Origin: a virus
DNA: 64,000 nt
Strand: one strand, 5' to 3'
Virus record (IMG/VR): IMGVR_UViG_3300028840_003271
Span: 106,005-170,004 of that record
The stretch's first letter is position 1, and the number at the start of each line of letters is the position of its first letter. Both the position numbers and the translations under genes were made by a program. The notes beneath the pieces were generated by a model, which ran no database searches, had not been told where the DNA came from, and was given only the letters and a program-made list of their open reading frames with translations. Positions 1 to 64,000 of the stretch are shown piece by piece.

Positions 1-874
1 AATGTGGATTATTAGTTGTAACCATATGATCGGCTATTAAAATAAAATTATCATTTAATGCCATGCCAACATCGGTAGTTGTTCTACCACGAACATATTT
101 AATACCACTATTATTATATCTATCCAAAGTCGGTTCATCGATAGATCTAAAACTTTGTAGAGGATAAAAAAGTATGTGTGGATTTGTGGAGTGTTGAATT
201 ATTTCAGATTGTGATAATGTACGATTATATATAGCTAAAAACAATAAACCACCATTTAAACAATAAGAAGCATTATTACCATGTTTACCTATTTTCCAAC
301 TTTCAGTAGAAGTGGCCACGCTTTTTGTTTTGGTTTTTATACCATATTGTTTTCCATCTCGATAAAAAACTACACGATTATTAGAATTAATTGTTACACC
401 AATACATATCCATTTATTAGTTGTATAATTTAAACATACATTTGAAGATCTTAAATCGTCAGCCGCACTACCATCACCTAAGATTAATTTTAAATTGGCT
501 GGGGTGGCTGTTGATAAATTTAATCTATGTGTAGCGGCTGTAGCACCCTGGCTATTACTTATAATGCCATAATTACTGGCAAATGTATTCCATTTTATCC
601 AAGCAACAATACTAAGATTAAAATTACCTACAGCTAAAGTGTCTAAAATAGGAAATTGGTCTAAATCAATCCAACCATTAGAATTTGGTATATTAATAAA
701 AGGACCATATTGATGAGTATTCCAATTAATTCCAGTAGAACCTTTTTCTATGCCGTGGTTATCATATCCAGAATAGTCTCGAATGAATTTATGAGTATTG
801 CATAAAAACGGAGCATAACATGCTACTAAACCTTTCCATAAATTAGATTTTGGATAATGATAGGTTGTTAACAT
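1..874 (-). CDS. LamG/concanavalin-like appendage protein (3' part beyond window)
   Basis: The minus strand is open from an ATG at 872-874 to the window edge (291 codons), so the C-terminus is missing. The translation begins MLTTYHYPKSNLWKGLVACY and has the features of a LamG/concanavalin-type beta-sandwich: a short GLV-Y start strand, DYSGYDNHG, a central W-I-KWN strand, TNKWICIGVTI and VVFYRDGKQYG. Such domains in phages usually bind sugars on fibres or decorate the virion. It is the last visible gene of the minus-strand structural run that begins at 5613 and lies 6 bases after the preceding gene. It resembles the LamG protein at 3589-5088 in architecture. The domain call is from motif appearance only; the ligand is unknown. 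Confidence 0.7.
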   Translation of the reverse strand, partial: MLTTYHYPKSNLWKGLVACYAPFLCNTHKFIRDYSGYDNHGIEKGSTGINWNTHQYGPFINIPNSNGWIDLDQFPILDTLAVGNFNLSIVAWIKWNTFASNYGIISNSQGATAATHRLNLSTATPANLKLILGDGSAADDLRSSNVCLNYTTNKWICIGVTINSNNRVVFYRDGKQYGIKTKTKSVATSTESWKIGKHGNNASYCLNGGLLFLAIYNRTLSQSEIIQHSTNPHILFYPLQSFRSIDEPTLDRYNNSGIKYVRGRTTTDVGMALNDNFILIADHMVTTNNPH

Positions 875-880
875 TATACA

Positions 881-1321
881 TTATATGCTAAATGGTGTAG
901 ATTTTTGGCCAGAAGCACTATTAAATACTATTGCTGTTACGAAATCGGCGTCTTTTTGTATGTCAGATTCAGCTTTGTCGTTTGGCCATGTTGTTCCAGC
1001 ATCGATTGAGTGTTCTATATATAATTCTACGGTTCCGTTAGCAGTACCACTAGTATGTGTTACATCAAAAATTCCGTGTAGACCTAAATCTACTTCAGAT
1101 GAATTATCTTGAGACGATCCTTTTTCAGATCCACTAATTGCTAAAATGTCACCACCACCAAACGTATTTAATGCTCCAGTTATAGCGGTTCCATAAACTA
1201 GTTGACCATTACTATTAAATCTCCAAGGCATGTAGCTTACACCTATAGAACATCCTGTATTACGATGCATATCTACGCCACTATTATTAAAAGCTATAAA
1301 ACGAAAAGTTTGTGGTAACAT
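881..1321 (-). CDS. Probable virion/appendage structural protein, 146 aa
   Basis: No family is recognised with certainty. The start is the ATG at 1321, preceded by AGGA. The protein is rich in Gly, Ser, Thr and short beta-type strands. The segment GTVELYIEHSIDAGTTWPND resembles a strand-turn pattern common in phage tail and fibre proteins. There is no signal peptide or membrane segment. It sits in a closely spaced minus-strand series of structural-looking genes, 9 bases from the next upstream gene, and is probably co-transcribed with them from promoters near 3580 or 5668. A role in the neck, fibre or adsorption apparatus is inferred from context. Confidence 0.55.
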   Translation of the reverse strand: MLPQTFRFIAFNNSGVDMHRNTGCSIGVSYMPWRFNSNGQLVYGTAITGALNTFGGGDILAISGSEKGSSQDNSSEVDLGLHGIFDVTHTSGTANGTVELYIEHSIDAGTTWPNDKAESDIQKDADFVTAIVFNSASGQKSTPFSI

Positions 1322-1330
1322 TTTAATTTC

Positions 1331-1867
1331 CTATAATCGAGTAGTAGAACCATAATTTGTTCGACTTCTATTATTTTCTGTAATTCCAGACAAATTAGTT
1401 GGATCAAAGTCGTTAGAAACAAACGGTGACATAACGGCTTTAACAATTTCAGCATTACCAAATATCCACGATTGTTTTAATTGTTCATAAGCAGCACACG
1501 GACCTCTTTCTAATAAAGTATTAAATCCATCTAAATGTTTCAAAGTGTCAAGCTGTGTTGGTCCACATTTTGCTTTAATTCCAGCTAAAAGTGCTTTTGA
1601 ACGATACGTACTCCAGTCCGTAAGACATGCGGCTTTTAAACAAGTAAAATTAACAAATGCATCGTCATCAAGTGATACTGGATCTGGAGAAATTGTAGGA
1701 GGAGCAAAAGTAATAGTATATGTATTAGCAAAATCCATTTCAAGGTCAACATATTGTGCAGCAACTACAAGAATTTGTTCTAAGCGTCGATCAGAATATG
1801 TAGGAGTAGTTCCTAAATCACTAATTAAAACTCGTAAAATTTCAATCATAGAGTCTTTCCAAGCCAT
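1331..1867 (-). CDS. Probable neck/connector-type structural protein, 178 aa
   Basis: Starts at ATG 1867 with a good ribosome site (TTAGGAGAAAACA). The N-terminal half is helical (MIEILRVLISDLG, RRLEQILVVAAQYVDLEMDF) followed by a segment containing SPDPVSLDDDAFVNFTCLKA and more helices. A mostly helical, soluble 15-20 kDa protein inside a structural operon fits head-tail adaptor or neck proteins, but no specific family is identified. The neighbours upstream and downstream are beta-rich small structural proteins. The call rests on context and composition. Confidence 0.45.
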   Translation of the reverse strand: MAWKDSMIEILRVLISDLGTTPTYSDRRLEQILVVAAQYVDLEMDFANTYTITFAPPTISPDPVSLDDDAFVNFTCLKAACLTDWSTYRSKALLAGIKAKCGPTQLDTLKHLDGFNTLLERGPCAAYEQLKQSWIFGNAEIVKAVMSPFVSNDFDPTNLSGITENNRSRTNYGSTTRL

Positions 1868-1876
1868 TGTTTTCTC

Positions 1877-2182
1877 CTAAGTGTCGCTTACTTGTAATAA
1901 ACCGTCGCCTTCTAATATTTGACTATTACTTGTAACTATTAAAATCTCAATTCTATAAACTCGTCCGTGTGTACCACCAGCGATATTAAAAGTAACGGTT
2001 TGTGATGATATTGATTCTCCACTAATAGTTAGATTTCCTGTGCCACCACCGCGATATTCGTTTGTAATACTAGTAATACTTGAAATTGTTTCTCCGGTAG
2101 ACATTTTTCCACCAAAATTCATGGAAAAAGATTTGGTTTCACTAGGTTGTTTTTCTAAAATTCTTGGAGCGGTTTCAGACAT
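1877..2182 (-). CDS. Small beta-rich structural protein, 101 aa
   Basis: The start ATG (2182) overlaps the stop of the upstream gene in a TAATG arrangement, so translation is probably coupled. The sequence is beta-rich (GNLTISGESISSQTVTFNIAG, written here only in part as a motif region at residues 49-69) and polar, with no cysteine, signal peptide or transmembrane segment. It looks like a small immunoglobulin-like or fibre-associated domain. No family assignment can be made. Its job is inferred from its place in the structural operon. Confidence 0.45.
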   Translation of the reverse strand: MSETAPRILEKQPSETKSFSMNFGGKMSTGETISSITSITNEYRGGGTGNLTISGESISSQTVTFNIAGGTHGRVYRIEILIVTSNSQILEGDGLLQVSDT

Positions 2183-2964
2183 TATATTGTTGATCCACTA
2201 ACTGTTAATGTATATGTTGATTTTGTAGCAGCCGTTCCAGCAGCTAATGTTAGTTTAAGCCATACACCAATAGCTTCTTCAGTATCTAAATCAGTATCAT
2301 TATTTAAGCTTTTAGTATTACTATCAAATGTTGGACTTCCTTGCATGCCGCTTGCTGCCGGAGCTGTTCGACGATTTGTACTTGTAGTACTTCCGTCTAC
2401 ATTAGCATCTAAATCAAAAGTAATATATCCAGTTGGATCTGCATTTTCACTAATTTGTGCTGATAATAGAGCATTAGTAGCATTATTATTTTTAATAAAC
2501 ACTTTTTCATAATAATCGCGGCTACTACCACCAGATGCTTCTGCTGACACATTATAAAATGGACGACGTACTGTTGTTACACCTGTTTCAATATCAACTA
2601 AAGTTGTATTTGTATCAGTATCTAAAACACGAACTGTTCCTGTAGGTGATCCGCTTGTAACTACACATTTTAATATTCTTTCAAAAGTAGAATTGCCATT
2701 TTTTTGTACTTTATTTGCTAAAAGTTCAATATCTTCACTGATAATTGAACCAGCAGAATTTCTTCCCGTCACTCTTATATTTCCAGTGTCAGCAGTACCA
2801 AATCCGCTTACAGAAATTGCACCTGGACCAGGATCGTTTGCGATTGTTGAACTATCAAATATTACCCGAGTAGTTGTATCAATAGTTCCACCTTGAGTAC
2901 CACTATCGGATTCTTGCATATTAGCACTGCCATATACTACAATATCGCTTGATGTAACTGACAT
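2182..2964 (-). CDS. Virion appendage-like beta-rich protein, 260 aa
   Basis: Starts at ATG 2964 after TAGAGGAAAAAAATAA. The protein is Gly/Thr/Ser/Asp-rich throughout and reads as repeated beta-strands: TQGGTIDTTTRVIF near the N-terminus, GNIRVTGRNSAGSIISEDIE, a central RRPFYNVSAEASGG, and a C-terminal VWLKLTLAAGTAATKSTYTL. Proteins of this style, with an N-terminal GGxID patch, are frequent in structural modules of environmental tailed phages. No enzymatic motif is visible. It overlaps the next gene by one base (TAATG). Function as a virion surface or neck component is inferred. Confidence 0.5.
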   Translation of the reverse strand: MSVTSSDIVVYGSANMQESDSGTQGGTIDTTTRVIFDSSTIANDPGPGAISVSGFGTADTGNIRVTGRNSAGSIISEDIELLANKVQKNGNSTFERILKCVVTSGSPTGTVRVLDTDTNTTLVDIETGVTTVRRPFYNVSAEASGGSSRDYYEKVFIKNNNATNALLSAQISENADPTGYITFDLDANVDGSTTSTNRRTAPAASGMQGSPTFDSNTKSLNNDTDLDTEEAIGVWLKLTLAAGTAATKSTYTLTVSGSTI

Positions 2965-2989
2965 TTATTTTTTTCCTCTATAATTAATT

Positions 2990-3538
2990 TTATGGATCAT
3001 ATGATATATTAGTACGATTTCCATCATTATCTACTGTAATAGTGATTCGATCTGTACTTCCATCTAAACCTTTAAATGTTTCTGTACTTGTACCAGCTCC
3101 AGATGGAATTTTTCCAGCAATTACAGCACCCAAATATCTTAAAGTTTGTCTAACTGTTTTTGTATCAATAGTTCCTGCTAAATCTAATAATGCCGTTCCA
3201 ACATCGTTTTTTTCTTCTGGAGTTAAATTTACAATTCCAGTACCGTCCCAATTTATATTAGATTGACCAATTGGAGGAAAATCTCCTTCTCCCAAATTTG
3301 TTCCAGTTTGATTAAGCATATATGCTTGATATTTACCAGCTTTAACTGTAGGTACTGTAAAACTGTATATTGCTGTATTACCAATTTCTGAACCAGTAAT
3401 AGCATATTTTGACACATTTCCTACTGAATAACTTTCAAAACTTGTACTATCTGTATTATACCAATTTGTATTTTCATCTAAAACAACTATTACTAAATTT
3501 AGTCCAGTTGTTAATACTCCTGTTAATTTATTTCCCAT
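2990..3538 (-). CDS. Phage structural/accessory protein, 182 aa
   Basis: Starts at ATG 3538, 33 bases downstream of a GTGTATAAT box on the same strand. The ribosome site is weak (GCAGAAAAA). Residues 1-80 are beta-rich; the C-terminal third has VRQTLRYLGAVIAGKIPSGA followed by a FKGLDGSTDRITITVDNDGN-type segment. A block of helix plus a TDR-x-D-GNR ending is seen in many phage structural operons where it is annotated only as hypothetical. Having its own promoter box suggests it heads the 1-3538 sub-operon. Role unknown; virion or assembly context inferred. Confidence 0.5.
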   Translation of the reverse strand: MGNKLTGVLTTGLNLVIVVLDENTNWYNTDSTSFESYSVGNVSKYAITGSEIGNTAIYSFTVPTVKAGKYQAYMLNQTGTNLGEGDFPPIGQSNINWDGTGIVNLTPEEKNDVGTALLDLAGTIDTKTVRQTLRYLGAVIAGKIPSGAGTSTETFKGLDGSTDRITITVDNDGNRTNISYDP

Positions 3539-3570
3539 TTTTTCTGCTTATTTGTATTGTAAGTTGTAAT

Positions 3571-3580
3571 ATTATACACC
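3571..3580 (-). promoter_or_regulatory. GGTGTATAAT promoter box
   Basis: On the minus strand this reads GGTGTATAAT and lies between the LamG gene (ending 3589) and the gene starting at 3538. The TATAAT hexamer is 33 bases from that ATG. The same box occurs upstream of five other structural starts in the window, and no consistent -35 hexamer accompanies it. It is probably a phage -10-type element. Confidence 0.6.
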
Positions 3581-3588
3581 GAAATTGT

Positions 3589-5088
3589 TTATTCAAGTAT
3601 CCAAGTTGTAGGATGGTTTGACAATGTCCATTGTGTTGGTTGAGTGTTTAAAGTCCATTTACTTGAATTAGGTAATTTTGGTACGACATTAATTTCATAA
3701 ACTAAGATTTCATTAAAAGTGGTTGGTGGTATAGTGACTGATTTTAGTTCTATATTTAATTGTTTATTTTCTTTAATAATATTTTTAAAACTAGTTGGTA
3801 AAACTTTATTTTGTTCGATTATTTGTGGAAAAGAAAATGTAAAATTGTGTGTAGATAATGATGCTAGTTCTTGTATAAAAGAAAGATTATGTATTTTTGA
3901 TGTAGATAATATTTCTATCCAAGAATAATTTAAAATTGTTGTTTTGAGCAAGGTACATAACCAAGATAAATTATAAATTTTTGATGTTGATAGGGTTTTA
4001 GTAAATGATATTGGTAATATATTTAAAGATGATAAAGTTTGTGTCCAAGAAAAATTTTTAATTTTATTAATCGATATAGTATTAATAAGATCCAAATTAA
4101 GTTGTTTGTTTAATGTTGGTAATGGTGTAGATATTCCACGAAGAGTTTTTGTTCTAAAAGTTAGTGGTTTGAATGTTGTTGGAGCAAAAGTAAGTTTGTT
4201 TTGTCCTATACCATATATTATATTTTGTAGATTTTCAATATTAGATGTTTTGTTTGATATTAAGTTAGAATACCAACTTACATTAGGAACTTTATTTTCT
4301 GATAATGTAGATGACCAACAAACATTATAAATATGTGATTTTGAAACCGGAGTTGATGAAGTACCACCACACAAATTAATTGGTCGAGAAGGATAAATTA
4401 TAGGTGGATGATCGGCTGTTGATGGAGTGTTATAGGGAGTCATATTATAACCACCTATTATATCATGGTCTCCATCATTTTTATCATAAATTCCACCTAA
4501 TGGCCAATATCCAACTAGACCTTGTCGAAAAAATAATGGTGAATAACCAGCAGCTAATGCTGGAACGGCTAATCTTTCAAATTCATCTGCTTTATCTGAT
4601 GCTGTATTACCTGGCCAATTACTTAAGTTCCAAATTGCTGTTTCTGCAACACGACCAGAAAAATAATATGATACACCTCCATTCCAACGAGAAGCTCCTA
4701 TTGTTGTATTATCTAAACCACCTGGTGTTTTATCTGTATTGTTTGTTCCTTTTGATCCACCATTTAATAAAACGCGACGATCAGTACCAGAAACAAATAA
4801 TCCAATAGCATGGTGCCACTTGTTTGTTGTATATGCAATACTAGAATCTGCTGCTCCTGCTCCTGCTGCTTCCCATGTCCAAGCTCGAACGGGATCGTTT
4901 GTTACACCGCCCATTATAGAAAGAGAGTGAACATTAGTCCATGAAGCATCTCCAATACTAAGAATTGTTTGACTAACTATTAAAGTATCAGTATAAAACC
5001 AGCCACATAATACAAACGGTGGTGATGATATTACAGCAGCATTATGATGTAAATATTCGTTACTACTATCATTAAATAGTCGTGCCAT
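3589..5088 (-). CDS. LamG-domain appendage protein with 14-residue repeat tail
   Basis: Residues 1-240 form a LamG/concanavalin-like beta-sandwich: FVLCGWFYTDT, YTTNKWHHAIGLFVSGTDRR, VLLNGGSKG and GLVGYWPLGG are typical of such domains in phage fibres. Residues about 249-450 switch to a chain of roughly 14-residue units with the loose pattern S-x-x-K-I-x-N-x-S-W-x-x-x-L, rich in Ser, Asn, Leu and Trp. The last 25 residues repeat a W-T-L-x-x-x-P-T unit. The repeats suggest an elongated beta fibre carrying a sugar-binding head. It starts at ATG 5088, nine bases after the gene at 5098-5613. Receptor or glycan binding is inferred from family behaviour. Confidence 0.65.
   Translation of the reverse strand: MARLFNDSSNEYLHHNAAVISSPPFVLCGWFYTDTLIVSQTILSIGDASWTNVHSLSIMGGVTNDPVRAWTWEAAGAGAADSSIAYTTNKWHHAIGLFVSGTDRRVLLNGGSKGTNNTDKTPGGLDNTTIGASRWNGGVSYYFSGRVAETAIWNLSNWPGNTASDKADEFERLAVPALAAGYSPLFFRQGLVGYWPLGGIYDKNDGDHDIIGGYNMTPYNTPSTADHPPIIYPSRPINLCGGTSSTPVSKSHIYNVCWSSTLSENKVPNVSWYSNLISNKTSNIENLQNIIYGIGQNKLTFAPTTFKPLTFRTKTLRGISTPLPTLNKQLNLDLINTISINKIKNFSWTQTLSSLNILPISFTKTLSTSKIYNLSWLCTLLKTTILNYSWIEILSTSKIHNLSFIQELASLSTHNFTFSFPQIIEQNKVLPTSFKNIIKENKQLNIELKSVTIPPTTFNEILVYEINVVPKLPNSSKWTLNTQPTQWTLSNHPTTWILE
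3739..4344 (-). repeat. DNA encoding degenerate 14-residue protein repeats
   Basis: Residues about 249-450 of the LamG protein consist of diverged units such as SENKVPNVSWYSNL, SINKIKNFSWTQTL, STSKIYNLSWLCTL, LKTTILNYSWIEIL and STSKIHNLSFIQEL. The period is 14 residues (42 bases); two regions in the middle are irregular. Confidence 0.6.
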
Positions 5089-5097
5089 ATTTAAGTT

Positions 5098-5613
5098 TTA
5101 TCCATCGTCTTGAATTTCTAAACAACTAATAAAAAGGTCGCCAGACGCAGTATCTCCTGGAGAATCGGTATCTCGTCGAAGACCAAATCTTACCAAATCT
5201 CCAACAGCCATACTATCGTTGTTATTTAAATCAATTTCTAAAGTTAAAGGATTAGTACCATCACTACTTAAATCTTTAATTCCACTATTAACAGAATCCC
5301 AAGAAGTAGCAATATTCATATTTAAAGTATCAGAATTGGGAGTTTTGGATTCTACAAACACATCTAAAACAACTCCATTACCATCGTTTTTATATTCACT
5401 GTATAGATATATTACAGCCTTTGGTCCGCTTCCAGTATATTGAGTGGGTACAGCTACCTCTGGAGTAAGAGCTGCTTCTTCATTTGTAGCATCAAATGCT
5501 AATGCTGGTCGTCCACTATGAGATACGAAATTTGCTCCAGCGTCTTCATTTACTAATTGTTCATTTATATCTGGAATAAAACTTGAGGCTGGAAATTCTA
5601 ATATTGTAGCCAT
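5098..5613 (-). CDS. Probable structural protein heading the minus-strand late operon, 171 aa
   Basis: Starts at ATG 5613, preceded by AAGGAAAATG, and is the first gene downstream of the minus-facing half of the palindromic promoter at 5643-5668. The protein is acidic and beta-rich (PKAVIYLYSEYKN, VVLDVFVESKTP, DLVRFGLRRDTDSPGD, GDLFISCLEIQDDG), resembling a carbohydrate-binding or jelly-roll style domain. Small proteins with this look sit in structural modules of many uncharacterised phages. No catalytic motif or membrane segment. A virion role is inferred from promoter type and neighbours. Confidence 0.5.
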   Translation of the reverse strand: MATILEFPASSFIPDINEQLVNEDAGANFVSHSGRPALAFDATNEEAALTPEVAVPTQYTGSGPKAVIYLYSEYKNDGNGVVLDVFVESKTPNSDTLNMNIATSWDSVNSGIKDLSSDGTNPLTLEIDLNNNDSMAVGDLVRFGLRRDTDSPGDTASGDLFISCLEIQDDG

Positions 5614-5641
5614 TTAAAGTTCATTTTCCTTATTTTATTGT

Positions 5642-5669
5642 GGTGTATAATCTATATATATTATACACT
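5642..5669. promoter_or_regulatory. Divergent palindromic promoter pair between the two structural modules
   Basis: GTGTATAAT (5643-5651, plus) and its exact reverse complement ATTATACAC (5660-5668) are separated by the AT-only-but-one spacer CTATATAT. The plus copy lies 28 bases before the plus-strand start at 5680; the minus copy lies 46 bases before the minus-strand start at 5613. The two -10-like elements face away from each other, so the same 26 bases can serve both operons. A repressor or activator site cannot be excluded, since the perfect palindrome is also operator-like. Confidence 0.65.
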
Positions 5670-5679
5670 ATGGAGATGT

Positions 5680-6216
5680 ATGGTGACTAATCCTTTTTCT
5701 GGAATAATTACGTCGGACTTAAAAGCTTTATTTACTAATGCTATTGATGCTTTATTGGAAGACGATGCCTGCATGATAAAATGTAAATTAATTTACGGAG
5801 ATACAAAATGGTCTAATTGTTGTAATTGTATTTTTGACGCTACTAAAAATCGTTCATCAAATAAATATAAATCCGGTGGGCCGACTCCTTTTTATCATGG
5901 TGTGTGTCCACATTGTAAGGGAGTTGGTAGAGTGGCTACAGAATCTACAGAAGATATTTATTTATTACCTTTATGGAATTATCGAGATTGGATTACGTGG
6001 GCTGGGTCGGCGGAAAAAAGTCGTTATCCAGAAGGTTCTGTACAAACAATGAGTAAAATGAATACTTTAGCACAATTATCGAGAGCAAAAGAAGTAATAA
6101 TTAACACGGATATTACACATTATGAGCACCACAAATTTACACGAGCAGGAAAACCAACACCAATTGGATTTGGAAATGATGCTTATATTTTTACTATGTG
6201 GGAACATTTAAAATAA
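5680..6216 (+). CDS. Zinc-finger-containing virion/neck protein, 178 aa
   Basis: The frame is open from 5638, but the start is taken as ATG 5680 (MVTNPFSG) because GGAG lies 4 bases before it and the promoter box occupies the earlier codons. Two cysteine pairs, CNC near residue 42 and CPHC near residue 68, separated by a basic stretch (ATKNRSSNKYKSGG), suggest a zinc-binding loop. No transmembrane segment. It is first in the plus-strand tail operon and overlaps the next start (TAATG). Position suggests a head-tail joining or tail-completion part; the family is not recognised. Confidence 0.5.
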   Translation: MVTNPFSGIITSDLKALFTNAIDALLEDDACMIKCKLIYGDTKWSNCCNCIFDATKNRSSNKYKSGGPTPFYHGVCPHCKGVGRVATESTEDIYLLPLWNYRDWITWAGSAEKSRYPEGSVQTMSKMNTLAQLSRAKEVIINTDITHYEHHKFTRAGKPTPIGFGNDAYIFTMWEHLK

Positions 6217-6875
6217 TGTCAGAAGTTACAGCAGCACAATTAGAAATTAAATTTAATGTAAAGTCGATGAAAAATTCGGTTATTTTGAAGATGTTGGCTC
6301 AAAAAATTAAACCAAAATTAGATACAATTGCTTATAAATTGTCTGAAGAAATTAAAACTCAATTTAAACATTTAATTTTTACTCATCCAGTAATTACAGC
6401 AATAATGAATGATAGATTGGGTGGTGAAGTGGGCGTGGATTATGCTGAAAGTAGAATGGATTATATTATTCACGTTTGGACTAATGGTTTAAAATTAACT
6501 ACAAAATCCGTAACGACCGGACATAATGAATTAAGAGGTGGTTTTACACTTCAAATGGTTCGTTCAAATTATGATGAAGTTTTAACTATTCGAGATGCTA
6601 TAATTAAAGAAAGAACGGTGAGACCTTTACCATGGTTACAATGGTTATTGACTGAAGGAGATAGGGCTGTTGTTCAAAATTATGATTTTGTTTTACAACA
6701 TGGAACCGGTCGAACTGGATGGGGGCATATGAGAAAAAATTGGAATCGTAAACAGTGGAGCGTTCCTACAAACGCGGCTGGTACGTCTGACAATAATTTT
6801 GTGACTGATGTTATTTCTGTTCTCCATAAAGATTTATATAAAATGATAAAACAGGAATTCAAACGAGTGTTTTAA
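6216..6875 (+). CDS. Probable tail completion/terminator-type protein, 219 aa
   Basis: The start ATG 6216 shares a base with the stop of the previous gene (TAATG). The N-terminal 60 residues are helical and basic (AQLEIKFNVKSMKN, KPKLDTIAYKLSEEIKTQF). The middle contains GGEVGVDYAESRMDYIIHVW. Later segments contain LPWLQWLLTEGD and a HGTGRTGWGHMRKNW patch that is Gly/Arg/Trp-rich. A soluble, basic protein directly before tail genes fits tail terminator or neck proteins, but no named family is recognised. It ends in a one-base overlap with the next ATG. Confidence 0.45.
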   Translation: MSEVTAAQLEIKFNVKSMKNSVILKMLAQKIKPKLDTIAYKLSEEIKTQFKHLIFTHPVITAIMNDRLGGEVGVDYAESRMDYIIHVWTNGLKLTTKSVTTGHNELRGGFTLQMVRSNYDEVLTIRDAIIKERTVRPLPWLQWLLTEGDRAVVQNYDFVLQHGTGRTGWGHMRKNWNRKQWSVPTNAAGTSDNNFVTDVISVLHKDLYKMIKQEFKRVF

Positions 6876-7858
6876 TGGCTACGAGCTACGATTATACTGA
6901 ATTTCAAGGAGTTACGAATTTTGGTGAGACCCAACTTTTAACAGAATTGGAAAATAATTTAAAAGCATATTTAGATTGGTCTTTTTTGAGAATTGGTGCT
7001 TGGACTAATGTAAATATTTCTTCGACTGGTGGATTGGATTTATATGGTGGTTCGCCAGAGACTCTAAGGTGGGTTGATAATCCAGCTTATGCTGATGGAC
7101 AGGTTTGGCAAGGATTTCGTAAAGACTGGATTTATGAAACTGGAGTTAATTTTTCTTATAGTGGGCAAGATTATGACCCAATTAATGTGATGACTTCTGG
7201 TGTGGAAATTAATGGTACTTTTCAAACAACTGGTTTTTTTGTAAATTATCCACAAGGTCAAATAGTTTTTAATGATAGAATTCCTACTGGAAGTACTGTA
7301 AAAGCACAATTTAGTTATCGAAATGTACAAGTAAATATTGCTGATGATGTGCCGTGGTGGAAAGAAATTCAATTACAATCATGGAGATCTGATGATATTC
7401 ATTTTACTCAAGACCATCGTACTGGAGATTGGTCTTTAGGAGGACATCATAGAATTCAATTGCCGACTATTGTGATTGAAGCTGTTCCACGAGGTAGGTC
7501 GTTGGGTTATGAATTAGGAAATTCGGCTTTAACTGTTGAACAAGATGTTTTATGTCATATTTTGGCTGATAGTCGTGAAATGAGAAATAAATTAGTAAGT
7601 ATTTTAGAAACTCAAAACGAACATACAATTTGGCTTTGGGATAGTGATGCCGTAGCTGCTGCTGAAATTACACCATTGGATTATCGTGGTGAAAGAGTAC
7701 ATACAAATGTTTATCCAGATATTGTTGCAGATTCCACTTATCGGTGGAAAAAATGTAGATTAAAAAATATTATGGTATCAGAAGTTGGAGTAATTAATCC
7801 ACTTTTATATGAAGGAACTGTAAGAATCACTTGTGAAGTGGTTTTTGGAACAATTTAG
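6875..7858 (+). CDS. Virion structural protein upstream of tail tube, 327 aa
   Basis: Starts at ATG 6875 in a TAATG overlap. A beta-rich soluble protein with many aromatic residues (WVDNPAYADGQVWQGFRKDW, then FVNYPQGQIVFND at about residue 125). The pattern YPQGQIVFNDRIPTGSTVKA resembles beta-sandwich sections in phage tail, neck or baseplate proteins. The C-terminal half contains a helical stretch (LADSREMRNKLVSILETQN). No enzyme motif. It directly precedes the candidate tail tube gene, which has its own promoter box. A role in the neck or tail end is inferred. Confidence 0.5.
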   Translation: MATSYDYTEFQGVTNFGETQLLTELENNLKAYLDWSFLRIGAWTNVNISSTGGLDLYGGSPETLRWVDNPAYADGQVWQGFRKDWIYETGVNFSYSGQDYDPINVMTSGVEINGTFQTTGFFVNYPQGQIVFNDRIPTGSTVKAQFSYRNVQVNIADDVPWWKEIQLQSWRSDDIHFTQDHRTGDWSLGGHHRIQLPTIVIEAVPRGRSLGYELGNSALTVEQDVLCHILADSREMRNKLVSILETQNEHTIWLWDSDAVAAAEITPLDYRGERVHTNVYPDIVADSTYRWKKCRLKNIMVSEVGVINPLLYEGTVRITCEVVFGTI

Positions 7859-7864
7859 CAAAAT

Positions 7865-7874
7865 GGTGTATAAA
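7865..7874 (+). promoter_or_regulatory. GGTGTATAAA promoter box before candidate tail tube gene
   Basis: GGTGTATAAA lies 7-16 bases after the upstream stop and 28 bases before the ATG at 7903, which is preceded by TTTAGGAGAATATCTAA. It differs by one base from the GGTGTATAAT box. An internal promoter here would boost a protein needed in many copies. Confidence 0.5.
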
Positions 7875-7902
7875 TTAATGGTGAATTTAGGAGAATATCT
7901 AA

Positions 7903-9072
7903 ATGGCTAATGATAGAATATGGTACGCCGTTCAACAAGTTGGAATGAAGGCTTTGAACGGCGATAGTTATACTGCTGCTCACGGTGTCCAAAGTTTTGG
8001 AATGACTACAAATTTTAATTTAGATCAAGTATTCGAATTAGGACAACAGGAAATTTATGAAAATATTGAAGAAATTCCAGATGTTGAAATTACAATGAGT
8101 AAAGTTTTGGATGGTTATCCGTTACTTTACCATTTAGCAACTAAAGGTGCTGCTACTACCGCTCCTACTTTAGCGGGTCGTCAAAATACAAAAACTTTTG
8201 TTGCTGCTGCAATTTTTCCTGACACAAATACATCGTGCGACGGTGTTGCAGATTCAATCGTAGAATGTTCTGGAATGCGAATTGGTAGTGTGGGATATAA
8301 TTTTCCAGTTGATGGCAATTTTTCTGAAGACGTAACTCTTGTTGGAAATGATAAAATTTGGAAGGGTGATTCGAACATTTTACATACCGCTACACAAACT
8401 CGTCGAAATGCTATTAGTTTTGATGGTGCTTTTGGTAGTGAAGATTCACCTCTTGCACCTAATGTTGGAGTTAATCGTAGGCAAGATTTAATTTTTGGTG
8501 CTGGTAATGGTGAAGCAGATACAAACGGTTCATTAGATGATCCAGATGTAACGGTTTTACCACAAGAGGTTTATGGTATCACAAGTAGTGGTACTAATGA
8601 AAAAACTAATGATGTTTATGGTGCTCACGTTTCTAACATTTCTGTTTCAGTGGATTTTGGTCGTGAACAAATTAATGAATTGGGTCGTCGTGCTCCTTAT
8701 CACCGATTCGTAAACTTTCCTGTAGAAGTAACAACTGAAATTGAAGTAGTTTCAAGTAGTGGTGATATGGTATCAGCAACAGAAGATGGTATTTTGACTG
8801 TTGGTGCTGGTGGATGTTTAGATGCTGGTAATTTGAGCCACAGAACAATTCGTATTGCTGTTTGTGAAGGAACTCGAATTTATCTTGGACGAAAAAATAA
8901 ATTGTCTTCAGTGAATTATGGTGGTGGTGATGCTGGAGGAGGAAGTGTTTCTGTATCTTATACCTATACAACTTATAGTGATTTTACAGTGATGCATTCT
9001 GGTGATCCACATGCTAATGGTTCAACGTGGTGGGCAAATCGTGAAACTAATACTTACTTAGTTGAAGATTAG
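7903..9072 (+). CDS. Candidate major tail tube protein, 389 aa
   Basis: ATG 7903 has a strong ribosome site (AGGAG, spacing 8) and its own upstream promoter box, consistent with high expression. The N-terminal 90 residues read like tail tube subunits: FGMTTNFNLDQVFELGQQEI, then ENIEEIPDVEITMSKVLDGY. The rest is beta-rich with Gly/Asn/Thr loops, with an insertion around residues 100-290 and a C-terminal STWWANRETN. Length is larger than simple tubes (about 160-250 aa), so an added surface domain is likely. It lies upstream of chaperone-like genes and the tape measure, the usual tube position. Function is inferred from order plus these motifs. Confidence 0.6.
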   Translation: MANDRIWYAVQQVGMKALNGDSYTAAHGVQSFGMTTNFNLDQVFELGQQEIYENIEEIPDVEITMSKVLDGYPLLYHLATKGAATTAPTLAGRQNTKTFVAAAIFPDTNTSCDGVADSIVECSGMRIGSVGYNFPVDGNFSEDVTLVGNDKIWKGDSNILHTATQTRRNAISFDGAFGSEDSPLAPNVGVNRRQDLIFGAGNGEADTNGSLDDPDVTVLPQEVYGITSSGTNEKTNDVYGAHVSNISVSVDFGREQINELGRRAPYHRFVNFPVEVTTEIEVVSSSGDMVSATEDGILTVGAGGCLDAGNLSHRTIRIAVCEGTRIYLGRKNKLSSVNYGGGDAGGGSVSVSYTYTTYSDFTVMHSGDPHANGSTWWANRETNTYLVED

Positions 9073-9107
9073 TTTATATATAAATTAGGATTTTTTAGGA
9101 GAAAAAA

Positions 9108-9320
9108 ATGGACGAAACACAGGAACTTTATGCTCTAATTGGACGATTATATACCGAAAATTATCGTTTAAGAATGGTTTTGAAACAGTCTCAGGACCAT
9201 ATTAACAAACAAAACGAAGAATTGGAAAAGTCGAGAAGTACGATTAAGGATTTTCATCAAAGGGTTGTGGTAGAGGATCATGCAGGACCAACAAACCTTA
9301 ATTCCAAGTCTAATAAATAG
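9108..9320 (+). CDS. Small coiled-coil protein between tube and chaperone genes, 70 aa
   Basis: ATG 9108 follows TTTTTTAGGAGAAAAAA, a strong ribosome site. The 70-residue product is charged and helical: ALIGRLYTENYRLRMVLKQS then QNEELEKSRSTIKDF, a likely coiled coil. It overlaps the next gene by 41 bases in another frame. A small helical protein immediately after the tube gene could be an assembly factor, but no family is recognised. Confidence 0.5.
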   Translation: MDETQELYALIGRLYTENYRLRMVLKQSQDHINKQNEELEKSRSTIKDFHQRVVVEDHAGPTNLNSKSNK

Positions 9321-10305
9321 AATTATGTCTGGTCAATATTATTTGACTAGGTGTGGTTCTAAATATCTTATTAAACAACCCCCTCCTGCTTTACGAGCAA
9401 AAGCTCAGGTTTATTACGAAGAAATTTTGGATAAAAATAGGTTTTCAAATTGGATTACTCAACCACAGTGTCTTGCTAAATTAATTAATATGGGTGTTTT
9501 ATCACCTACATATTCACAAGAATTATCCAACCTTAATAAAACTTTAGACAATCTTAAGCTCGATTTGTATCATAGTGGTTTTAATGAAAAAAAAATGAAA
9601 AATTTAAAAAGATTAATTGGTCAAACTAAAAATAAACTTGAACGACTTTATAGTAATATGTCTTTATTAAGACCATTTACTTTAGAAGGCTATGCTTCTT
9701 TGTGTAGGCAGGAATTTTTGTGGTTAAATAGTGTTTACACATTAGACGACAGGCTTGTTTTTAATTCTTTAAATGTAGATTCAGCATTGGCTTATCGTAT
9801 TTTTTCTTCTATTGCAGACCATACATTATCTATGGAACAATATCGTACAATTGCTAAACATCCAGAGTGGTATAATTATTGGAAAATTGTTCAAATGAAT
9901 TCAACTTTTCCCCTCTGTAAAGATTTAACAGAAGAACAAATTTATTTATTGAATTTTAGTAAAATGTATGATAGTGTTTATGAAAGTTATGATTGTCCAT
10001 CAAGCGAAATAATTCAAGATGATGACATGTTAGATGGTTGGTTTGTTGAACAATCACGTAAGCGAGAAAAAGAAAAACGAGAAAGTATGGCTTCAAAATT
10101 AAGTGCAAAACATAGTAATGCTGATGAAATTTTTGTTGTAGCAAATTCTGAGCAGGATCGTCAAAGAATTGCTGCTATGAACAGTGCTGCTGCTAGAGCA
10201 ACTAAACAAGAGAGAACTAGGTTATTAAAACAAAAAGGTGAAGCTAAGGATTCTGAATTATTACGAAACAAATTAAAGAGGAAAAATACATATGGACGAC
10301 CATGA
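9280..10305 (+). CDS. Helical tail-assembly-type protein, 341 aa
   Basis: The ATG at 9280 follows TAGAGGATC inside the previous gene; the later ATG at 9325 lacks a ribosome site, so 9280 is preferred. The protein is almost entirely helical and basic, with a coiled-coil stretch near residues 85-125 and a strongly charged C-terminal 100 residues (SRKREKEKRESMASKLSAKH). No enzymatic motif. Together with the next two genes it fills the slot between tail tube and tape measure where tail assembly chaperones are found in long-tailed phages. It overlaps the following start by 14 bases. Confidence 0.45.
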   Translation: MQDQQTLIPSLINRIMSGQYYLTRCGSKYLIKQPPPALRAKAQVYYEEILDKNRFSNWITQPQCLAKLINMGVLSPTYSQELSNLNKTLDNLKLDLYHSGFNEKKMKNLKRLIGQTKNKLERLYSNMSLLRPFTLEGYASLCRQEFLWLNSVYTLDDRLVFNSLNVDSALAYRIFSSIADHTLSMEQYRTIAKHPEWYNYWKIVQMNSTFPLCKDLTEEQIYLLNFSKMYDSVYESYDCPSSEIIQDDDMLDGWFVEQSRKREKEKRESMASKLSAKHSNADEIFVVANSEQDRQRIAAMNSAAARATKQERTRLLKQKGEAKDSELLRNKLKRKNTYGRP

Positions 10306-10678
10306 AACTTTACAAAGACGATATAATGCTTATAAAAAATTACAAGAAGATAGATATCTTGAAAGTTGTAAAAAGCGTCTGACTACTCTTATACAGAAAA
10401 AAATTCAAACAACAATGATTGGTGCTTTAGCAGAATTTGAACAATTGTTTGGATATTTATGGGGTATGGGTAAGGATGATATTGATTTAGACGAGGATGA
10501 ATTGAATTTTCGTCGTCAATGGGATAAGGCGAGAACAGAAATTTTAAACAATGGAAATAGTCAAATACGAGCATGTGTAGAAGAAATTGCTCAATATACT
10601 ATTAAATGGAACCGTTATCATACTGAATTTATTGTAAAACCTAAAGAAATGAAAGATAAAGAGGAAAAAAATGGATAA
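10292..10678 (+). CDS. Small helical tail-assembly-type protein, 128 aa
   Basis: ATG 10292 follows AAAGAGGAAAAATACAT. The product is helical and charged, with KRLTTLIQKKIQTTMIGALA then a DDIDLDEDELNFRRQWDKAR segment. It has no recognisable catalytic or metal-binding motif. It overlaps the next gene by 8 bases, and its position just before the tape measure block suggests a tail assembly chaperone role, as in many siphoviruses and myoviruses. That role is inferred from synteny only. Confidence 0.45.
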   Translation: MDDHETLQRRYNAYKKLQEDRYLESCKKRLTTLIQKKIQTTMIGALAEFEQLFGYLWGMGKDDIDLDEDELNFRRQWDKARTEILNNGNSQIRACVEEIAQYTIKWNRYHTEFIVKPKEMKDKEEKNG

Positions 10679-11540
10679 CACAAAAGAACAGAAATTTGAG
10701 GAATTTAAAATTACTCTGGATGATAAAGAAGTGGAATTTCGAGTCAATCGACCAAGTTTGGCTGACCAACGAGAAGCAAATAAGGTTCGTAATAGAACTT
10801 TTACTGAAATGTTAAAATCTGGTGCTCCATTACGCCGTGAGTTACAAAATGAGTTAAAAAAGAGAGGAACTTGGAATGATGTTGTAGATAAACAATTGAA
10901 CGAATTAATTGAAAAAATAAATAATGGTGAAAAAAGATTGGCTCAGGGTGGATTTGATTTAGACGATGCTAAAGAACTTGCTTTACAAATGCGACGTTGG
11001 AGGCGTCAACAACGAGAATTGTTATTTGAGTTAAGTGAGCTTACAGACGCTACTGTTGAGGGGCAATCTGATAATATGGCGTTTAATTATCTTGTTTCAG
11101 TATGTACGGTGTATAATATAGATGGAAAATGGAAAAAATATTTTAAAGATTTAGATGATTATTTGGAAAAAATTACGACAGAAGTTGCTTTTACATCAGC
11201 AAGTAAGTTAGCAGTTTTAACACAGCAAATTAGTTATGAGACAGATGCAGATTTAGCAGAAAATAAATTTTTGGTAGATTTTGATTTTGCTGATGAAAAT
11301 TTAAGATTGGTAAACGAGGATGGAAAATTGGTTGATGAAAATGGTAGTTTGGTTGATGAATTTGGTAGGTTGATAGATGAAGAAGGTAATTTAGTGGACG
11401 ACGAAAAAACACCAATAACTGAAAGTGGAGATTTTAAGGTTGAAAATAAGGGATTTTTGAAAGGCGGAAAAGTTGTGTTTGGAAAATCTCATAAAGAAAA
11501 AGTAGAAAAAGTAGAAAAAACCAAAAAAGAAAAAGATTAA
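10671..11540 (+). CDS. Tail-assembly-chaperone-like protein with heptapeptide repeats, 289 aa
   Basis: ATG 10671 follows AAAGAGGAAAAAA. Residues 1-190 are helical and charged (FKITLDDKEVEFRVNRPSLA at the start, then DLDDAKELALQMRRWRRQQR). Residues about 213-247 carry five tandem seven-residue units with the pattern L-V-D-E-x-G-x (LVNEDGK, LVDENGS, LVDEFGR, LIDEEGN, LVDDEKT). The tail end is lysine-rich (HKEKVEKVEKTKKEKD). It is the last gene before the tape measure, the usual slot of a chaperone that coats the tape measure. The acidic repeat domain is unusual. No frameshift partner is evident. Confidence 0.45.
   Translation: MDNTKEQKFEEFKITLDDKEVEFRVNRPSLADQREANKVRNRTFTEMLKSGAPLRRELQNELKKRGTWNDVVDKQLNELIEKINNGEKRLAQGGFDLDDAKELALQMRRWRRQQRELLFELSELTDATVEGQSDNMAFNYLVSVCTVYNIDGKWKKYFKDLDDYLEKITTEVAFTSASKLAVLTQQISYETDADLAENKFLVDFDFADENLRLVNEDGKLVDENGSLVDEFGRLIDEEGNLVDDEKTPITESGDFKVENKGFLKGGKVVFGKSHKEKVEKVEKTKKEKD
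11308..11412 (+). repeat. Tandem 21-bp repeats encoding L-V-D-E-x-G-x
   Basis: Five consecutive 21-base units encode the heptapeptide series in the preceding CDS. The units are diverged at third positions, so the repeat is kept at the protein level more than at the DNA level. Confidence 0.6.
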
Positions 11541-11551
11541 TAAACGGATAG

Positions 11552-11618
11552 GCGTGTTCGGATAGTGTTATTTTTATAATAATTTTACGGACACGCTATA
11601 TTTATATATTTTTTTTTC
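11552..11618 (+). terminator. Hairpin plus T-tract between chaperone gene and tape measure
   Basis: GCGTGTTCG (11552-11560) pairs with CGGACACGC (11588-11596) over nine pairs with one G-U, enclosing a 27-base AT-rich loop. An AT-rich run ending in nine T residues (to about 11618) follows. This could be a weak or partial terminator that lowers transcription into the tape measure, or a structured leader for that gene. The loop contains TATAAT in an AT-rich context, so a promoter here is also possible. Confidence 0.4.
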
Positions 11619-11639
11619 TCAATAAAAATTTAAGATAAA

Positions 11640-14600
11640 ATGGCTGAAGCATTTCAATTAACGGCACAGGTGGTTCTTAAAGGACCAGATGTAAATAAAT
11701 TAAAGGGAGATTTGGAAAGAAAACTTAAAGGTAAGTTGGTATATCCTATTCGATTTAAATTGCCCGCCGCTGCTGATTTGAGAAAAGCTATAAAAAAGAA
11801 GTTGGGTTCTCTTCAGTATAATGTTCGACTAACCTTTCCTAAAAATGTAAAAACAGATGTTGATGCTGTTACCGGCAGTTTTGAAAAATTAACAAAGCAA
11901 ATTAGTAATACTGCTTTGACTAAAGACAAGTTTATAAATAACTTAAAGACTCTTCAGAAGAATCTTAATTTAACTGTTCGTCAACAACAAAAAGCTACGA
12001 CATCTACGCAGAAAAACGCAAAATCTATGAAGGAGGGTGAAAAGGCCGCTCAAAGTTTTGCTCATGGCATTTTTCTTGCAGGTTCTCGTTATGCGAAATT
12101 CGTAATTGCTACTGGTGGTGCTGTTATTGCATTACGAGAATTAAAGGAGGGGTTGTCTCAAGCAGTAGAATTTGAAAGATCATTATTAAGAGTTGCTCAA
12201 GTTGGTGGGGTTTCACTAAAAACTATTCGTGGATTAGGAAGTGAAATTCGTGACGTTGCTATTCAATATGGTGTGGCTGGTCAAGAATTAGCTGAAATTG
12301 GTTTGATTTTAAAACAATCTGGTTTTTCAATGGAAAAGGTTGGTCAGCTTCTTCCTGTTTTTGCTAAGGCTAAATTGTCTCCAACTATTTCAAATCTACA
12401 AGACGTAGCTAATGCTGTTATTTTGTTACAAAGATTTGGTCAGACAGATGTGGGTGAATTAGAGCGAAGTTTGTCTGCAATTAACACTATTGCTGGACAG
12501 TTTCCGGTTGAAGCTCAAGACCTGATTACTGGACTATCTCGTGCTGGTGGTGCATTTTTAAACACGAGTGATAGGGTGAGAGAACTTTTATCTCTACTTG
12601 GAACTCTTCGGGCCACTACTCGTGAAAGTGCTCAGGCTTTGGGTGTTTCTTTACGTACTGTTATTACTCGACTACAAAGATTAAGGTCTATTCAAACCGC
12701 TCGTAAGTTAGGTGTGGAATTTGTTGAAGGTGGGCAATTTGTTGGTGTTTTTGAAGCGTTTAAACGGTTGTCAGAAGCTCAGAAGCGTTTTCAAGGTCGT
12801 GGACAGAATCTTTTCTTTACTCAACAATTAGAGCAAATTGTAGGTTTAAGACAAGTTTCTCGAATGTCATCGCTTATTCAAAATATGGCGATGGCTCAAG
12901 AAATGTTAATTGCTTCACAAAAAGAAGGTAATACTCTTGCTAAAGATGCTGCGACTGCTCAAGAGGCTTTAGCTGTTCAATTAACAAAGGTTCGTGAACG
13001 GTTGTCGAAGGTTTTTGATGAATTTTTGGCTAGTGATAGGGTGAGAGAATTCACACGAAGTATTATTGATGGTGGTAATGCTTTAATTAGTTTTGTTTCT
13101 AAGTTAGATAATGTTGCTGGTAGTTTAGCTGATGTTGCTCCACTATTGGCTGTTTTGTTTGCTAGTAATAGATTAGGTGGATTTATTCAGGCTGGTAAAT
13201 TGCCTGGTGGTAAGTTACCAAGTGCTTCTGCAAATTGGGCTGGAGTTGGTGGTAAAACTGGATTTTTTAAAAATACAGTTAAAACTTTTGGTCCTCGTGT
13301 AGACACTCCTCGTAATTTGAGACTTTCACAGCCTTTGATGGGTCATATGGGTATGAGTTTTGTAAATCAACCTCGTATTTTACAACGTCGTTTTACACCT
13401 TGGCGTGGTATAAAAGGTTTAGCTGGTAGAATGGGAGAAGGTTTAGGTCAAGCAGGACAGGCTTTAGGTCGGTTAGGTCCAGGAGCAATGGTTGGTGGTG
13501 CTGTTGGTGCTCAAGTAATTGCTCAACAATTTGAAAAATTAGAACATCCGATTGCTCATGGTATTTTAACTGGAGTTACGAATGGATTGTTGGTAGGCAT
13601 GGTGAATCCATTAGCTGGAGCTGCCGTTGGTGTAACTTCAGCTTTTAATGAGTTAATTGATACTCTTGCTGATAAAGACATTGCTAAATTATTTGCTGGT
13701 ATGGAGCAAGAGTTAATTAACTTTAAATTTGGATTACGTGAAGCTGGTGGTAGCAAGGAAGAAATTAGAAATCTTGTTTTAGGTCGTATTAGAAGTATTC
13801 GAACTCGTTTGGGTCGTGCTGAAAGTTTTGAACCAAGTACAGCATCTTTTGTAAAAGCCTATCGTCAGAGTGGTGGGTGGGCAAGAAAATGGTTAACTCC
13901 AATACAAATGATTAATGAATTTGCAAGAGGTGAAGGCGGAGGTATTAGTAGAGATATTAGACAACAAATTAGATTGCAGGCAAGGGAGAAGATAGTGGGA
14001 CAAACATTATCTACTCCAGAGGGTCGTCAATTATTAACGGAAACCCGTGACACTTTTGCTACTTTGTTTAAGAGTTTTAAAGAATTTGAAGCTGATGAAC
14101 TTGGTAGTCAATTAATTTCATTAGCTGTAGAAGCTGGTATTAATGAACAAGCGTTTATTAAAAATACTAAAGAAATTATTGCTAATGCACAAACAGTACG
14201 AGATAATACTAAAATACTACAAACTTCACAACAGTTTTTATCTGCTGGAACTTTTGCTTTACGTAGTCGTTTAAATAGACAACCTAGATTAAGAGATATT
14301 ACTAATCCACAAGGTTCTACAGCAGCGTTGTTTGGTAATGTTGGTAATACTTCTCAAATACGTGAGGGTTTAAATAGATTAGGAGTTAATAGAGGACAGA
14401 GAAGCTGGGGTATAGGTATTTCTAGTGTAATACAAGGTTTGACAGCCAGAGGAACTGTTGGAGACGATGTAACAAATGCAAATATTCAAAAAGATATATC
14501 TAATCGACTTATAAATAGTTTATATCTTGAAGGAATCGATAAAGAAGTTCGTGAATCTTTAAATTCTTTAGTAACGGAAGCATTTGAGGGTGCGTCTTCA

Positions 14601-15746
14601 ATGGAAAATGTTATAAAGAAATTTGAAACTTTAACTTCTGGTAGAATTGAGGCTTTAAGAAAAACAGCACAACGAGAGGATGAAGAACGACAAAATATTA
14701 TTCGTAATTTACGTAGTTATTATTCACAAGCACAAACAACAAGAGGAGCTATTTCTGCTGCTCGTGGAGCTGAATTTGCTTTAGAAGAAACACGAAGTAG
14801 ATTTGCTAATCGGTTTGCATTGCCTAAAATGGGATTTAGAGGTGTAGATGTTGGTAATATAGACGATATTATTATGCAATTACGACGAGTGACTGCTGAA
14901 TATGTGAGAACACAAGATCAAGAACTTCTTCCAGTAGTGGATGATTTGAAAAATAGGTTAAGACTTTTAGCAGATACATCTACACGATTAAAAAATGCTC
15001 AAGAAATATTATCTAAACTTGAAGAGAGGAGACAGGCTCGATTGTCGTTACGAGGAAGCTATTTTGGTGCTGATATTCAACAACGACAGCAAATGTTAAG
15101 AAATGCTATGATGGCAAGGTTGGCTGTGAAAGTTGGCGATTTAAGAAAATTGAGTCCGTGGCAACAACAAGGAGCAATGAGAGGATTTCAATCTTTGGGT
15201 AATATACAAAATCTATTTGGAACAGGTAAATCACGAGATCAATTATTAGATGAACTTTTGTCTAAATCTGGTGGAAGATTACCAGAGGATATGCAAATTA
15301 AAAGAGCACAAGAAAAAGTGTTGGCGGCTATGACTGAGGCTGCTAAAGCACAACGAGAATTGGCCGAACAAGAAAAACAAATGCAAGCACTCTTTTTTAA
15401 TAATTTAGCACAACAACATGGAAGTTTTTTACAACGGCTTGAAGCAATTTTGAAAGGTTTTGGAGGAGGAAAAGTAGCAGGTAATGGACCGTTTGTACCT
15501 GAAAATGTTCAGCATAAATTTAATGGTCAGGTAGCCGTAAACATAAATGGTCATCAAGTAATGGGTGAATTACAGGATGCTATTGGAGATATTGTGAATA
15601 AGGCTGTAGCTCAAGCGGTAAAAGATACGGTTAATCCCGTTACTGGAGAAACGAAAGAGCAAAATCCAGTAGGTAATTGGCGTGGTCATAGATCTAGACC
15701 GTGGTGGGAATTACAACCACACACAACGTGGAAACCAAACGTGTAG
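11640..15746 (+). CDS. Tail tape measure protein, 1368 aa
   Basis: The length and composition are those of a tape measure protein, which sets tail length and is carried in the tail lumen. The N-terminal 110 residues are basic. Residues 145-175 include a hydrophobic stretch, followed by the typical tape-measure core: EGLSQAVEFERSLLRVAQVG, IRGLGSEIRDVAIQYGVAGQ, ISNLQDVANAVILL and LSRAGGAFLNTSDRVRELLS. A second hydrophobic, glycine/alanine-rich segment lies at about residues 610-680 (GAMVGGAVGAQVIAQQ, LAGAAVGVTSAFNELIDTLA). The C-terminal half is long helices and coiled coil. The start ATG 11640 has no strong ribosome site. If the usual relation of about 1.5 angstrom per residue holds, the tail would be around 200 nm. 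Confidence 0.85.
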   Translation: MAEAFQLTAQVVLKGPDVNKLKGDLERKLKGKLVYPIRFKLPAAADLRKAIKKKLGSLQYNVRLTFPKNVKTDVDAVTGSFEKLTKQISNTALTKDKFINNLKTLQKNLNLTVRQQQKATTSTQKNAKSMKEGEKAAQSFAHGIFLAGSRYAKFVIATGGAVIALRELKEGLSQAVEFERSLLRVAQVGGVSLKTIRGLGSEIRDVAIQYGVAGQELAEIGLILKQSGFSMEKVGQLLPVFAKAKLSPTISNLQDVANAVILLQRFGQTDVGELERSLSAINTIAGQFPVEAQDLITGLSRAGGAFLNTSDRVRELLSLLGTLRATTRESAQALGVSLRTVITRLQRLRSIQTARKLGVEFVEGGQFVGVFEAFKRLSEAQKRFQGRGQNLFFTQQLEQIVGLRQVSRMSSLIQNMAMAQEMLIASQKEGNTLAKDAATAQEALAVQLTKVRERLSKVFDEFLASDRVREFTRSIIDGGNALISFVSKLDNVAGSLADVAPLLAVLFASNRLGGFIQAGKLPGGKLPSASANWAGVGGKTGFFKNTVKTFGPRVDTPRNLRLSQPLMGHMGMSFVNQPRILQRRFTPWRGIKGLAGRMGEGLGQAGQALGRLGPGAMVGGAVGAQVIAQQFEKLEHPIAHGILTGVTNGLLVGMVNPLAGAAVGVTSAFNELIDTLADKDIAKLFAGMEQELINFKFGLREAGGSKEEIRNLVLGRIRSIRTRLGRAESFEPSTASFVKAYRQSGGWARKWLTPIQMINEFARGEGGGISRDIRQQIRLQAREKIVGQTLSTPEGRQLLTETRDTFATLFKSFKEFEADELGSQLISLAVEAGINEQAFIKNTKEIIANAQTVRDNTKILQTSQQFLSAGTFALRSRLNRQPRLRDITNPQGSTAALFGNVGNTSQIREGLNRLGVNRGQRSWGIGISSVIQGLTARGTVGDDVTNANIQKDISNRLINSLYLEGIDKEVRESLNSLVTEAFEGASSMENVIKKFETLTSGRIEALRKTAQREDEERQNIIRNLRSYYSQAQTTRGAISAARGAEFALEETRSRFANRFALPKMGFRGVDVGNIDDIIMQLRRVTAEYVRTQDQELLPVVDDLKNRLRLLADTSTRLKNAQEILSKLEERRQARLSLRGSYFGADIQQRQQMLRNAMMARLAVKVGDLRKLSPWQQQGAMRGFQSLGNIQNLFGTGKSRDQLLDELLSKSGGRLPEDMQIKRAQEKVLAAMTEAAKAQRELAEQEKQMQALFFNNLAQQHGSFLQRLEAILKGFGGGKVAGNGPFVPENVQHKFNGQVAVNINGHQVMGELQDAIGDIVNKAVAQAVKDTVNPVTGETKEQNPVGNWRGHRSRPWWELQPHTTWKPNV

Positions 15747-15755
15747 GATAATTTA

Positions 15756-17276
15756 ATGTCTACTACAATGACGTATGGAACTTATAGTTTTTCACCAGTT
15801 CCTATGGTGAATATTGCTAAAGTATATCATAAAACAGAAGATGGAACTCAAATTGGAACGACATTTAATATGGATTTGAATGGAGTGTTGACTCCATTAC
15901 CTACTGGTACGGCTGGTATTACTGAAACCATGCATTATATGGATGTTTTAAGACATGCTTTTGCTACTGATGGATGCCCGTTTGTAATTTCTTGTAATGA
16001 CGATGTTTTGTGGAGTGGAAATCCAAGAGTAAATGATATTAGTTTTGAAGAGAATGGAAATAATTGGGTGAACACAATTGATTATACGGTTTCTTTAAGC
16101 TTTGATACTGAAGACAGTGAAGAAGACGACAGTTTAGCACCTCCACATATTGAAAACGCAAGTGAGACGTGGAGTGTAGAGTTTGCCGATGGAATTAATC
16201 GGTTTTCTATTGATTTACCTACTGCTGGTGTAGATGCTAGTCCATATGTTTTAAATATGTCCCATACCATTAGTGCTAAAGGTAAAAAACACTTTATTAG
16301 TTGTAATACTACAGATAAAGAACCGTGGGAATATGCTCGACAATATGTAATAACAAAATTAAGTACTGGAGCTGATTCAGCTTTTAATACACAATTGGAG
16401 GGATCGGGCGTTATCAATCTTCGCTATGATCTTTATTCCTCCTATAATCATATGAGAGTTCAAAATACAGATAAATTGGGTGGGTCTTATTCTGTAACAG
16501 AAAATTGGTTAGTAATGAATACTGGTTTAGGTATTCCTGGAAACAGTTTAGAAGATTTTACAATAAATGTAGATAAAAGACATGATTCAGCTTTTACTAC
16601 TGTTACGGTTGATGGTACAATTCGTGGAGTGGAAACAAGGTCATATGGTTCAGATCCACGAGATTTTACAACTACTGAAACAAAATATGATGCAGCTTCG
16701 GGATATTGGAATACGGTTAAGGATCGTATTTTTTATCGAGCACAACTTATTCATCGAGATCAAAATGCTGGTGAGATTAATGTTTTATCTTTAAATACAG
16801 ATACGGTGTCGGAAAGAGTAGGTCATAGTCCATCTCAGGGTGTAATTACATATAGTTATACTTATAATAATCGACCGTCGAATTGTATTACTGGTGCTTT
16901 AACTGAAAATATTAGTATTGTAGACAACAATCCCGCTGATGTTTTTGCTTCGGTTATGGTATTGGGTCGTGCTAATGGACCTGTGCTTCAGAATCTTAAT
17001 ACTCAAACTGTTGCTTCAAGAGAAATTTCTATAGAATTGTTATGTCGTCCTTCTACAGCTTGTACGGCAGTGGATTTACGAGTACCTAGTCATTTTGTAC
17101 AAGACGATGTTCGGCATTTATTGTGTGAATTTCAAAATGATCTAACAGATAATTACGATCAAGTATTTAAAACAGCAGATTCGGAATCGTGGAATCCAAA
17201 AACTGGTCAATATTCACGTCGAGTGGGCTATACATATCAAAGTTGTACTGCTATGAGTGGAACTACAGTCTGCTAG
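15756..17276 (+). CDS. Tail/baseplate structural protein, 506 aa
   Basis: Starts at ATG 15756, nine bases after the tape measure stop. A soluble beta-rich protein. Early segments (MTYGTYSFSPVPMVNIAKVY, DVLRHAFATDGCPFVISC, DDVLWSGNPRVNDISFEENG) and the middle (FTINVDKRHDSAFTTVTVDG) look like repeated beta-sandwich parts. The C-terminal region has several cysteines (SCTAMSGTTVC), as do the next two gene products. Genes directly after a tape measure typically encode distal tail or baseplate proteins; that is the inferred role. No enzymatic motif is visible. Confidence 0.55.
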   Translation: MSTTMTYGTYSFSPVPMVNIAKVYHKTEDGTQIGTTFNMDLNGVLTPLPTGTAGITETMHYMDVLRHAFATDGCPFVISCNDDVLWSGNPRVNDISFEENGNNWVNTIDYTVSLSFDTEDSEEDDSLAPPHIENASETWSVEFADGINRFSIDLPTAGVDASPYVLNMSHTISAKGKKHFISCNTTDKEPWEYARQYVITKLSTGADSAFNTQLEGSGVINLRYDLYSSYNHMRVQNTDKLGGSYSVTENWLVMNTGLGIPGNSLEDFTINVDKRHDSAFTTVTVDGTIRGVETRSYGSDPRDFTTTETKYDAASGYWNTVKDRIFYRAQLIHRDQNAGEINVLSLNTDTVSERVGHSPSQGVITYSYTYNNRPSNCITGALTENISIVDNNPADVFASVMVLGRANGPVLQNLNTQTVASREISIELLCRPSTACTAVDLRVPSHFVQDDVRHLLCEFQNDLTDNYDQVFKTADSESWNPKTGQYSRRVGYTYQSCTAMSGTTVC

Positions 17277-17298
17277 GAAAATTAATGAGGAAAAAAAT

Positions 17299-20200
17299 AT
17301 GGGTAATCAAGTAAGTCGAGGAAGTTTCTGGGACGCTCAAAGTTTTGCAAATTGGGCAGGACTTACCAGTAATGAATGGAATTTACTCAAAGCAGATAAC
17401 TGTCTTCCCACATCTGTTTTCGGTCCTTTTCCTCAATCTTTATTTTTAGGATGTAGTGTTTCTAATTTTTCATGTTCTGTTGGTTGGAATGAGCAAGTTA
17501 GTGAATTAACAGTTAATCTTGTTCAAGATCCTTGTGAAGGTACAAAAGTATATTGGGATGATAAGCTTTTTATTCGTGTGTTAACCGGAGCTGATCCTGG
17601 TTTTATTGGTGAGTCTATTGATATTATTGGGTCACCTGCTTATTTTCGCGTAGGTAATTTTGAATATACTGGAATAATTCAGTCTTGGGAAAAGATTTCA
17701 AGTTCAAGTATTTATCCTGGATACACTGTTAAATTGGTTGATCCACGAGATATTTTAAGAGGAACGCAAATTATTATTGGTGAATATGCTGGTGGAATTG
17801 GATGTACTGGATTTGCTACCGGTATGGGTCCGTATAACTTATTTAATGTTTACGGTTATCTTGAGTCTTTAGGTTCATCGTGTCCTCAACGCTCTTTGAC
17901 TACTCTTACTGCTGGTAATCCTTATCCTAATAATACAGATTATGTAACGAGCAATAGTGGTCCAGACGGGTCGATGTTTGGAGCACCAGCTAATGGATTT
18001 GGTGGTGCTGGAGTAAATAATAATGGAATGAGTTGGAATAATATTTTAAGTGGGGTTAATTCTCTTGTAAATAAAGTTCCGTGCGTGTCTAATGTTTTTT
18101 CTCCTCATGGAAGGGTTTTGTTTCGTGCAACAAATAGTTCTTTTGGATATGGACTTCTTCCTGGAGATCGTTTAGATGTATTGGGTCCATTTACGAGTTT
18201 GGCAAGTTCGAGATGGTTGGCTGAGTATTTTATAGATTTATCTGAAATTCCCATTACTCCTACATATTGGAGATTAAGTGGAAGCAATACTTCATTACTT
18301 GATGTTATTACTCAAGTTTGTGAAGATGCTGGATATGATTATTATATTGAATTAATTCCGGTAAGGGGGGTGTCGTCTTTAGTTGCTCCAAGTGGAACTG
18401 CAAAATTTATTAAAATTAGAACCGTTAAAAGACTATTACAACCCGTATTAGGACAATTAGCCAATTTTATTGATAGTTCTGAAGGTGTGGTGAGTAAAAG
18501 AGTAGGTACTGAGCTTCGTAACGAGCCGACTACTTCATTTTTGATTGGAGGTAAAAAGAACACATATTATCAAATTGAAGAAGAAGATGTTAGTGGTGAT
18601 GATGCTGAAGGAAATAATTTTAGTGACAATACTATTATTCCGTATTTTGGAGTGGATAGTAATGAAGATGTAATTATACCTACTAAAGTTGAGGGTGGAG
18701 ATGGAACTTTATGGTGGCATTTTGATGCTGATGCAACTTTTCTTGATGAGACCTTACAGAGTATTGATATTTCAGCAACGTTAGGTAGTTTAACCGTGAA
18801 TATTGGAGAGAGGGAGCTTCAAGCTGCTTTGGGTGGATTTGATTCGTGGGTAATGTATGTTGATACGATGGAAACTGATACTGGACAAGTGTTGAATGAT
18901 AATGATATTGGAGCAATGTGGGATTGGGATAAATTTGAGGCTTTTGTTAATGGAGAAGATGCAGATAAATTATTTGCTCCTGATATGATTAATCAAGCAT
19001 TTGCTGCAAATCCATTTTGTGGTTTGGCAAATGATGATGAAGGTACGAAACTTATGGAAGATGCCCAAGCTATTTTTGATTGGGTATATCAATTTGCAAC
19101 TGAATTTTATGGAAAACAGTATCAGGTAAGAGTGCCATATGTTTGTGCAAGAGTGGATAGTGAAAGTGGACAAATTCTTACGAGCGAATCTCCTACGTCT
19201 ACAGGATGGACCGACCAAACTTATATTTTAGGAATGGTTAATGGTTCGACTATTCATAGTTATTTTCAAGATGAAGACGGTCGAACTTTGGCAATGGTTC
19301 GTATGGATGATTTAGATATACTTAATGTGTCCCAACTTGATCCAGATGATTTTGCTGTTTTGGGTGATAGTTATTTTATCAAATGTGATGTTGCAGACGA
19401 ATATGTTTATACCGATAAATCTACACGAACAAGTCCACGAGGAGTAATTTCATTACCCGCACCAGTATTTGAGATTTTGAGTTCTGCACAGCCCGCTCAA
19501 AGTAATTCTCTTATGGAAAGACTGGTAATCGAAAAAATTGATGCTGGAAAACAGGCCGATGCTAATGCTGCTTTAGCTGAAATGCAAAAAAATATTGGTA
19601 ATAAAGAAATTTTTGCTCCTATGGCTTTTCCATTTCATATGCCTGATGCTGCTGGATTTGGAGTACAAAGTGACGTTTTAACGTATGGACCTTGGGTAAC
19701 AATGGGGCCTGCTGGAACAGTAAGAGTAGACCATGATCCAGGGCTTGTGCCTTGGGAATATGGTGGTGTAACGACAATGAATTTGGCTGGAATGTCTAAA
19801 GCAAATGCTGGTATTACTTATCAACAAGTAAGTGAAAAAGGTAATATTGTGATGCCGGGACATCCAATACTTCCATTGGGTGCTGAAATTGGAGCTATTG
19901 GAGGTAATTTTTATGGTACGGCCGGTGTTCATTTAGTTGAAAATCGAACAACAGGATCAGCAGGTAATATAACTGTTGGTATTGGAGGATGGGTTGGAAC
20001 ATACGGACCAAATGTAACAAGTATTGATGTAAGCGTTGGTAGTGATGGTATTGAAACTACTTATGATTTTCGTACACACACTCCTAAATTTGGAAACTTT
20101 GCTAAATATAATGCTAATCGATTAAGAGAAATTGGAAAACATCGATTAAGATTCAATCGTGATTTAAGAGCTTTGCAATTTAGATTACGAAGTCGAAAAG

Positions 20201-21927
20201 TTTTACACGATTTAAGAAAGAATCCTAAACAATTTCAATTTATTGGTAGTGGTCCAAATGTAAGTAAAGTTGTAGATCATAAAACGTGTCCACACCATTT
20301 ATTAGTTGGATCTTTAACAGATTGGCAGGGTGATTCTAAACGAACTCAAATTGCTACATTAGAAGTTAAAGAAATTACAACTCAATATGAGAATTTTGGT
20401 ACAACAGCTTTTGCAGGATGGGAAACATTAATTCGTCCAGTGTCAATGGATGGAGACGGTAATCTTCCACAATATGCTACTGCTTTATCTGGTATTTGTA
20501 ATAATTATACTCCACAGGGTGCCCACCCTGTTATTTATAAAGATAAAAATTTAACACAGTCTGCTTATGAAATTAGTGTGCATAATAATTATTTAAATCC
20601 ATTTTCAAATCCTGCTGGTAAAGAAAGAGATGATGTTAGTGAGAAAGCACCTAGTTCGAGTGATTATGTTGGACACGATATGGATTGGTTGGGAGCCGAA
20701 AGCGAACCACCACAAGGAACTGATGGTGATGGAATTAATATGCGAATTGCTGGATATAACGATTCCGATTTAGCCAATTATTCTGATGACTATCGAATGT
20801 TTGCTTTACGAGGACCTCTTTTATTACAGAGTTGGGGTTATGATTTGGATGGTAAACCCGTGCCTAATGAAGTAGATACTGATAGTGCAGCAGAAAATGG
20901 TACTTTTGAGTCTACTTCACTTACGAAAAAATTTCTATCAAAATGGTTACATAAACCTCATACGTGGCCAGTTGCTCCAGTAGATTTGAGATTTGATCGT
21001 GAGCGAGGAGTGTGGGTATCTCCACCACCATATCGATTATTATATGTGAGTTTGTTGGAGGATTTGTGTGCTGCTTCATCTGCAAAAGCTCAAGTTTCTA
21101 CATCTTTGACAGAAGTGCAGTCATATGATGACGAAGGTAATAATATCGACGATGGATTTATTCGAGTATATGATCACACTCTTAATAATTGGGCTTCAGG
21201 AACATTTTTAACAGTATATTATGATCCATATAAATGTGAATATGTTCCACTTGAAGGACCAGGATTAGGTGTTTATAATATTAGTTGTCGTGGTAATGAA
21301 CATTCACCAAGTCCAATTAAATATGCAACACAAATTGTTTTTGGTACTGGTATTTATGCACGAGCAGCAAAAGAAAATTGTGCTCGTGTTTTAGTAGATA
21401 GTAATCAATGGATTGGAAGTGGAAACGATGGACCGGCAGATGCTAAACCTTGGGAAACACTTATTTTTCGTAAAAATCTTAAAGTAGAAGGTAACGAAAG
21501 TACTTGTACTTATTATGTTGATGCGTCTGGTGGTGATGGTAGTGGTGTAAATTTATTAAATATGACAGGATGCCCAAACATTGACACACCGGTTGATGGT
21601 GATAGTTATAATACAATATGGATTGGTGGCGGATTACATGGAACACATATTAGTGACGATATTGCTCAAATTGATTTAAGTTTTAGTTTTGGTGGAGTTG
21701 ATAATATTACTAATGTTGCTGTAGATCATCCATTTGAAGCGGTACCAACCGGAAATTGTGGAGCATTATTGAAATTTGATGACGATTTTCTACCTACTGG
21801 TACTGGATGTCCAGATAAAATTTGGTATGTAACTGATGTTTATTGTAGTGGTTCGGCTTTAGTGGTTGAAAAATCGTGGTTAGAATTTAATAAATATGGA
21901 ATGTTACAAGATTGTGGTGACGATTAA
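17299..21927 (+). CDS. Very large baseplate/tail-tip structural protein, 1542 aa
   Basis: The frame is open from 17257, but the start chosen is ATG 17299 (MGNQVSRGSF), because GAGG sits 8 bases upstream and the earlier codons overlap the previous gene. The first 160 residues (VSNFSCSVGWNEQVSELTVN, GNFEYTGIIQSWEKI) resemble the beta domains of tail hub or baseplate proteins. The centre has long acidic beta-rich sections; around residues 935-985 there is a basic helical patch (NANRLREIGKHRLRFNRDL). The C-terminal 400 residues are cysteine-containing beta modules. The size and position after the tape measure and distal tail gene suggest a baseplate hub or tail-tip protein. No lysozyme or peptidase motif is recognised. 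Confidence 0.55.
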   Translation: MGNQVSRGSFWDAQSFANWAGLTSNEWNLLKADNCLPTSVFGPFPQSLFLGCSVSNFSCSVGWNEQVSELTVNLVQDPCEGTKVYWDDKLFIRVLTGADPGFIGESIDIIGSPAYFRVGNFEYTGIIQSWEKISSSSIYPGYTVKLVDPRDILRGTQIIIGEYAGGIGCTGFATGMGPYNLFNVYGYLESLGSSCPQRSLTTLTAGNPYPNNTDYVTSNSGPDGSMFGAPANGFGGAGVNNNGMSWNNILSGVNSLVNKVPCVSNVFSPHGRVLFRATNSSFGYGLLPGDRLDVLGPFTSLASSRWLAEYFIDLSEIPITPTYWRLSGSNTSLLDVITQVCEDAGYDYYIELIPVRGVSSLVAPSGTAKFIKIRTVKRLLQPVLGQLANFIDSSEGVVSKRVGTELRNEPTTSFLIGGKKNTYYQIEEEDVSGDDAEGNNFSDNTIIPYFGVDSNEDVIIPTKVEGGDGTLWWHFDADATFLDETLQSIDISATLGSLTVNIGERELQAALGGFDSWVMYVDTMETDTGQVLNDNDIGAMWDWDKFEAFVNGEDADKLFAPDMINQAFAANPFCGLANDDEGTKLMEDAQAIFDWVYQFATEFYGKQYQVRVPYVCARVDSESGQILTSESPTSTGWTDQTYILGMVNGSTIHSYFQDEDGRTLAMVRMDDLDILNVSQLDPDDFAVLGDSYFIKCDVADEYVYTDKSTRTSPRGVISLPAPVFEILSSAQPAQSNSLMERLVIEKIDAGKQADANAALAEMQKNIGNKEIFAPMAFPFHMPDAAGFGVQSDVLTYGPWVTMGPAGTVRVDHDPGLVPWEYGGVTTMNLAGMSKANAGITYQQVSEKGNIVMPGHPILPLGAEIGAIGGNFYGTAGVHLVENRTTGSAGNITVGIGGWVGTYGPNVTSIDVSVGSDGIETTYDFRTHTPKFGNFAKYNANRLREIGKHRLRFNRDLRALQFRLRSRKVLHDLRKNPKQFQFIGSGPNVSKVVDHKTCPHHLLVGSLTDWQGDSKRTQIATLEVKEITTQYENFGTTAFAGWETLIRPVSMDGDGNLPQYATALSGICNNYTPQGAHPVIYKDKNLTQSAYEISVHNNYLNPFSNPAGKERDDVSEKAPSSSDYVGHDMDWLGAESEPPQGTDGDGINMRIAGYNDSDLANYSDDYRMFALRGPLLLQSWGYDLDGKPVPNEVDTDSAAENGTFESTSLTKKFLSKWLHKPHTWPVAPVDLRFDRERGVWVSPPPYRLLYVSLLEDLCAASSAKAQVSTSLTEVQSYDDEGNNIDDGFIRVYDHTLNNWASGTFLTVYYDPYKCEYVPLEGPGLGVYNISCRGNEHSPSPIKYATQIVFGTGIYARAAKENCARVLVDSNQWIGSGNDGPADAKPWETLIFRKNLKVEGNESTCTYYVDASGGDGSGVNLLNMTGCPNIDTPVDGDSYNTIWIGGGLHGTHISDDIAQIDLSFSFGGVDNITNVAVDHPFEAVPTGNCGALLKFDDDFLPTGTGCPDKIWYVTDVYCSGSALVVEKSWLEFNKYGMLQDCGDD

Positions 21928-21975
21928 CATAAAAACATAAAAACACAAAAACACAAAAATACTAAAACACTAAAA
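21928..21975 (+). repeat. Six tandem 8-bp units (CAYAAAAA / YACTAAAA)
   Basis: Immediately after the stop at 21927 the sequence runs CATAAAAA twice, CACAAAAA twice, TACTAAAA once and CACTAAAA once, an exact 8-base period for 48 bases. It fills the gap to the next ribosome site (GTAGGAT) and has no coding capacity of note. Confidence 0.7.
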
Positions 21976-21991
21976 CGGGATAATGTAGGAT

Positions 21992-22492
21992 ATGGTAGTA
22001 GTAATTCATGATTGTGGTTTTACGTGTCAATGTTGTAAGGGGTGTGCTGCATGTGTACCACAGGAAATGTATGTAACATTTGAAGGAGTACAGGTTTCTG
22101 GATGTGCTGATTGTAATGATTGGAATGATAAGTTTAAGTTAACATTGGTTGATAACAATATGTATGGAACTTGCATGTGGCATTCCAATAGTGGAACACA
22201 TTTTCCGTGTGATGGTTCGTATGTGTCATTAGAACTTTTTTGTCAAAGTGGTGACGATCTTGGTTTTATGGGAACTTTAGGTGGTGATGAAATTTATTAT
22301 GAAGCCGCAATTTGGGAAGATGGAATGCTTAAAGGTGACTGGAGACGATTGGATGTGGTTGGATATGAGCAAGCAGCAGATTGTGCAAATGATATTGGTA
22401 CTTTAGGTGATTTTGTACCAAGTGCTGATTTTGTGTTAAATGGTGCTGAATGTGAATGGAGGGGATCTACAGCAACATTTTCAATTACATAG
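21992..22492 (+). CDS. Cysteine-rich structural protein, 166 aa
   Basis: ATG 21992 follows GTAGGAT. The N-terminus is dense in cysteine (CGFTCQCCKGCAACVPQ, about residues 8-24), then a VTFEGVQVSGCADCND segment and beta-rich remainder with further cysteines; about 13 in total. The pattern suggests metal binding or multiple disulfides in a small beta domain. The C-terminal sections of the two preceding large tail proteins are also cysteine-containing, so this may be a tail-tip partner. No named family is recognised. Confidence 0.5.
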   Translation: MVVVIHDCGFTCQCCKGCAACVPQEMYVTFEGVQVSGCADCNDWNDKFKLTLVDNNMYGTCMWHSNSGTHFPCDGSYVSLELFCQSGDDLGFMGTLGGDEIYYEAAIWEDGMLKGDWRRLDVVGYEQAADCANDIGTLGDFVPSADFVLNGAECEWRGSTATFSIT

Positions 22493-22507
22493 AGGTATGG
22501 ATTTATT

Positions 22508-22954
22508 ATGTTAATACAAATTGAAGATGTTGATGGTTATCACGCATATAAATGTAAAGGATGTGGTGTTGTAATTGTTAATCGTTCAAAATTTCCAGAT
22601 GAAAAAATTATTCAAAGACATAAATGTCAACCACCGTCATTAATTGCACGAGGAAGAAGTTTTTTAGAGGAAAGAAAAAGATGGCACCGAGAAAAAAAAC
22701 CAACACGAACGGACGAAGAAGTGGAGCAACTTTACAAGAAATTTTGTGAAAATTGTGAATATCGAAGTGGAAAAATTTGTAGTATTTGTGGGTGTTTTTT
22801 GCGGTTGAAGCTTAAATGGAGAACTACATCATGTCCTTTAAATCCTCCAAAATGGAAGTCGGATATAAATGTTGAAGATATTGAACCGAAACCCAAACTT
22901 AAAAACAGGAAAAAACCAAAGAAAAGGAAAGGTGGTTGTGGGTGTTCGAAATAA
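22508..22954 (+). CDS. Zinc-ribbon protein, first of a tandem pair, 148 aa
   Basis: ATG 22508 follows AGAGGTATGGATTT. There are two metal-binding-type regions: CKGCG near residue 16 and a second cluster at about residues 78-107 with CENCEYRSGKICSICGC, KLKWRTTSCPLNPPKW. The C-terminus is basic and ends GGCGCSK. The second cluster is shared almost motif for motif with the next protein (KDCEHRIENICGICGC ... RNASC ... PPKW), so the two genes arose by duplication. The C-C-x-ICxxCGC-x-C-PPKW signature is seen in small phage and bacterial proteins of unknown role. Confidence 0.5.
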   Translation: MLIQIEDVDGYHAYKCKGCGVVIVNRSKFPDEKIIQRHKCQPPSLIARGRSFLEERKRWHREKKPTRTDEEVEQLYKKFCENCEYRSGKICSICGCFLRLKLKWRTTSCPLNPPKWKSDINVEDIEPKPKLKNRKKPKKRKGGCGCSK

Positions 22955-23516
22955 AGAAGAAATTGAACGGTTTTATGAAAAATATTGTAAAGATTGTGAA
23001 CATCGTATTGAAAATATTTGTGGTATTTGCGGTTGTATTTTAGATTTGAAACTTAAATGGAGAAATGCTTCTTGTTCTGCAAAACCACCAAAATGGTTAC
23101 CAGAACAGCATTCGAGAAAACGAAAACAAAAACATAGTGGTGGTAAAGAAATAGAAGAAGAAAGAAAAAGGGCTCAAAAGGCTTTGGATAAATTTCAGTT
23201 GAAAATGAAAAACGAAAAAGAGCAAAGGCGAAGAGAAAACCAAAAACAAAAAGAAAAATTACGACGAAAACAAAAGCAAAAATTGGAACAGAAGCAAAAA
23301 CAACAACAACAACAACAACAGAAGCAACAGCAACAGCAACAGGAAGAAAAACAACAATTAAAACAACAACAGCAACAACAACAAGAAAAAGAACAAAAAT
23401 TGAAACAAAATCAAATAAAAAGTAAAGAAGAATTACAGAGAGAAAAAATACGAAGATTTAAACAGATGAAAATTGAAGAAGATGGAAGAAATAGGAAACA
23501 TGGTTGTTCGAAATAA
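22938..23516 (+). CDS. Zinc-ribbon protein with Lys/Gln-rich tail, second of the pair, 192 aa
   Basis: The frame is open from 22869, but the start is taken as GTG 22938, which has AGGAAAGG just before it and overlaps the upstream stop by 17 bases. The first 60 residues repeat the zinc-ribbon cluster of the upstream protein (YCKDCEHRIENICGICGC, KLKWRNASC, PPKWLPEQ). After residue 65 the sequence becomes a long, highly charged Lys/Glu/Gln helix with polyglutamine stretches, ending KHGCSK, nearly the same end as the upstream protein. It is the last gene of the tail operon. Function unknown. Confidence 0.45.
   Translation: MGVRNKEEIERFYEKYCKDCEHRIENICGICGCILDLKLKWRNASCSAKPPKWLPEQHSRKRKQKHSGGKEIEEERKRAQKALDKFQLKMKNEKEQRRRENQKQKEKLRRKQKQKLEQKQKQQQQQQQKQQQQQQEEKQQLKQQQQQQQEKEQKLKQNQIKSKEELQREKIRRFKQMKIEEDGRNRKHGCSK
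23290..23400 (+). repeat. CAA/CAG/AAA low-complexity tract encoding poly-Gln/Lys
   Basis: About 110 bases of near-pure CAA, CAG and AAA/GAA codons encode glutamine runs in the second zinc-ribbon protein. Such tracts are prone to length change by slippage, and the tract keeps the reading frame here. Confidence 0.6.
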
Positions 23517-23532
23517 AAACAAAAACAAAAAC

Positions 23533-23561
23533 AAAAAAAAGCACCGGCTGAAAACCGGTGC
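23533..23561 (-). terminator. Intrinsic terminator for minus-strand transcription past the TnpB-like gene
   Basis: GCACCGG (23541-23547) and CCGGTGC (23555-23561) form a perfect seven-pair GC-rich stem with loop CTGAAAA. On the minus strand the stem is followed by an uninterrupted run of T residues (the A-run before 23541 on the plus strand). On the plus strand no T-run follows, so it mainly serves leftward transcription coming from the gene at 23841-25343. Confidence 0.85.
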
Positions 23562-23840
23562 TGGATAACCTTTCATTACCTTGACAGTACTTCTCAGTAT
23601 GTTTGTTAAAGTAGACTTATATCAAAACTGTAGAAACACATATTTAAAATTGTAATACAGTCCCATGGTTTTTTATATCTTTATAAGATTAATAATAAAA
23701 ACCGACAATTTTGATACAAGTAGAAAAAAGTATAAAAAATCGTATTGGTTAGAATAATATATATTTTTATTTTTACTCAACCATTACTTTTTACATCTAT
23801 TTTGTTTATAGATTATAATAAAAGTAGAACCAATACGAAA
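23562..23840 (-). ncRNA. Candidate structured RNA downstream of the TnpB-like gene
   Basis: There is no gene between the stop of the TnpB-like gene (23841) and the terminator stem (ends 23561). Reading leftwards: an 11-pair perfect inverted repeat, AACCAATACGA at 23828-23838 with TCGTATTGGTT at 23740-23750; a ten-pair stem with one G-U, CAATTTTGAT at 23706-23715 with ATCAAAACTG at 23621-23630; and inside it GGTTTTT 23667-23673 with AAAAACC 23697-23703, itself enclosing ATCTT/AAGAT. Guide RNAs of TnpB proteins (omega or re-RNAs) lie just 3' of tnpB on the same strand, so this is the natural candidate. Structures were paired by eye only. Confidence 0.45.
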
Positions 23841-25343
23841 TTATTTTAGTATGATGTATCCAAATCTTGGACTCTTTTCGTTTTTTGGATTTATTGGTTT
23901 CAAATTGGAAGATTTAATATTTTCGTATTTTTTCCAATTCCAACCTTTTCTTCCTAAATGTACGTATTCATCATAGTTCCATAACCACCACCCAACTTCT
24001 TTATGATTTTGAGCAGCATTAATATCTGCATGACTTTTATATCCACATTTAGTACAAACAAATTTTTTCTTATTACGATTATCTGGATGAACATATCCAC
24101 ACTTCAAACATCTTCGTGATAAGTATCTTGAAGGTATAGATATATATGGAATTTTTTGATTAATACATTTACGAATTAATATACGACCAAGGGCTTGACC
24201 AAATTCTCCGTTTGTAACACCGGTTGTAATATTATCAATACATAAAAGCAACTTGTTTTTAACAACATAAGCAATAATTTTGTTTGCTATGGGTTCAAGT
24301 AATCTTTCATGCTCTTTTAATGTATCTTGAACTCCACGTCTTAATGAAGTTCGTTCTTTTGTAGTAACTGCTTTTGGATTACGAATTCTTTTACCATTTT
24401 TCAAACCCTTTTTATATAAACGAGCACCAATTTTTTGATTAAGCTTTTGTCTTTGTGAACGATTATTCAACATTTTTTCTGTAGCTTTTTCAATATCTAT
24501 TTGGTCAATTGAAGATGAATAAGCAACAAGCGTTTCTTTATCTTTTCCAATATCTATACCAAAAGAACCTTGTGGAGTATAAGACCAAACAATTGGAACG
24601 AGAATTTTAACATTCAAAGTGAATTCATTATTTAATTTATTATGATGTAGTTTTGGAACGAGATTTCCACCACCCCACACGATCATATTTTTAAGATTAG
24701 GATATGCTTTACGAGTACGGCTTGGAATACTATAAGCCATTTTAATAAAAGTGTCGTCACCAACATAAAGTTGCATTAAACCTTTAGTTGGTTTTTCTGG
24801 AGTGAGATCTACCCAAATACTATCAGCTTTAGCTGAATTTTTTGTTTTTGGTAATTTAGCATCGCTACATCTTAGTGTATATTTACGAATATGATTACCA
24901 TGCTGTGGAATTTTTTTGTTTCGTCCACCGTATCCACTTTTATTACCATGAACAGCATAAGTAACTATATTTTTCGCAAAATTTGTACAAAAATTGTATT
25001 TATCAAATATGGGTTTATATTCTTCATATGTTTTTGATAAAGTTTGTTTATAAAGATATGCTGGTGTATCTTTTTTACAACTATTAAGTGTAACAAATTT
25101 GATATTACTAACTTTTTCATTACCTTTTTTGTCAGTATAAACAATTGTTGTAGTTTTCAATTTACGATGTAATAATGTGCTAATTTCTTGAGCACATTTT
25201 TTTTGTTGTTTTAAAAAGCGATGTATTGTTGGAAGCTGTCTTTTAGACGGATGAAGATTAATAGCCACGTCTTTATATGACCACCCCATACATTGCCAAG
25301 AGGTTTTACCGAGTTCAAATTGAGCTTGGTTTTGATTGTTCAT
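23841..25343 (-). CDS. tnpB: TnpB/Cas12-like RuvC-domain protein, 500 aa
   Basis: ATG 25343 has a strong site (TTAGGAGAAAAAAA). TnpB proteins are RNA-guided nucleases of IS200/IS605 elements and ancestors of Cas12. Visible here: Ruv[19 protein letters not shown] with Asp264; Ruv[14 protein letters not shown], where the usual Glu is Asp370; a zinc ribbon with Cys412, Cys415, Cys430, Cys433; and Ruv[15 protein letters not shown] with Asp440. The Arg/Lys-rich helix at 290-350 is typical of the bridge region. At 500 aa it is longer than standalone TnpB (about 380-420), with a longer N-terminal part. No TnpA transposase is nearby. It is flanked by about 300 bases of non-coding DNA each side. The Glu-to-Asp change may weaken cleavage, as in TnpB-derived repressors, or be tolerated. 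Confidence 0.8.
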
Positions 25344-25640
25344 TTTTTTTCTCCTAAAAAGTTATATGACCTCATAGATTCAAGTAGTGTTATTACACAC
25401 TTTTGATAAATCTGACAGACACATGTCTGTAAATAATAAACAATAAATAATAACAAAATTTGAAGTAAAATATTATGTTGTTATAGATTTAATAATCTTT
25501 TATTAAGAAGATATTTGGCTAAATTTGAACATCCTTAGAGATGTTAAAAGTTTTTTTGTAAGTATACATAACCATGAATTTAGTAGTCTTACTAAGACAC
25601 ATAAATAAAATTCGAACATCTAACGATGTTAAAGTTATAG
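25344..25640 (-). other. Non-coding region upstream of the TnpB-like gene with several hairpins
   Basis: No gene is seen. It holds a seven-pair palindrome ACAGACA/TGTCTGT (25415-25430), a perfect GTCTTA/TAAGAC stem (25586-25598), and two copies of a hairpin element: GAACATC-GATGTTAAA at 25521-25550 (stem 25528-25533 with 25540-25545) and at 25607-25635 (stem 25615-25620 with 25625-25630). The second copy begins right after the stop of the upstream gene and could help end that transcript. A leftward promoter for the TnpB-like gene should lie here but no clear -35/-10 pair was chosen. Confidence 0.5.
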
Positions 25641-25976
25641 TTATACCATTTTCTTTTGATTTTTATCCCATTTCATCCAACCACCATCAGGCAACCAATT
25701 TCCATCAGGATCTTTACGTCTTGGAAATAGTCCACCACCCTTCTTATTAGCACCAAACGATAATCTTGCAAAACAATCTAAACATTTAACTTCGTAGTAT
25801 TTATTTTCGTCCTTATCATTACGAACAGAGAATCGAACATTGTTTTTACCACATTTTCCACAAGTGTTGTGACTAAAAACTTCCTCAACTTGAGACAATT
25901 CTTCAAACATATCTCTTTGAGTATCGGATTCAATTTCTACCCACAAACTGTCTGTTACACGATATTTAACTTTCAT
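25641..25976 (-). CDS. Zinc-ribbon protein, 111 aa
   Basis: ATG 25976 follows AGGATTAAAA. Four cysteines in two pairs, TCGKCGK near residue 39 and VKCLDCFA near residue 65, form a zinc ribbon with a charged linker (RNDKDENKYYEV). The C-terminus has RRKDPDGNWLPDGGW, a proline/glycine/tryptophan segment. It is 24 bases after the stop of the candidate annealing protein gene, so they form one operon. Small zinc-ribbon proteins next to single-strand annealing genes are common in phages; a DNA-binding role is inferred, not shown. Confidence 0.55.
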   Translation of the reverse strand: MKVKYRVTDSLWVEIESDTQRDMFEELSQVEEVFSHNTCGKCGKNNVRFSVRNDKDENKYYEVKCLDCFARLSFGANKKGGGLFPRRKDPDGNWLPDGGWMKWDKNQKKMV

Positions 25977-26000
25977 TTTTTAATCCTAAACCTTTCTTTT

Positions 26001-26681
26001 CTAGTTTTCGTAACCTTTAATTTCATCTGAAACCACTTCAGATTTGTTTTGGAAACTTGTTAATTTTGCATTTATTTTCAAAGCGTCATCATACGATAAA
26101 TTGTTAATATTTTTACAACCCTCCGTTTCAAGAAACTTTTGTACATTAATATCTAAACGAGACGCCATAAGTTCAATAAATCTTATTTGTGTTGGTGTAA
26201 TTTTTTCCGTGTTTACTGTTGGTGTAACATTCATTTCTTCTGCACTATTAACGTTTCGTAACAACAGAGCACGTTTTAATGCTCGACCTTCAGCACGGGT
26301 TTCTGCTAAAGCAACTGGATGTTTATCGTATGGTGGTTTACTATTTACAGAACTTGCGTCAGCAGCACCAGAATATTTACTTTCACCAATAATAAGTGTG
26401 ACGACAACGACAGCACGATCACCAGTATTAGGATTTGGAGGTTGAACAACGTGTGTTAAGCACTCATCAATATGACCAATTAATTCCGTAGTCACTCTTC
26501 GTAATCCATCAACTGTAGGACTACCTTCATATAGTTCGTTTTCAGCAAAAAGTGATAATACATAGTCACTCCATTCTGGATCGGTTGGAGAAATAGCTTT
26601 TTCTACACCATTTTCGTTTTCGTCGTTTACTACATCAAAATCTTCTTCAAAATTTACGTCATTATCGTGTTTATCAGCCAT
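26001..26681 (-). CDS. Possible single-strand annealing (Rad52/Sak-like) protein, 226 aa
   Basis: ATG 26681 follows AAATTTAGGAGAATAAA. Residues 1-35 are acidic and probably disordered. The central part has VVVVTLIIGESKYSGAADAS followed by KHPVALAETRAEGRALKRAL and RNVNSAEEMN. A beta hairpin followed by an A-E-T-R-A-x-x-R-A-L helix is a pattern I associate with phage Rad52-superfamily annealing proteins, where the helix lies near the DNA groove. The C-terminal 65 residues form a small helical module. If right, it would act in recombination-dependent replication together with RecA and the exonucleases. The assignment is tentative. Confidence 0.4.
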   Translation of the reverse strand: MADKHDNDVNFEEDFDVVNDENENGVEKAISPTDPEWSDYVLSLFAENELYEGSPTVDGLRRVTTELIGHIDECLTHVVQPPNPNTGDRAVVVVTLIIGESKYSGAADASSVNSKPPYDKHPVALAETRAEGRALKRALLLRNVNSAEEMNVTPTVNTEKITPTQIRFIELMASRLDINVQKFLETEGCKNINNLSYDDALKINAKLTSFQNKSEVVSDEIKGYEN

Positions 26682-26690
26682 TTTATTCTC

Positions 26691-27437
26691 CTAAATTTTT
26701 AGAGTAACTACCTTAGATTCAAAATCACCTTCTAACACATTTAAAACTTGTTCTAAAATTAGTTTACTTCGATAAGTAGATGGAGTTTTTTCAAATCTTA
26801 TTCGAATTATTCTCCAACCATTACCAATAACCAATCCATTTTTTTGACGGTCTGCTGCTTTAGTTTGTTTTAATTCTTCTACACCCCATATGGGTAAAAA
26901 GTGTGACGGTCCATCAATTTCAATAACAGTTTTTTCACGAGGAAGAAAAAGGTCAAAGTGCAATTTGTCGTTTTTGACTTTATGTTCAGCGTGTAATTGA
27001 ACATTATATTCTTTTTGTAATTCTTGATGTAAAAATCGCTCAAGACGTGATCCATCTTTAAGTGTTTGAAGTCGAGCTTTTGTTGCTTTTGTATGAATTC
27101 TTTCTTTATCTTTAGCGTCTCGATTATTCCATTCTTCTTTATGTTTGTTGGATATTTCTTGTCGTTCTTTATCTGAAAGATTTTCCCAAGATTTTGCACG
27201 ACTTCGAGCAATTTGGTCTTTTATTTTTTGAGATCGTTTTTTACCTTTTGTAGGATGTGGGGTTCTTTTTAAAGCATCTTTTTGTGCTTGAGACTTATCT
27301 TTGATTGGAATACCTAATTCTACCATCTCTTTTTTAAGTTTAAATGGAGATGTTTTAAGTTTATTTGCTATCCAGGCAATACTATAACCTTGATTATGAT
27401 ACCAGTCATTTATTTGTTTTTGTTTTTCGGATGACAT
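26691..27437 (-). CDS. Free-standing EDxHD/Vsr-like endonuclease, 248 aa
   Basis: ATG 27437 overlaps the upstream gene by 32 bases and follows CAGGAAATTTTAA. The N-terminal 45 residues look like a helix-turn-helix (YSIAWIANKLKTSPFKLKKE). Residues 60-105 carry a basic NUMOD3-like DNA-binding segment (TKGKKRSQKIKDQIARSRAK). The C-terminal domain has Glu133 (SRLERFLHQ), Asp162 (LHFDLFLP), Glu173/Asp175 (VIEIDGPSH) and His179, the spacing of EDxHD homing endonucleases related to Vsr. Such enzymes are mobile and cut intron- or intein-less alleles, or unlinked sites. It sits between a candidate annealing gene and the glycosylation cluster, a typical free-standing insertion. Confidence 0.6.
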   Translation of the reverse strand: MSSEKQKQINDWYHNQGYSIAWIANKLKTSPFKLKKEMVELGIPIKDKSQAQKDALKRTPHPTKGKKRSQKIKDQIARSRAKSWENLSDKERQEISNKHKEEWNNRDAKDKERIHTKATKARLQTLKDGSRLERFLHQELQKEYNVQLHAEHKVKNDKLHFDLFLPREKTVIEIDGPSHFLPIWGVEELKQTKAADRQKNGLVIGNGWRIIRIRFEKTPSTYRSKLILEQVLNVLEGDFESKVVTLKI

Positions 27438-27909
27438 TTAAAATTTCCTGATAGTTAAAGTTTTCAATAGTAGCAATGGGTTTTTTCCAACATTCTTCGA
27501 TTAATTGAGCGTGTTTTTTTGATCGAGCAATCAATTCAATTTCTGGATGAGTGTAAAGTTGTAAATCTTTATATAATAAATCTTTTGAATTAAATGAGGT
27601 TGTTGGATTTCTTAATATCCATTCTAAATCCATTACATAGAATAATTTTCGTTTACAACATGGTAAATTGGCTAGTAACTTTGCAGATGCTAAATTGGTT
27701 GCAATTACTGGATGTGGAAACGTCCACGCTTCTACGTCAAGCATACAAGAAAATTTGGGCTGTGTAAAAGATTGGTAATATTCTTTATAAAAAACAACGG
27801 GGTTGACATATATTTCTTTACTCACTAATTTATTGAGTTCTGTTAATATCATTACTCCAGTTTGTGATACATCTAGAGCGTTAACTAAAATTCCAAAAGT
27901 TGTTATCAT
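27406..27909 (-). CDS. Glycosylation-cluster protein, 167 aa
   Basis: No family is firmly recognised. The start ATG 27909 overlaps the upstream stop (ATGA). The order of strands and helices (TFGILVNALDVSQTGVMILT, then FPHPVIATNLASAKLLAN, then RKLFYVMDLEWIL and a late ARSKKHAQLIEECW) resembles half of a GT-B glycosyltransferase, where a donor-binding half would end in a SxxHxxL-type helix. It is too short for a full enzyme. It may work with the next gene product, or be a remnant. It is last in the run of glycosyltransferase-like genes. Confidence 0.4.
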   Translation of the reverse strand: MITTFGILVNALDVSQTGVMILTELNKLVSKEIYVNPVVFYKEYYQSFTQPKFSCMLDVEAWTFPHPVIATNLASAKLLANLPCCKRKLFYVMDLEWILRNPTTSFNSKDLLYKDLQLYTHPEIELIARSKKHAQLIEECWKKPIATIENFNYQEILNVIRKTKTNK

Positions 27910-28733
27910 AAAATAACCTGTTCGTGATGAGATATAATTTTTTCACATTGTTCTTTAGCAGAGGTTCGTATATCTTTGTCTATTCCACTAAAAACATTTC
28001 TTATGATATGATAGTAAGTATTATTTTTTGCTGCTATATATGCTTCATTACTATTTTGAGAATTTGTTGATATAATTTTTGATAAGTCTTTAATAAAATT
28101 TTCAACTGTGACTATTTCGTGTGGATTAGAAATACAGTTTCGTTTATGAAAACCAGCATCCCATAAACTGTTTTGATTATAATCCAGTATACAACTAGAT
28201 GATGCTATTAAATTCGACGTTTCTTTAACACCTACTTGACCAATATATTGTGGTAGTGGAAGTGGATTACCACACACTTTTAATGAAAAATCGGATTTTG
28301 ATATTTCTTTCAAAAATTGTAATATTTCTGGTGGTGTTGCAGTGTTTGAAAGATATAACACATCACTTTTATCTTTTTCTGAAAAAACTCCACTATTATA
28401 TTGAGCAATGTTTGCTGCTGGTCCAACTAAAGTGTATGGAACATTATTTGTTGGTGGTTTTTCTGTGCATAATTTAATAGGTTGAATTGTTGGTGGATAA
28501 CGATCTCCAAACAAAATTAAATCTGTCTTTTTTTCTTGTAATGCTGATATTAATGAAGATGTGAAATCTTGAGTTGTGCAAATAAAAATATCTGGAGAAA
28601 CTTCATCAAACATGTCCCATAAAGATTTGTAATCTGATAACCAGATAAAAGTTTTTGGATTTACAGTATTTAAAGTAATAACTGTTCGATAAAAAACTAA
28701 ATTTTCTGGATGGTGAGTTGCTATAATTTTCAT
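27906..28733 (-). CDS. GT-B-like glycosyltransferase, 275 aa
   Basis: ATG 28733 overlaps the upstream stop (ATGA). The first 100 residues form an N-terminal Rossmann-like half (MKIIATHHPENLVFYRT, DIFICTTQDF, TDLILFGDRYPP). The C-terminal half has KSDVLYLSNT, SLKVCGNPLPLPQYIG, then KETSNLIASSSCILDYN and SLWDAGFHKRNCISNP, which resembles the donor-binding part of CgeB-like and other GT-B proteins (a conserved small-residue stretch followed by D-x-N). It is shorter than usual. Substrate unknown; probably sugars added to phage or host surface structures or to DNA. Confidence 0.5.
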   Translation of the reverse strand: MKIIATHHPENLVFYRTVITLNTVNPKTFIWLSDYKSLWDMFDEVSPDIFICTTQDFTSSLISALQEKKTDLILFGDRYPPTIQPIKLCTEKPPTNNVPYTLVGPAANIAQYNSGVFSEKDKSDVLYLSNTATPPEILQFLKEISKSDFSLKVCGNPLPLPQYIGQVGVKETSNLIASSSCILDYNQNSLWDAGFHKRNCISNPHEIVTVENFIKDLSKIISTNSQNSNEAYIAAKNNTYYHIIRNVFSGIDKDIRTSAKEQCEKIISHHEQVIL

Positions 28734-29458
28734 ATTATTGTTCTTGCAAATGTTAAATCCTTAGACGAATCTATATCTGTTACTTTGAGTAAATATGGAG
28801 ATAGGGTTTTAAGTTTACCACCCATATTTAGAATTTCGTTAAAACTTTCAAATAGAAAATAATTGTAATATTGTTCATTCCAACATATTTTTTTACAAAG
28901 TTCTAATTCTTTACCTGTTAAAATAGCAACCTGAGCCCATTTTTTAGGTAGTGTATAATCAAATCTTTCTACAAACTGATTAACTGTAGTACATCCAACT
29001 TCTTTAGATTTCATAGTAAAATTTGTATCTAATACCACACTTGAAGTTTGTAAATGTGATAATTTTAAAGAGGAAAAAATATATTTATTGAATACCAAAT
29101 CACCATGTAAAACTATTACTGTTGGAGTGTGAATTGCTCGTAAAGCCATTCCAAGACTTCGTGTTGCGTTTGTGTTTGAGTGATTTTCGTTTTCAATTTT
29201 AACTATAGAGTCGGGTGTGGAATTCATTACTTTATTAGCTGATGAACCTACAACAAGAACAATTGATTCTAAACAAGATTGTGGTAAATGTTTTATAATT
29301 GAAAGTTGATGATCTAAAATTGTTTTTTTGTGATTAAGTTTTAATAATGATGTTGGACCATACGATTTCATATATAAGTGGGTGCCGGCTGCTAAAATTA
29401 TTACCGAGTATGAAAACGGTTTTGTTATACCAATGTTTCTTTTAGCTGGATGACTCAT
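28730..29458 (-). CDS. Sugar-nucleotidyltransferase-like protein with altered active site, 242 aa
   Basis: ATG 29458 lies inside the end of the upstream gene. The N-terminal motif SVIILAAGTHLYMKSYGPTS aligns with the L-A-A-G-x-G-x-R-M-x(n)-P-K-x-L-L signature of nucleotidyltransferases that make UDP-, CDP- or GDP-sugars. Here His27 replaces Gly, Tyr29 replaces the catalytic Arg and Thr36 stands where Lys is expected. Later parts keep the fold (VLVVGSSANKVMN, TVIVLHGDLVF near residues 125-135, where HGD replaces the metal-binding D-x-D-like site). It may be inactive, regulatory, or use another substrate. Context: second in the leftward glycosyltransferase run. Confidence 0.55.
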   Translation of the reverse strand: MSHPAKRNIGITKPFSYSVIILAAGTHLYMKSYGPTSLLKLNHKKTILDHQLSIIKHLPQSCLESIVLVVGSSANKVMNSTPDSIVKIENENHSNTNATRSLGMALRAIHTPTVIVLHGDLVFNKYIFSSLKLSHLQTSSVVLDTNFTMKSKEVGCTTVNQFVERFDYTLPKKWAQVAILTGKELELCKKICWNEQYYNYFLFESFNEILNMGGKLKTLSPYLLKVTDIDSSKDLTFARTII

Positions 29459-29987
29459 ATGTTTTTAAAATATATTGTAGTTCTGTTTGTAAACGACTTG
29501 AGTCTTGTTGAATCGATTGTATCTCAAATAGTGGTTCAGCAATATGCCAACTTAAATGACGGCGGTTGAGTTGACACAAGTAATCATAGTTATATAAATA
29601 TTGTAACTGTTCATTAAATTGAAGATTAACTTGTGAATTAATAAATAGTGGTATATTCATAATGTGTTTTTTACATATTTCATAATTCCACGACGAAAAA
29701 TGTGTTGAATTATCATCTATAATACAATCAGCATAAACACAACAAACTCCAGGATATTGAATAAATATATTTTCAATTTTGGTTAGAGCGTTGTCGTCAA
29801 TAATTTGTGTTTGCGACGGTAAATATCCATAAATATCACCATCGTCCTTTTCTTTTCTTTTCTCATTAAATATTTTTGGTGGACATTCTTCCAAAGAATA
29901 TGGTTCTGTCCACACATTAGTGTAGTTTATTGAACTTGATATTGGTTCTGTTGAAAATATAATTATTCGCTTGGAAAGTTCGGACAT
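29442..29987 (-). CDS. GT-A-like/glycosylation-cluster protein, 181 aa
   Basis: ATG 29987 overlaps the upstream gene by 25 bases. The protein contains IENIFIQYPGVCCVYADCII, where V-Y-A-D resembles the metal-binding D-x-D strand of GT-A (family 2-like) glycosyltransferases, and later IPLFINSQVNLQFNEQLQYL resembling the acceptor-side region of such enzymes. The N-terminal substrate-binding strand set is short. Combined with the next upstream gene (29963-30526), the two could be one GT-A enzyme made as two chains; that is speculation. No membrane segment. Confidence 0.4.
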   Translation of the reverse strand: MSELSKRIIIFSTEPISSSINYTNVWTEPYSLEECPPKIFNEKRKEKDDGDIYGYLPSQTQIIDDNALTKIENIFIQYPGVCCVYADCIIDDNSTHFSSWNYEICKKHIMNIPLFINSQVNLQFNEQLQYLYNYDYLCQLNRRHLSWHIAEPLFEIQSIQQDSSRLQTELQYILKTYESSS

Positions 29988-30526
29988 ATGTCTGTTATTT
30001 TGTGTATTGGTACGTGTTTTTTAATTTTACTATAAAGCGTATTTTCAGAATTTCCAGAATAGATTTTATGTAATACATAATTTACAACTAATCCATTTTG
30101 AGTAGCGTTTGGTAAACAGTATAAAATTGGATCTTTTTTATCGTTTTCATCTTTTATAGAGATATTGTGTTGAAATATTTTATCTGCTTCAGTAAAAAAT
30201 TGTTGAAAAGTATCTTTAGGAACAATAAAATTAGACCAAAAAACTGAATAATATGGATAAGTTACAATATCTATTGTCATATCAATTGCTGCTTCGTGTG
30301 ACACTTCTGGATTAACTAAATTTTCCACTCTCCATGGAATTTGTAATGTTTTGATAAAATCTACCAGTGTAGATGGTTTAATTCGTCCACGATATGGATT
30401 TATAATTGTAATATGTGATGGTAGATGTGTTTGCTGTAATAATGACATTACCGTTTTTTTTGTTGCTGTAAAAGAAAACATGTCAGCAAAAACAATCGCT
30501 TGATATTCGTAATCTTGATAACTCAT
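29963..30526 (-). CDS. GT-A-like glycosyltransferase-related protein, 187 aa
   Basis: ATG 30526 follows TTTTGGAGAAAAAAT. The start YQAIVFADMFSFTATKKTVM followed by LLQQTHLPSHITIINPYRGR resembles the first strands of family 2 GT-A enzymes (nucleotide-binding strand, then a helix and Q-T-x-x-P-x-x-I motif). The part VSHEAAIDMTIDIVTYPYYS could cover the donor-site helix and the following acidic strand is changed (VFWSNF rather than a D-x-D). It overlaps the next gene. Probably a divergent transferase; substrate unknown. Confidence 0.45.
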   Translation of the reverse strand: MSYQDYEYQAIVFADMFSFTATKKTVMSLLQQTHLPSHITIINPYRGRIKPSTLVDFIKTLQIPWRVENLVNPEVSHEAAIDMTIDIVTYPYYSVFWSNFIVPKDTFQQFFTEADKIFQHNISIKDENDKKDPILYCLPNATQNGLVVNYVLHKIYSGNSENTLYSKIKKHVPIHKITDICPNFPSE

Positions 30527-30541
30527 ATTTTTTCTCCAAAA

Positions 30542-30973
30542 TTAATTTAGTTGTGGTTTTGGTCTCATTGCTCGTATTGAATACTTATGTTGCATGAGAC
30601 GGTTAGAAATGATTGATAAACCAAATTGTTGAAGTTGTGTTTTAGCAGTTTGAAAATCTACACAATTTGTACGACCATAAAAAAGTAAAGTAGACACATC
30701 TTCTAAATTTAATTCTCCACGAACAATAGCATATGCTGTATCAATATAATCGGTTCCTTCAACAATAATATGTCCTCCATATCTTAATTTAGAAATCGCA
30801 ACTTGTAAAACTTGAAAACGGTTTATCAAAAAGTCACAACAATTACCTAGATGTAAAAGCATACAGCTTGATGGTTCTAAATCATTTAATCTTTCTGGTG
30901 GAACCATTTCACAATCTTCAAATTGTGCTGTCATGTTTGAGTGTTGTGGAATAACAATTTGTATTTTATTCAT
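30542..30973 (-). CDS. Methyltransferase-like fragment or fold protein, 143 aa
   Basis: ATG 30973 lies two bases from the stop of the upstream gene and follows CGAGATAAAT. The middle has SSCMLLHLGNCCDFL, then SKLRYGGHIIVEGTDYIDTA, which matches the central strand plus L-x-x-G-G-x-x-I-x-E-G-x-D region of SAM-dependent methyltransferases that act next to glycosyltransferases. The N-terminal SAM-binding glycine loop (GxGxG) is not visible, so it may be a degenerate or non-catalytic member. Position within the glycosylation cluster supports a link to glycan modification. Confidence 0.4.
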   Translation of the reverse strand: MNKIQIVIPQHSNMTAQFEDCEMVPPERLNDLEPSSCMLLHLGNCCDFLINRFQVLQVAISKLRYGGHIIVEGTDYIDTAYAIVRGELNLEDVSTLLFYGRTNCVDFQTAKTQLQQFGLSIISNRLMQHKYSIRAMRPKPQLN

Positions 30974-30975
30974 AT

Positions 30976-31887
30976 TTATCTCGTATAAACATAGTTATAA
31001 ATTGAGTTAAAAATTTCATTCCATTTTTCTAAATTAGATATTGGAAAAGTTTCAGTAATATATTGTTGATTATCAATTGGTTGTAAATTGTCTATTCTTT
31101 TAAGTAGTAATATGAGTTCGTTTTGACTAGTAAATGAATAATAACGTTTCTCAGGTAATAATGGAGTTTCGTGATGTAATGGAGTACATCCAAAAGTCAT
31201 AGCATATATTGTTGGTAATATCGTATCTTTATTTAAATTGAGATAAAATTTACTTTCTTTTAGAGTATTAAGATAATCTTCTTGTGTATGGTTTTCCAAG
31301 GTGTTAATAACTTTAACTGGTAATTTGCTATATTCTGATATGAGAATTAAATCTTCTTTATTTTCTAACTTACCATATACTAAAATTTGGTCTTTTTTTG
31401 GATAGGATTTTTGTAGAGGAAAAAAATAATCAGCAAGAGTATAGTTTACTTTCCAAGTTTGGTTGACCGTTTTTGATGTAGCAACGTAAAAATGTGCTTT
31501 TTTTTCTCGTTCTAATAAGAAAAGGTCTTCTGTTTTTACTACGTCTGGTGGTGGTAAATGTTCAATTAGTATGAGTGGTATATGTAAGTTGTGTGCTAAT
31601 ATTATTGCTTTATCATAGTTTTTTAGTTTACCTTGGCAGACCACAACATCATAATCTATCATTAAAGATAGACTGTTATGTGCTACTAAAGTATAGAAGT
31701 TTTCTGGTGGTGGTGATGTATTGGTGTCCCATGGAACACACTCTATGTCGTGAGCACCGTAAAATTTGTGTGGTAAGTTTGGTAATAATAAAGTTTCAAA
31801 AAAACCATCATATGGAAACCAAAGAATATTAAGTGGTTCGTTAGTACGGGTTGCTGAACGAATTATGTTATTTATTGGAATAGACAT
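30976..31887 (-). CDS. GT-B-like glycosyltransferase, 303 aa
   Basis: ATG 31887 follows a weak ribosome site. Two Rossmann-like halves are visible: an N-terminal half with NILWFPYDGFFETLL, DYDVVVCQGKLKNYD and HIPLILIEHLPPPDV, and a C-terminal half with KDQILVYGKLENKED, PVKVINTLENHTQEDYLNTL, ESKFYLNLNKDTILPTIYAM and FGCTPLHHETPLL, which corresponds to the glycine/proline-rich donor-binding end of GT-B enzymes. The catalytic E-x(7)-E is not clear. It is the first of the tightly packed leftward series 27406-31887. Confidence 0.55.
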   Translation of the reverse strand: MSIPINNIIRSATRTNEPLNILWFPYDGFFETLLLPNLPHKFYGAHDIECVPWDTNTSPPPENFYTLVAHNSLSLMIDYDVVVCQGKLKNYDKAIILAHNLHIPLILIEHLPPPDVVKTEDLFLLEREKKAHFYVATSKTVNQTWKVNYTLADYFFPLQKSYPKKDQILVYGKLENKEDLILISEYSKLPVKVINTLENHTQEDYLNTLKESKFYLNLNKDTILPTIYAMTFGCTPLHHETPLLPEKRYYSFTSQNELILLLKRIDNLQPIDNQQYITETFPISNLEKWNEIFNSIYNYVYTR

Positions 31888-31889
31888 TT

Positions 31890-32114
31890 TTATTTTTCAA
31901 CCACTTTTAATGGTGCTGGAGCCATAATATCTATTTTTAATATTTGGTCTCGTGTTTTGTTTAATACGGGTTTATTATTTTCGTCAAGTCGAAATTTAAC
32001 TATATGTCCTGTTTTAGTATCACACTCAATAACATAAAAATGTTCTTTATCTTCAGCATCAAAAATACGCATTGGTTTATTAGTTCTTGCTATATCATCA
32101 ACGGTATATATCAT
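31890..32114 (-). CDS. Small hypothetical protein, 74 aa
   Basis: The start ATG 32114 overlaps the upstream stop (ATGA) and the product ends three bases before the next gene. It is a small beta-type domain (AEDKEHFYVIECDTKTGHIV) with a basic C-terminus (ILKIDIMAPAPLKVVEK). No motif, membrane segment or family is recognised. Its place between a P-loop kinase and glycosyltransferases gives no clear role. Confidence 0.5.
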   Translation of the reverse strand: MIYTVDDIARTNKPMRIFDAEDKEHFYVIECDTKTGHIVKFRLDENNKPVLNKTRDQILKIDIMAPAPLKVVEK

Positions 32115-32365
32115 TTTATATCTTCTGGATCTTTATTATAAGTTGGGCTTTCAATATTGGGATTATCCATAGCATCAATAAGTGCTAAACGAATATCATC
32201 AAATCCAGTACGATTAAAATTCTGAATTTCTCCTAATGATGTTTCGTGAAATCTCCATCCACGACCAGTAACAGAATATCTAAACATACATAGGCCGGTA
32301 TAGGACTTTTTATTGTTTTGTTCTTGTATCCAATCTAAAATTTCTGTGTCGGTATATTTATACAT
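32111..32365 (-). CDS. Small hypothetical protein, 84 aa
   Basis: ATG 32365 follows ATAGAGAAGAAAA. The 84-residue product begins MYKYTDTEILDWIQEQNN and contains GRGWRFHETSLGE, suggesting a small winged or alpha/beta domain similar in size to phage host-takeover or regulatory proteins. No known family is recognised. It is translationally coupled to the next gene (ATGA overlap). Confidence 0.5.
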   Translation of the reverse strand: MYKYTDTEILDWIQEQNNKKSYTGLCMFRYSVTGRGWRFHETSLGEIQNFNRTGFDDIRLALIDAMDNPNIESPTYNKDPEDIK

Positions 32366-32374
32366 TTTTCTTCT

Positions 32375-32914
32375 CTATAAATAATCTTTTCGAATTTTTT
32401 CTACATCTAATGTTTTTAGATTATTATTAATACGATGAATGGCATGACGTAATCCTATATTGTCATTTTGAGTTCGTGCTAAACACACTTCTAAAGGAGT
32501 TGGTATAATTATATATTGAGCGTTTCTATCAATTTCAAAAATACGACGAATACTCCATTCTGTAGAATTTGTTTCGTCAAATAAGATACGATATTTACGA
32601 TTATAAAACGTTCGTAGTGTCGTTAAAATTGCCATTGATACAGCACATTCTCCATTACCACCCTGAACATCACAACCATCTTTATAAGGCTCTGGTCCAT
32701 ATACAGCTTGACGAAACTCATCACCACATATTACTATATCTTTAGGTTTTTTTTCCCAAAAGTTTGCGAAGGTAGTTTTGCCACTACGGGGCAGACCGAT
32801 TGTAAAAAATAAACCAAATTCCTTTACAAAATCATTCCACCTATTTGAATATATATTTGTTTTATGTGTGTTGTTTGTGTTATAATGTTGGAGTATTAAT
32901 TCATGAATAGTCAT
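32375..32914 (-). CDS. P-loop kinase, polynucleotide-kinase-like, 179 aa
   Basis: ATG 32914 overlaps the upstream stop (ATGA). Walker A is at GLPRSGKTTFANFW, about residues 38-51. It is followed by KDIVICGDEFRQAVYG, in which the Asp-Glu-Phe-Arg is typical of the phosphate acceptor region of T4 Pnk-type kinases, then YRILFDETNSTEWSIRRIFE (substrate/lid) and a C-terminal IIIPTPLEVCLARTQND. There is no phosphatase domain. Enzymes of this group phosphorylate 5' ends of nucleic acids or small substrates; the exact substrate is not visible. It lies just downstream of a GT4-like gene. Confidence 0.65.
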   Translation of the reverse strand: MTIHELILQHYNTNNTHKTNIYSNRWNDFVKEFGLFFTIGLPRSGKTTFANFWEKKPKDIVICGDEFRQAVYGPEPYKDGCDVQGGNGECAVSMAILTTLRTFYNRKYRILFDETNSTEWSIRRIFEIDRNAQYIIIPTPLEVCLARTQNDNIGLRHAIHRINNNLKTLDVEKIRKDYL

Positions 32915-34050
32915 TGTGTTTTCTCTAAAAATTCATTAAATTGTTGTCCTATTTTTTCATAAGAAAATTGTTTTACATGAGATTGATTAATTTGAGAGGT
33001 TTTTATTTTTGTAAGCTCGTCTTGCTCATAAATCTGTCTCATAGCTTTTTGTAGTTCTAAAATAGAAATGGATTGCCAAGTTTCTCGTGCTGTATATAAA
33101 TAAGGTAGTGGTCGGTTATTAGTAACTACTGGTGTTTCAGTGCTTGGTATTATTTTATTAATTGGGTTAATGTAATCTACCATACCCGTATTCTGTGTTA
33201 CTATTACAGAATTACCAAATCCAGCAGCATCTAACATTGGACGACAGCACGCTTCTCCATGAGAAGGCATAACAAAACAATCGCAAATTTGGTGTAAAGC
33301 ACATAATTTATCTTGTGGTAAATGTTCGGTTATAATCCATTCTTTAATATATTGGTCGGTGTTTTGATAAATACCTAAATTTTTCTTAAATTGTAAAATT
33401 TCATTATCTAATTTATCTAAAAGTTGTTGAGGATGTAATCCGGCTTGACTCGTTTTGATAAGTAGACCAACCGGTTCATTAAGTGAAAATTCACGATGAA
33501 ATGCTGTTAAAAGTGCTTTTAGGTTTTTACGAGGTACATGTTCTCCTACAAAATAAAACAAAAATAGATTGTGTAATCCATGCTCCTTCCAAGGTGCTAA
33601 ATTATATTCTTGTTCGTATTTTTGAATATCTATTGCTTCATGTATTACTGATATTGGAGTTGTTACATCACTTTTTTCCAAATTGAGTTTATCCTGATGA
33701 GAAGGAGAAATAATATATTCCATTTGGTTAAGATGGTATGGCCAACTTGTGTGTTGTAAATAAGCAGTTTCAGCAATACCAAAACCAACATATTTTGAAT
33801 TTGTGTCATTAGGAAATTCTAATAAATTTGGAAGAACTTTTTGTATTATTACGTCATAGTGTGATGATTTATTTTGTTCTGCTAATACAATTTGTGGAGG
33901 AATGTTTTCATTTTTTTCAATACTTGTTGACATATAGATGGGTCGTAATGTGATATTATGTTTGGTGGTGAGTAAAGATAAAGCATAAGCACGAGCAGCC
34001 TCACCCCACCCATCAGCAGAACGATAATTACCTATAAATAGAATGTTCAT
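32911..34050 (-). CDS. GT4-like glycosyltransferase (group 1), 379 aa
   Basis: ATG 34050 overlaps the upstream stop (ATGA). GT-B fold: N-terminal MNILFIGNYRSADGWGEAAR with the glycine-rich acceptor loop; VGFGIAETAYL; ISPSHQDKLNLEKS, the end of the N-domain; then YFVGEHVPRKNLKALLTAFH, the family-4 start of the donor domain with R-K-N; and CFVMPSHGEACCRPMLDAAG, the E-x(7)-D/E-type donor motif. Full length for the family. It transfers a sugar from a nucleotide-sugar to an unknown acceptor in the cytosol. With its neighbours it forms a glycosylation island. Confidence 0.8.
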   Translation of the reverse strand: MNILFIGNYRSADGWGEAARAYALSLLTTKHNITLRPIYMSTSIEKNENIPPQIVLAEQNKSSHYDVIIQKVLPNLLEFPNDTNSKYVGFGIAETAYLQHTSWPYHLNQMEYIISPSHQDKLNLEKSDVTTPISVIHEAIDIQKYEQEYNLAPWKEHGLHNLFLFYFVGEHVPRKNLKALLTAFHREFSLNEPVGLLIKTSQAGLHPQQLLDKLDNEILQFKKNLGIYQNTDQYIKEWIITEHLPQDKLCALHQICDCFVMPSHGEACCRPMLDAAGFGNSVIVTQNTGMVDYINPINKIIPSTETPVVTNNRPLPYLYTARETWQSISILELQKAMRQIYEQDELTKIKTSQINQSHVKQFSYEKIGQQFNEFLEKTQ

Positions 34051-36905
34051 TTGTTAAGTTGCTCTTTCATATGAGCATATTCAATAAAGTCTTCTTGAGG
34101 TAACGAAATGTGACCACAACGAATTTTTTCAGCAATATTATGTTCTTTTACTCTATTAAGAATAGATTTAAAAATCATCTCACGATTAATCGATTTTGGT
34201 TTACTACCACCAGTTGAAGCTCCATAGTTTAAGTCGCGTAAAACAGATAATGTGGAATATGTATTAAGTTTTTCTGGTTGACCAAGCAGGTCTCGAAACA
34301 ACCAGTTTATAAATTTAACATTGCTCAATCCAGACGGAATTGATGATGGTTCTGGACGAAAATTTGGAGGAGCAGTGTTCCATTTTCCTTGTAAACCTGT
34401 GAGTTCTACACTGTCAAAATATTCAGACCAAATACGAGCATTTTTATCCCAATTATATTCTTTTTCAGCACCTTGCCTTGCTCGTTTTTTGTTTTTCTCT
34501 CTAAATTGTTCGTCTTTAGTGAAATATTTGTAAAGCTGTTTTGCTAAATAATCATTACTTGGTAGTGCTCGAAGAGAGCGAGTATCGTGTTCGTGAAATA
34601 TTCTTTCTACTTTCAAAGGAATACCATAGGTGTTTCGTACTACATCAGATATTGCTGTAAAATCTGTACCCATTATTGGTATGCCTGATGCTGCTGCTTC
34701 TAACATTGGAATGCCAATTCCCTCACACTGGGGGGTTACACCTATTTTTGTAGTCATAGTATGATCATCTTGAACTTCAATATTCCATACGCCGTCTTGA
34801 TAATCAATTTCTTCAATATTTTTAATTTGTAAAAGATGATAGTTGTCAATATAAACATTTCTACTATTTGATCGTTGTGTATCAAATTCTCCACTAGCAA
34901 TATTTCCACGAATTTCAAATCGATATTGTTTTTGTCTATTGTAGTTGTCATAATTTGTATATTTGTCTCTTTTTGAAATAGATATATTATAATTAATTCG
35001 CAAACGACGCAAAATATATTTAATTTGTATTGCTAATTGTTCGGAAATTGTTGAAAAACTTGATATATTTCTTTGTTTGTAATAACAACCATCACCCATA
35101 AATAAACCAATTAAAATATTTTTTTGTTTTTCTAATGGTAGATTTAATATCCAGCATGGAAACTGTTTTTCTTTTTTCTTTTTGCACATAGATAGAAATG
35201 CATGTTGGTGTAATTTTGAATGAAACATAACATCTATTGCTTTTCTAGATGGATATTTTCTCAATGTTGAATTACCAAATCTATTAAAAATATTATTTGC
35301 TAATGTAATGTTTTCTTTTTCATTTTTATGACATGTAATTTTCATACCACCCGACATAGTTGCATTACCATCAGCAACATACAATCCTAAAAATTTACAA
35401 AAATCGTTATCAATTTTAATATATCGTGGATATGTATTACCATATTTTAATTTTATTATATTGGATTCAATGGTATCTGTATTTTTACTATATTCTTTTA
35501 AGTCTAAATATTTTTTATCTTCAACCGTGTTGTCAATTGGATAAATTAATATATCACCAATCCGTAGTTGTGATAACGGTTGTATGTTTTTATTACACAA
35601 CAATTTAATATAATGTAATTTATTGTTTCTTAAGTCGTTTCCAATTTTTTCTCTTAAGGACCTGTTGCCTTTTGGAAAATCTTTTTGTTGTATACAATAA
35701 AATTTGTGATTATTAGTAGCAACTAATGTTTCATAGTCTGAATGTATGCTTATTTTTTTAATTGGTTGTTTACTACTGTGAGGAAGATTTTTCCATATAT
35801 TTATTATTGGTTTCCATTGATGTTTGTGTGTAAATACTAGATCCCCCAATTTAAGTTGTGGGATAGATTTCCATCCTTGTTTAGTTAAAATACATTCATC
35901 TTTACCTAAACAGGTGGCATATTGAACATAAACATCAAATAATTGATAAACTTCTGCTAATTGTTCTCGTATAAATCCTTCTCCAACACTTGGTAAAACA
36001 CTAGCAACAGAGTTACAAAATGGACAAACCGTTCGAGCGTCTTGAAAAAACGAACAATATGCTTTTTTACATGCTCGACAAACATAACTAAATATTACCT
36101 TGTATCCAAGTTCTGTTTCGTTTAGGAGTTGTGGAAGATGCCATCCCAAATCTGGAAAACTGGTATGGATATATAAATAACTTTTTTGAGCAAGTTCGTC
36201 TTTACCATTATCTTTACAGATTTGTAAATATTGACGAAAAGCGTGTAAAAGGTCTGGATATAATTTTCTCTTTTGGTTTCTCATAACCGTACCAATAATA
36301 AACAAATCGTCTCCCAAATTCCATTTTGCTCGATGTTTTTTAAGATTTTTTGTGGGAGAAAAAAGATTGAGGTCAACTCCAAGTGGATTAGGTTTATAAA
36401 GTTTAATTTTTCCTCCACCCTCTTTTTTTAAACAATCGAAACTCCAGTCTGTATAAGACAATACTCCGTCTGCGTGTAATAGAGTGTCTATCCACTCGTT
36501 TCTATATGGAGTACTATCATAAGTTGGTTGTTCTACCCAATGAAAAAATCTTCTTAAAGGAGAATCGTTGATGTAAAAATCCATCCAAGGGTCTCTTGTC
36601 GCAATGCATATATCTGGACAAAAGTCCAGTAATACTTTATTTAATCTCCAAAGTCCAAATTGATTAGTAGTGTTTGAATTATATTGTTTATATCGTGGAT
36701 GGTTGTCGTGAACAGCATTAGCATAAAATCTCCATTTTACATTACGGTCTCGTGGATCGTTTGTATAGCCATAAGTAGCAAATTCAGCAATGTCATACTT
36801 ATCCATAGCATGAATACGTTTGATTAATTCATTAGCGTAAACTCCAAAACCAGAATTTGTATAACTAGCTTCAGTTACAAAAAGAATCTTTTTTCTTGTT
36901 TGCAC
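34047..36905 (-). CDS. GT4-like glycosyltransferase interrupted by an intein, 952 aa precursor
   Basis: Start GTG 36905, with AAGG seven bases upstream, 34 bases inside the end of the sigma-like gene. The host enzyme is GT-B: KKILFVTEASYTNSGFGVYA at the N-terminus, PNPLGVDLNLFSPT near residue 172, IIGTVMRNQKRKLYPDLLHA beginning the donor domain, a four-cysteine zinc knuckle (CRACKKAYC, CPFC at 276-297), then DVYVQYAT (to 331). It resumes at residue 727 with CEGIGIPMLEAAASGIP, the E-x(7)-E donor motif. Residues 332-726 are an intein inserted right before that motif, so splicing should be needed for activity. Predicted mature enzyme: 557 aa. Stop overlaps the next ATG. Confidence 0.85.
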   Translation of the reverse strand: MQTRKKILFVTEASYTNSGFGVYANELIKRIHAMDKYDIAEFATYGYTNDPRDRNVKWRFYANAVHDNHPRYKQYNSNTTNQFGLWRLNKVLLDFCPDICIATRDPWMDFYINDSPLRRFFHWVEQPTYDSTPYRNEWIDTLLHADGVLSYTDWSFDCLKKEGGGKIKLYKPNPLGVDLNLFSPTKNLKKHRAKWNLGDDLFIIGTVMRNQKRKLYPDLLHAFRQYLQICKDNGKDELAQKSYLYIHTSFPDLGWHLPQLLNETELGYKVIFSYVCRACKKAYCSFFQDARTVCPFCNSVASVLPSVGEGFIREQLAEVYQLFDVYVQYATCLGKDECILTKQGWKSIPQLKLGDLVFTHKHQWKPIINIWKNLPHSSKQPIKKISIHSDYETLVATNNHKFYCIQQKDFPKGNRSLREKIGNDLRNNKLHYIKLLCNKNIQPLSQLRIGDILIYPIDNTVEDKKYLDLKEYSKNTDTIESNIIKLKYGNTYPRYIKIDNDFCKFLGLYVADGNATMSGGMKITCHKNEKENITLANNIFNRFGNSTLRKYPSRKAIDVMFHSKLHQHAFLSMCKKKKEKQFPCWILNLPLEKQKNILIGLFMGDGCYYKQRNISSFSTISEQLAIQIKYILRRLRINYNISISKRDKYTNYDNYNRQKQYRFEIRGNIASGEFDTQRSNSRNVYIDNYHLLQIKNIEEIDYQDGVWNIEVQDDHTMTTKIGVTPQCEGIGIPMLEAAASGIPIMGTDFTAISDVVRNTYGIPLKVERIFHEHDTRSLRALPSNDYLAKQLYKYFTKDEQFREKNKKRARQGAEKEYNWDKNARIWSEYFDSVELTGLQGKWNTAPPNFRPEPSSIPSGLSNVKFINWLFRDLLGQPEKLNTYSTLSVLRDLNYGASTGGSKPKSINREMIFKSILNRVKEHNIAEKIRCGHISLPQEDFIEYAHMKEQLNK
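34728..35912 (-). mobile_element. Intein (395 aa) with LAGLIDADG endonuclease inside glycosyltransferase
   Basis: Residues 332-726 of the precursor. Block A is CLGKDECILTKQGW with Cys+1 of the intein at 332 and LKLGDLVFTH after it; block B is ATNNHKFYC (T-x-x-H); endonuclease motifs are LGLYVADG (about 507) and IGLFMGDG (about 599); block F is VWNIEVQDDHTMTT. The last intein residue is Gln726, not Asn, and the residue before it is Pro rather than His; the first extein residue is Cys727. Junctions were placed by the GT motif YVQYAT-CEGIGIP. Gln-ending inteins are known but uncommon. Confidence 0.85.
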
Positions 36906-37230
36906 GATTTACCTTTTTTATCAAGTTGTGGTAAATTTTATTTGACCATCCACGATTTTTATGAAATTTACGATCAATATCACGATAGGAATAATTTTGT
37001 AATTTTAAAGATATGATTTGTTTTTCAAGTTTTGTAAGGTTGTTTGGAAAGTATTCCCAAATATTATGATGTCGAGAAGATTCTGGTTCTTTTACCAAAT
37101 TGTTCATATTGTCTCGATATTTTTTTTCTGAGTTCAAATATTTAATTATTGACCAGCGAATATGAAAATATATCCAACTAGATAAGGCAGTATTACGGTT
37201 TGGATTATAACTTAATACCGCTTCCCACAA
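36871..37230 (-). CDS. Sigma-70-like RNA polymerase sigma factor (5' end uncertain)
   Basis: The only canonical start is TTG 37230. From it: LWEAVLSYNPNRNTALSSWI, FHIRWSIIKYL, a region 2.2-2.4 pattern, and LEKQIISLKLQNYSYRDIDR, a region 4-like helix-turn-helix. The same frame is open upstream as far as 37366 and encodes more conserved sigma sequence (NELVSSYFYLVTKIVKSFSP, then EFDEYFSCGCLG), which matches region 2.1-2.2. No ATG, GTG or TTG exists in that part, so initiation at ATA/ATC/ATT or a frameshift from ssb is implied. A short sigma of this kind may direct phage late promoters. Not a complete region 1 or 3; about 120-160 aa. Confidence 0.7.
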   Translation of the reverse strand: MWEAVLSYNPNRNTALSSWIYFHIRWSIIKYLNSEKKYRDNMNNLVKEPESSRHHNIWEYFPNNLTKLEKQIISLKLQNYSYRDIDRKFHKNRGWSNKIYHNLIKKVNRANKKKDSFCN

Positions 37231-37345
37231 TCCTAAACAACCACATGAAAAATACTCATCAAATTCTGTATTATTATGAGGAGAAAAAGATTTAACAATT
37301 TTTGTGACTAGATAAAAATATGAACTTACTAACTCATTATAATTA

Positions 37346-37702
37346 CTAGTCTTGGTTTGGATTATCGTTACGATTACGTCCCATCATTTGAAAATGTGTA
37401 ACTCGCACTAACATACGAGATCGTTTTTGACCATCATCAGTTTCCCAACGATGTTCTTTTAACATACCTTCTACAAGTAATGGAGAACCTTTGCTAAGGT
37501 ATTTAGTAGCAGTTTCAGCAGCAGTGTCCCACATTTCTAAGGGCACAAAACAAGTTTCTTTAGATGTAGAACCATCAGATTTTTTAAAACTTCGTCCAAC
37601 GGCAAGTACAAGATTGCATACGGTTACGTCTCGACCTTTAGCATTTACGACTTTGGTTTCAGGATCTCGTGCTAAATTACCATAAAGAATAACTTTATTC
37701 AT
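37346..37702 (-). CDS. ssb: Single-stranded DNA-binding protein, 118 aa
   Basis: ATG 37702 follows TTGGAGATTATTAA. OB-fold of the bacterial SSB type: MNKVILYGNLARDPETKVVN at the start, CNLVLAVGRSFKKSDG, FVPLEMWDTAAETATKYLSK, GSPLLVEGMLKEHRWETDDG and a final VTHFQMMGR. Such proteins coat single-stranded DNA at replication forks as tetramers. The C-terminal tail is very short (RNRNDNPNQD) and lacks the acidic D-D-x-I-P-F tip that recruits bacterial partners. Its stop is overlapped by the open frame of the sigma-like gene. Confidence 0.9.
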   Translation of the reverse strand: MNKVILYGNLARDPETKVVNAKGRDVTVCNLVLAVGRSFKKSDGSTSKETCFVPLEMWDTAAETATKYLSKGSPLLVEGMLKEHRWETDDGQKRSRMLVRVTHFQMMGRNRNDNPNQD

Positions 37703-37882
37703 TTAATAATCTCCAATAATAAGTTAAGTGTGTAAGTAAAAAAATGGATATGTATTTGTTTATTTTAACGTTACTTCCCAGTGCGTTATGAATGGTATAA
37801 ACAAAACCACGTTCCTCTATTATTATAGTACCAAGTTTTGAGCAAAAGTGAAGTAACAAAATGAAAATTTTACGAAAATTTC
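37703..37882 (-). promoter_or_regulatory. Intergenic region with candidate promoter for ssb
   Basis: 180 bases between the C-terminal polymerase gene and ssb. On the minus strand TATAAT lies at 37822-37827, about 120 bases before the ssb ATG, within TTGGTACTATAATAATAG; no good -35 hexamer is seen 17 bases upstream. An eight-base inverted repeat GTTACTTC (37770-37777) with GAAGTAAC (37850-37857) flanks it. This would give ssb a long leader. No gene is visible. Confidence 0.35.
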
Positions 37883-39964
37883 TTAAATTTGTAGAACATT
37901 CTCAACCAAAAATGAATCTTTTTTCTGGTCACCTCTTTTTCCACGAAGCATTACGTGATTATTTTGAACTAATAAACTTTTACATTTTAACCAAACATCT
38001 GGAAAAACTACAATTGAAGACAATTTTCCTGTGAGATCTGATCCTTCAACAAATGCCATTTTTTGACCAGGATTTTTACCTTTTTTAGTTTTAATTTCAC
38101 GAACTTCATCTACACATATTGGAAGCATAATAATTGGATTAGAATTATTACCAGTCAAAAACTCTTTAATATTACAATTAGCATCTTCAATATTACAACT
38201 TTCAACACTAGAATGTGTTAATGAAATACCTAATAAAGATTCTTCTAAACCAGCCACCCATTCTGGTGAATCTTTCAAACTATGTGGGGGATGTTGTAGT
38301 TGTTTGACTAAATCTTCAATTTTAGCAACTCTATTTTTATTTGCACACCCCCCATCTTTACCAGCAGAAGTAGTGGATAAGTTTTCAAGCAGTTGTGTGA
38401 GAGAAGAAAATTGTGTAAGTCGTTTTTCACACCATGACTGTTCACGAGATGATAATTTAGAGTAAATTTCAAATTCATACAACATTTGAGACCGCAATAT
38501 TTTCAAATGTGATAATGAACCAACCGAGATGAGTGCTGTAATTGCTTTTGAATTTACATATTGGGATATTTTTACAAGAAATTCTAACCACGTAATTTTG
38601 TCTGTATTTATTTTTTCTCTCGATAAATGTTTTTGTAATTTAGATATTGCGGATTTACCCACTCCTTTAATGTCTGATAATCCAAAATAGATTTTTTTAT
38701 CAATAAGTTTGAAGTGTGAATTTAAATGCATAATTGATGGTGGAAGTATTTCTAAATCATATCTTCGAGTGTCGTTGATAATTTCATTAATTTCTTGTTG
38801 TGGTTTTTGTTTATCTTTAGCATAATATAAATAAGAAGTGTAAAATGCTCGTTTAAAATGTGCTTTACAATAAGCACTTAAATATGTGTTCATGGCATAA
38901 CTTACACTATGGGAATTTGAGGTTGCTATACCATTGGCATAAAATAGGTGTTCGTCGTTGTTGACTTCTATATCTATTGTTGGTGATAATCCTATATATT
39001 TAACGTCCCCCCAATCAATTTGTCCATCTATTTCATATTCTTGTCCAAAACGGTCAAAGATTTGTTTGTAATATTGAACATTGTGTTTTTTAGAAATCTG
39101 TTGAATAGATCTAATAATACCATCTTTACAAAGAAATTTATGATCTTTAGTGCATCTAATTGGTTGTTCAAGTCCCCAAAATTTATATTCGTATAATTCT
39201 TTTTGACCATTATGATATATATTTTTTACTTTACAAAATTGATGTTTATATGGATGATTTTTAACAGGACATTTAATGTAATTACCAATTTTAATATCTT
39301 TTAATGGTATTAGAATATTATTTGGTTTTTCTACATATGTAGTTTTGGGACATAAACATTTGTTGAACGAGTATCTTTGAGCACTTTCGATCCAACTAAA
39401 AATTTCTTCTGCTTCTTGTTCGTTTACTACACCCTTTTGTTTAGTACCTTCAATAAATTGTTTTTTGACTTGTGCCATTTTTTCTGGACGTTTTTTTCCT
39501 ATGGCCTTTCTTAATAATTCTGCTTGTGTTAAATTAAAACCAGCAACATCAACAGTAATTTGTAAAGCAGATTCTTGAAAGACCAAAATTCCGTATGTTT
39601 TTTCCAAAGCATTTTTCAATGATGGATGGAAATATTTAATTTCATCTTTACCGTTTTTTCTATCAATATAATGTTCGGTTAGACTTTTACCATCTAACTT
39701 ACTTTCTAATGGTCCTGGACGAAGCAAAGCATTTAGAGCCGCTAATTGTTCAATATTTTGTGGTTTAAGTGCTTTTGCAAAATGTTGACCTAGGTGAGAT
39801 TCAAGTTGGAAACACCCTTTAACTAGACCACTACTAATTAAATTCCAAGTTCGACTACAATCGAGTGGTATTTTGTTAATATCTGGTTCAAATTTTAAAG
39901 AAAAGGGATCTTCTGATAAAATTTCAAAAGAACAACCACAATCTTCAAATGTAAATTTTTTCAT
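37883..39964 (-). CDS. dnaE: DNA polymerase III alpha, C-terminal half (fingers to OB), with mini-intein
   Basis: ATG 39964 (TAATG overlap). Begins DINKIPLDCSRTWNLISSGL then VKGCFQLES, the block that follows the third catalytic aspartate in complete DnaE; the earlier domains are in the separate gene at 42909-44762. Fingers motifs: LNALLRPGPLE (78-87), YGILVFQESALQITVDVAGF, AIGKKRPEKM, and YSFNK-SHSVSYAM, the conserved F-N-K-S-H-S, which is interrupted by an intein (203-350). Later parts include GLSDIKGVGKSAISKLQ, a helix-hairpin-helix, and an OB-fold (near 600-690: PICVDEVREIKTKKGKNPGQ). With the intein removed it is about 545 aa. It must associate with the N-terminal half to make an active polymerase. 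Confidence 0.9.
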   Translation of the reverse strand: MKKFTFEDCGCSFEILSEDPFSLKFEPDINKIPLDCSRTWNLISSGLVKGCFQLESHLGQHFAKALKPQNIEQLAALNALLRPGPLESKLDGKSLTEHYIDRKNGKDEIKYFHPSLKNALEKTYGILVFQESALQITVDVAGFNLTQAELLRKAIGKKRPEKMAQVKKQFIEGTKQKGVVNEQEAEEIFSWIESAQRYSFNKCLCPKTTYVEKPNNILIPLKDIKIGNYIKCPVKNHPYKHQFCKVKNIYHNGQKELYEYKFWGLEQPIRCTKDHKFLCKDGIIRSIQQISKKHNVQYYKQIFDRFGQEYEIDGQIDWGDVKYIGLSPTIDIEVNNDEHLFYANGIATSNSHSVSYAMNTYLSAYCKAHFKRAFYTSYLYYAKDKQKPQQEINEIINDTRRYDLEILPPSIMHLNSHFKLIDKKIYFGLSDIKGVGKSAISKLQKHLSREKINTDKITWLEFLVKISQYVNSKAITALISVGSLSHLKILRSQMLYEFEIYSKLSSREQSWCEKRLTQFSSLTQLLENLSTTSAGKDGGCANKNRVAKIEDLVKQLQHPPHSLKDSPEWVAGLEESLLGISLTHSSVESCNIEDANCNIKEFLTGNNSNPIIMLPICVDEVREIKTKKGKNPGQKMAFVEGSDLTGKLSSIVVFPDVWLKCKSLLVQNNHVMLRGKRGDQKKDSFLVENVLQI
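38915..39358 (-). mobile_element. Mini-intein (148 aa) in polymerase III alpha
   Basis: Residues 203-350. It starts with Cys203 (CLCPKTTYVEK), has block B CTKDHKFLC (T-x-x-H at about 272-275), and ends HLFYANGIATSN before Ser351 of the extein (SHSVSY). No LAGLIDADG or HNH motif lies between the splicing blocks, so it is a splicing-only element. It separates Lys202 and Ser351 of the F-N-K-S-H-S fingers motif. Cyanobacterial split DnaE inteins interrupt nearly the same region, three residues away. Confidence 0.85.
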
Positions 39965-40173
39965 TAATCATATTCCCAAAATTCATATGTAATTTTGTTC
40001 TTTTTTTGTTTTTTTTGTTTTCTTTGTTTTTTTTGTTCTCTTTGTTTTCTTTGTTGGTGTTTTTGTATTGCTAAATATAGTTCTTCATCACAAGTACAAT
40101 GATACATCATTTCTCCACACATATCACAAATTTGATTAAATCTATCTTCATGTTCTTCTGAAATATCACCCAT
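39964..40173 (-). CDS. Zinc-binding protein with Lys/Gln-rich tail, 69 aa
   Basis: ATG 40173 follows TAGAGAGTAAAAATA. The N-terminal 30 residues contain CDMCGEMMYHCTC, a compact zinc-binding cluster. The middle is an extreme Lys/Gln stretch (KQREQKKQRKQKKQKKNK) that would be basic and disordered or nucleic-acid-binding. It overlaps the polymerase half-gene by one base (TAATG). No known family; its tail is similar in style to that of the protein at 22938-23516. Confidence 0.5.
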   Translation of the reverse strand: MGDISEEHEDRFNQICDMCGEMMYHCTCDEELYLAIQKHQQRKQREQKKQRKQKKQKKNKITYEFWEYD

Positions 40174-40198
40174 TATTTTTACTCTCTATAAATACTTT

Positions 40199-40435
40199 CT
40201 ATTTAATAATACATATTACAAACTTATCGGTGTCTAGAAATTTTTTACGCATATGTTCTTTATTGATTTTGTAATATATCCATCCTTTTTTATGCATAAC
40301 TTGTCGAACTAATTTTTGTAAAATTGTATTCATTACATATTCTAATTCATCTTCTGTAAAGAAATTTTGTATGTTTGAAATTAAATTTTGTACACAATTA
40401 TCATTAATATGTTTTATTTTTGAATTAAGATTCAT
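40199..40435 (-). CDS. DUF6899-like paralogue, diverged, 78 aa
   Basis: ATG 40435 overlaps the upstream gene by 11 bases. The order LISNIQNFFTEDELEYVMNT, ILQKLVRQVMHKKGWIYYKI, then NKEHMRKKF matches the layout of its upstream neighbour (LVGQLMSFNENEIEGILNYV, WRYYKINRVM), so it is a diverged tandem copy. The conserved G-I/V-L-E-C-V-K-x-E-F-Y-R-R ending of the family is missing; the sequence instead ends KFLDTDKFVICIIK. Function unknown. Confidence 0.5.
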   Translation of the reverse strand: MNLNSKIKHINDNCVQNLISNIQNFFTEDELEYVMNTILQKLVRQVMHKKGWIYYKINKEHMRKKFLDTDKFVICIIK

Positions 40436-40715
40436 AATATCTCAGGTCTCCATTTTTTTCTATTGCTTTATTCTCATAAGGTCCAGCAAGACGACGATAA
40501 AATTCTTGTTTGACACACTCCAATATTCCCATTACACGATTTATTTTGTAGTATCTCCATTTTCCATACGACAACATTGTTTTATTAATAATTTGAGTAA
40601 TGACATAATTTAATATTCCTTCAATTTCATTTTCATTAAAAGACATTAATTGTCCTACTAAATCATCAATTTCGTCGTCAATTAATTTTCTATCTTCTGA
40701 TTTAATGTATGGCAT
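40425..40715 (-). CDS. DUF6899-family protein, 96 aa
   Basis: ATG 40715 overlaps the upstream stop by one base (TAATG). MPYIKSEDRKLIDDEIDDLV at the N-terminus, GILNYVITQIINKTM, YYKINRVMGILECVKQEFYR and the end YENKAIEKNGDL are the signature of a small family found in many phages and bacteria (annotated DUF6899; I recall this from family appearance). Role unknown. It is followed by a shorter diverged copy. Confidence 0.65.
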   Translation of the reverse strand: MPYIKSEDRKLIDDEIDDLVGQLMSFNENEIEGILNYVITQIINKTMLSYGKWRYYKINRVMGILECVKQEFYRRLAGPYENKAIEKNGDLRYYES

Positions 40716-41032
40716 TATCTTGGCATTTCTGTTATTAAATGTTCAGGAACTTCAAAAGTAAAATCCGATATTGTATCTTCTGCTTCATTATATATATTTA
40801 ATTGGTCATCACTAAAATATAAACTTTTAAGTTGATAAGGTTCTAAAACAGAAACAACACCTGCTGGACACTTACCCATATAATTACATAAGTCCCATTG
40901 TAGAATTTTTAGAAATGGTGGTGTACCTAAAATAACAACAATATATTTGTAATTTCTATCCCAAGAATGTAATCTTGCTAAATATATTCCTGGTTCTGTT
41001 GGAGTGTTTTGTGAAATATCATCATTAACCAT
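40715..41032 (-). CDS. Hypothetical protein, 105 aa
   Basis: ATG 41032 follows AAAAGGAGAATATA, a strong ribosome site. The N-terminal motif TPTEPGIYLARLHSWDRNYK followed by KYIVVILGTPPFLKILQWDL is a small beta domain of the type found in many phage proteins of unknown role (the P-G-x-Y/W-x-A-R opening). No metal or catalytic motif is visible. It overlaps the DUF6899-like gene by a base. Confidence 0.5.
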   Translation of the reverse strand: MVNDDISQNTPTEPGIYLARLHSWDRNYKYIVVILGTPPFLKILQWDLCNYMGKCPAGVVSVLEPYQLKSLYFSDDQLNIYNEAEDTISDFTFEVPEHLITEMPR

Positions 41033-41054
41033 TATATTCTCCTTTTCTTATATA

Positions 41055-41336
41055 TTAATACCATGTGCCGTATCTATAAAATCGTGGATAGTAACCGTAA
41101 CTATAACCATAACCACGTCCATAATTACCATAATGATAGTGGTGAAAATAATAGGTTCGGTTTACTGGTGGTGAATAACTATACCAAGGTCCAGGAAATC
41201 CAAATGTTCCATGGTTGGAATAGCGATAACTTGCTCGTGGTACGCTTTGTACTGGAGGCTGTGGAAGATAAATTTGAGCAAAAATTGGTGAGGAAAAAAA
41301 TAGTGTCAAAAATAGTGTGAAAATTAAAGTTTTCAT
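41055..41336 (-). CDS. Small secreted or periplasmic Gly/Tyr-rich protein, 93 aa
   Basis: Start chosen as ATG 41336 (MKTLIFTLFLTLFFSS), because GGGAG lies six bases before it; an earlier in-frame ATG at 41348 overlaps that site. Residues 1-20 are a textbook signal peptide with a cleavage site after IFA. The mature part is proline-rich (YLPQPPVQSVPRA) and then nearly all Tyr, Gly, His, Arg and Phe (YHYGNYGRGYGYSYGYYPRF). Such proteins may sit in the cell envelope. A role in lysis, superinfection exclusion or attachment is possible, but nothing specific shows it. Confidence 0.6.
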   Translation of the reverse strand: MKTLIFTLFLTLFFSSPIFAQIYLPQPPVQSVPRASYRYSNHGTFGFPGPWYSYSPPVNRTYYFHHYHYGNYGRGYGYSYGYYPRFYRYGTWY

Positions 41337-41338
41337 GA

Positions 41339-41677
41339 TTACTCCCATTCAAGTAGTGTTATAGGTGATTCGTCAGTTACATTTAATCGTTCTTTAAATA
41401 CTTTTTTAACCTCGGATATAGAATTAAAGCCTGATTTTTGAGCATTTAGGTCTGTTAATTTTCCCATTTTTGTGTGTGTAACTTTGATGAGTTGTCGTAT
41501 GATACACCAGTTTAGTCTATTACAACCCAAAAGGATGTTTGTGTTTTCACGAAACGCAACATGGTTTTTAATGATAGCACAATTAGAAATATCATATAGT
41601 ATTTTTTCTCGTAAAGAATTTCCTGCAACAAGTAATGCTTGTAATGGCTGTTGTACTTCTTCATAAAAAGCAATCAT
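41339..41677 (-). CDS. Hypothetical protein, 112 aa
   Basis: ATG 41677 overlaps the stop of the exonuclease gene. Mostly helical with an LGCNRLNWCIIRQLIKVTHT stretch and a C-terminal helix (SISEVKKVFKERLNVTDESP). Two cysteines are not in a metal pattern. Its position right after the exonuclease hints at a replication accessory protein, but no family is recognised. Confidence 0.45.
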   Translation of the reverse strand: MIAFYEEVQQPLQALLVAGNSLREKILYDISNCAIIKNHVAFRENTNILLGCNRLNWCIIRQLIKVTHTKMGKLTDLNAQKSGFNSISEVKKVFKERLNVTDESPITLLEWE

Positions 41678-42378
41678 TATTTATCCTCTTTAAAAGCGTT
41701 TTTAAAAGTGTTTTTTGTTTTTTCTAAAATACGACGATGGAAATCTAAAAAACGAACAATAATTTTTGTGGTGTCTTTAACATCTTTTAGAGCATCGTGT
41801 CCTCCTTCGTTTTTAAGTCCGAGAAAAGGTCGTAAAACATCCATATTATAAGATTTTGGTTCTGATAAATTTTCAAACCAGAAAAAACATAAATGTAGTG
41901 TGTCAATAATATCACGAGGATAAAAAAGTTCCATTTCTCCTTTTTTGTCTACATGTTTGTATTTTTCACACAATCTTTGTAATATGGGAATGTCAAAACG
42001 GATAATATTTGCTCCACACGCTATTGGTGCTGAAAACTTACTTTTATTATTATTGGTTTTCGTGTGATATTTCAATAAATAATTTTTAAAATTATCAAAC
42101 ACATCTTTTTCAGATGGAGCATTTTTCCAAAGTTCTAAAATTTTATCTACAGTTGTTTTACGAATACGAGCGTGCCATTCAATAGTATCTCGGTGTTCAT
42201 CAAGGTAGTTTTGTTCACCAATAGTTGGTGGGCAAATAAAACTTTCAAAAGTGGAATCTGGTATAATTTCAAGTGTTCGTGGATTTACCATCAAAGCAGC
42301 AATTTGGGTTGGATTTGCTATTTTTGGGTCGGACGAATCTGTTTCTAAATCAAACACACATAGTTTATGAAAGTTCAC
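41677..42378 (-). CDS. DEDDh 3'-5' exonuclease (DnaQ/epsilon-like), 233 aa
   Basis: Start GTG 42378, overlapping the upstream small gene (GTGA). Motif Exo I: VFDLETD, Asp10 and Glu12; Exo II: IIRFDIPILQ, Asp129; Exo III: HDALKDVKDT, His194, Ala196 and Asp199 in the H-x-A-x-x-D form. This is the DEDDh type of proofreading or repair exonuclease. It lies between the two halves of the polymerase III alpha gene, which fits a proofreading partner, although neither the polymerase clamp-binding nor the alpha-binding peptide can be seen. Length is typical for a standalone epsilon-type domain. Confidence 0.85.
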   Translation of the reverse strand: MNFHKLCVFDLETDSSDPKIANPTQIAALMVNPRTLEIIPDSTFESFICPPTIGEQNYLDEHRDTIEWHARIRKTTVDKILELWKNAPSEKDVFDNFKNYLLKYHTKTNNNKSKFSAPIACGANIIRFDIPILQRLCEKYKHVDKKGEMELFYPRDIIDTLHLCFFWFENLSEPKSYNMDVLRPFLGLKNEGGHDALKDVKDTTKIIVRFLDFHRRILEKTKNTFKNAFKEDK

Positions 42379-42551
42379 TTAAAAGTTCTCCTACCTCGTT
42401 GTTTTTTTATACATTCTTCGTGGGTAAATCCTTCCAACAATAATTTTTTTCTCTCTTCAATTTCTTCGTCAACAGATTTCATTTCTTTACCTATCATTCT
42501 TAAATATTTAAAAGCAGCGTCGGTTGACGGCATTGGATCTGGTCGTGACAT
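42375..42551 (-). CDS. Small hypothetical protein, 58 aa
   Basis: A short frame from ATG 42551 to TGA 42375, overlapping the exonuclease start by four bases. It begins MSRPDPMPSTDAAFKYLRMI and is helical and charged (EEIEERKKLLLEGFTHEECI). Its stop-start overlaps on both sides and steady coding composition support a real gene filling the gap between the SLOG-like protein and the exonuclease. No family is recognised. Confidence 0.6.
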   Translation of the reverse strand: MSRPDPMPSTDAAFKYLRMIGKEMKSVDEEIEERKKLLLEGFTHEECIKKQRGRRTFK

Positions 42552-42552
42552 T

Positions 42553-42912
42553 TTATTCTACTTCCCTTCTAATATCGTAAACATAGGTTAAAAGTTTATA
42601 TTGTTTAGCAAGATTAATCATATGGTAGGTTCCTTGACTACCATTCCAAATTGCTAAACAGGCATCTCCTACTTTTGCCATTTCTTCATTACGACGATAA
42701 CCGGCTGATCTGCCATATTTATTCCAATCTGCTGGCATTCTTTTGATTGGAATGTCGTTATTTTTAGCGTAAAGTTCACCTAATTGATCAACCCCACGAG
42801 CAGTTCCGCTAATTATTTGTGTTATTTTTTTATGTAAATCAAATTTAGTTAGTGCTATTAGTAGAATGTTATAATCGGTAATGTCTCGTGAACCCGCTAT
42901 GATTAATTTCAT
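42553..42912 (-). CDS. SLOG-superfamily protein (DUF2493/YpsA-like), 119 aa
   Basis: ATG 42912 overlaps the polymerase stop (ATGA). MKLIIAGSRDITDY is the classic start of DUF2493; IISGTARGVDQLGELYAK carries the conserved S-G-x-A-R-G-V-D loop, and DWNKYGRSAGYRRNEEM the conserved G-x-x-A-G-x-x-R-N-x-x-M. These Rossmann-like SLOG proteins are thought to bind nucleotide-derived ligands. It sits just after the polymerase N-half. Confidence 0.85.
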   Translation of the reverse strand: MKLIIAGSRDITDYNILLIALTKFDLHKKITQIISGTARGVDQLGELYAKNNDIPIKRMPADWNKYGRSAGYRRNEEMAKVGDACLAIWNGSQGTYHMINLAKQYKLLTYVYDIRREVE

Positions 42913-44762
42913 TCTTCAATATCTCCTGTGGCTAAAATACTTGAAATCCCCATAAGTTTACTTAAAAGAGACAATCCTAAAATATCCAATTTTAACATTC
43001 CAATTTTTTCCAACTGTTCAAATTCTAAACCAGCAACTTGTTTTTTACTTTTAGTGTCATAGACCATAGGACACATTTCTCTTAAAGGTTTTGGAGCAAT
43101 AACAATGCCGGCAGCGTGTTTACTTTGAGCAGTTTTTGTACCTTCCATACGAATTGCCTGTTCAAATTTACGAGCGAACGGACCCTTAAGTTCACCATCT
43201 TCAATATAACACCAATCTTTTAATTTGTCTGAGCGATTTTCCAGTGCCCATTGAATAATAGATGACTTACCTCTTTCATCTTTCATTTCTTGTAATTCAC
43301 TTGAAATTTTTGCCTCATCTGGAATGTGTTTGGTCATTTCATTCATTTCATAAAACGGAACTCCATATGCTCGTAATACATCTTTAAGTGCTCCTCGACC
43401 TTTCATTGTGGTAAAGGTAATCATTTGAGCAACGTGGTCCTGACCATATTTTTGTGACACATATTCAATTATTTTATCTCTTTTACTTGCTGGTATATCA
43501 ATATCAATATCGGGTAGTGAGCCTTTACGAGCTTCATTATAAAATCGTGTAAATAATAGGTCATATGGTATGGGATCAACTTGTGTAATACTGATTAGAT
43601 ATGATGTCAAACAACCTGCTGCTGATCCTCTAGCTGGACCTGGTAACCATCCATTATTTCTAACATATTTGAGAATATCAGCAACAATAAGAAAGTAACT
43701 TGAAAGTCCAGCACCTTGTAAAACATTAAGTTCTTCTTTTATTCTATTTGTATATATTTGTTGATTTTCTTTTGGTATATTATTTTGTATTTTTTCTTTC
43801 CAACCGTTTTGACACAATTTTCGTAAATATTCATCTGGTGTTAAATTGTTAGGACAATCATAGGTTGGTAGTTGTGGTGGTTTCAAAATATCAGTATATT
43901 CTTCAATTAGAGACGCTACCTTGTTAGTATTTTCCAATTCTTCTTCTGTGTGACCAAAATTTAACATTTCTTCATATGATGGAATGTAATAATTTGAAGA
44001 GGAGAAAAAGCAACTTAAAATATTATTATTTTTTGCTTCTTCAAGCGTGACCGAACCCAAATTACGACATAAAAGTATACGGTGGTCTATAGCATCTTCT
44101 TTATTACAGTAGTGAGCATCGGGTGTTGCTACAATAGGTATTCCCGTTTTTTGGAATAGTTCACGAACAACAAAAGTCAACGTATCCATTTCTGGAACAT
44201 TTTCTTTATCAAAAAGTTGACTTTCAAGATAAAAATTGTCTCTACCAAAAATTTCCCGGTATTGTTCAATAAGTTTGGTTGTTTTAGAAAGTGAATTATC
44301 GTCGTCTAAAATAGACGTAGCAATTGTTGAACCTAAATGTCCACTAATACCAATAAGATTACCATCACAATATTCTGCTATCTGTTCTAAATTTAATCGT
44401 GGTTTATAATAAAAATGGTCTGGACTATTTGAATCTGATACGAGTTTTATCAATTGCTTCCAACCTTGGTCGTTTTTTGCTAATATGACTAAATGGTCAA
44501 GCGACCTATTTGAGTCATCTTTAATCTTAGCATCTTTACGACATATATATGCTTCAATGCCCAAAATGGGTTTTACATCTTTCTTTTTTGCTTCTTCTAA
44601 AAACTCTACACAACCGGAAATTGAACCGTGGTCTGTCAAAGCACACGCTTGAATTTGTAATTCTTGGAGTTTTTTGACTATTTGTTTTGGTTGGCTTAAT
44701 CCATCAAGTAGACTGAAAAGTGTGAGTGGCAATGAAGAATTGTATAATTTTTCATACCACAC
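42909..44762 (-). CDS. dnaE: DNA polymerase III alpha, N-terminal half (PHP and palm)
   Basis: From GTG 44762 the protein (617 aa) has PHP motifs ALTDHGSISG (41-50) and VATPDAHYCN (211-220), the palm GPARGSAAG (375-383), PDIDID with catalytic Asp418 and Asp420, and MLKLDILGLSLL with Asp593. It stops soon after that aspartate, and the fingers, hairpin and OB parts are in the gene at 37883-39964. The first PHP motif (H-x-H) is missing in this frame; it is in the frame of ATG 44750 (ILHCHSHFS), which has the better ribosome site. A frameshift is needed to join them (see findings). SLOG-like gene follows with an ATGA overlap. Confidence 0.9.
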   Translation of the reverse strand: MWYEKLYNSSLPLTLFSLLDGLSQPKQIVKKLQELQIQACALTDHGSISGCVEFLEEAKKKDVKPILGIEAYICRKDAKIKDDSNRSLDHLVILAKNDQGWKQLIKLVSDSNSPDHFYYKPRLNLEQIAEYCDGNLIGISGHLGSTIATSILDDDNSLSKTTKLIEQYREIFGRDNFYLESQLFDKENVPEMDTLTFVVRELFQKTGIPIVATPDAHYCNKEDAIDHRILLCRNLGSVTLEEAKNNNILSCFFSSSNYYIPSYEEMLNFGHTEEELENTNKVASLIEEYTDILKPPQLPTYDCPNNLTPDEYLRKLCQNGWKEKIQNNIPKENQQIYTNRIKEELNVLQGAGLSSYFLIVADILKYVRNNGWLPGPARGSAAGCLTSYLISITQVDPIPYDLLFTRFYNEARKGSLPDIDIDIPASKRDKIIEYVSQKYGQDHVAQMITFTTMKGRGALKDVLRAYGVPFYEMNEMTKHIPDEAKISSELQEMKDERGKSSIIQWALENRSDKLKDWCYIEDGELKGPFARKFEQAIRMEGTKTAQSKHAAGIVIAPKPLREMCPMVYDTKSKKQVAGLEFEQLEKIGMLKLDILGLSLLSKLMGISSILATGDIEE

Positions 44763-44807
44763 CTCCTTTCTTAACTAAAGAAAACATAAATATTTGTAAT
44801 AATGTTT

Positions 44808-45125
44808 TTACTTTATTGTTTTATTACACCAATCACATGAAGTTTCACTATCAAGTCCACCACTAGCATTATGGAACCCAGGATAAAACGTAGTTTCAAA
44901 ATGTGGACATCGTTCTTGAATTGCTTTTAGTTTTATTCCTAATTGTTTTAATTTTTCGTTGTAACGATATAGTTCAGCCCACACATTATCATTATATTTT
45001 TTCATTTCTTGTTTAATAAGTTTTTCTTTTTCCAAAATATTTGTAATATAAGATGCTAAACCCGTATCTGTTTTATTATTTTCTGTAAATTCTTGAATTA
45101 ACTTTTGTAGTGTTTCAGTTTTCAT
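44808..45125 (-). CDS. Coiled-coil and zinc-type protein, 105 aa
   Basis: ATG 45125 overlaps the upstream stop (ATGA). Residues 1-75 are a likely coiled coil (LQKLIQEFTENNKTDTGLAS, LEKEKLIKQEMKKYNDNVWA). The C-terminal part has CPHFETTFYPG, then CDWCNKTIK, a four-ligand zinc-binding type pair. No family is recognised. It precedes the polymerase gene by 45 bases and is the last gene of an ATGA-linked chain starting with the nuclease genes. Confidence 0.5.
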   Translation of the reverse strand: MKTETLQKLIQEFTENNKTDTGLASYITNILEKEKLIKQEMKKYNDNVWAELYRYNEKLKQLGIKLKAIQERCPHFETTFYPGFHNASGGLDSETSCDWCNKTIK

Positions 45126-45316
45126 GACATATAATCTCCCAAAACTTTCAATACTGATGGGTCGAGTTGTTTGATTTTGCTTTTACTTGTTTGAGCAAAT
45201 TCTTTTTTAAACATTTCAAATTCACCCTTGAGAAAAATCCATACAAGGTCGAGTTCGTCTTCTGTAGAATTTCGTAAATGTTTTACAAGTCGTTCAAATT
45301 TTTTCTTTTTAGTCAT
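45122..45316 (-). CDS. Small helical protein, 64 aa
   Basis: ATG 45316 follows TAGGAGAAACTC. A short helical, charged protein (RLVKHLRNSTEDELDLVWIF, then FKKEFAQTSKSKIKQLD). It lacks cysteines and membrane segments. Overlaps on both sides support a true gene. Function unknown. Confidence 0.5.
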   Translation of the reverse strand: MTKKKKFERLVKHLRNSTEDELDLVWIFLKGEFEMFKKEFAQTSKSKIKQLDPSVLKVLGDYMS

Positions 45317-45325
45317 GAGTTTCTC

Positions 45326-45463
45326 CTACCAAATTATAATAGTGGCCAGAATAGCACAAAATAAAATTACTAAAAATGTTACATTAACTATTATTACGTC
45401 TGTTACAGTTGGTGATTGACCACCACGAGTCGATTCTAATTCCTGAATTTGTTTTTTGTTCAT
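45326..45463 (-). CDS. Single-span membrane miniprotein, 45 aa
   Basis: ATG 45463 to stop 45326, overlapping the upstream stop by four bases (ATGA). The N-terminal 20 residues are polar (MNKKQIQELESTRGGQSPTV) and the remainder is one hydrophobic segment (IIVNVTFLVILFCAILATII) followed by Trp. This topology, polar cytoplasmic head with a C-terminal membrane span, is shared with small phage membrane effectors. No family is recognised. Confidence 0.6.
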   Translation of the reverse strand: MNKKQIQELESTRGGQSPTVTDVIIVNVTFLVILFCAILATIIIW

Positions 45464-46023
45464 TTTAAATTTGTTAGAGAATAAAAGGGATTACAAAATT
45501 GAGAAAAATCTTTATCGTAAATACGAACACATAATTTATTTCCAAATTTAGGTTCTTTATAAGAATTGTAAGTATTAAGTATAGTTTGTAATGTAGCAGG
45601 ACTTAATAAACCAAAACGAGTGGTATTATAATTTATGTTGTTAATATCTTTTTTTAGATTTCCAGTATTCCAAAATATCAAAATCCATGCTTTTTGTTCA
45701 ATATATCTTTCTAAATTATAAACCTTAAAAGTCCATATGTTGGTTGGAGAATTTTTCATCTCTATTAGGTATTCTACATCATCAATGGTAATTTTAAAGT
45801 CAGGAGCACAACTACTTTTTTTAACTATTTTACCCGTGTTATCTATTCCATAATCTTCTACTCTAACTGAAAATCCACGACATTCCATTTCAAGTTGAAA
45901 AAGATTAACTAAAAAATTTTCTTTTTGTGTAGATTTAGCAATATCTTTTATAAATTCTTTTTGACTACGATTGTCACGACGATAATTCAAAGACTTATTT
46001 GTTTTTGTCTTTATTTTTGTCAT
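45460..46023 (-). CDS. PD-(D/E)XK nuclease-like protein, 187 aa
   Basis: The frame is open from 46086, but the start is set at ATG 46023 (MTKIKTKTNKS) with AGAAAG upstream, because earlier codons lie inside the previous gene. The core SCAPDFKITIDDVEYLIEMK has Pro-Asp, a beta hairpin and E-x-K, the metal-binding motif of PD-(D/E)XK nucleases. The preceding region is helical and the following one beta-rich. It overlaps the RecB-like nuclease gene by 29 bases, pointing to a joint role in DNA end processing or resolution. Specific substrate unknown. Confidence 0.55.
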   Translation of the reverse strand: MTKIKTKTNKSLNYRRDNRSQKEFIKDIAKSTQKENFLVNLFQLEMECRGFSVRVEDYGIDNTGKIVKKSSCAPDFKITIDDVEYLIEMKNSPTNIWTFKVYNLERYIEQKAWILIFWNTGNLKKDINNINYNTTRFGLLSPATLQTILNTYNSYKEPKFGNKLCVRIYDKDFSQFCNPFYSLTNLK

Positions 46024-46996
46024 ATAAATATTCTTTCTGAACAACATCAACACCCTTACGAGCAAATTCAAAAGAAAGCTGTTCACACTTAGTCATATAT
46101 TTACCGTAATTAGGATGGTCTTCTCGAAACTCAATAATTGGTTTGACACAAGTGTTTTCAAAGGTTGTTTTACCAAAATGACAAAATTTATTACATTTCC
46201 AGCTTTTACTCAATTTTGGTAATTGAGTAGATTGAATTTCTAAAAATCTATTTTTAATCATTTGTTTTGTTGTAGATACATCTTCTGGACCTAAACAAAT
46301 TGTAAATGGACCACCATCATTAATATAAAAGATGGTTACAAGAACATTTTTTATAGAGGGAAAAAGTAAAGTTGTAAGGTAGTGATAAATTCTTAGTTGT
46401 GGGTCTACCTGTAATTTTTCATATGTTTTTTCTTCATTTGTTGTCCAATTCCAACGACGGCCACTTTTCCAATCTACTAGCTCATATGTATTTTCGTTTG
46501 TTTGTATAACCAAGTCAATAATACCACGAAGAGTAAATTCACCCCATTTTTCTTTTACATCAATTTTAATATATTTTTCTGGTTGAACTATTGTAAGATT
46601 ATAAGGATGAAAGCGTCCATTATCAAAATCTAGGGTTTTATGAACCCACAACTTACAATCTTTTAAATCTTTTGGTGACCAAGGATGATAATCTACTACT
46701 TGAGTGGTGTAATGATTATAAACCTGGGTGGTAAGATTATCTAATTCTGTTGAGGATATTGAAAGTGTGTCAGGCACGCTAATTTGCTCACACATTTCAT
46801 CCTCAATAAATTTTTCTCCGTTTTGATAGCCCAACTTAATTTTAGCAAGAATTTCTAATACTTTATGAACAATGCTTCCTTTATCTGCTTTGATATTACT
46901 TGGCGGTTTCCATTTGAGAAGATATTCGAGAAAATATGCTTGTTGGCACATGTCCCACTGGTTGTACATCGACGAGCTTAATTTGTGTATATTCAT
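45995..46996 (-). CDS. RecB/Cas4-type PD-(D/E)XK exonuclease, 333 aa
   Basis: ATG 46996 overlaps the upstream stop (ATGA). LSSSMYNQWDMCQQAYFLEY followed by GSIVHKVLEIL is the N-terminal signature of RecB-like nucleases, with the active-site pair later in LRGIIDLVIQ and YELVDWKSGRRW (D-x-K with Asp and Lys). C-terminal cysteines (KCNKFCHFGK, TFENTC) may bind an iron-sulfur cluster together with an N-terminal cysteine, as in Cas4 and AddB-type enzymes. Probably processes replication or recombination ends. Confidence 0.8.
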   Translation of the reverse strand: MNIHKLSSSMYNQWDMCQQAYFLEYLLKWKPPSNIKADKGSIVHKVLEILAKIKLGYQNGEKFIEDEMCEQISVPDTLSISSTELDNLTTQVYNHYTTQVVDYHPWSPKDLKDCKLWVHKTLDFDNGRFHPYNLTIVQPEKYIKIDVKEKWGEFTLRGIIDLVIQTNENTYELVDWKSGRRWNWTTNEEKTYEKLQVDPQLRIYHYLTTLLFPSIKNVLVTIFYINDGGPFTICLGPEDVSTTKQMIKNRFLEIQSTQLPKLSKSWKCNKFCHFGKTTFENTCVKPIIEFREDHPNYGKYMTKCEQLSFEFARKGVDVVQKEYLYDKNKDKNK

Positions 46997-47820
46997 GAGT
47001 TCGGTGGTAATTCATTCCACGATTGTAGAAGTTTATAAAGTGCTTTATTTTGTTGTTCAATAGTCATGTCTTGATTGTCTAATACAGCATCAAAACCAGT
47101 ATAGTTATCGAGAATAGTTTCACTTTTATGAATATCGGTATATGGACAACGAGTTAGACGAATAACTCTTCCTCCAACCCTTTGCACCCCTTTTACTTCG
47201 TTTGGAAAGCGGCAATCATCAATAATAGCATATGCTGAATTTTCTGTTTCAATTTTGTTCAGTAATGCTTCAACCCAAATATCATCTTTAATTTTACGAA
47301 AAATATCTGTTCCTACATATTGTAATAATTCACGAGCAGTCATTTTAGCATTGTTTTTTGGACGATAAACTCCAACATTTTTTTGAGCGTAATCTTTTCC
47401 AGAAAAATTACAAAGTTGTTCATATATTGCTTTATTTGTAAAAATACCCGGCATATCCTTCCATCGATATGAAGTTTGAGTATTTTTCTCTTCGTCGGTT
47501 CCATAACACTGAGAATAAGATAGACCAAAAATCTTAATACACATTACTTTGAGTAAGTCAGCAAAGCTATAAAGCTTGATAAACGGAAAAACATTTTCTT
47601 CAAGATAAGATACTATGTTATCATTATCTCGACGACGCACATCAAAAACTCCACTAATTTCTTCTTTTCCATCAAGTTTATAAACATCAAGCTGTCCTAA
47701 ATCATCAATTTTGAAATTTTCAATAAGACCAAGTGCTTGCATATACATTCCAAAAAGGTAGTTACAAGCAGTGTTTTTTCCTGAACCCTTTTTACCTGAG
47801 AATGCTAATATTCTTGTCAT
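46993..47820 (-). CDS. Deoxynucleoside monophosphate kinase-like P-loop protein, 275 aa
   Basis: ATG 47820 follows AAGGAACAAAAAAAA. MTRILAFSGKKGSGKNTACN is a Walker A with the G-K-K-G-S-G-K-N form seen in phage dNMP kinases. FADLLKVMCIKIFGL, LLQYVGTDIFRKI and AYAIIDDCRFPNEVKGVQRV give the family's L-Q-x-x-G-x-D-x-x-R and D-D-x-R-F-x-N-E motifs, and VIRLTR closes the fold. It phosphorylates dNMPs to feed replication with thymidylate synthase and the reductase. Length is slightly above T4 gp1. Confidence 0.8.
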   Translation of the reverse strand: MTRILAFSGKKGSGKNTACNYLFGMYMQALGLIENFKIDDLGQLDVYKLDGKEEISGVFDVRRRDNDNIVSYLEENVFPFIKLYSFADLLKVMCIKIFGLSYSQCYGTDEEKNTQTSYRWKDMPGIFTNKAIYEQLCNFSGKDYAQKNVGVYRPKNNAKMTARELLQYVGTDIFRKIKDDIWVEALLNKIETENSAYAIIDDCRFPNEVKGVQRVGGRVIRLTRCPYTDIHKSETILDNYTGFDAVLDNQDMTIEQQNKALYKLLQSWNELPPNS

Positions 47821-47833
47821 TTTTTTTTGTTCC

Positions 47834-48103
47834 TTATTTATATTTTGGATTTTTAAGTTCGTAATAAGTTTTATAAAAAGATTTAAGTTCTTTTTGACGT
47901 TTTTCTTCTTGTTTTTTTCTTATTTTTACTTCTTCAGGAGTTTCTTCTCGTTCTCCAATAATAGAAATTCCTGCATAATCATAATGTATATATAGTGTTT
48001 CATATTCTGAATATTTTTCTTTAAGTTGGATAAATTTTCCAATAAGGTTGTCCAAACTATCATTCATATCAAGATGTTCTATTAAAACAATTTTTGTTTT
48101 CAT
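47834..48103 (-). CDS. Hypothetical protein, 89 aa
   Basis: ATG 48103 overlaps the primase stop (ATGA). It begins MKTKIVLIEHLDMNDSLDNL and contains YETLYIHYDYAGISIIGERE then a Lys/Glu-rich helix (RKKQEEKRQKELKSF). A compact alpha/beta domain followed by a charged helix, of a kind often seen in small phage proteins. No family identified; co-transcribed with replication genes. Confidence 0.5.
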   Translation of the reverse strand: MKTKIVLIEHLDMNDSLDNLIGKFIQLKEKYSEYETLYIHYDYAGISIIGEREETPEEVKIRKKQEEKRQKELKSFYKTYYELKNPKYK

Positions 48104-49254
48104 TTTGTTAATCCTAAATCTGAAATTGCTTGAGTAATATGTGGTAAAAATAAATCATTAATTTCTTTTACAGTCATTTGACCAACATCGTTTTTATTTT
48201 CTGGAAGAAAAAGAGGTAAAATGTTATAGTATTTTTTCCAATTTTCAATAAACGCTTCTTTGCCCTTTTGTCCTCCTTTATCATTGTCTAAGAGTAAAAC
48301 TACGGTAAAAGTACCAGCACTATCCAATAAAACTTGTTGTCCGTTACTCAATGAAGTTCCAAATAATCCCACGCTATTTTTAATTTCTGCTTCTTCTAAT
48401 TTCCAAACATTACCCGGACTTTCTACTACAACAGCAACACCGGTTTGAGAAATATGTTTTTTTGATAACCAATAATTATATAATGAATTTTGTCCATCAA
48501 ATCCATCACTATGTTTCCATTTTGAGTAGAGTTGTGCATATTTTGACGGTGGACAATTTTTACTAATATCGTGCCAGAGTCCACATTTTTCACATTTTGG
48601 AAAAATACTTCTTCCAGTACAACCAATCATATGTTGATAGTTTTCATCATAAATTGGTGTAACCACTCGTTGATACATCTTTTTTTTAGGATTAGTGCAT
48701 AATCCGACATCATATCTATCTAAAATTTGTGAAGAATAACCTCGTTTCAAATAAAATTCTGCCGGAATTGTTAATAATGAACGAATTTGTGAGCGGGTAA
48801 TTTTTCCGTTATGAGAATTGTTTTGTGGTGGAGTATATATTTTTGAAAACTGTGAACGAGAATTTGAATGTGGTCGAGATTGTAATTTAGATAATGGAAT
48901 AGATAAAAATTTGAGTATAAATTCTAATGTTTGTGAAAATGATACTGTTTGGTCTGTTTTATTTTCCCATCCATATTTTTGATGTGATAATATACCACGA
49001 ATTAAACCCAAGATTGTTGGTTGAAAAATTCTTTCACATTGATGAGTATAACACTTCCAATTTCCACGATATGTTTTTCCGTTGTAATACAGATTAAAAG
49101 CACTTGTGTTGTCTCCTCCATGAACCGGACAAGTTCCATAATAGTAAGAATTACTAATAAAAATATCTACTCCTAAATGTTCCAATAGGTCATCAATTTT
49201 ATCCATCGTTCGTTCAGAAAGTAGTTGTAGCTGTTCTGAGTTTAAATAGGGCAT
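48100..49254 (-). CDS. dnaG: DnaG-type primase, 384 aa
   Basis: Start set at ATG 49254, because AAAGGA is six bases before it; an in-frame ATG at 49275 precedes that site. Zinc domain: TCPVHGG (Cys42, His45) and WKCYTHQC (Cys68, His71, Cys73). Toprim core: AVVVESPGNVWKL with Glu, then GTSLSNGQQVLLDSAGTF and VVLLLDNDKGGQKG with the D-x-D-type metal site. The link between them has a second cysteine group (FPKCEKCGLW). It makes RNA primers for the helicase-coupled fork. It overlaps the helicase gene stop by 13 bases. Confidence 0.85.
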   Translation of the reverse strand: MPYLNSEQLQLLSERTMDKIDDLLEHLGVDIFISNSYYYGTCPVHGGDNTSAFNLYYNGKTYRGNWKCYTHQCERIFQPTILGLIRGILSHQKYGWENKTDQTVSFSQTLEFILKFLSIPLSKLQSRPHSNSRSQFSKIYTPPQNNSHNGKITRSQIRSLLTIPAEFYLKRGYSSQILDRYDVGLCTNPKKKMYQRVVTPIYDENYQHMIGCTGRSIFPKCEKCGLWHDISKNCPPSKYAQLYSKWKHSDGFDGQNSLYNYWLSKKHISQTGVAVVVESPGNVWKLEEAEIKNSVGLFGTSLSNGQQVLLDSAGTFTVVLLLDNDKGGQKGKEAFIENWKKYYNILPLFLPENKNDVGQMTVKEINDLFLPHITQAISDLGLTK

Positions 49255-50687
49255 TCTAAATCCTTTGGAACACATAAATCGTCTACGGTTTCTTGATGTA
49301 AAAGCTCAAATTTTGTTTTTCCTTCAGTAATACGAGCGTGTTCACCTTTCATAGTACAACTAATATAATCTCCAAACGAGGTTCCTGGTCCATGACGACT
49401 TTTCAATACTACCATTTTTTTATTACCTGCTTTTACTCCATCTGCTGCAATTTCGTCTTCGGACTTGTCTTTGAAAATGGTTAGATTTGAACATAACCAC
49501 ACCACTCTATCTGAACCACTTATTACATCCGTACTTTCTTTACCAATACCGTCTCGATTAAGTTGGATAAACGCAAGTATTGGAATATTATATCGAACAG
49601 CAAAGTTATGTAATGTTGTCATCATAAAACCTAAAACTTGATATTCTTTTAGGTCTTTAGACAGGTCGTTGGTGTTCATAAGTTTGAGATAGTCATACAC
49701 AATTAAACAATTTTTTGCTATATTTTTGTTTTGAAAACCAACCGATTTAATCAACCATCGTCTCATAAGGGCAATTTGGTCTTCAAAAGGTTTTCCAGAA
49801 ATACTTTCGTGAAAATATGGAACCGATTTTAATTGTTCTGCTGATTTTGTGACTTGCAATTTGAGTTCTGGAGATTTTCCAAATTTACCCGTTTCGATAT
49901 TAAATATGTTTATTTGATTTATCATAGCAAGAAGACGATGAATATGGTCTTCTTTAGTCATTTCTGTATCTAAAAATAATACTGGTATGTTAAGTTGAGA
50001 AGCAATGTGATAACCCATATTTTGTCCTAATGTGGATTTACCAACACCACTACGACTACCAATTATATTTACGGTTGCTGGTCGTAAACCTCCACCGATT
50101 GTTTGGTCATATGCTGGAAAATTCGTAGATAAACCAACTTGTTCTACAGGATTATTGCTTAAATAATTTACATAATCTACTAAATCTTTTCCAACGGGTG
50201 TAATATCTTTTTCTGTATCGTGTAATAAAGAAGTAAAGTCAAATATAGCATCTTCAGCAATACTTAAAATTTGGGTAATACTTTCATTACCTTTAATTTC
50301 AGTAAGTTTGTCTTGAGCAGAACCAAGTTGTTGATGAAGAAGTTTACTTACTTCAAGTTTACGAATTTGAGCGGCAAATCGTCGAACATTTTCAATATTG
50401 ATGGGTAATTGATAAAGTGTTTTAATGTATTTAATATTCGATGGTTTTTGTAAAATCTGTAAACCTAATTGTTCTGCTATTGCTAACAATGATGCTAATT
50501 CAACCTGTGAAGTAGTCGTATCTTCAATAATATGTGATATACATTGATAAATTAGTGTGTTGATTTCGTCAGTGAAAGTGCTTGGTTGTAATAAATCTAC
50601 AACATCAAAATATGTTTGGTTGCCATATTGACACAATCCTGCTAATACTGCTCGTTCTAATGATGTATTTGAAAAAGCTATACTCAC
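49242..50687 (-). CDS. dnaB: DnaB-type replicative helicase, 481 aa
   Basis: Start GTG 50687 preceded by AGGAAGTAGTA. The N-terminal part has the DnaB domain (LERAVLAGLCQYGN, LLQPSTFTDEINTLIYQCIS). The RecA-like motor begins at VGLSTNFPAYDQTIGGGLRP; Walker A is GSRSGVGKST (210-219), Walker B-like LIVYDYLKLM, and SRHGPGTS near the end supplies the arginine-finger region. It loads on and unwinds DNA at forks together with the primase next to it. Stop overlaps the primase start. Confidence 0.9.
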   Translation of the reverse strand: MSIAFSNTSLERAVLAGLCQYGNQTYFDVVDLLQPSTFTDEINTLIYQCISHIIEDTTTSQVELASLLAIAEQLGLQILQKPSNIKYIKTLYQLPINIENVRRFAAQIRKLEVSKLLHQQLGSAQDKLTEIKGNESITQILSIAEDAIFDFTSLLHDTEKDITPVGKDLVDYVNYLSNNPVEQVGLSTNFPAYDQTIGGGLRPATVNIIGSRSGVGKSTLGQNMGYHIASQLNIPVLFLDTEMTKEDHIHRLLAMINQINIFNIETGKFGKSPELKLQVTKSAEQLKSVPYFHESISGKPFEDQIALMRRWLIKSVGFQNKNIAKNCLIVYDYLKLMNTNDLSKDLKEYQVLGFMMTTLHNFAVRYNIPILAFIQLNRDGIGKESTDVISGSDRVVWLCSNLTIFKDKSEDEIAADGVKAGNKKMVVLKSRHGPGTSFGDYISCTMKGEHARITEGKTKFELLHQETVDDLCVPKDLECPI

Positions 50688-50689
50688 TA

Positions 50690-51127
50690 CTACTTCCTAT
50701 TTAGTATACAACGATTACATCGAAATTTTGATGATTCATTACCATCTGTTGGAGGTATTAATTCAGGAGAAACTTCAAATTCTCGATTACATCCTACACA
50801 TCGTACCTTGACTAATGCTAATGGTCGATTTCTTTCACTTGGTATCCGATCTTTCCATAGTTTTTTATCAATTTCTGTATCTTCTTTATGCATACTTGCT
50901 TCTGGCATCGAAAAAAATCTATTCCAATCGTCTTTACCATTATTTTGTTGTGACGACGTGGAAGCATTTTCTTTTTCTTTTGTTGACTGTTTAGTTTTTC
51001 TTGGTCGTCCACGTTTTCTTTTTGGTTTAGGTTGTTCCAATCCTTCTTGTAGAACTTGTGCTGCTGTTTGTAATGCCATAATAGCATTTTGAAGTTGTTC
51101 TTGTGTTAACATAATTGGTCTATCCAT
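50690..51127 (-). CDS. AT-hook and zinc-ribbon protein, 145 aa
   Basis: ATG 51127 overlaps the upstream nuclease gene by 22 bases. KRKRGRPRKTKQ is an AT-hook minor-groove binding motif (about 37-48). A polar linker follows. The C-terminal part has VRCVGCNREFE and FRCNRCILN, a zinc ribbon. AT-hook plus zinc ribbon next to helicase suggests a DNA-binding accessory, perhaps an origin or loader function, but no family is recognised. Two bases separate it from the helicase start. Confidence 0.55.
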   Translation of the reverse strand: MDRPIMLTQEQLQNAIMALQTAAQVLQEGLEQPKPKRKRGRPRKTKQSTKEKENASTSSQQNNGKDDWNRFFSMPEASMHKEDTEIDKKLWKDRIPSERNRPLALVKVRCVGCNREFEVSPELIPPTDGNESSKFRCNRCILNRK

Positions 51128-51498
51128 TTATCAGTTGGTTTACGAGTATCAATACATATTAATATTATATTATTTATGTCACACCATTGAGATTTAAGTT
51201 CATCTCTTTTTTTTGATGCTAAAAATCCTAAACGAGTATTATGAAAATGAGGAATGTATTTATAGTGTTGTTCACCCTGAACTTCAATTGCAGTTTTTAT
51301 AAGAGGAAGAAAAAAGTCAAAATATAATGTAGTATACGGTCTTGGTTTGAATGATACTTCTTCTAAAATTTGAAGTGTTGGATACTGTGTTTGTAAGATT
51401 AGTTTAACTTTACGATGATTTATTGATGAATGTTCAAGGTTTTTAGAACCTTTTGGTATCCATTTTACAAAACGCCCTGTTAAATCTTCAACTATCAT
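51106..51498 (-). CDS. Vsr/EDxHD-like nuclease, 130 aa
   Basis: ATG 51498 overlaps the recA stop (ATGA). The core YTTLYFDFFLPLIKTAIEV with GEQHYKYIPH carries Asp61, Glu72 and His78, in the same order and spacing as the EDxHD nuclease at 26691-27437, followed by FLASKKRDELKSQWC (Asp99) and IILICIDTRK. A GTGTATAAT-like box (51531-51540) lies 33 bases before the start but within the recA coding region. Its place between recA and the AT-hook protein suggests a recombination or resolution enzyme instead of a mobile element. Confidence 0.55.
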   Translation of the reverse strand: MIVEDLTGRFVKWIPKGSKNLEHSSINHRKVKLILQTQYPTLQILEEVSFKPRPYTTLYFDFFLPLIKTAIEVQGEQHYKYIPHFHNTRLGFLASKKRDELKSQWCDINNIILICIDTRKPTDKWIDQLC

Positions 51499-52508
51499 AC
51501 AAGTATTTTTCTCAGTTGAGAGTAAAGAGAATTATACACTTCTGGATTTTCTAATAAATAAGCACGAACTTTTTCTGTACCTTGACATTTTTCTCCAGAA
51601 GGTAGTGTGTACCAACCAGCACCACCTTTGGGTAATATACCTAAGTCGGTACAGACATTAATAAGTTCAGTTTCTTTATCAATACCATATCCATATCTAA
51701 ACTTGGATGTAAATTTTCCTCCAGGAGGACAGTTTAATGCTGACGTTGGGCATTCCCAATGAATATCTTGACCAATTTGATTTTCTCCTACTTTCCACGG
51801 AGTAAAATGTGTTGCTCTTAATTTAACATCTGCTTGATATTGAATTTTTTGACCAGACGCCTCCATCCATTGAGTATAACCCTGTCCTTGATTAGCAATA
51901 ACATGTGTTATACCGATAACTACACATTTATTAATTGGGGTTACATTACATATTCTTCGACAAAATCTTGCTAATAACATAGGAGCATCTGCTCGATAAC
52001 GATCTCCAATATCGGCTTTCATTTCTCCTTCTGTACAAAGTGCTGAAAATGAATCGATAATAAATATATCACCAGGTTTGGTATGAATTAATTGTTCGAC
52101 TATAGCAATATATTCTTCTGCTGTTAAAATATTACCTGGTGTAGATTGAATAATACTAAATCGTGTTGGATCAAGATTTAAATGGTGAATTCCTTCAAGG
52201 TCTCGTTTTTTGAGACGACCTTCAATATTAGCATAATATACATGACGACCTTCTTTTCTCCCTAAATTACAAGCATATTCAATATCTTGAGCAGTTCCAG
52301 CAAAATCTAAAGCGGTAGCAGTTTTACCAGTTTTGAATTTGCCGGTTAAAATAAAAAAACTACCTTCTGGTATGCCTCCAGTAATCATATCTAAACCAGG
52401 ACTTAAAGGTATTATGACTGGTTGACTATCAATAATTTTATTGCTTGACGATAAATGCTGATTAACATCAAGCTTTGGTTTTTTAGGTTTCTGTTCGTCA
52501 GTTGTCAT
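51495..52508 (-). CDS. recA: RecA-family recombinase, 337 aa
   Basis: ATG 52508 overlaps the upstream stop (ATGA). Walker A is TGKFKTGKTA (about 55-64); Walker B-like DIFIIDSFSALC; CVVIGITHVIANQGQG is the loop region with the signature H; the rest (CPTSALNCPPGGKFTSKFRY, GWYTLPSGEKCQG) gives the C-terminal part of the RecA core. The N-terminal oligomerisation helix is short, as in phage UvsX-like proteins. It would form filaments for recombination-dependent replication and works with the nucleases and SSB nearby. Confidence 0.9.
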   Translation of the reverse strand: MTTDEQKPKKPKLDVNQHLSSSNKIIDSQPVIIPLSPGLDMITGGIPEGSFFILTGKFKTGKTATALDFAGTAQDIEYACNLGRKEGRHVYYANIEGRLKKRDLEGIHHLNLDPTRFSIIQSTPGNILTAEEYIAIVEQLIHTKPGDIFIIDSFSALCTEGEMKADIGDRYRADAPMLLARFCRRICNVTPINKCVVIGITHVIANQGQGYTQWMEASGQKIQYQADVKLRATHFTPWKVGENQIGQDIHWECPTSALNCPPGGKFTSKFRYGYGIDKETELINVCTDLGILPKGGAGWYTLPSGEKCQGTEKVRAYLLENPEVYNSLYSQLRKILV

Positions 52509-52945
52509 TTGTCGTTTTTTTCTGCCTGTTTGAGTATATCAATAAGATTTATAGGAGTTTGTTTAGATCGTGGAACAGAATTTGTTGAACGATTAATTAC
52601 AGTATTGGAAACAGAAGTTTTTGTATTAATTTTTTGTTGTTCTGCTTCAACCATATTGAGAAACCGTTCAGTAAAAATAGAATATGAATTTTGCCAAGGT
52701 TTTGATTGGATCACATTTAGTATTGCTTGTGAGTCAAATTGTTTTAAGAGTTTAGAAATTTGTCGTAAATTTTTTCGATAAAAGTTGGACCATCGAGGTA
52801 TTTTCCAAAATTGAATTGGTAATACTTGTTTATCAAAACTTGCTTTGTGTTCACAAATAAGTTCATTAATATATTGAGCAAAAGTAATTTCTTTATTTGG
52901 TGTTGCTGAATATTTTGAATAATACTTATTCTTATTATTACTCAT
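52505..52945 (-). CDS. Hypothetical helical protein, 146 aa
   Basis: ATG 52945 overlaps the upstream gene by 8 bases. The protein is basic and helical (LPIQFWKIPRWSNFYRKNLR, ISKLLKQFDSQAILNVIQSK) with a Ser/Asn/Thr-rich C-terminal tail. It directly precedes recA in the operon, so it may be a mediator of recombination or DNA binding. No family recognised. Confidence 0.45.
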   Translation of the reverse strand: MSNNKNKYYSKYSATPNKEITFAQYINELICEHKASFDKQVLPIQFWKIPRWSNFYRKNLRQISKLLKQFDSQAILNVIQSKPWQNSYSIFTERFLNMVEAEQQKINTKTSVSNTVINRSTNSVPRSKQTPINLIDILKQAEKNDK

Positions 52946-53504
52946 ATTTTTTCTCTCGAATATTGAAAATATTACCTTTTAAAGATCTAGGAAGACCATT
53001 AGGAGTTGTATCTGATGCTTCTACTTTTTCAGATGCGGCTTGTGTCATAATTGCTACATTACCTTTACCTCCTCCGGTTGTATGCACCATCATATCACCA
53101 GCAGTACGACATGCCATTGCCCATACAACCAAAGTATCTTTATCCATAGGTGTACCATTTTGTTTAATTGCACGAGCAATAAGAATTCCAATTTTATCTT
53201 GTGGTACATTTTGTAAAGCTAATTCTTTAGAAGCGTCTTCCTTAATTTTAGCAAAAGAAGTTAGTTCTTTCTTTTGTTTAGATAATTTTTTAACTTCCTT
53301 TTTTAATTTTTTGTTTTCTTCTGCTTGTACTAGTTGTAATTTTGTTACCTGTTCGTGAATTTTATCAAGTTCACCCTCAACATATTTTTTAATTGTGGAT
53401 TGTGTACGACCAAGTTCTTGTGATATTTCTTCAATACTTTTCTTTTGATGCAACATGCCCTGTATAGCATATTTTTCTGTATTAGTTAATCTACCTTTTG
53501 CCAT
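52938..53504 (-). CDS. Helix-turn-helix and coiled-coil DNA-binding protein, 188 aa
   Basis: ATG 53504 follows TGGGAGAATAAAA. LTNTEKYAIQGMLHQKKSIE and EISQELGRTQSTIKKYVEGE form a helix-turn-helix of the resolvase/sigma region 4 style. A basic coiled coil follows (KKLKKEVKKLSKQKKELTSF, residues about 60-85). The C-terminal part has IGILIARAIKQNG and VVWAMACRTAGDMM. It could be a transcription regulator or a replication-operon control protein. It precedes the annealing-like and recA genes. Confidence 0.6.
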   Translation of the reverse strand: MAKGRLTNTEKYAIQGMLHQKKSIEEISQELGRTQSTIKKYVEGELDKIHEQVTKLQLVQAEENKKLKKEVKKLSKQKKELTSFAKIKEDASKELALQNVPQDKIGILIARAIKQNGTPMDKDTLVVWAMACRTAGDMMVHTTGGGKGNVAIMTQAASEKVEASDTTPNGLPRSLKGNIFNIREKKYE

Positions 53505-53506
53505 TT

Positions 53507-53971
53507 TTATTCTCCCATATTTCTTTGTGCGATTGAATATAATACTGGTTTACGAGTTTTTAGAAATTCAATATACTTCTCAAACACGGATTCTGGAACC
53601 GATTTGAATTTCCAAAGAGCAATGTTTGACCGTGTAACATTACTATGTCGAATATTAAGATCTGCTTTTAACGGATTATAAAGTTTATTATTTCTATCAC
53701 ATTTAATGTAATAGGTAACTTGATTATTATATCTCACTTTTTTGGCATAAGCATGAATTGAGCGTTCTGCTGAACGAATTTTACCAGTTCGCTTATCTAT
53801 ATCATCGTCTAATGCCGGATAGCCTTCCAAGTTAGGATATCCTTCTGTGTCAATATTGATTGTGTGTTCACCGAGAATAGTAAATACTAAAGTATAATTA
53901 GGTAATATTTCTTCTTTTGGATGTGAAGTACAAATTGAATTTTCTATTTCTTGAGAAGTAAATCTATTCAT
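53507..53971 (-). CDS. Hypothetical protein, 154 aa
   Basis: ATG 53971 overlaps the upstream gene by 8 bases. A basic alpha/beta protein with LVFTILGEHTINIDTEGYPN and YHIKCDRNNKLYNP-like sections (N-K-L-Y-N-P around residue 95) and a C-terminal helix FEKYIEFLKTRKPVLYSIAQ. No motif points to a function. It lies just downstream of the small protein genes that follow the reductase. Confidence 0.45.
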   Translation of the reverse strand: MNRFTSQEIENSICTSHPKEEILPNYTLVFTILGEHTINIDTEGYPNLEGYPALDDDIDKRTGKIRSAERSIHAYAKKVRYNNQVTYYIKCDRNNKLYNPLKADLNIRHSNVTRSNIALWKFKSVPESVFEKYIEFLKTRKPVLYSIAQRNMGE

Positions 53972-54179
53972 GCTTTTTCTCCAGTTGTTTTAGGTCATTT
54001 AGAAAATCTTTGACTTTTTGTTGACATTCATCAAGATTTTTACCTTTTAGAATAATATTTGTGCTTAAATGTTTGGTAGGTATACCTGTTACACGACCAT
54101 CACGCAGTCGTTCCATAATATCAATTTTTACTACTCCTACGGCACTATGAGGAGCATTAGGATTTTTATTTTTTGACAT
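53964..54179 (-). CDS. Hypothetical protein, 71 aa
   Basis: ATG 54179 overlaps the upstream gene by 14 bases. The short product has AVGVVKIDIMERLRDGRVTG, then STNIILKGKNLDECQQKVKD, a charged helix, resembling a small regulatory or adaptor protein. It lacks cysteines. No known family. Coupled translation with its neighbours is likely. Confidence 0.45.
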   Translation of the reverse strand: MSKNKNPNAPHSAVGVVKIDIMERLRDGRVTGIPTKHLSTNIILKGKNLDECQQKVKDFLNDLKQLEKKHE

Positions 54180-54561
54180 TTATTTTTCTCTTGGGTTTTA
54201 TTCTATCTTTACCTTTAACTATTCGTTCACAGAATTTTTCTGGATCTCTTTTTCTTCTCTTTATTCCTGAAGGCAGGTCTCGTTCTGGTGTTTTAAAGAG
54301 ATATTCATTATGTTTATATGCTAAAGCCCTTTTTTCGTCATCACTCATTCTTGATGAATTTCGTTCAGCTAAATGTCCTAATTTAATTTCGTTATCGCTT
54401 TTGATGACTGAAGATGTTGTTGTGGATAAATCGGTTTGATAATCTCGTTGGGTTTTTTGTCCACATTCTGGACATTGTTGGTTATCGGTGTAATCACACA
54501 TTAACATATAAAGTTCATATGAATGATTACAGTGAGGACAATAAAAACTATAGGTCGGCAT
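54166..54561 (-). CDS. FmdB/zinc-ribbon regulatory-type protein, 131 aa
   Basis: ATG 54561 stands just after the reductase gene (38 bases). MPTYSFYCPHCNHSYELYML followed by QCPECGQKTQRDYQ is the two-C-x-x-C zinc ribbon of the FmdB family (MPxYxYxCxxC start). A charged C-terminal region (KRRKRDPEKFCERIVKGKDR) follows. FmdB-type proteins are small putative regulators of unknown mechanism; in phages they often accompany structural or regulatory genes. Confidence 0.65.
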   Translation of the reverse strand: MPTYSFYCPHCNHSYELYMLMCDYTDNQQCPECGQKTQRDYQTDLSTTTSSVIKSDNEIKLGHLAERNSSRMSDDEKRALAYKHNEYLFKTPERDLPSGIKRRKRDPEKFCERIVKGKDRIKPKRKINVKK

Positions 54562-54599
54562 GATATATTACACCTTTTTCCACAAAAAATATATAATAT

Positions 54600-57500
54600 T
54601 TAAATTAAACACGCTCCACCTGAACAGGTTGGTTCGTTTTCAAAATGTGTGTTATCCGTTTCTTCAACCATTTTTGTATAATCAACCGGTTTAAGATTGG
54701 ATTGTAATTCACAATAAAGTTTCCAATTATAAACATCTTTCATACAATATGTAAGTTGACGAATATCATTATCGACAAATTTTTTAGCAAATTTTACCAT
54801 GTCATCATAAAATTCAAGCTGTAAAACAGATTTTCTAGCTTTTCGTCTGTCTTTAAGTGTAAGTTTTTCTGCTTCTTCTCTTTGTGTATCAATAAGACAA
54901 AAGTCACACGCTTGCCATAAATTGTTGTCAAAAGCTCTTAATGCTCTTTCAATAAGTCCACTTGTCCAGATAGCATAGTTTCCGTATTTTGATACAATTT
55001 CGTGTGACATGAGAACTGTAGTATATGGTGCTTGTGGATAATCCAAATCTCCTTTTTCAGAAATAAAAGAAAGTCCAACAAAATGTCGTCTATTTTTATA
55101 AATAAAATCTATTATTTCATCCCATTCATCATCTTGTACAAATATTGTATTACTTACACTATGATTCAACCATGGTTTCAAACACAAATCGATATTTTTA
55201 CCTGAATTTATCCAATTTTGTTGAGTATTTTTGACACATTCCAACATAGATAATGCTGAAAAATTATATTTAGTTTTTGAACCAGCAGGAACTTCAATAG
55301 GAAAAATAATATTTTCATCTGTTGAATTCGATGACCAAATTGAAGTTTCTACAGCCCAAGGGTTGTTTCTTTTGAAATGTTGATAAGGAATTTCTGTAAT
55401 ATTGTTTTGTACCCGTCTTAAATATCTTTTTGCATGATGTGGATGAATACCAGACGACGTACTACACAATAGGGAGGCTGTACCGGATGGTTTAATGGCA
55501 GTACAGCGTGCTGCTGAATTTATTCCAATTTTAGTAGCAAAGTCTCTGTTAGTTTTTTGAATTAACTTTGCTGCTTTTTTTTGTATTGATGAGTTAAGAG
55601 TAATTTCACTTTTTTCCATCATGCCGGTCATTGACACACCTAATAATGCTTCTTTTTCAACTATTTTTTGTGTAGGATTTTTGAGATAAGAAAAGTCTGT
55701 TAAACCAGCTTGTAGAGTTCCAATAATAGTGGCAGCTTTACATCTTTCATAAAAATCTTCTTCGTTTTCAAGATTACCACAGTTTATTGTTGATAAATTA
55801 CAAAATGACCACCCAGAAGTTGAAGTTTCATCGTCATGGGCATAAAGTGCAATTTCTCCACAATTTGCTACATGACAACCGTGTGTCCAATATGAATGTG
55901 ACACATCTGCTGTTGTTAAATCATAAACGTCGTCCATACCAATAAATTCTTTGCTAATTATATCATATGTAGTTTTACTACGACACGACTTAATATTAAG
56001 AATTTTATTAAGTTTGTCTTGTTTGTATTTTTGAATAAAACCTATATATTTAGCAAATATTTTTCTGTCTGTAGAAATGTTTAAATCGTAACTTTTTTTA
56101 CATGGATAACATCCGTTTTGAAATTTTACCATACAACCTTTATTTGTAGTAAAATATGACTTTATACCTATACTTGATAACATTAATTGAACATTTTCAA
56201 TAATATTTTTTGATGCTGATTTTAAGGTAATACGATTACCACAAATACTACCATTTGCTGAAAACAATCCTCTTAAAAACGAAGCCACTTCTTCAGCATT
56301 ACCCTCAATATATCTCTTGGGTATAGAGCGTTCGTATGTTAATGGTAATTCTGAATATAGAATATTTGTTTGAATTGTATAAGCGTGTGTGCTAATACCA
56401 GGTCTATGTTTAATAATATATTTTGATACTTCGTCGGTAAAATAGTCTTTATCTTTTTGACCAATACATAAATATACTAAATTATTAGATGCTTTATGAA
56501 CCGAACCATCTCCTAATACTAAACCGTCCATTACATATTGTTGATTTAAAAATAATGAATCGTTGTTTGGTCCAGTAATAATATCAATACTTTCGGCTTG
56601 GTCTACTTCTATTTTTTCTTTATTAGTTAAAACTTTATGATGAGCAGTTCCATAAAAGACACTTGCTGTAGTATTATATTTATAAATTGATTGAATACCC
56701 TTATGGGTTTTATTGGTTACTGTTGTCCAATTTTTACCAGTCCATATTAAATCTCCAATATTTATATTATCAATTTGTTGTAATCCTTCTGGAGTAAGAA
56801 TATAAGCCCATCCTGGCTGACAGGGATTAATAAGTGCTTCTTTATCGTCTGCAAATATAAATCCGGGCTCGCCATATTCACGAATATTTTCAAAAATTTG
56901 CTTGAATGTTTTTTTGTCTATTTCTTTTCTCAATAAAATTACCGAATTATTTGCTCGTGCTCTTTGTGGATTTTCTTGAAGCCAATTTCCTGTTTTGCAT
57001 TTCATCATTTCTTTATCGTCTAATGAAAATAATGCTATACACGAAGATCGACGAACTCCACCACTTAGAACGGCATCGGAAATGTAACATATCAGGTCGT
57101 GAGCGTCGATAGGTTTTAATCTCTCCTGTCCGTCTTTGATGCACCTATCCAACAGAGCACGTATTTTATTATGGGCTCGTTTTAAAGGTTCTGGACCTGG
57201 AGCACGTCCTGATGACGAGCTTAAATAAGCACCTTCTGGACGAATTTTACTATAATTGAATTCAACATATTGTCCAGCAGGTGATAAATATGACGAGACT
57301 AATTTACCAATTGAATCAGACCATCCTTCAATAGTATCTGGAATAATAAATTGTTCAGCACTTTTCCAACCATATTTATTTTTTACTCCGTAAACAGCAT
57401 CTTGATTAAATTTTGGTAATTGATTAATGTGTTGAAATTGAACACTGTAGCCCACTCCTGCTCCACACAACAAAACATACATACATTCTTGAAAAAAATC

Positions 57501-57791
57501 GAGACGATTTACATACGATCCTGAACAATTGTACGATCTAACATTTTTCTTTAGTACTGGTTTACCACCAAATTGTAGTAATCTTTGACTACCTAATACC
57601 TTTTTCTCTAACATAAAATCATAAGCCCAATTTATTTCGTCGTCCACATTCTTGTCTTTATATTTTTCCAACATCATATTTTTTACACGATCTACTGCTT
57701 CTTGCCAAGTTTCTCTGCGTTTTTGATCTGGTAACCAACGAGCATATTTTGATACGAACGTATATTTTTGAAGTTCCTTGAGTGCCGTCAT
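54600..57791 (-). CDS. nrdJ: Class II (adenosylcobalamin-dependent) ribonucleotide reductase with intein, 1063 aa precursor
   Basis: ATG 57791. The reductase resembles the monomeric RTPR type: SYNCSGSYV (Cys89, redox), LLCGAGVGYSVQF, SSSSGRAPGPEP (about 191-202), and after splicing NPCGEIAL (thiyl Cys644) and GWSFCNLSTINC (Cys664, redox partner). The C-terminus CSGGACLI (Cys1056 and Cys1061) is the swinging pair that is re-reduced by thioredoxin. An intein (residues 324-643) interrupts just before the thiyl cysteine. After removal, about 743 aa. It supplies dNTPs without oxygen but needs host B12. Followed by a FmdB-like gene 38 bases on. Confidence 0.9.
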   Translation of the reverse strand: MTALKELQKYTFVSKYARWLPDQKRRETWQEAVDRVKNMMLEKYKDKNVDDEINWAYDFMLEKKVLGSQRLLQFGGKPVLKKNVRSYNCSGSYVNRLDFFQECMYVLLCGAGVGYSVQFQHINQLPKFNQDAVYGVKNKYGWKSAEQFIIPDTIEGWSDSIGKLVSSYLSPAGQYVEFNYSKIRPEGAYLSSSSGRAPGPEPLKRAHNKIRALLDRCIKDGQERLKPIDAHDLICYISDAVLSGGVRRSSCIALFSLDDKEMMKCKTGNWLQENPQRARANNSVILLRKEIDKKTFKQIFENIREYGEPGFIFADDKEALINPCQPGWAYILTPEGLQQIDNINIGDLIWTGKNWTTVTNKTHKGIQSIYKYNTTASVFYGTAHHKVLTNKEKIEVDQAESIDIITGPNNDSLFLNQQYVMDGLVLGDGSVHKASNNLVYLCIGQKDKDYFTDEVSKYIIKHRPGISTHAYTIQTNILYSELPLTYERSIPKRYIEGNAEEVASFLRGLFSANGSICGNRITLKSASKNIIENVQLMLSSIGIKSYFTTNKGCMVKFQNGCYPCKKSYDLNISTDRKIFAKYIGFIQKYKQDKLNKILNIKSCRSKTTYDIISKEFIGMDDVYDLTTADVSHSYWTHGCHVANCGEIALYAHDDETSTSGWSFCNLSTINCGNLENEEDFYERCKAATIIGTLQAGLTDFSYLKNPTQKIVEKEALLGVSMTGMMEKSEITLNSSIQKKAAKLIQKTNRDFATKIGINSAARCTAIKPSGTASLLCSTSSGIHPHHAKRYLRRVQNNITEIPYQHFKRNNPWAVETSIWSSNSTDENIIFPIEVPAGSKTKYNFSALSMLECVKNTQQNWINSGKNIDLCLKPWLNHSVSNTIFVQDDEWDEIIDFIYKNRRHFVGLSFISEKGDLDYPQAPYTTVLMSHEIVSKYGNYAIWTSGLIERALRAFDNNLWQACDFCLIDTQREEAEKLTLKDRRKARKSVLQLEFYDDMVKFAKKFVDNDIRQLTYCMKDVYNWKLYCELQSNLKPVDYTKMVEETDNTHFENEPTCSGGACLI
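55863..56822 (-). mobile_element. Intein (320 aa) with LAGLIDADG motifs inside the reductase
   Basis: Residues 324-643. Block A starts with Cys324 (CQPGWAYILTPEGL), block B is YGTAHHKVLT (T-x-x-H), endonuclease motifs are MDGLVLGDG (421-429) and LRGLFSANG (506-514, where the catalytic Asp is Asn), block F DDVYDLTTADVSHSYW and the end GCHVAN before Cys644. Location next to the active-site cysteine of the reductase is a familiar intein site. The Asn in the second motif suggests a weakened homing nuclease. Confidence 0.9.
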
Positions 57792-57794
57792 GAG

Positions 57795-58055
57795 TTATTG
57801 ATCCGTTTTATCTTTGTTTTCAGTATTCCTATACATTTTGCTAACAATTTTTTCTGCTTCTTTTGCATCTGGTACGCGGGACTTTTTTCGTCGTTTGGGT
57901 TTACCTTGATTACGATACCAAAAACTTGCTAATTTTTCTGCTGAATTTGTTTTGTATGTTCTTTTTTGAGGAGTTGGATTTCCTGAAGCATCTTTGGCAG
58001 ATAAAGTAATTTCAAATGAACAGCTTGGTTCTGATTCTTTTTGGTTTTTTGTCAT
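57795..58055 (-). CDS. Small basic protein, 86 aa
   Basis: ATG 58055 overlaps the deaminase stop (ATGA). Residues 1-50 form a beta-type section (FEITLSAKDASGNPTPQKRT); the rest is basic (YRNQGKPKRRKKSRVPDAKE) and helical. Probably nucleic-acid binding; no named family. It lies between the reductase and the dCMP deaminase, both in dNTP supply. Confidence 0.5.
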   Translation of the reverse strand: MTKNQKESEPSCSFEITLSAKDASGNPTPQKRTYKTNSAEKLASFWYRNQGKPKRRKKSRVPDAKEAEKIVSKMYRNTENKDKTDQ

Positions 58056-58642
58056 TTGTTTACCTTTGGATAATCAATGTGTCGTATTATAAACTTATCA
58101 TTAGTGATTTTCATTAGCCATAATAATATTTCAAGTCGATGTTGCCTTTCAGGATCGTTTAACATATTGATGCTATGATTACCATACACAATAGTTGTGA
58201 TGCCAGCCTGCCATAATTTTTGAAGACAGTTTTCACAAGGATGACCGGTAACATATAAGGTTGTATTGAGAGTAGACTTACCTTGACGAGCACATGATAG
58301 CAACACATTTTCTTCTGCATGTATCATAAAAGGATATTTTTCTGGTCTTAAATTGGGTAATACACGATTAGGTATGTTTCGAATAAAACCATTATATCCA
58401 GTTGCTACAATTTCATTATCTGAATTTACCAACACTGCCCCACATTGAGTTTGAGCGTCGGGACTTCTTTTAGCAACTTCATATGCTAATTTGAGATAAT
58501 ACAAATTCCAATTATCTCTATCTTCAATATGTTTTGTATTACAATATTCTTCTTGCCATGATGATAAAAGTTCAATTGCTTCTAAAGACACTTTATGTAA
58601 AGAAGCAGACTGACATAATGATGAAATAGATTTATTATCCAT
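58052..58642 (-). CDS. dCMP/dCTP deaminase family protein, 196 aa
   Basis: ATG 58642. Zinc-dependent cytidine deaminase fold: PDAQTQCGAVLVNSDNEIVA (about 61-80), MIHAEENVLLS with His108 and Glu110, and TLYVTGHPCENCLQKL with Cys136 and Cys139. The N-terminal 45 residues are an added helical section. dCMP deaminase makes dUMP, the substrate for the thymidylate synthase encoded at 62893-63840. Some phage members are regulated by dCTP; the allosteric site cannot be read. Confidence 0.85.
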   Translation of the reverse strand: MDNKSISSLCQSASLHKVSLEAIELLSSWQEEYCNTKHIEDRDNWNLYYLKLAYEVAKRSPDAQTQCGAVLVNSDNEIVATGYNGFIRNIPNRVLPNLRPEKYPFMIHAEENVLLSCARQGKSTLNTTLYVTGHPCENCLQKLWQAGITTIVYGNHSINMLNDPERQHRLEILLWLMKITNDKFIIRHIDYPKVNK

Positions 58643-58674
58643 AATATTTATTGAGAGAAAAATAAAAAGTGATT

Positions 58675-59493
58675 TTAGAAGTTAAACCATATTTTTTCTG
58701 TAACAAAATTACTAGTTTTATTACTATTTTTTCCACAAGACGCTCTGGTATAATTAGAAGTGTTCCAATTTTTCAAATTTGAATTATATAAGACGCTATC
58801 ATAACCAGAAAGAATAATTTTACATTTGTTTTGTAAATCAATACACAGTTCTAATAATGTATTATGATTAATTTGACAAAATGCTAATTTACTTTTAGAC
58901 GATTGTAAATATGGAGGATCTAAATAGATAAGAGAATTTGGTGTAAGAGTTTGTTGAATTAATTTGAAAAATTCTTTATAATCTAAATTAGATATATTTA
59001 CATCTTTTAATAGAATTTTAGCATTTTTAAATCTTTGGATAGTGTTTTTTTTATTGTGCTTATTTAACGATGGATGAGTAGGAGAATCTGTTAAATTTGC
59101 TCCTCCTCCAAAAAATGCTCCATTATAAGCACAAAATGATTCTGCTAAATATTTTTCGTGACAGTGTTTCATTTTCATAAAATGGTTATAAATATCTTTA
59201 TCTATCCAATTAGGCACAAAATCATAATCACCATCATATTGTTGTAATGCTATTAAAAATTTGTAGGTGTGTGGGTCGTTTAAAAAAACTTTTTTATTTT
59301 GTTGTGTTGTCCATTTATAAGACAGCGTATCATTTGGTTGATAATATTTAAAATCGTTAGCTAGACGAAAAAACACATTACCACGACCAGCAAAAGGTTC
59401 ATAATAATTATCAATTTTAAAATTTATGTTGTACAAAATCCATTTGGCAACTCTACACTTACTACCATGGTATTTGAAAGTTGGTGTTCTCAT
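58675..59493 (-). CDS. dam: DNA adenine methylase (Dam/D12 class), 272 aa
   Basis: ATG 59493. FKYHGSKCRVAKWI and EPFAGRGNVFF (about 32-42) give the SAM-binding motif order of the D12 class; the catalytic DPPYLQSSK is at 192-200. It lacks the N-terminal domains of larger methylases. N6-adenine methylation of phage DNA would protect it from host restriction or regulate its own packaging and transcription. No cognate nuclease lies beside it, so a solitary methylase. Confidence 0.85.
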   Translation of the reverse strand: MRTPTFKYHGSKCRVAKWILYNINFKIDNYYEPFAGRGNVFFRLANDFKYYQPNDTLSYKWTTQQNKKVFLNDPHTYKFLIALQQYDGDYDFVPNWIDKDIYNHFMKMKHCHEKYLAESFCAYNGAFFGGGANLTDSPTHPSLNKHNKKNTIQRFKNAKILLKDVNISNLDYKEFFKLIQQTLTPNSLIYLDPPYLQSSKSKLAFCQINHNTLLELCIDLQNKCKIILSGYDSVLYNSNLKNWNTSNYTRASCGKNSNKTSNFVTEKIWFNF

Positions 59494-59510
59494 AGTAAAA
59501 AAACAAGTGG

Positions 59511-60143
59511 TTAGTTTGTGGTGAAAGTAAATAAATAGTTTAATAACGACGAATTTGATAAATCACTAGGTTTAATCCATCGGTCTGATTTATTTGGCAT
59601 TAGGTCAAAGTTATTTTTTGAAAAAACGTGAGCAATCGACGTGCTACATACATAATGCATTTTGTCGGTAGGAGTGTCATCAATAATATCTTGAACATTA
59701 TAAAAAAGCCTAAAACCTAATAAATAAGATTTAGCAAATTTCCAAATTCTGCTCCATCCGTATGGAAGTCCTGTCAATTTTCTCATGTCGTTAGTAATAG
59801 ATTTTGGTTTGAATGATTTAATAGAAGAAGAGGTGTGATGTGTGATTGGATCAAAATTTATTACTACATGAGAAGAAACCGGACGATAAACATCAATATA
59901 GCCAGATTGTTTTTCAATTACTCTATCAAAGATTTTTGTTGTACATCCATACCATAAAAATTCAATAGTTTCAAGAATGTTGTGTGAATTATGCCAAGAG
60001 GCTAAACCAGCATGAGAGTAGGCACCACGAGAGAACTTTTGAATAATTTTACCACACAAACTTGATGGACGATAAAGAAAAATATCACCTTCTTGTACAA
60101 ATAATTTGGTAGTATCGTTGTATGGAAGATAATTTCTTTCCAT
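59511..60143 (-). CDS. Permuted NlpC/P60-like papain-fold protein, 210 aa
   Basis: ATG 60143 with a weak ribosome site. GDIFLYRP is the opening strand; SHAGLASW carries His44, and HYVCSTSIAHVF carries Cys166. His preceding Cys in this order is the hallmark of permuted NlpC/P60 (YiiX/LRAT-like) enzymes. They hydrolyse amide or ester bonds in peptidoglycan or lipids. It precedes the small membrane protein at 60151-60498, hinting at a lysis or envelope function. No signal peptide is seen. Confidence 0.6.
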   Translation of the reverse strand: MERNYLPYNDTTKLFVQEGDIFLYRPSSLCGKIIQKFSRGAYSHAGLASWHNSHNILETIEFLWYGCTTKIFDRVIEKQSGYIDVYRPVSSHVVINFDPITHHTSSSIKSFKPKSITNDMRKLTGLPYGWSRIWKFAKSYLLGFRLFYNVQDIIDDTPTDKMHYVCSTSIAHVFSKNNFDLMPNKSDRWIKPSDLSNSSLLNYLFTFTTN

Positions 60144-60150
60144 GACTATA

Positions 60151-60498
60151 TTATTTTTCTAATTTAATCACACGCTCCAACAACTCTTTTTGTTCTTGTC
60201 TCAATAATGTAATTTCTTTACGAATATTGGTTAATTCTTGTAAAATTGCTTGACTTTCAAATTCATGTAAACGAGTAGTAGTTTCAAGTTTACTAGCAAT
60301 TTTTTCTGTACGAATTGTGCATGATTCCATTTTTGTAGTCATGTTATTAGCACTAGCACAATTTACTTCTATAAGAATAATAAAAAGTCCCATTAGAGCA
60401 ATAATTAGACTACCAAATGTAACCAATAACCATCTAGGTATATGTTTACTAGAACATTCTTCTTTAGTTACAAATGTTGTATTTTCGTTTTTGACCAT
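60151..60498 (-). CDS. Single-span membrane protein with coiled coil (holin/spanin-like), 115 aa
   Basis: ATG 60498 follows TAGAGGTGCAGC. Residues 1-22 are polar; 23-45 (WLLVTFGSLIIALMGLFIIL) are one transmembrane helix; residues 46-115 contain a helical coiled coil (LQELTNIRKEITLLRQEQKE). The topology resembles inner-membrane spanin or small holin-like proteins. Being next to the papain-fold protein supports a lysis role, but it is inference. Confidence 0.55.
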   Translation of the reverse strand: MVKNENTTFVTKEECSSKHIPRWLLVTFGSLIIALMGLFIILIEVNCASANNMTTKMESCTIRTEKIASKLETTTRLHEFESQAILQELTNIRKEITLLRQEQKELLERVIKLEK

Positions 60499-60518
60499 GC
60501 TGCACCTCTAGGTAAAAA

Positions 60519-60560
60519 TAAAAAGCCGTTGATTAATGGCTCAACGGCTCGAAAGCCGTT
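60519..60560 (-). terminator. Intrinsic terminator with an alternative overlapping hairpin
   Basis: AGCCGTTGA (60524-60532) and TCAACGGCT (60541-60549) form a perfect nine-pair stem, loop TTAATGGC; on the minus strand it is followed by TTTTTATTTTT. A third copy AGCCGTT (60554-60560) can pair with AACGGCT (60543-60549) instead. In leftward transcripts the second pairing would form first and block the terminator stem. It directly follows the stop of the gene at 60568. Confidence 0.75.
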
Positions 60561-60567
60561 ATCAAAA

Positions 60568-61203
60568 TTACCAAGTAGTCCGAGCAGCATAATCTTCACG
60601 ATCAGGAGTGATACCACTACCTCTGAAGAATACTAATTCACCAGGACGACTTGCAGAAATTGTTGCAGCATGATCAGAACCACCAGTTAATAGACCAGCA
60701 ACGTCACCAATTCCGTCTGTACTATCAGCAACAGTTGTGTCTGCACCAGAGGTTGGAACCCAAGTTCCACTAACAATGTGCCATCTACCATAACGAATTG
60801 CTGTAGCAGTTAATGGACCACGAATAGTTTCGCGGTATTTTGGTGAACGTCGAAGACCAGGATAAGAACTGGTACAACGTAAAGCAGTATCAGCAGTTCC
60901 AGCAATATATTCTGCTTGAACACCAGCACGCATCATAATCCATTGTTCAGCAGCCATACTATTAAAAGTACGACCGCTTTTGGGAAGCGTGCTACTTACT
61001 CCATCAGAATCAGTGCGAGATTCGTGACACTTTTCTGCTTTTTGTGTACTACCAAGTGCAAGTTCATCTAAAAGTGTTTGGTTAGCACCAAGATTTGTAC
61101 AAGCTCCACCGTCTGGTTTTGGTTGAGTTGCATCAGTTAAAGCACTGGCAGAAGTGTCAAAATAAACATTTCCAGTAGAAGGATTAGCAACAGTATAAGC
61201 CAT
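60568..61203 (-). CDS. Probable abundant virion protein, monocistronic, 211 aa
   Basis: ATG 61203 follows ACGGAGAAAAAATA. No family recognised. The protein is Ala, Thr, Ser and Gly-rich with few lysines, beta-type (YTVANPSTGNVYFDTSASAL, AIRYGRWHIVSGTWVPTSG) and lacks membrane segments; such composition is common for head decoration or tail proteins. It has its own GGTGTATAAT box 98 bases upstream and an intrinsic terminator right after the stop, so it is transcribed alone. Codon choice seems less extreme in A/T than its neighbours. Structural role inferred. Confidence 0.5.
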   Translation of the reverse strand: MAYTVANPSTGNVYFDTSASALTDATQPKPDGGACTNLGANQTLLDELALGSTQKAEKCHESRTDSDGVSSTLPKSGRTFNSMAAEQWIMMRAGVQAEYIAGTADTALRCTSSYPGLRRSPKYRETIRGPLTATAIRYGRWHIVSGTWVPTSGADTTVADSTDGIGDVAGLLTGGSDHAATISASRPGELVFFRGSGITPDREDYAARTTW

Positions 61204-61300
61204 TATTTTTTCTCCGTTTTTGTTACTTTGTTAATAAATTTTTAAATAATATGGCATTATATTCCAAAATCCTACCACTAAAAATCCTAGAAACCCTAGT

Positions 61301-61310
61301 ATTATACACC
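61301..61310 (-). promoter_or_regulatory. GGTGTATAAT box overlapping the stop of the ClpP-like gene
   Basis: On the minus strand GGTGTATAAT includes the stop codon TAA of the ClpP-like gene (61302-61304). It lies 98 bases before the ATG of the virion-type gene at 61203, so that gene has a leader of about 85 bases. Confidence 0.6.
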
Positions 61311-61979
61311 GTTTCTTAACATTTCATAATTTTCATATTTTTTTTCTCCAAAAATTCCATCCATAAAACCTTTATTTACAGCTTCTTGTGGTGTCATATA
61401 AAACTCTTGTTTTTTTGTCATTTGATCAGATAGCCATTTTTTTATTCTATTTATTGTCCAACCCTTGAAATAAGCACCATTTTTACATCGATTAGCATAA
61501 ATGTCAACCATAATTTTTGAACATTGTCTACTCCATTCTGCTTCTGACTGAACAGATGTATAATTTCCATCGTAATATTCAGTTCCCCAATGTATTAAAA
61601 CATCAGCATTTGGCATAATAACACGATATTGTGCTGCTTGAGGAATAATTGAAGACATGGAGCGAGCATGAGCATATGCTAAAATAGTAATTTCGGACGG
61701 ACTTGCTAAAATAGCATCATAAATTGCCATACCATAATTCCATTCTCCTCCATTTGTAATCATATGAACCAAAATTGGATTATGATTAACACTGTCTAAA
61801 AGACGCAAATTACGAATAAAAAGATTAGCACAATAATGATCAATGTAAGCTTCTTCACATGTAGTTTCCAGATTTGAGTGTAGGAAAATTTCACGAGTGT
61901 CTAAAATAATAGAAAAGTTGTGACAATCGTAAATAAGTTCACTTTGTTGTGAAATATTACGCTTTTTTGGTGCTGACAT
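61302..61979 (-). CDS. clpP: ClpP-like serine protease, 225 aa
   Basis: ATG 61979 overlaps the upstream stop by 23 bases. The ClpP fold is visible: RIFLHSN-type strand near residue 31 (REIFLHSNL), LVHMITNGGEWNYGMAIYD, the nucleophile Ser107 in HARSMSSIIPQAA, His130 in ADVLIHWG and Asp207 in NKGFMDGI. The usual G-x-A-A-S-M is A-H-A-R-S-M. Phage ClpP-type proteases can process the prohead or virion proteins. It lies between two probable virion genes, supporting that. Confidence 0.85.
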   Translation of the reverse strand: MSAPKKRNISQQSELIYDCHNFSIILDTREIFLHSNLETTCEEAYIDHYCANLFIRNLRLLDSVNHNPILVHMITNGGEWNYGMAIYDAILASPSEITILAYAHARSMSSIIPQAAQYRVIMPNADVLIHWGTEYYDGNYTSVQSEAEWSRQCSKIMVDIYANRCKNGAYFKGWTINRIKKWLSDQMTKKQEFYMTPQEAVNKGFMDGIFGEKKYENYEMLRNGV

Positions 61980-62418
61980 TTAAGTGTAAAAATTTAATAA
62001 TTTGGTTTGTAATATTTGATGTAACTTCATTAGGATGAAATAATTTACCAATACCTACTCTCATTCGATAACGAGTAAAAATATCCAAAGTTTCAACACC
62101 ATCAATTTTTTCTATAATTTTACATATTGCAGGAGTTAAATTAAAATTAGTGTGTCCAGACCAAAAATTGTAAACCTGGTTTGGTCCAGTATATTCTGGT
62201 AGTGTAATATCTCCAGATGGAGTGCGAATTAATTGTAAGTTTTTTGGTTTTGCAAAAAGATCCTCTTTCATTAGTTCCATAATGCTTTTATCATATCCAT
62301 CGTCTTCATCTAAATTTTCGTTTTCATTTTCGTGATTTTTATCATCTAACGATAATTTTTGTTCTTCTAAAATCGGATCTTTCCATTTTTCCCACGCAAT
62401 CAAATATTTTTGCGACAT
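61957..62418 (-). CDS. Hypothetical protein coupled to the ClpP-like protease, 153 aa
   Basis: ATG 62418 follows TATGGAGTAACAATTTAAA; a GTGTATAAT box is 22 bases upstream. Residues 20-45 are acidic (NENENLDEDDGYDKS). The C-terminal 80 residues have PNQVYNFWSGHTNFNLTPAI and GVETLDIFTRYRMRVGIGKL, a pattern often found next to phage ClpP-like genes. Perhaps a protease partner or substrate. It overlaps the protease gene by 23 bases. Confidence 0.5.
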   Translation of the reverse strand: MSQKYLIAWEKWKDPILEEQKLSLDDKNHENENENLDEDDGYDKSIMELMKEDLFAKPKNLQLIRTPSGDITLPEYTGPNQVYNFWSGHTNFNLTPAICKIIEKIDGVETLDIFTRYRMRVGIGKLFHPNEVTSNITNQIIKFLHLNVSTKKA

Positions 62419-62439
62419 TTTAAATTGTTACTCCATAGA

Positions 62440-62449
62440 ATTATACACT
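62440..62449 (-). promoter_or_regulatory. AGTGTATAAT promoter box upstream of the ClpP operon
   Basis: On the minus strand AGTGTATAATTC lies in the 40-base gap between the gene at 62459-62893 and ATG 62418. It matches the box found before the other structural genes, with a short leader of about 15 bases. Confidence 0.6.
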
Positions 62450-62458
62450 GTTTGTGGG

Positions 62459-62893
62459 TTAAAATATTAAATTGGTAAGCAGTGTTGCTATACATATTCC
62501 ACAAAAACAAGCAAATATGTCACCCAAAGAGTTTATGATACTGTCTCCACGATAAAAAGGACATTGTCCACTAGTTCTCCACCACTGAATAACATATGGT
62601 GTGTTTTCGAAAATTTCCCATATCATTTCTACACACAATATTATTACAATTTTCCATATCCATAATATAGATAAGCCACTTAAATTTAAAATTGATACTA
62701 AAACGATATAAAATACAGTTCCGTGTGCAATATGGGTTATGCTCCATGGGTCAAATAAATATTGAGAATCTCTTTTTTCGTCTGATGTCCATAAACCAAT
62801 ACCTGTAAAATGAAACCATGGTCGTTGAAGTCTTCTTTTAATAATAATTAAAAATAAATATAGAAATCGTATTAATATAATTAGTGGATTCAT
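62459..62893 (-). CDS. DUF2585-like multi-span membrane protein, 144 aa
   Basis: ATG 62893 overlaps the thymidylate synthase stop (TAATG). Hydrophobic segments are at about residues 3-20, 55-75, 78-95 and 120-142. DPWSITHIAHGTVFYIVLVS, CVEMIWEIFENTPYVIQWW and FYRGDSIINSLGDIFACFCG match the W-S-x-x-H-x-x-H-G, W-E-x-x-E-N-T-P and G-D-S-x-x-N-S-x-G-D elements of the DUF2585/UPF0314 family, known mainly from Gram-negative bacteria. Its function is unknown. It is unusual in a phage. Confidence 0.6.
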   Translation of the reverse strand: MNPLIILIRFLYLFLIIIKRRLQRPWFHFTGIGLWTSDEKRDSQYLFDPWSITHIAHGTVFYIVLVSILNLSGLSILWIWKIVIILCVEMIWEIFENTPYVIQWWRTSGQCPFYRGDSIINSLGDIFACFCGICIATLLTNLIF

Positions 62894-63840
62894 TATACTG
62901 CAATGTCAAATTTCATTTTGGGGTGTGGATTATAGTTTTCTAATAAAACGTCGGTATATTCCCAATTAAATATATCAAATTTTCCATCTCGCTCCAATAT
63001 TTTTAAAGTGGGTAGTTGTCGCGGTTGTCGTTGTAATTGTTCTTTTGCTCCATCAAGATGGTTTTCATATATATGACAATCACACAACATTCCTGACAGA
63101 TTTCCTGGTTTCATGCCAGTTTCTTTACACAGAAGTAAAAATAACAGGGCGTAAGAAGCAATGTTATTTGGAACTCCAAGTATGTAATCACACGAACGTT
63201 GAGTCCAGTGTAAATTTAATACTCCATTAATATGTGTGACTATCCATATTAAATGACAAGCCGGTAAAGCCATTCTTGATAGCTGGTTTGGATTCCAAGC
63301 ACTACACACTAATCGTCTGTCATTAGGGTTGGTTTTTAGAGTTTCTACAATATATTTGAGCTGATCATAACCCTTAAGTGGAGCATCGTCGTTTTCATCG
63401 TATACTTCACCAAACCTTCTCCATTGCCAACCATATCCTAATGGACCTAAATCATTTTCTTCTTCTTGCAATTTTTTATATGTTTTGTTTGCTAATTGAG
63501 TATTATTACTTATTGGTGACGATATTATGTTTGCTAATTCTGTAGAATAATTTGTATCTAATAATTTTTGAGCAATTTTATGTGGATTTGCCCAAAAATC
63601 CCAAAAATGACATTTTCTATCCTGATACCATTTTTTACTCGTTATTCCTTTAATAAATCCTTCTAATTCAACACACATGCTTCGAAACGGCATCTTTCTT
63701 GTAGTTAGAAGAGGAAAACCGTTTGACATATCATGACTAAAATGAACATTAGGAACCGTTAAACACCTTACTCCAGTTCGGTTTTCTTTCCACCGTCCTT
63801 CTTCTATTATTCTATTTAAAATGTCTAAATATGATTTCAT
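62893..63840 (-). CDS. thyA: Thymidylate synthase, 315 aa
   Basis: ATG 63840 overlaps the upstream stop (ATGA). ThyA-type: KENRTGVRCLTVPNVHFSHD (18-37) with R-T-G-V, the catalytic LPACHLIW with Cys195, QRSCDYILGVPNNIASYAL with Arg215, Ser216, Asp218 and Asn226, and DCHIYENHLDGAKEQL near the end. Asn226 in P-N-N-I-A-S-Y keeps the dUMP-selective position, so it is a dTMP-forming enzyme and not a hydroxymethylase. With the deaminase it makes dTMP. Slightly longer than E. coli ThyA (264 aa). Confidence 0.95.
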   Translation of the reverse strand: MKSYLDILNRIIEEGRWKENRTGVRCLTVPNVHFSHDMSNGFPLLTTRKMPFRSMCVELEGFIKGITSKKWYQDRKCHFWDFWANPHKIAQKLLDTNYSTELANIISSPISNNTQLANKTYKKLQEEENDLGPLGYGWQWRRFGEVYDENDDAPLKGYDQLKYIVETLKTNPNDRRLVCSAWNPNQLSRMALPACHLIWIVTHINGVLNLHWTQRSCDYILGVPNNIASYALLFLLLCKETGMKPGNLSGMLCDCHIYENHLDGAKEQLQRQPRQLPTLKILERDGKFDIFNWEYTDVLLENYNPHPKMKFDIAV

Positions 63841-64000
63841 TGTTGATACTTTTTCCTTAATATTGAAAAGAGTGATGATATTTTTTCAATTTGTTGTGGT
63901 TTCATATGTTTATACATAAAATCTACAGCACCTTGAATATCAAATTTGTTAAATTCTTCTCGTGCTAATCGTCTACTTTCTGGAGTATTTAATTCTTTAA
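63837..64000 (-). CDS. Partial hypothetical protein, C-terminal 53 aa
   Basis: The minus strand is open from the window edge to TGA 63837-63839, overlapping the thyA ATG by three bases. The visible part is helical and charged (LNTPESRRLAREEFNKFDIQ, then MYKHMKPQQIEKISSLFSIL). No family can be assigned. Its gene start is outside the window. Confidence 0.6.
   Translation of the reverse strand, partial: KELNTPESRRLAREEFNKFDIQGAVDFMYKHMKPQQIEKISSLFSILRKKYQQ

What the first reader, a model, noticed from the sequence alone, without database searches (positions are those of the whole stretch)
37883..44762. DNA polymerase III alpha divided into two genes 2.9 kb apart
The N-half (42909-44762) ends shortly after the third catalytic Asp (LKLDILG); the C-half (37883-39964) begins with the next conserved block (IPLD ... 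GCFQLES). Between them lie about eight genes, including a DEDDh exonuclease. Neither broken end has split-intein sequence, so the polymerase would have to work as two associated chains.
Basis: partly seen in the sequence, partly recalled or inferred. Interest (0 to 1): 0.75.

Follow-up and report, generated by a model that had tools for sequence, protein, structure and literature searches.

The report
Phage DNA polymerase made in halves
A large group of uncultured phages builds its only detected DNA polymerase from two separate proteins, with the proofreading gene lying between the two genes, and in about a quarter of the group the ribosome must also appear to jump over a few bases to read the first half.

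Summary
The split is real and clade-wide. The window's N-gene encodes PHP, palm and thumb (all three catalytic Asp); the C-gene encodes fingers, HhH and OB. Profile scans of IMG/VR gave 155 loci holding both halves, and all have the order DnaE-N, DEDDh exonuclease, DnaE-C as separate ORFs, mostly 0.86-0.98 kb apart. The break is the palm/fingers junction. No split intein sits at it, and the 170-kb record has no other polymerase (PolA, PolB or second Pol III). The best reading is a two-chain Pol III alpha, probably with the exonuclease as third subunit.

The N-gene starts at ATG 44755, not GTG 44762, and its frame breaks at the PHP HxH motif (about 44714-44719).

That break led to an unexpected feature. 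In 68 relatives' loci the same motif is interrupted by a stop codon and 8-11 nt inside a conserved hairpin. A second, mutually exclusive hairpin begins at the start codon. This is the layout of T4 gene 60 translational bypassing. The window itself lacks this hairpin; its break is unexplained. A minimal split Pol III alpha was reported in other jumbo phages (PMC7824862). I found neither this full-domain version nor the bypass candidate described.

The parts
42909..44755 (-). DnaE-N: PHP + palm + thumb of Pol III alpha, from the likely true ATG (44755) after AAGGAGG; needs a frame change near codon 13
   Evidence: Pfam PHP, DNA_pol3_alpha; PDB alpha structures E down to 9e-84; Shine-Dalgarno and ATG with LHCHSHF; family invariant PHP ligands
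44714..44719 (-). Reading-frame break (CAC TTT TC AGT CTA): +2 or -1 needed to join HCHSHF to SLLDG; same motif that is interrupted by a hairpin in relatives
   Evidence: three-frame translation; no significant hairpin here, z=0.1
42553..42912 (-). YspA/cpYpsA-related SLOG-family protein between the two halves
   Evidence: Pfam PF10686 6e-13
41677..42378 (-). DEDDh 3'-5' exonuclease (DnaQ-like), between the halves in every relative
   Evidence: Pfam RNase_T 2e-6, phrog_192 DNA polymerase exonuclease subunit 1e-15; alignment A2; order in 155 loci
39964..41677 (-). Six short ORFs of unknown function that widen the gap in this genome
   Evidence: no PHROG hit
37883..39964 (-). DnaE-C: fingers + HhH + OB of Pol III alpha
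   Evidence: Pfam DNA_pol3_finger, HHH_6; OB tRNA_anti-codon in relative L007; PDB alpha
39893..39964 (-). New N-terminal extension of DnaE-C with CGC motif; later Cys (LDC) completes an invariant C-x-C...C set
   Evidence: alignments (C17, G18, C19, C44 invariant in 51 sequences)
38918..39358 (-). Mini-intein (147 aa) inserted at SFNK|SHS of DnaE-C; absent from relatives
   Evidence: gap in all relatives; DnaE inteins in PDB E=7e-4; TIGR01443 intein_Cterm over its cut-off in the full protein; Pfam Intein_splicing only E=0.016
37346..37702 (-). SSB, directly downstream of DnaE-C here and in relatives
   Evidence: Pfam SSB 7e-26
45995..46996 (-). PDDEXK nuclease upstream of DnaE-N, same neighbour in relatives
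   Evidence: Pfam PDDEXK_1 2e-17

Best explanation
These phages carry a two-chain replicative Pol III alpha. DnaE-N (PHP, palm, thumb, all three catalytic Asp) and DnaE-C (fingers, HhH, OB) are translated separately from one operon that also encodes the proofreading exonuclease between them. They would associate non-covalently at the palm/fingers junction to form one active site. The C-half's new CGC-containing extension and the N-half's short C-terminal tail replace the lost linker and probably form part of the interface. Shown: conserved split, domain content, conserved catalytic residues, absence of other polymerases in the record, co-inheritance. Inferred: association, activity, the role of the extension, and the exonuclease as a subunit.
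For: All 155 loci with both halves have N - exo - C as separate ORFs. N and C distances correlate (r=0.816, 0/500 permutations). All palm Asp and PHP ligands are invariant in 45 N-halves, and finger motifs are conserved in 51 C-halves. No split intein at the break in any locus examined. Only one Pol III alpha, no PolA/PolB in G000. AlphaFold models of the halves match the corresponding parts of solved alpha structures (N: TM 0.77 to 3e0d; C: E 2e-21 to 4iqj). Low confidence falls on the GRGSAAG loop of N and the RPG loop of C, which in intact alpha lie around the active site.
Against: No complex could be modelled and nothing is biochemical. G000 is a linear record of unknown completeness, so another polymerase could lie outside it. 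C-half global TM-scores are modest (0.52 or less, possibly from hinges between domains). No host is known and no close relative is in the INPHARED collection (best identity about 36%).
Confidence: 0.86

Rival explanations
1. The halves are joined covalently after transcription, by RNA trans-splicing or protein trans-splicing, so the working enzyme is a single chain.
For: Some relatives (L129, L140, L146, L149) have a further break at GRG|SAAG with a true split intein, so trans-splicing occurs in this gene family.
Against: At the palm/fingers break no N- or C-intein sequence is present in any of the ~80 N-ends and ~87 C-starts read. Both ends carry their own stop, start and conserved extension. 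No Rfam intron in the window.
Confidence: 0.05
2. The halves are decaying remnants and the phage replicates with a host or another polymerase.
For: The window copy has a frame break in the PHP motif.
Against: Catalytic and structural residues are invariant in both halves over deep divergence; correlated distances; complete replication module nearby (DnaB, primase-like Toprim, SSB).
Confidence: 0.03
3. The halves act as two different enzymes: N-half as a PHP nuclease and C-half as a DNA-binding factor, without forming a polymerase.
For: Separate translation; PHP metal ligands intact.
Against: Palm Asp and GS motif are conserved although a nuclease would not need them; finger residues are conserved although a simple DNA-binding protein would not need them.
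Confidence: 0.05

Closest known systems
Bacterial Pol III alpha (DnaE1; E. coli, Thermus, M. tuberculosis)
   Same: Domain order, catalytic Asp, PHP ligands, HhH and OB
   Different: One chain in bacteria and in the named phages checked here; here two genes cut at alpha residues ~564-584
Minimal split Pol III alpha of group 2.2 jumbo phages (Iyer et al. 2021, PMC7824862)
   Same: Pol III alpha catalytic module divided into two genes, proposed to reassemble
   Different: That one is described as minimal, without other Pol III domains, divided into an NTP-binding N part and a Mg/template-binding C part, and lives beside a family B polymerase. Here PHP, thumb, fingers, HhH and OB are present, all Asp are in the N part, and no PolB is found
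Cyanobacterial DnaE-N/DnaE-C with split intein (cited in PMC3919608)
   Same: DnaE encoded by two genes
   Different: From general knowledge, broken near the FNKSHS region and joined by intein trans-splicing; here the break is upstream of the fingers and has no intein
Split PolB of Pseudomonas phage MIJ3 (PMC6892783)
   Same: Phage polymerase divided between genes
   Different: Family B and intein-associated
T4 gene 60 translational bypass (PMC5009743, PMC11194080)
   Same: For the hairpin in relatives: stop right after take-off codon, take-off stem-loop, 5' stem-loop sharing a strand with it, often matched landing codon
   Different: Gap 8-11 nt instead of 50; nascent chain only 13-14 aa, so no KKYK-type signal at the T4 distance; landing codon first base mismatched in 10/34

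Membership tests
DnaE-type Pol III alpha | PHP domain with metal ligands | tested here: met
   (H7, H9, D16, H41, E66, H86, H138, D214, H216 invariant in relatives); in the window HxH is in another frame
DnaE-type Pol III alpha | Palm with three catalytic Asp | tested here: met
   PDID (D418, D420) and LDILG (D593) in A3
DnaE-type Pol III alpha | Fingers, HhH, OB | tested here: met
DnaE-type Pol III alpha | Single polypeptide | tested here: not met
DnaE-type Pol III alpha | DNA polymerase activity | not testable with these tools
   needs biochemistry
Cyanobacterial split-intein DnaE | IntN after N-half and IntC before C-half | tested here: not met
Minimal split Pol III alpha of group 2.2 jumbo phages | Other Pol III domains absent | tested here: not met
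   PHP, HhH, OB present
Minimal split Pol III alpha of group 2.2 jumbo phages | Accompanied by family B polymerase | tested here: not met
   no PF00136 in G000; record may be incomplete
Intein (insert in DnaE-C) | N-terminal Cys, TxxH, C-terminal Asn and Ser +1, absent from relatives | tested here: met
   CLCP..TKDH..TSN|S; penultimate His replaced by Ser
T4 gene 60-type translational bypass (relatives only) | Stop codon directly after take-off codon inside a stem-loop | tested here: met
   68/68 DnaE-N loci found by a pattern that requires TA after the Ser codon; all give TAA/TAG; also seen in loci found by protein
T4 gene 60-type translational bypass (relatives only) | 5' stem-loop sharing a strand with the take-off stem | tested here: met
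[quoted passage not shown]
   UCN landing triplet in 24/34, ACU/GCU/GCC in 10/34
T4 gene 60-type translational bypass (relatives only) | Joined product made | not testable with these tools
   needs mass spectrometry

The most novel reading that the evidence does not exclude
In about a quarter of this clade (36 of ~160 loci found by protein), the N-half is made by programmed ribosome bypassing. The ribosome translates M..Y(V/I/T)PLHVHS, meets UAA/UAG, detaches from the Ser codon, slides 8-11 nt while the 5' stem-loop re-forms behind it, and resumes at the His/Met codon, restoring the PHP metal motif HxHS-(H/M)-(Y/F)-SLLDG. This would be a compact natural phage bypass element with T4 gene 60-like architecture, repeatedly gained and lost on top of a permanently split polymerase.
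Probability: 0.68. Interest if true: 0.86.

Novelty: new variant of a known kind. Interest (0 to 1): 0.68.

Why it matters
Replicative Pol III alpha is treated as an indivisible chain; a whole phage clade that has kept it in two pieces at the palm/fingers junction gives a natural system for how its active site assembles and for split-polymerase design. The related hairpin would add a compact, comparable set of natural sequences to the very few known cases of translational bypassing and make its rules testable.

Tried and rejected
Second polymerase elsewhere: none in G000 (no beta clamp either). Frameshift or assembly artefact for the split: rejected by 155 loci. Split intein at the break: none. 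Window N-half sharing the relatives' hairpin: rejected (z=0.1), so its frame break is left unexplained and may be a sequencing error. My first pairing register for the hairpin count was wrong and is not used; it was replaced by per-sequence registers. Tree-based sign test for the 5' stem covariation has too few independent pairs (3 of 3 in the same direction, p=0.25). Group I intron in L166: no Rfam hit. Scripts had a frame slip or missed motif; they were redone. First C-half scan found nothing, probably because patterns drawn from the window's divergent, intein-bearing sequence were too specific.

Full report
Observation. The window is bases 106005-170004 of a 170,004-base virus record. Two minus-strand ORFs encode complementary parts of DNA polymerase III alpha. 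The 617-codon ORF 42909-44762 carries PHP and the palm/thumb region; the 693-codon ORF 37883-39964 carries fingers and HhH. Against solved structures they match E. coli alpha residues 15-563 and 585-1055. The missing stretch, about 564-584, is the start of the fingers just after the last palm Asp. Nine ORFs lie between, one a DEDDh exonuclease.

The split is a clade trait. A protein query found ten relatives at 54-58% identity, and profile searches with both halves returned many more. Of the loci that contain both halves, 155 of 155 have DnaE-N, then the exonuclease, then DnaE-C, as separate ORFs. The gap is 859-983 bp in nearly all, and 1.6-5.3 kb in about nine; in the window it is 2.9 kb. 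Some loci are the same contig fetched twice; 112 N-halves remain at under 97% identity. The usual order is PDDEXK nuclease, DnaE-N, a ~59-aa protein, exonuclease, DnaE-C, SSB. Pairwise distances of N and C correlate (r=0.816; N and exonuclease 0.817; 0 of 500 permutations). A contig binned in a Lokiarchaeota MAG (L244) also has the separate C-half with the same N-terminal extension. INPHARED holds 1,362 records with DnaE relatives, but none above about 36-37% identity among the best listed; in the records that appear in both lists the N and C matches lie side by side.

How it most likely works. All three palm Asp and all nine PHP ligands are invariant in the N-halves, and finger motifs are invariant in the C-halves. 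Nothing at the broken ends resembles an intein; instead the N-half ends with a short conserved helix (MLDKIMTISDLL) and the C-half begins with a conserved F-x-Y-CGC-x-F extension, followed by an invariant Cys in L(D/E)C. AlphaFold models of each half from a relative are confident and match their part of solved alpha (N TM 0.77); low confidence is confined mainly to the GRGSAAG loop in N and the RPG loop in C. I infer that the chains assemble at the palm/fingers junction and that the CGC extension is part of the interface; a shared metal site with the invariant N-half Cys (VCPMVYD) is possible but untested. No PolA, PolB, second alpha or beta clamp was found in the record, so this is probably the replicative enzyme. 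The exonuclease keeps its catalytic residues in nearly all relatives; in L001 it is degenerate.

Mobile elements in the gene. The window C-half has a 147-aa insert between SFNK and SHS that all aligned relatives lack. Its best PDB matches are DnaE inteins (E=7e-4), and the intein C-terminal model passes its cut-off in the full protein, although Pfam's intein model gives only E=0.016; I call it a mini-intein. L001 has an HNH intein at RPG (Pfam 4e-12). L129, L140, L146 and L149 are cut a second time at GRG|SAAG, in those read by a split intein; in L129 a Vsr-like endonuclease gene lies between (the Vsr assignment is my reading of the sequence). L166 has an insertion at SMPDID with a LAGLIDADG-like ORF and no Rfam hit. 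None of these is at the palm/fingers break.

The start of DnaE-N. In the window the annotated GTG overlaps the Shine-Dalgarno sequence. The ATG at 44755 reads MKNYTILHCHSHF, the proper PHP motif, and then a +2 (or -1) shift is needed to reach SLLDG. The window has no significant RNA structure there; sequencing error, real frameshift and recoding all remain possible.

In relatives the same motif is interrupted in a specific way. Of the loci found by protein, 36 have LHVHS followed directly by TAA or TAG, and the downstream reading frame lies 8-12 nt on, in all three phases. A pattern scan found 73 hairpins in IMG/VR, 68 of them at this site and five elsewhere that look like chance, from more than 50 metagenomes. 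The 34 distinct hairpins, with gaps of 8-11 nt, fold with mean z -5.1. They consist of GUCCAUUC/GGAUGGAC around an inner stem in which the inserted bases pair with the downstream codons. Inner-stem cells paired: 197 of 204 versus a shuffled mean of 173.8, reached by none of 5,000 shuffles, with pair types UA, AU, UG, GU and CG at one position; part of that excess reflects two register classes, and within the larger class alone pairing does not exceed its shuffles. A second stem pairs the start region AUGG(A/G)C(G/A)UG with CA(C/U)GUCCAU, fully in 37 of 39 distinct copies, with GUG:CAC in 22 and AUG:CAU in 14; all 34 distinct copies fold with the start codon inside the stem (mean -18 kcal/mol, z -6.0 in the 31 tested).

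Why bypassing is the leading reading of that element. ORF1 keeps Y(V/I/T/S)PLHVHS with five different Leu codons, so it is selected as protein. The resume codon is always His or Met, as in uninterrupted genes, although it lies in the loop. Removing the gap gives exactly the uninterrupted sequence: L030 and L050 lack it while 82%-identical L064 and L072, in the same supported clade, have it. No start codon with a Shine-Dalgarno at proper spacing is conserved in the ORF2 frame, by inspection. The layout (take-off codon, stop, take-off stem, overlapping 5' stem) is that described for T4 gene 60, where re-forming the 5' stem is proposed to pull the mRNA (PMC5009743; PMC11194080). Here the shared strand is 9 nt and the slide 8-11 nt, which fits that motor, by inference. 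Against it: the landing triplet mismatches in 10 of 34 copies, the nascent chain is too short for a gene 60-type peptide signal, and burying the AUG could instead mean a translation switch. The element is scattered on the tree (18 changes, at least 9 forced by supported branches), so it is lost often, or moves.

Literature. A minimal split Pol III alpha was described in group 2.2 jumbo phages beside PolB (PMC7824862). The C-family survey PMC3919608 mentions intein-split cyanobacterial DnaE and fragments due to frameshifts. I found no report of this full-domain split or of bypassing in a DNA polymerase, within the limits of the library searched.

Noticed in passing
68 loci at the start of DnaE-N, e.g. 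L010 7960-8020, L009 7965-8015, L003 7636-7670: Stop codon plus 8-11 nt inside a conserved hairpin at the PHP motif, with a mutually exclusive 5' stem-loop that buries the start codon; candidate translational bypass element like T4 gene 60.
   Followed up: yes
window 44714-44719 (-): Frame break in the same PHP motif without the hairpin; the only such copy among those examined. Could be a sequencing error, a real frameshift or recoding.
   Followed up: partly
L129:4044-7120; also L140, L146, L149: DnaE-N is cut again at GRG|SAAG by a split intein; in L129 a Vsr-like endonuclease gene lies between, so the polymerase is encoded in three pieces.
   Followed up: partly
L166:5399-6501: About 1.1 kb insertion at SMPDID containing a LAGLIDADG-like ORF; probably an intron but no Rfam match.
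   Followed up: partly
L001:15035-17503 and L001:11535-12254: HNH-containing intein at RPG of DnaE-C, and an exonuclease that has lost its DEDDh residues although the gene is kept.
   Followed up: partly
window 34047-36905 (-) and 54600-57791 (-): Glycosyltransferase and B12-type ribonucleotide reductase genes each carry an intein-like insert with a LAGLIDADG endonuclease.
   Followed up: no
relatives, between DnaE-N and exonuclease, e.g. L007:5153-5335: Conserved ~59-aa protein with an SCC...N motif, no Pfam match; not obviously present in the window.
   Followed up: no
L007:6027-6110 and homologues; N-half Cys of VCPMVYD: Invariant CGC...C cysteines in the new extension of DnaE-C plus an invariant Cys near the end of DnaE-N; possible metal site across the split.
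   Followed up: partly
L243, L244: Relatives on contigs binned into a Flavobacteriales MAG and a Lokiarchaeota MAG; host assignments uncertain.
   Followed up: no
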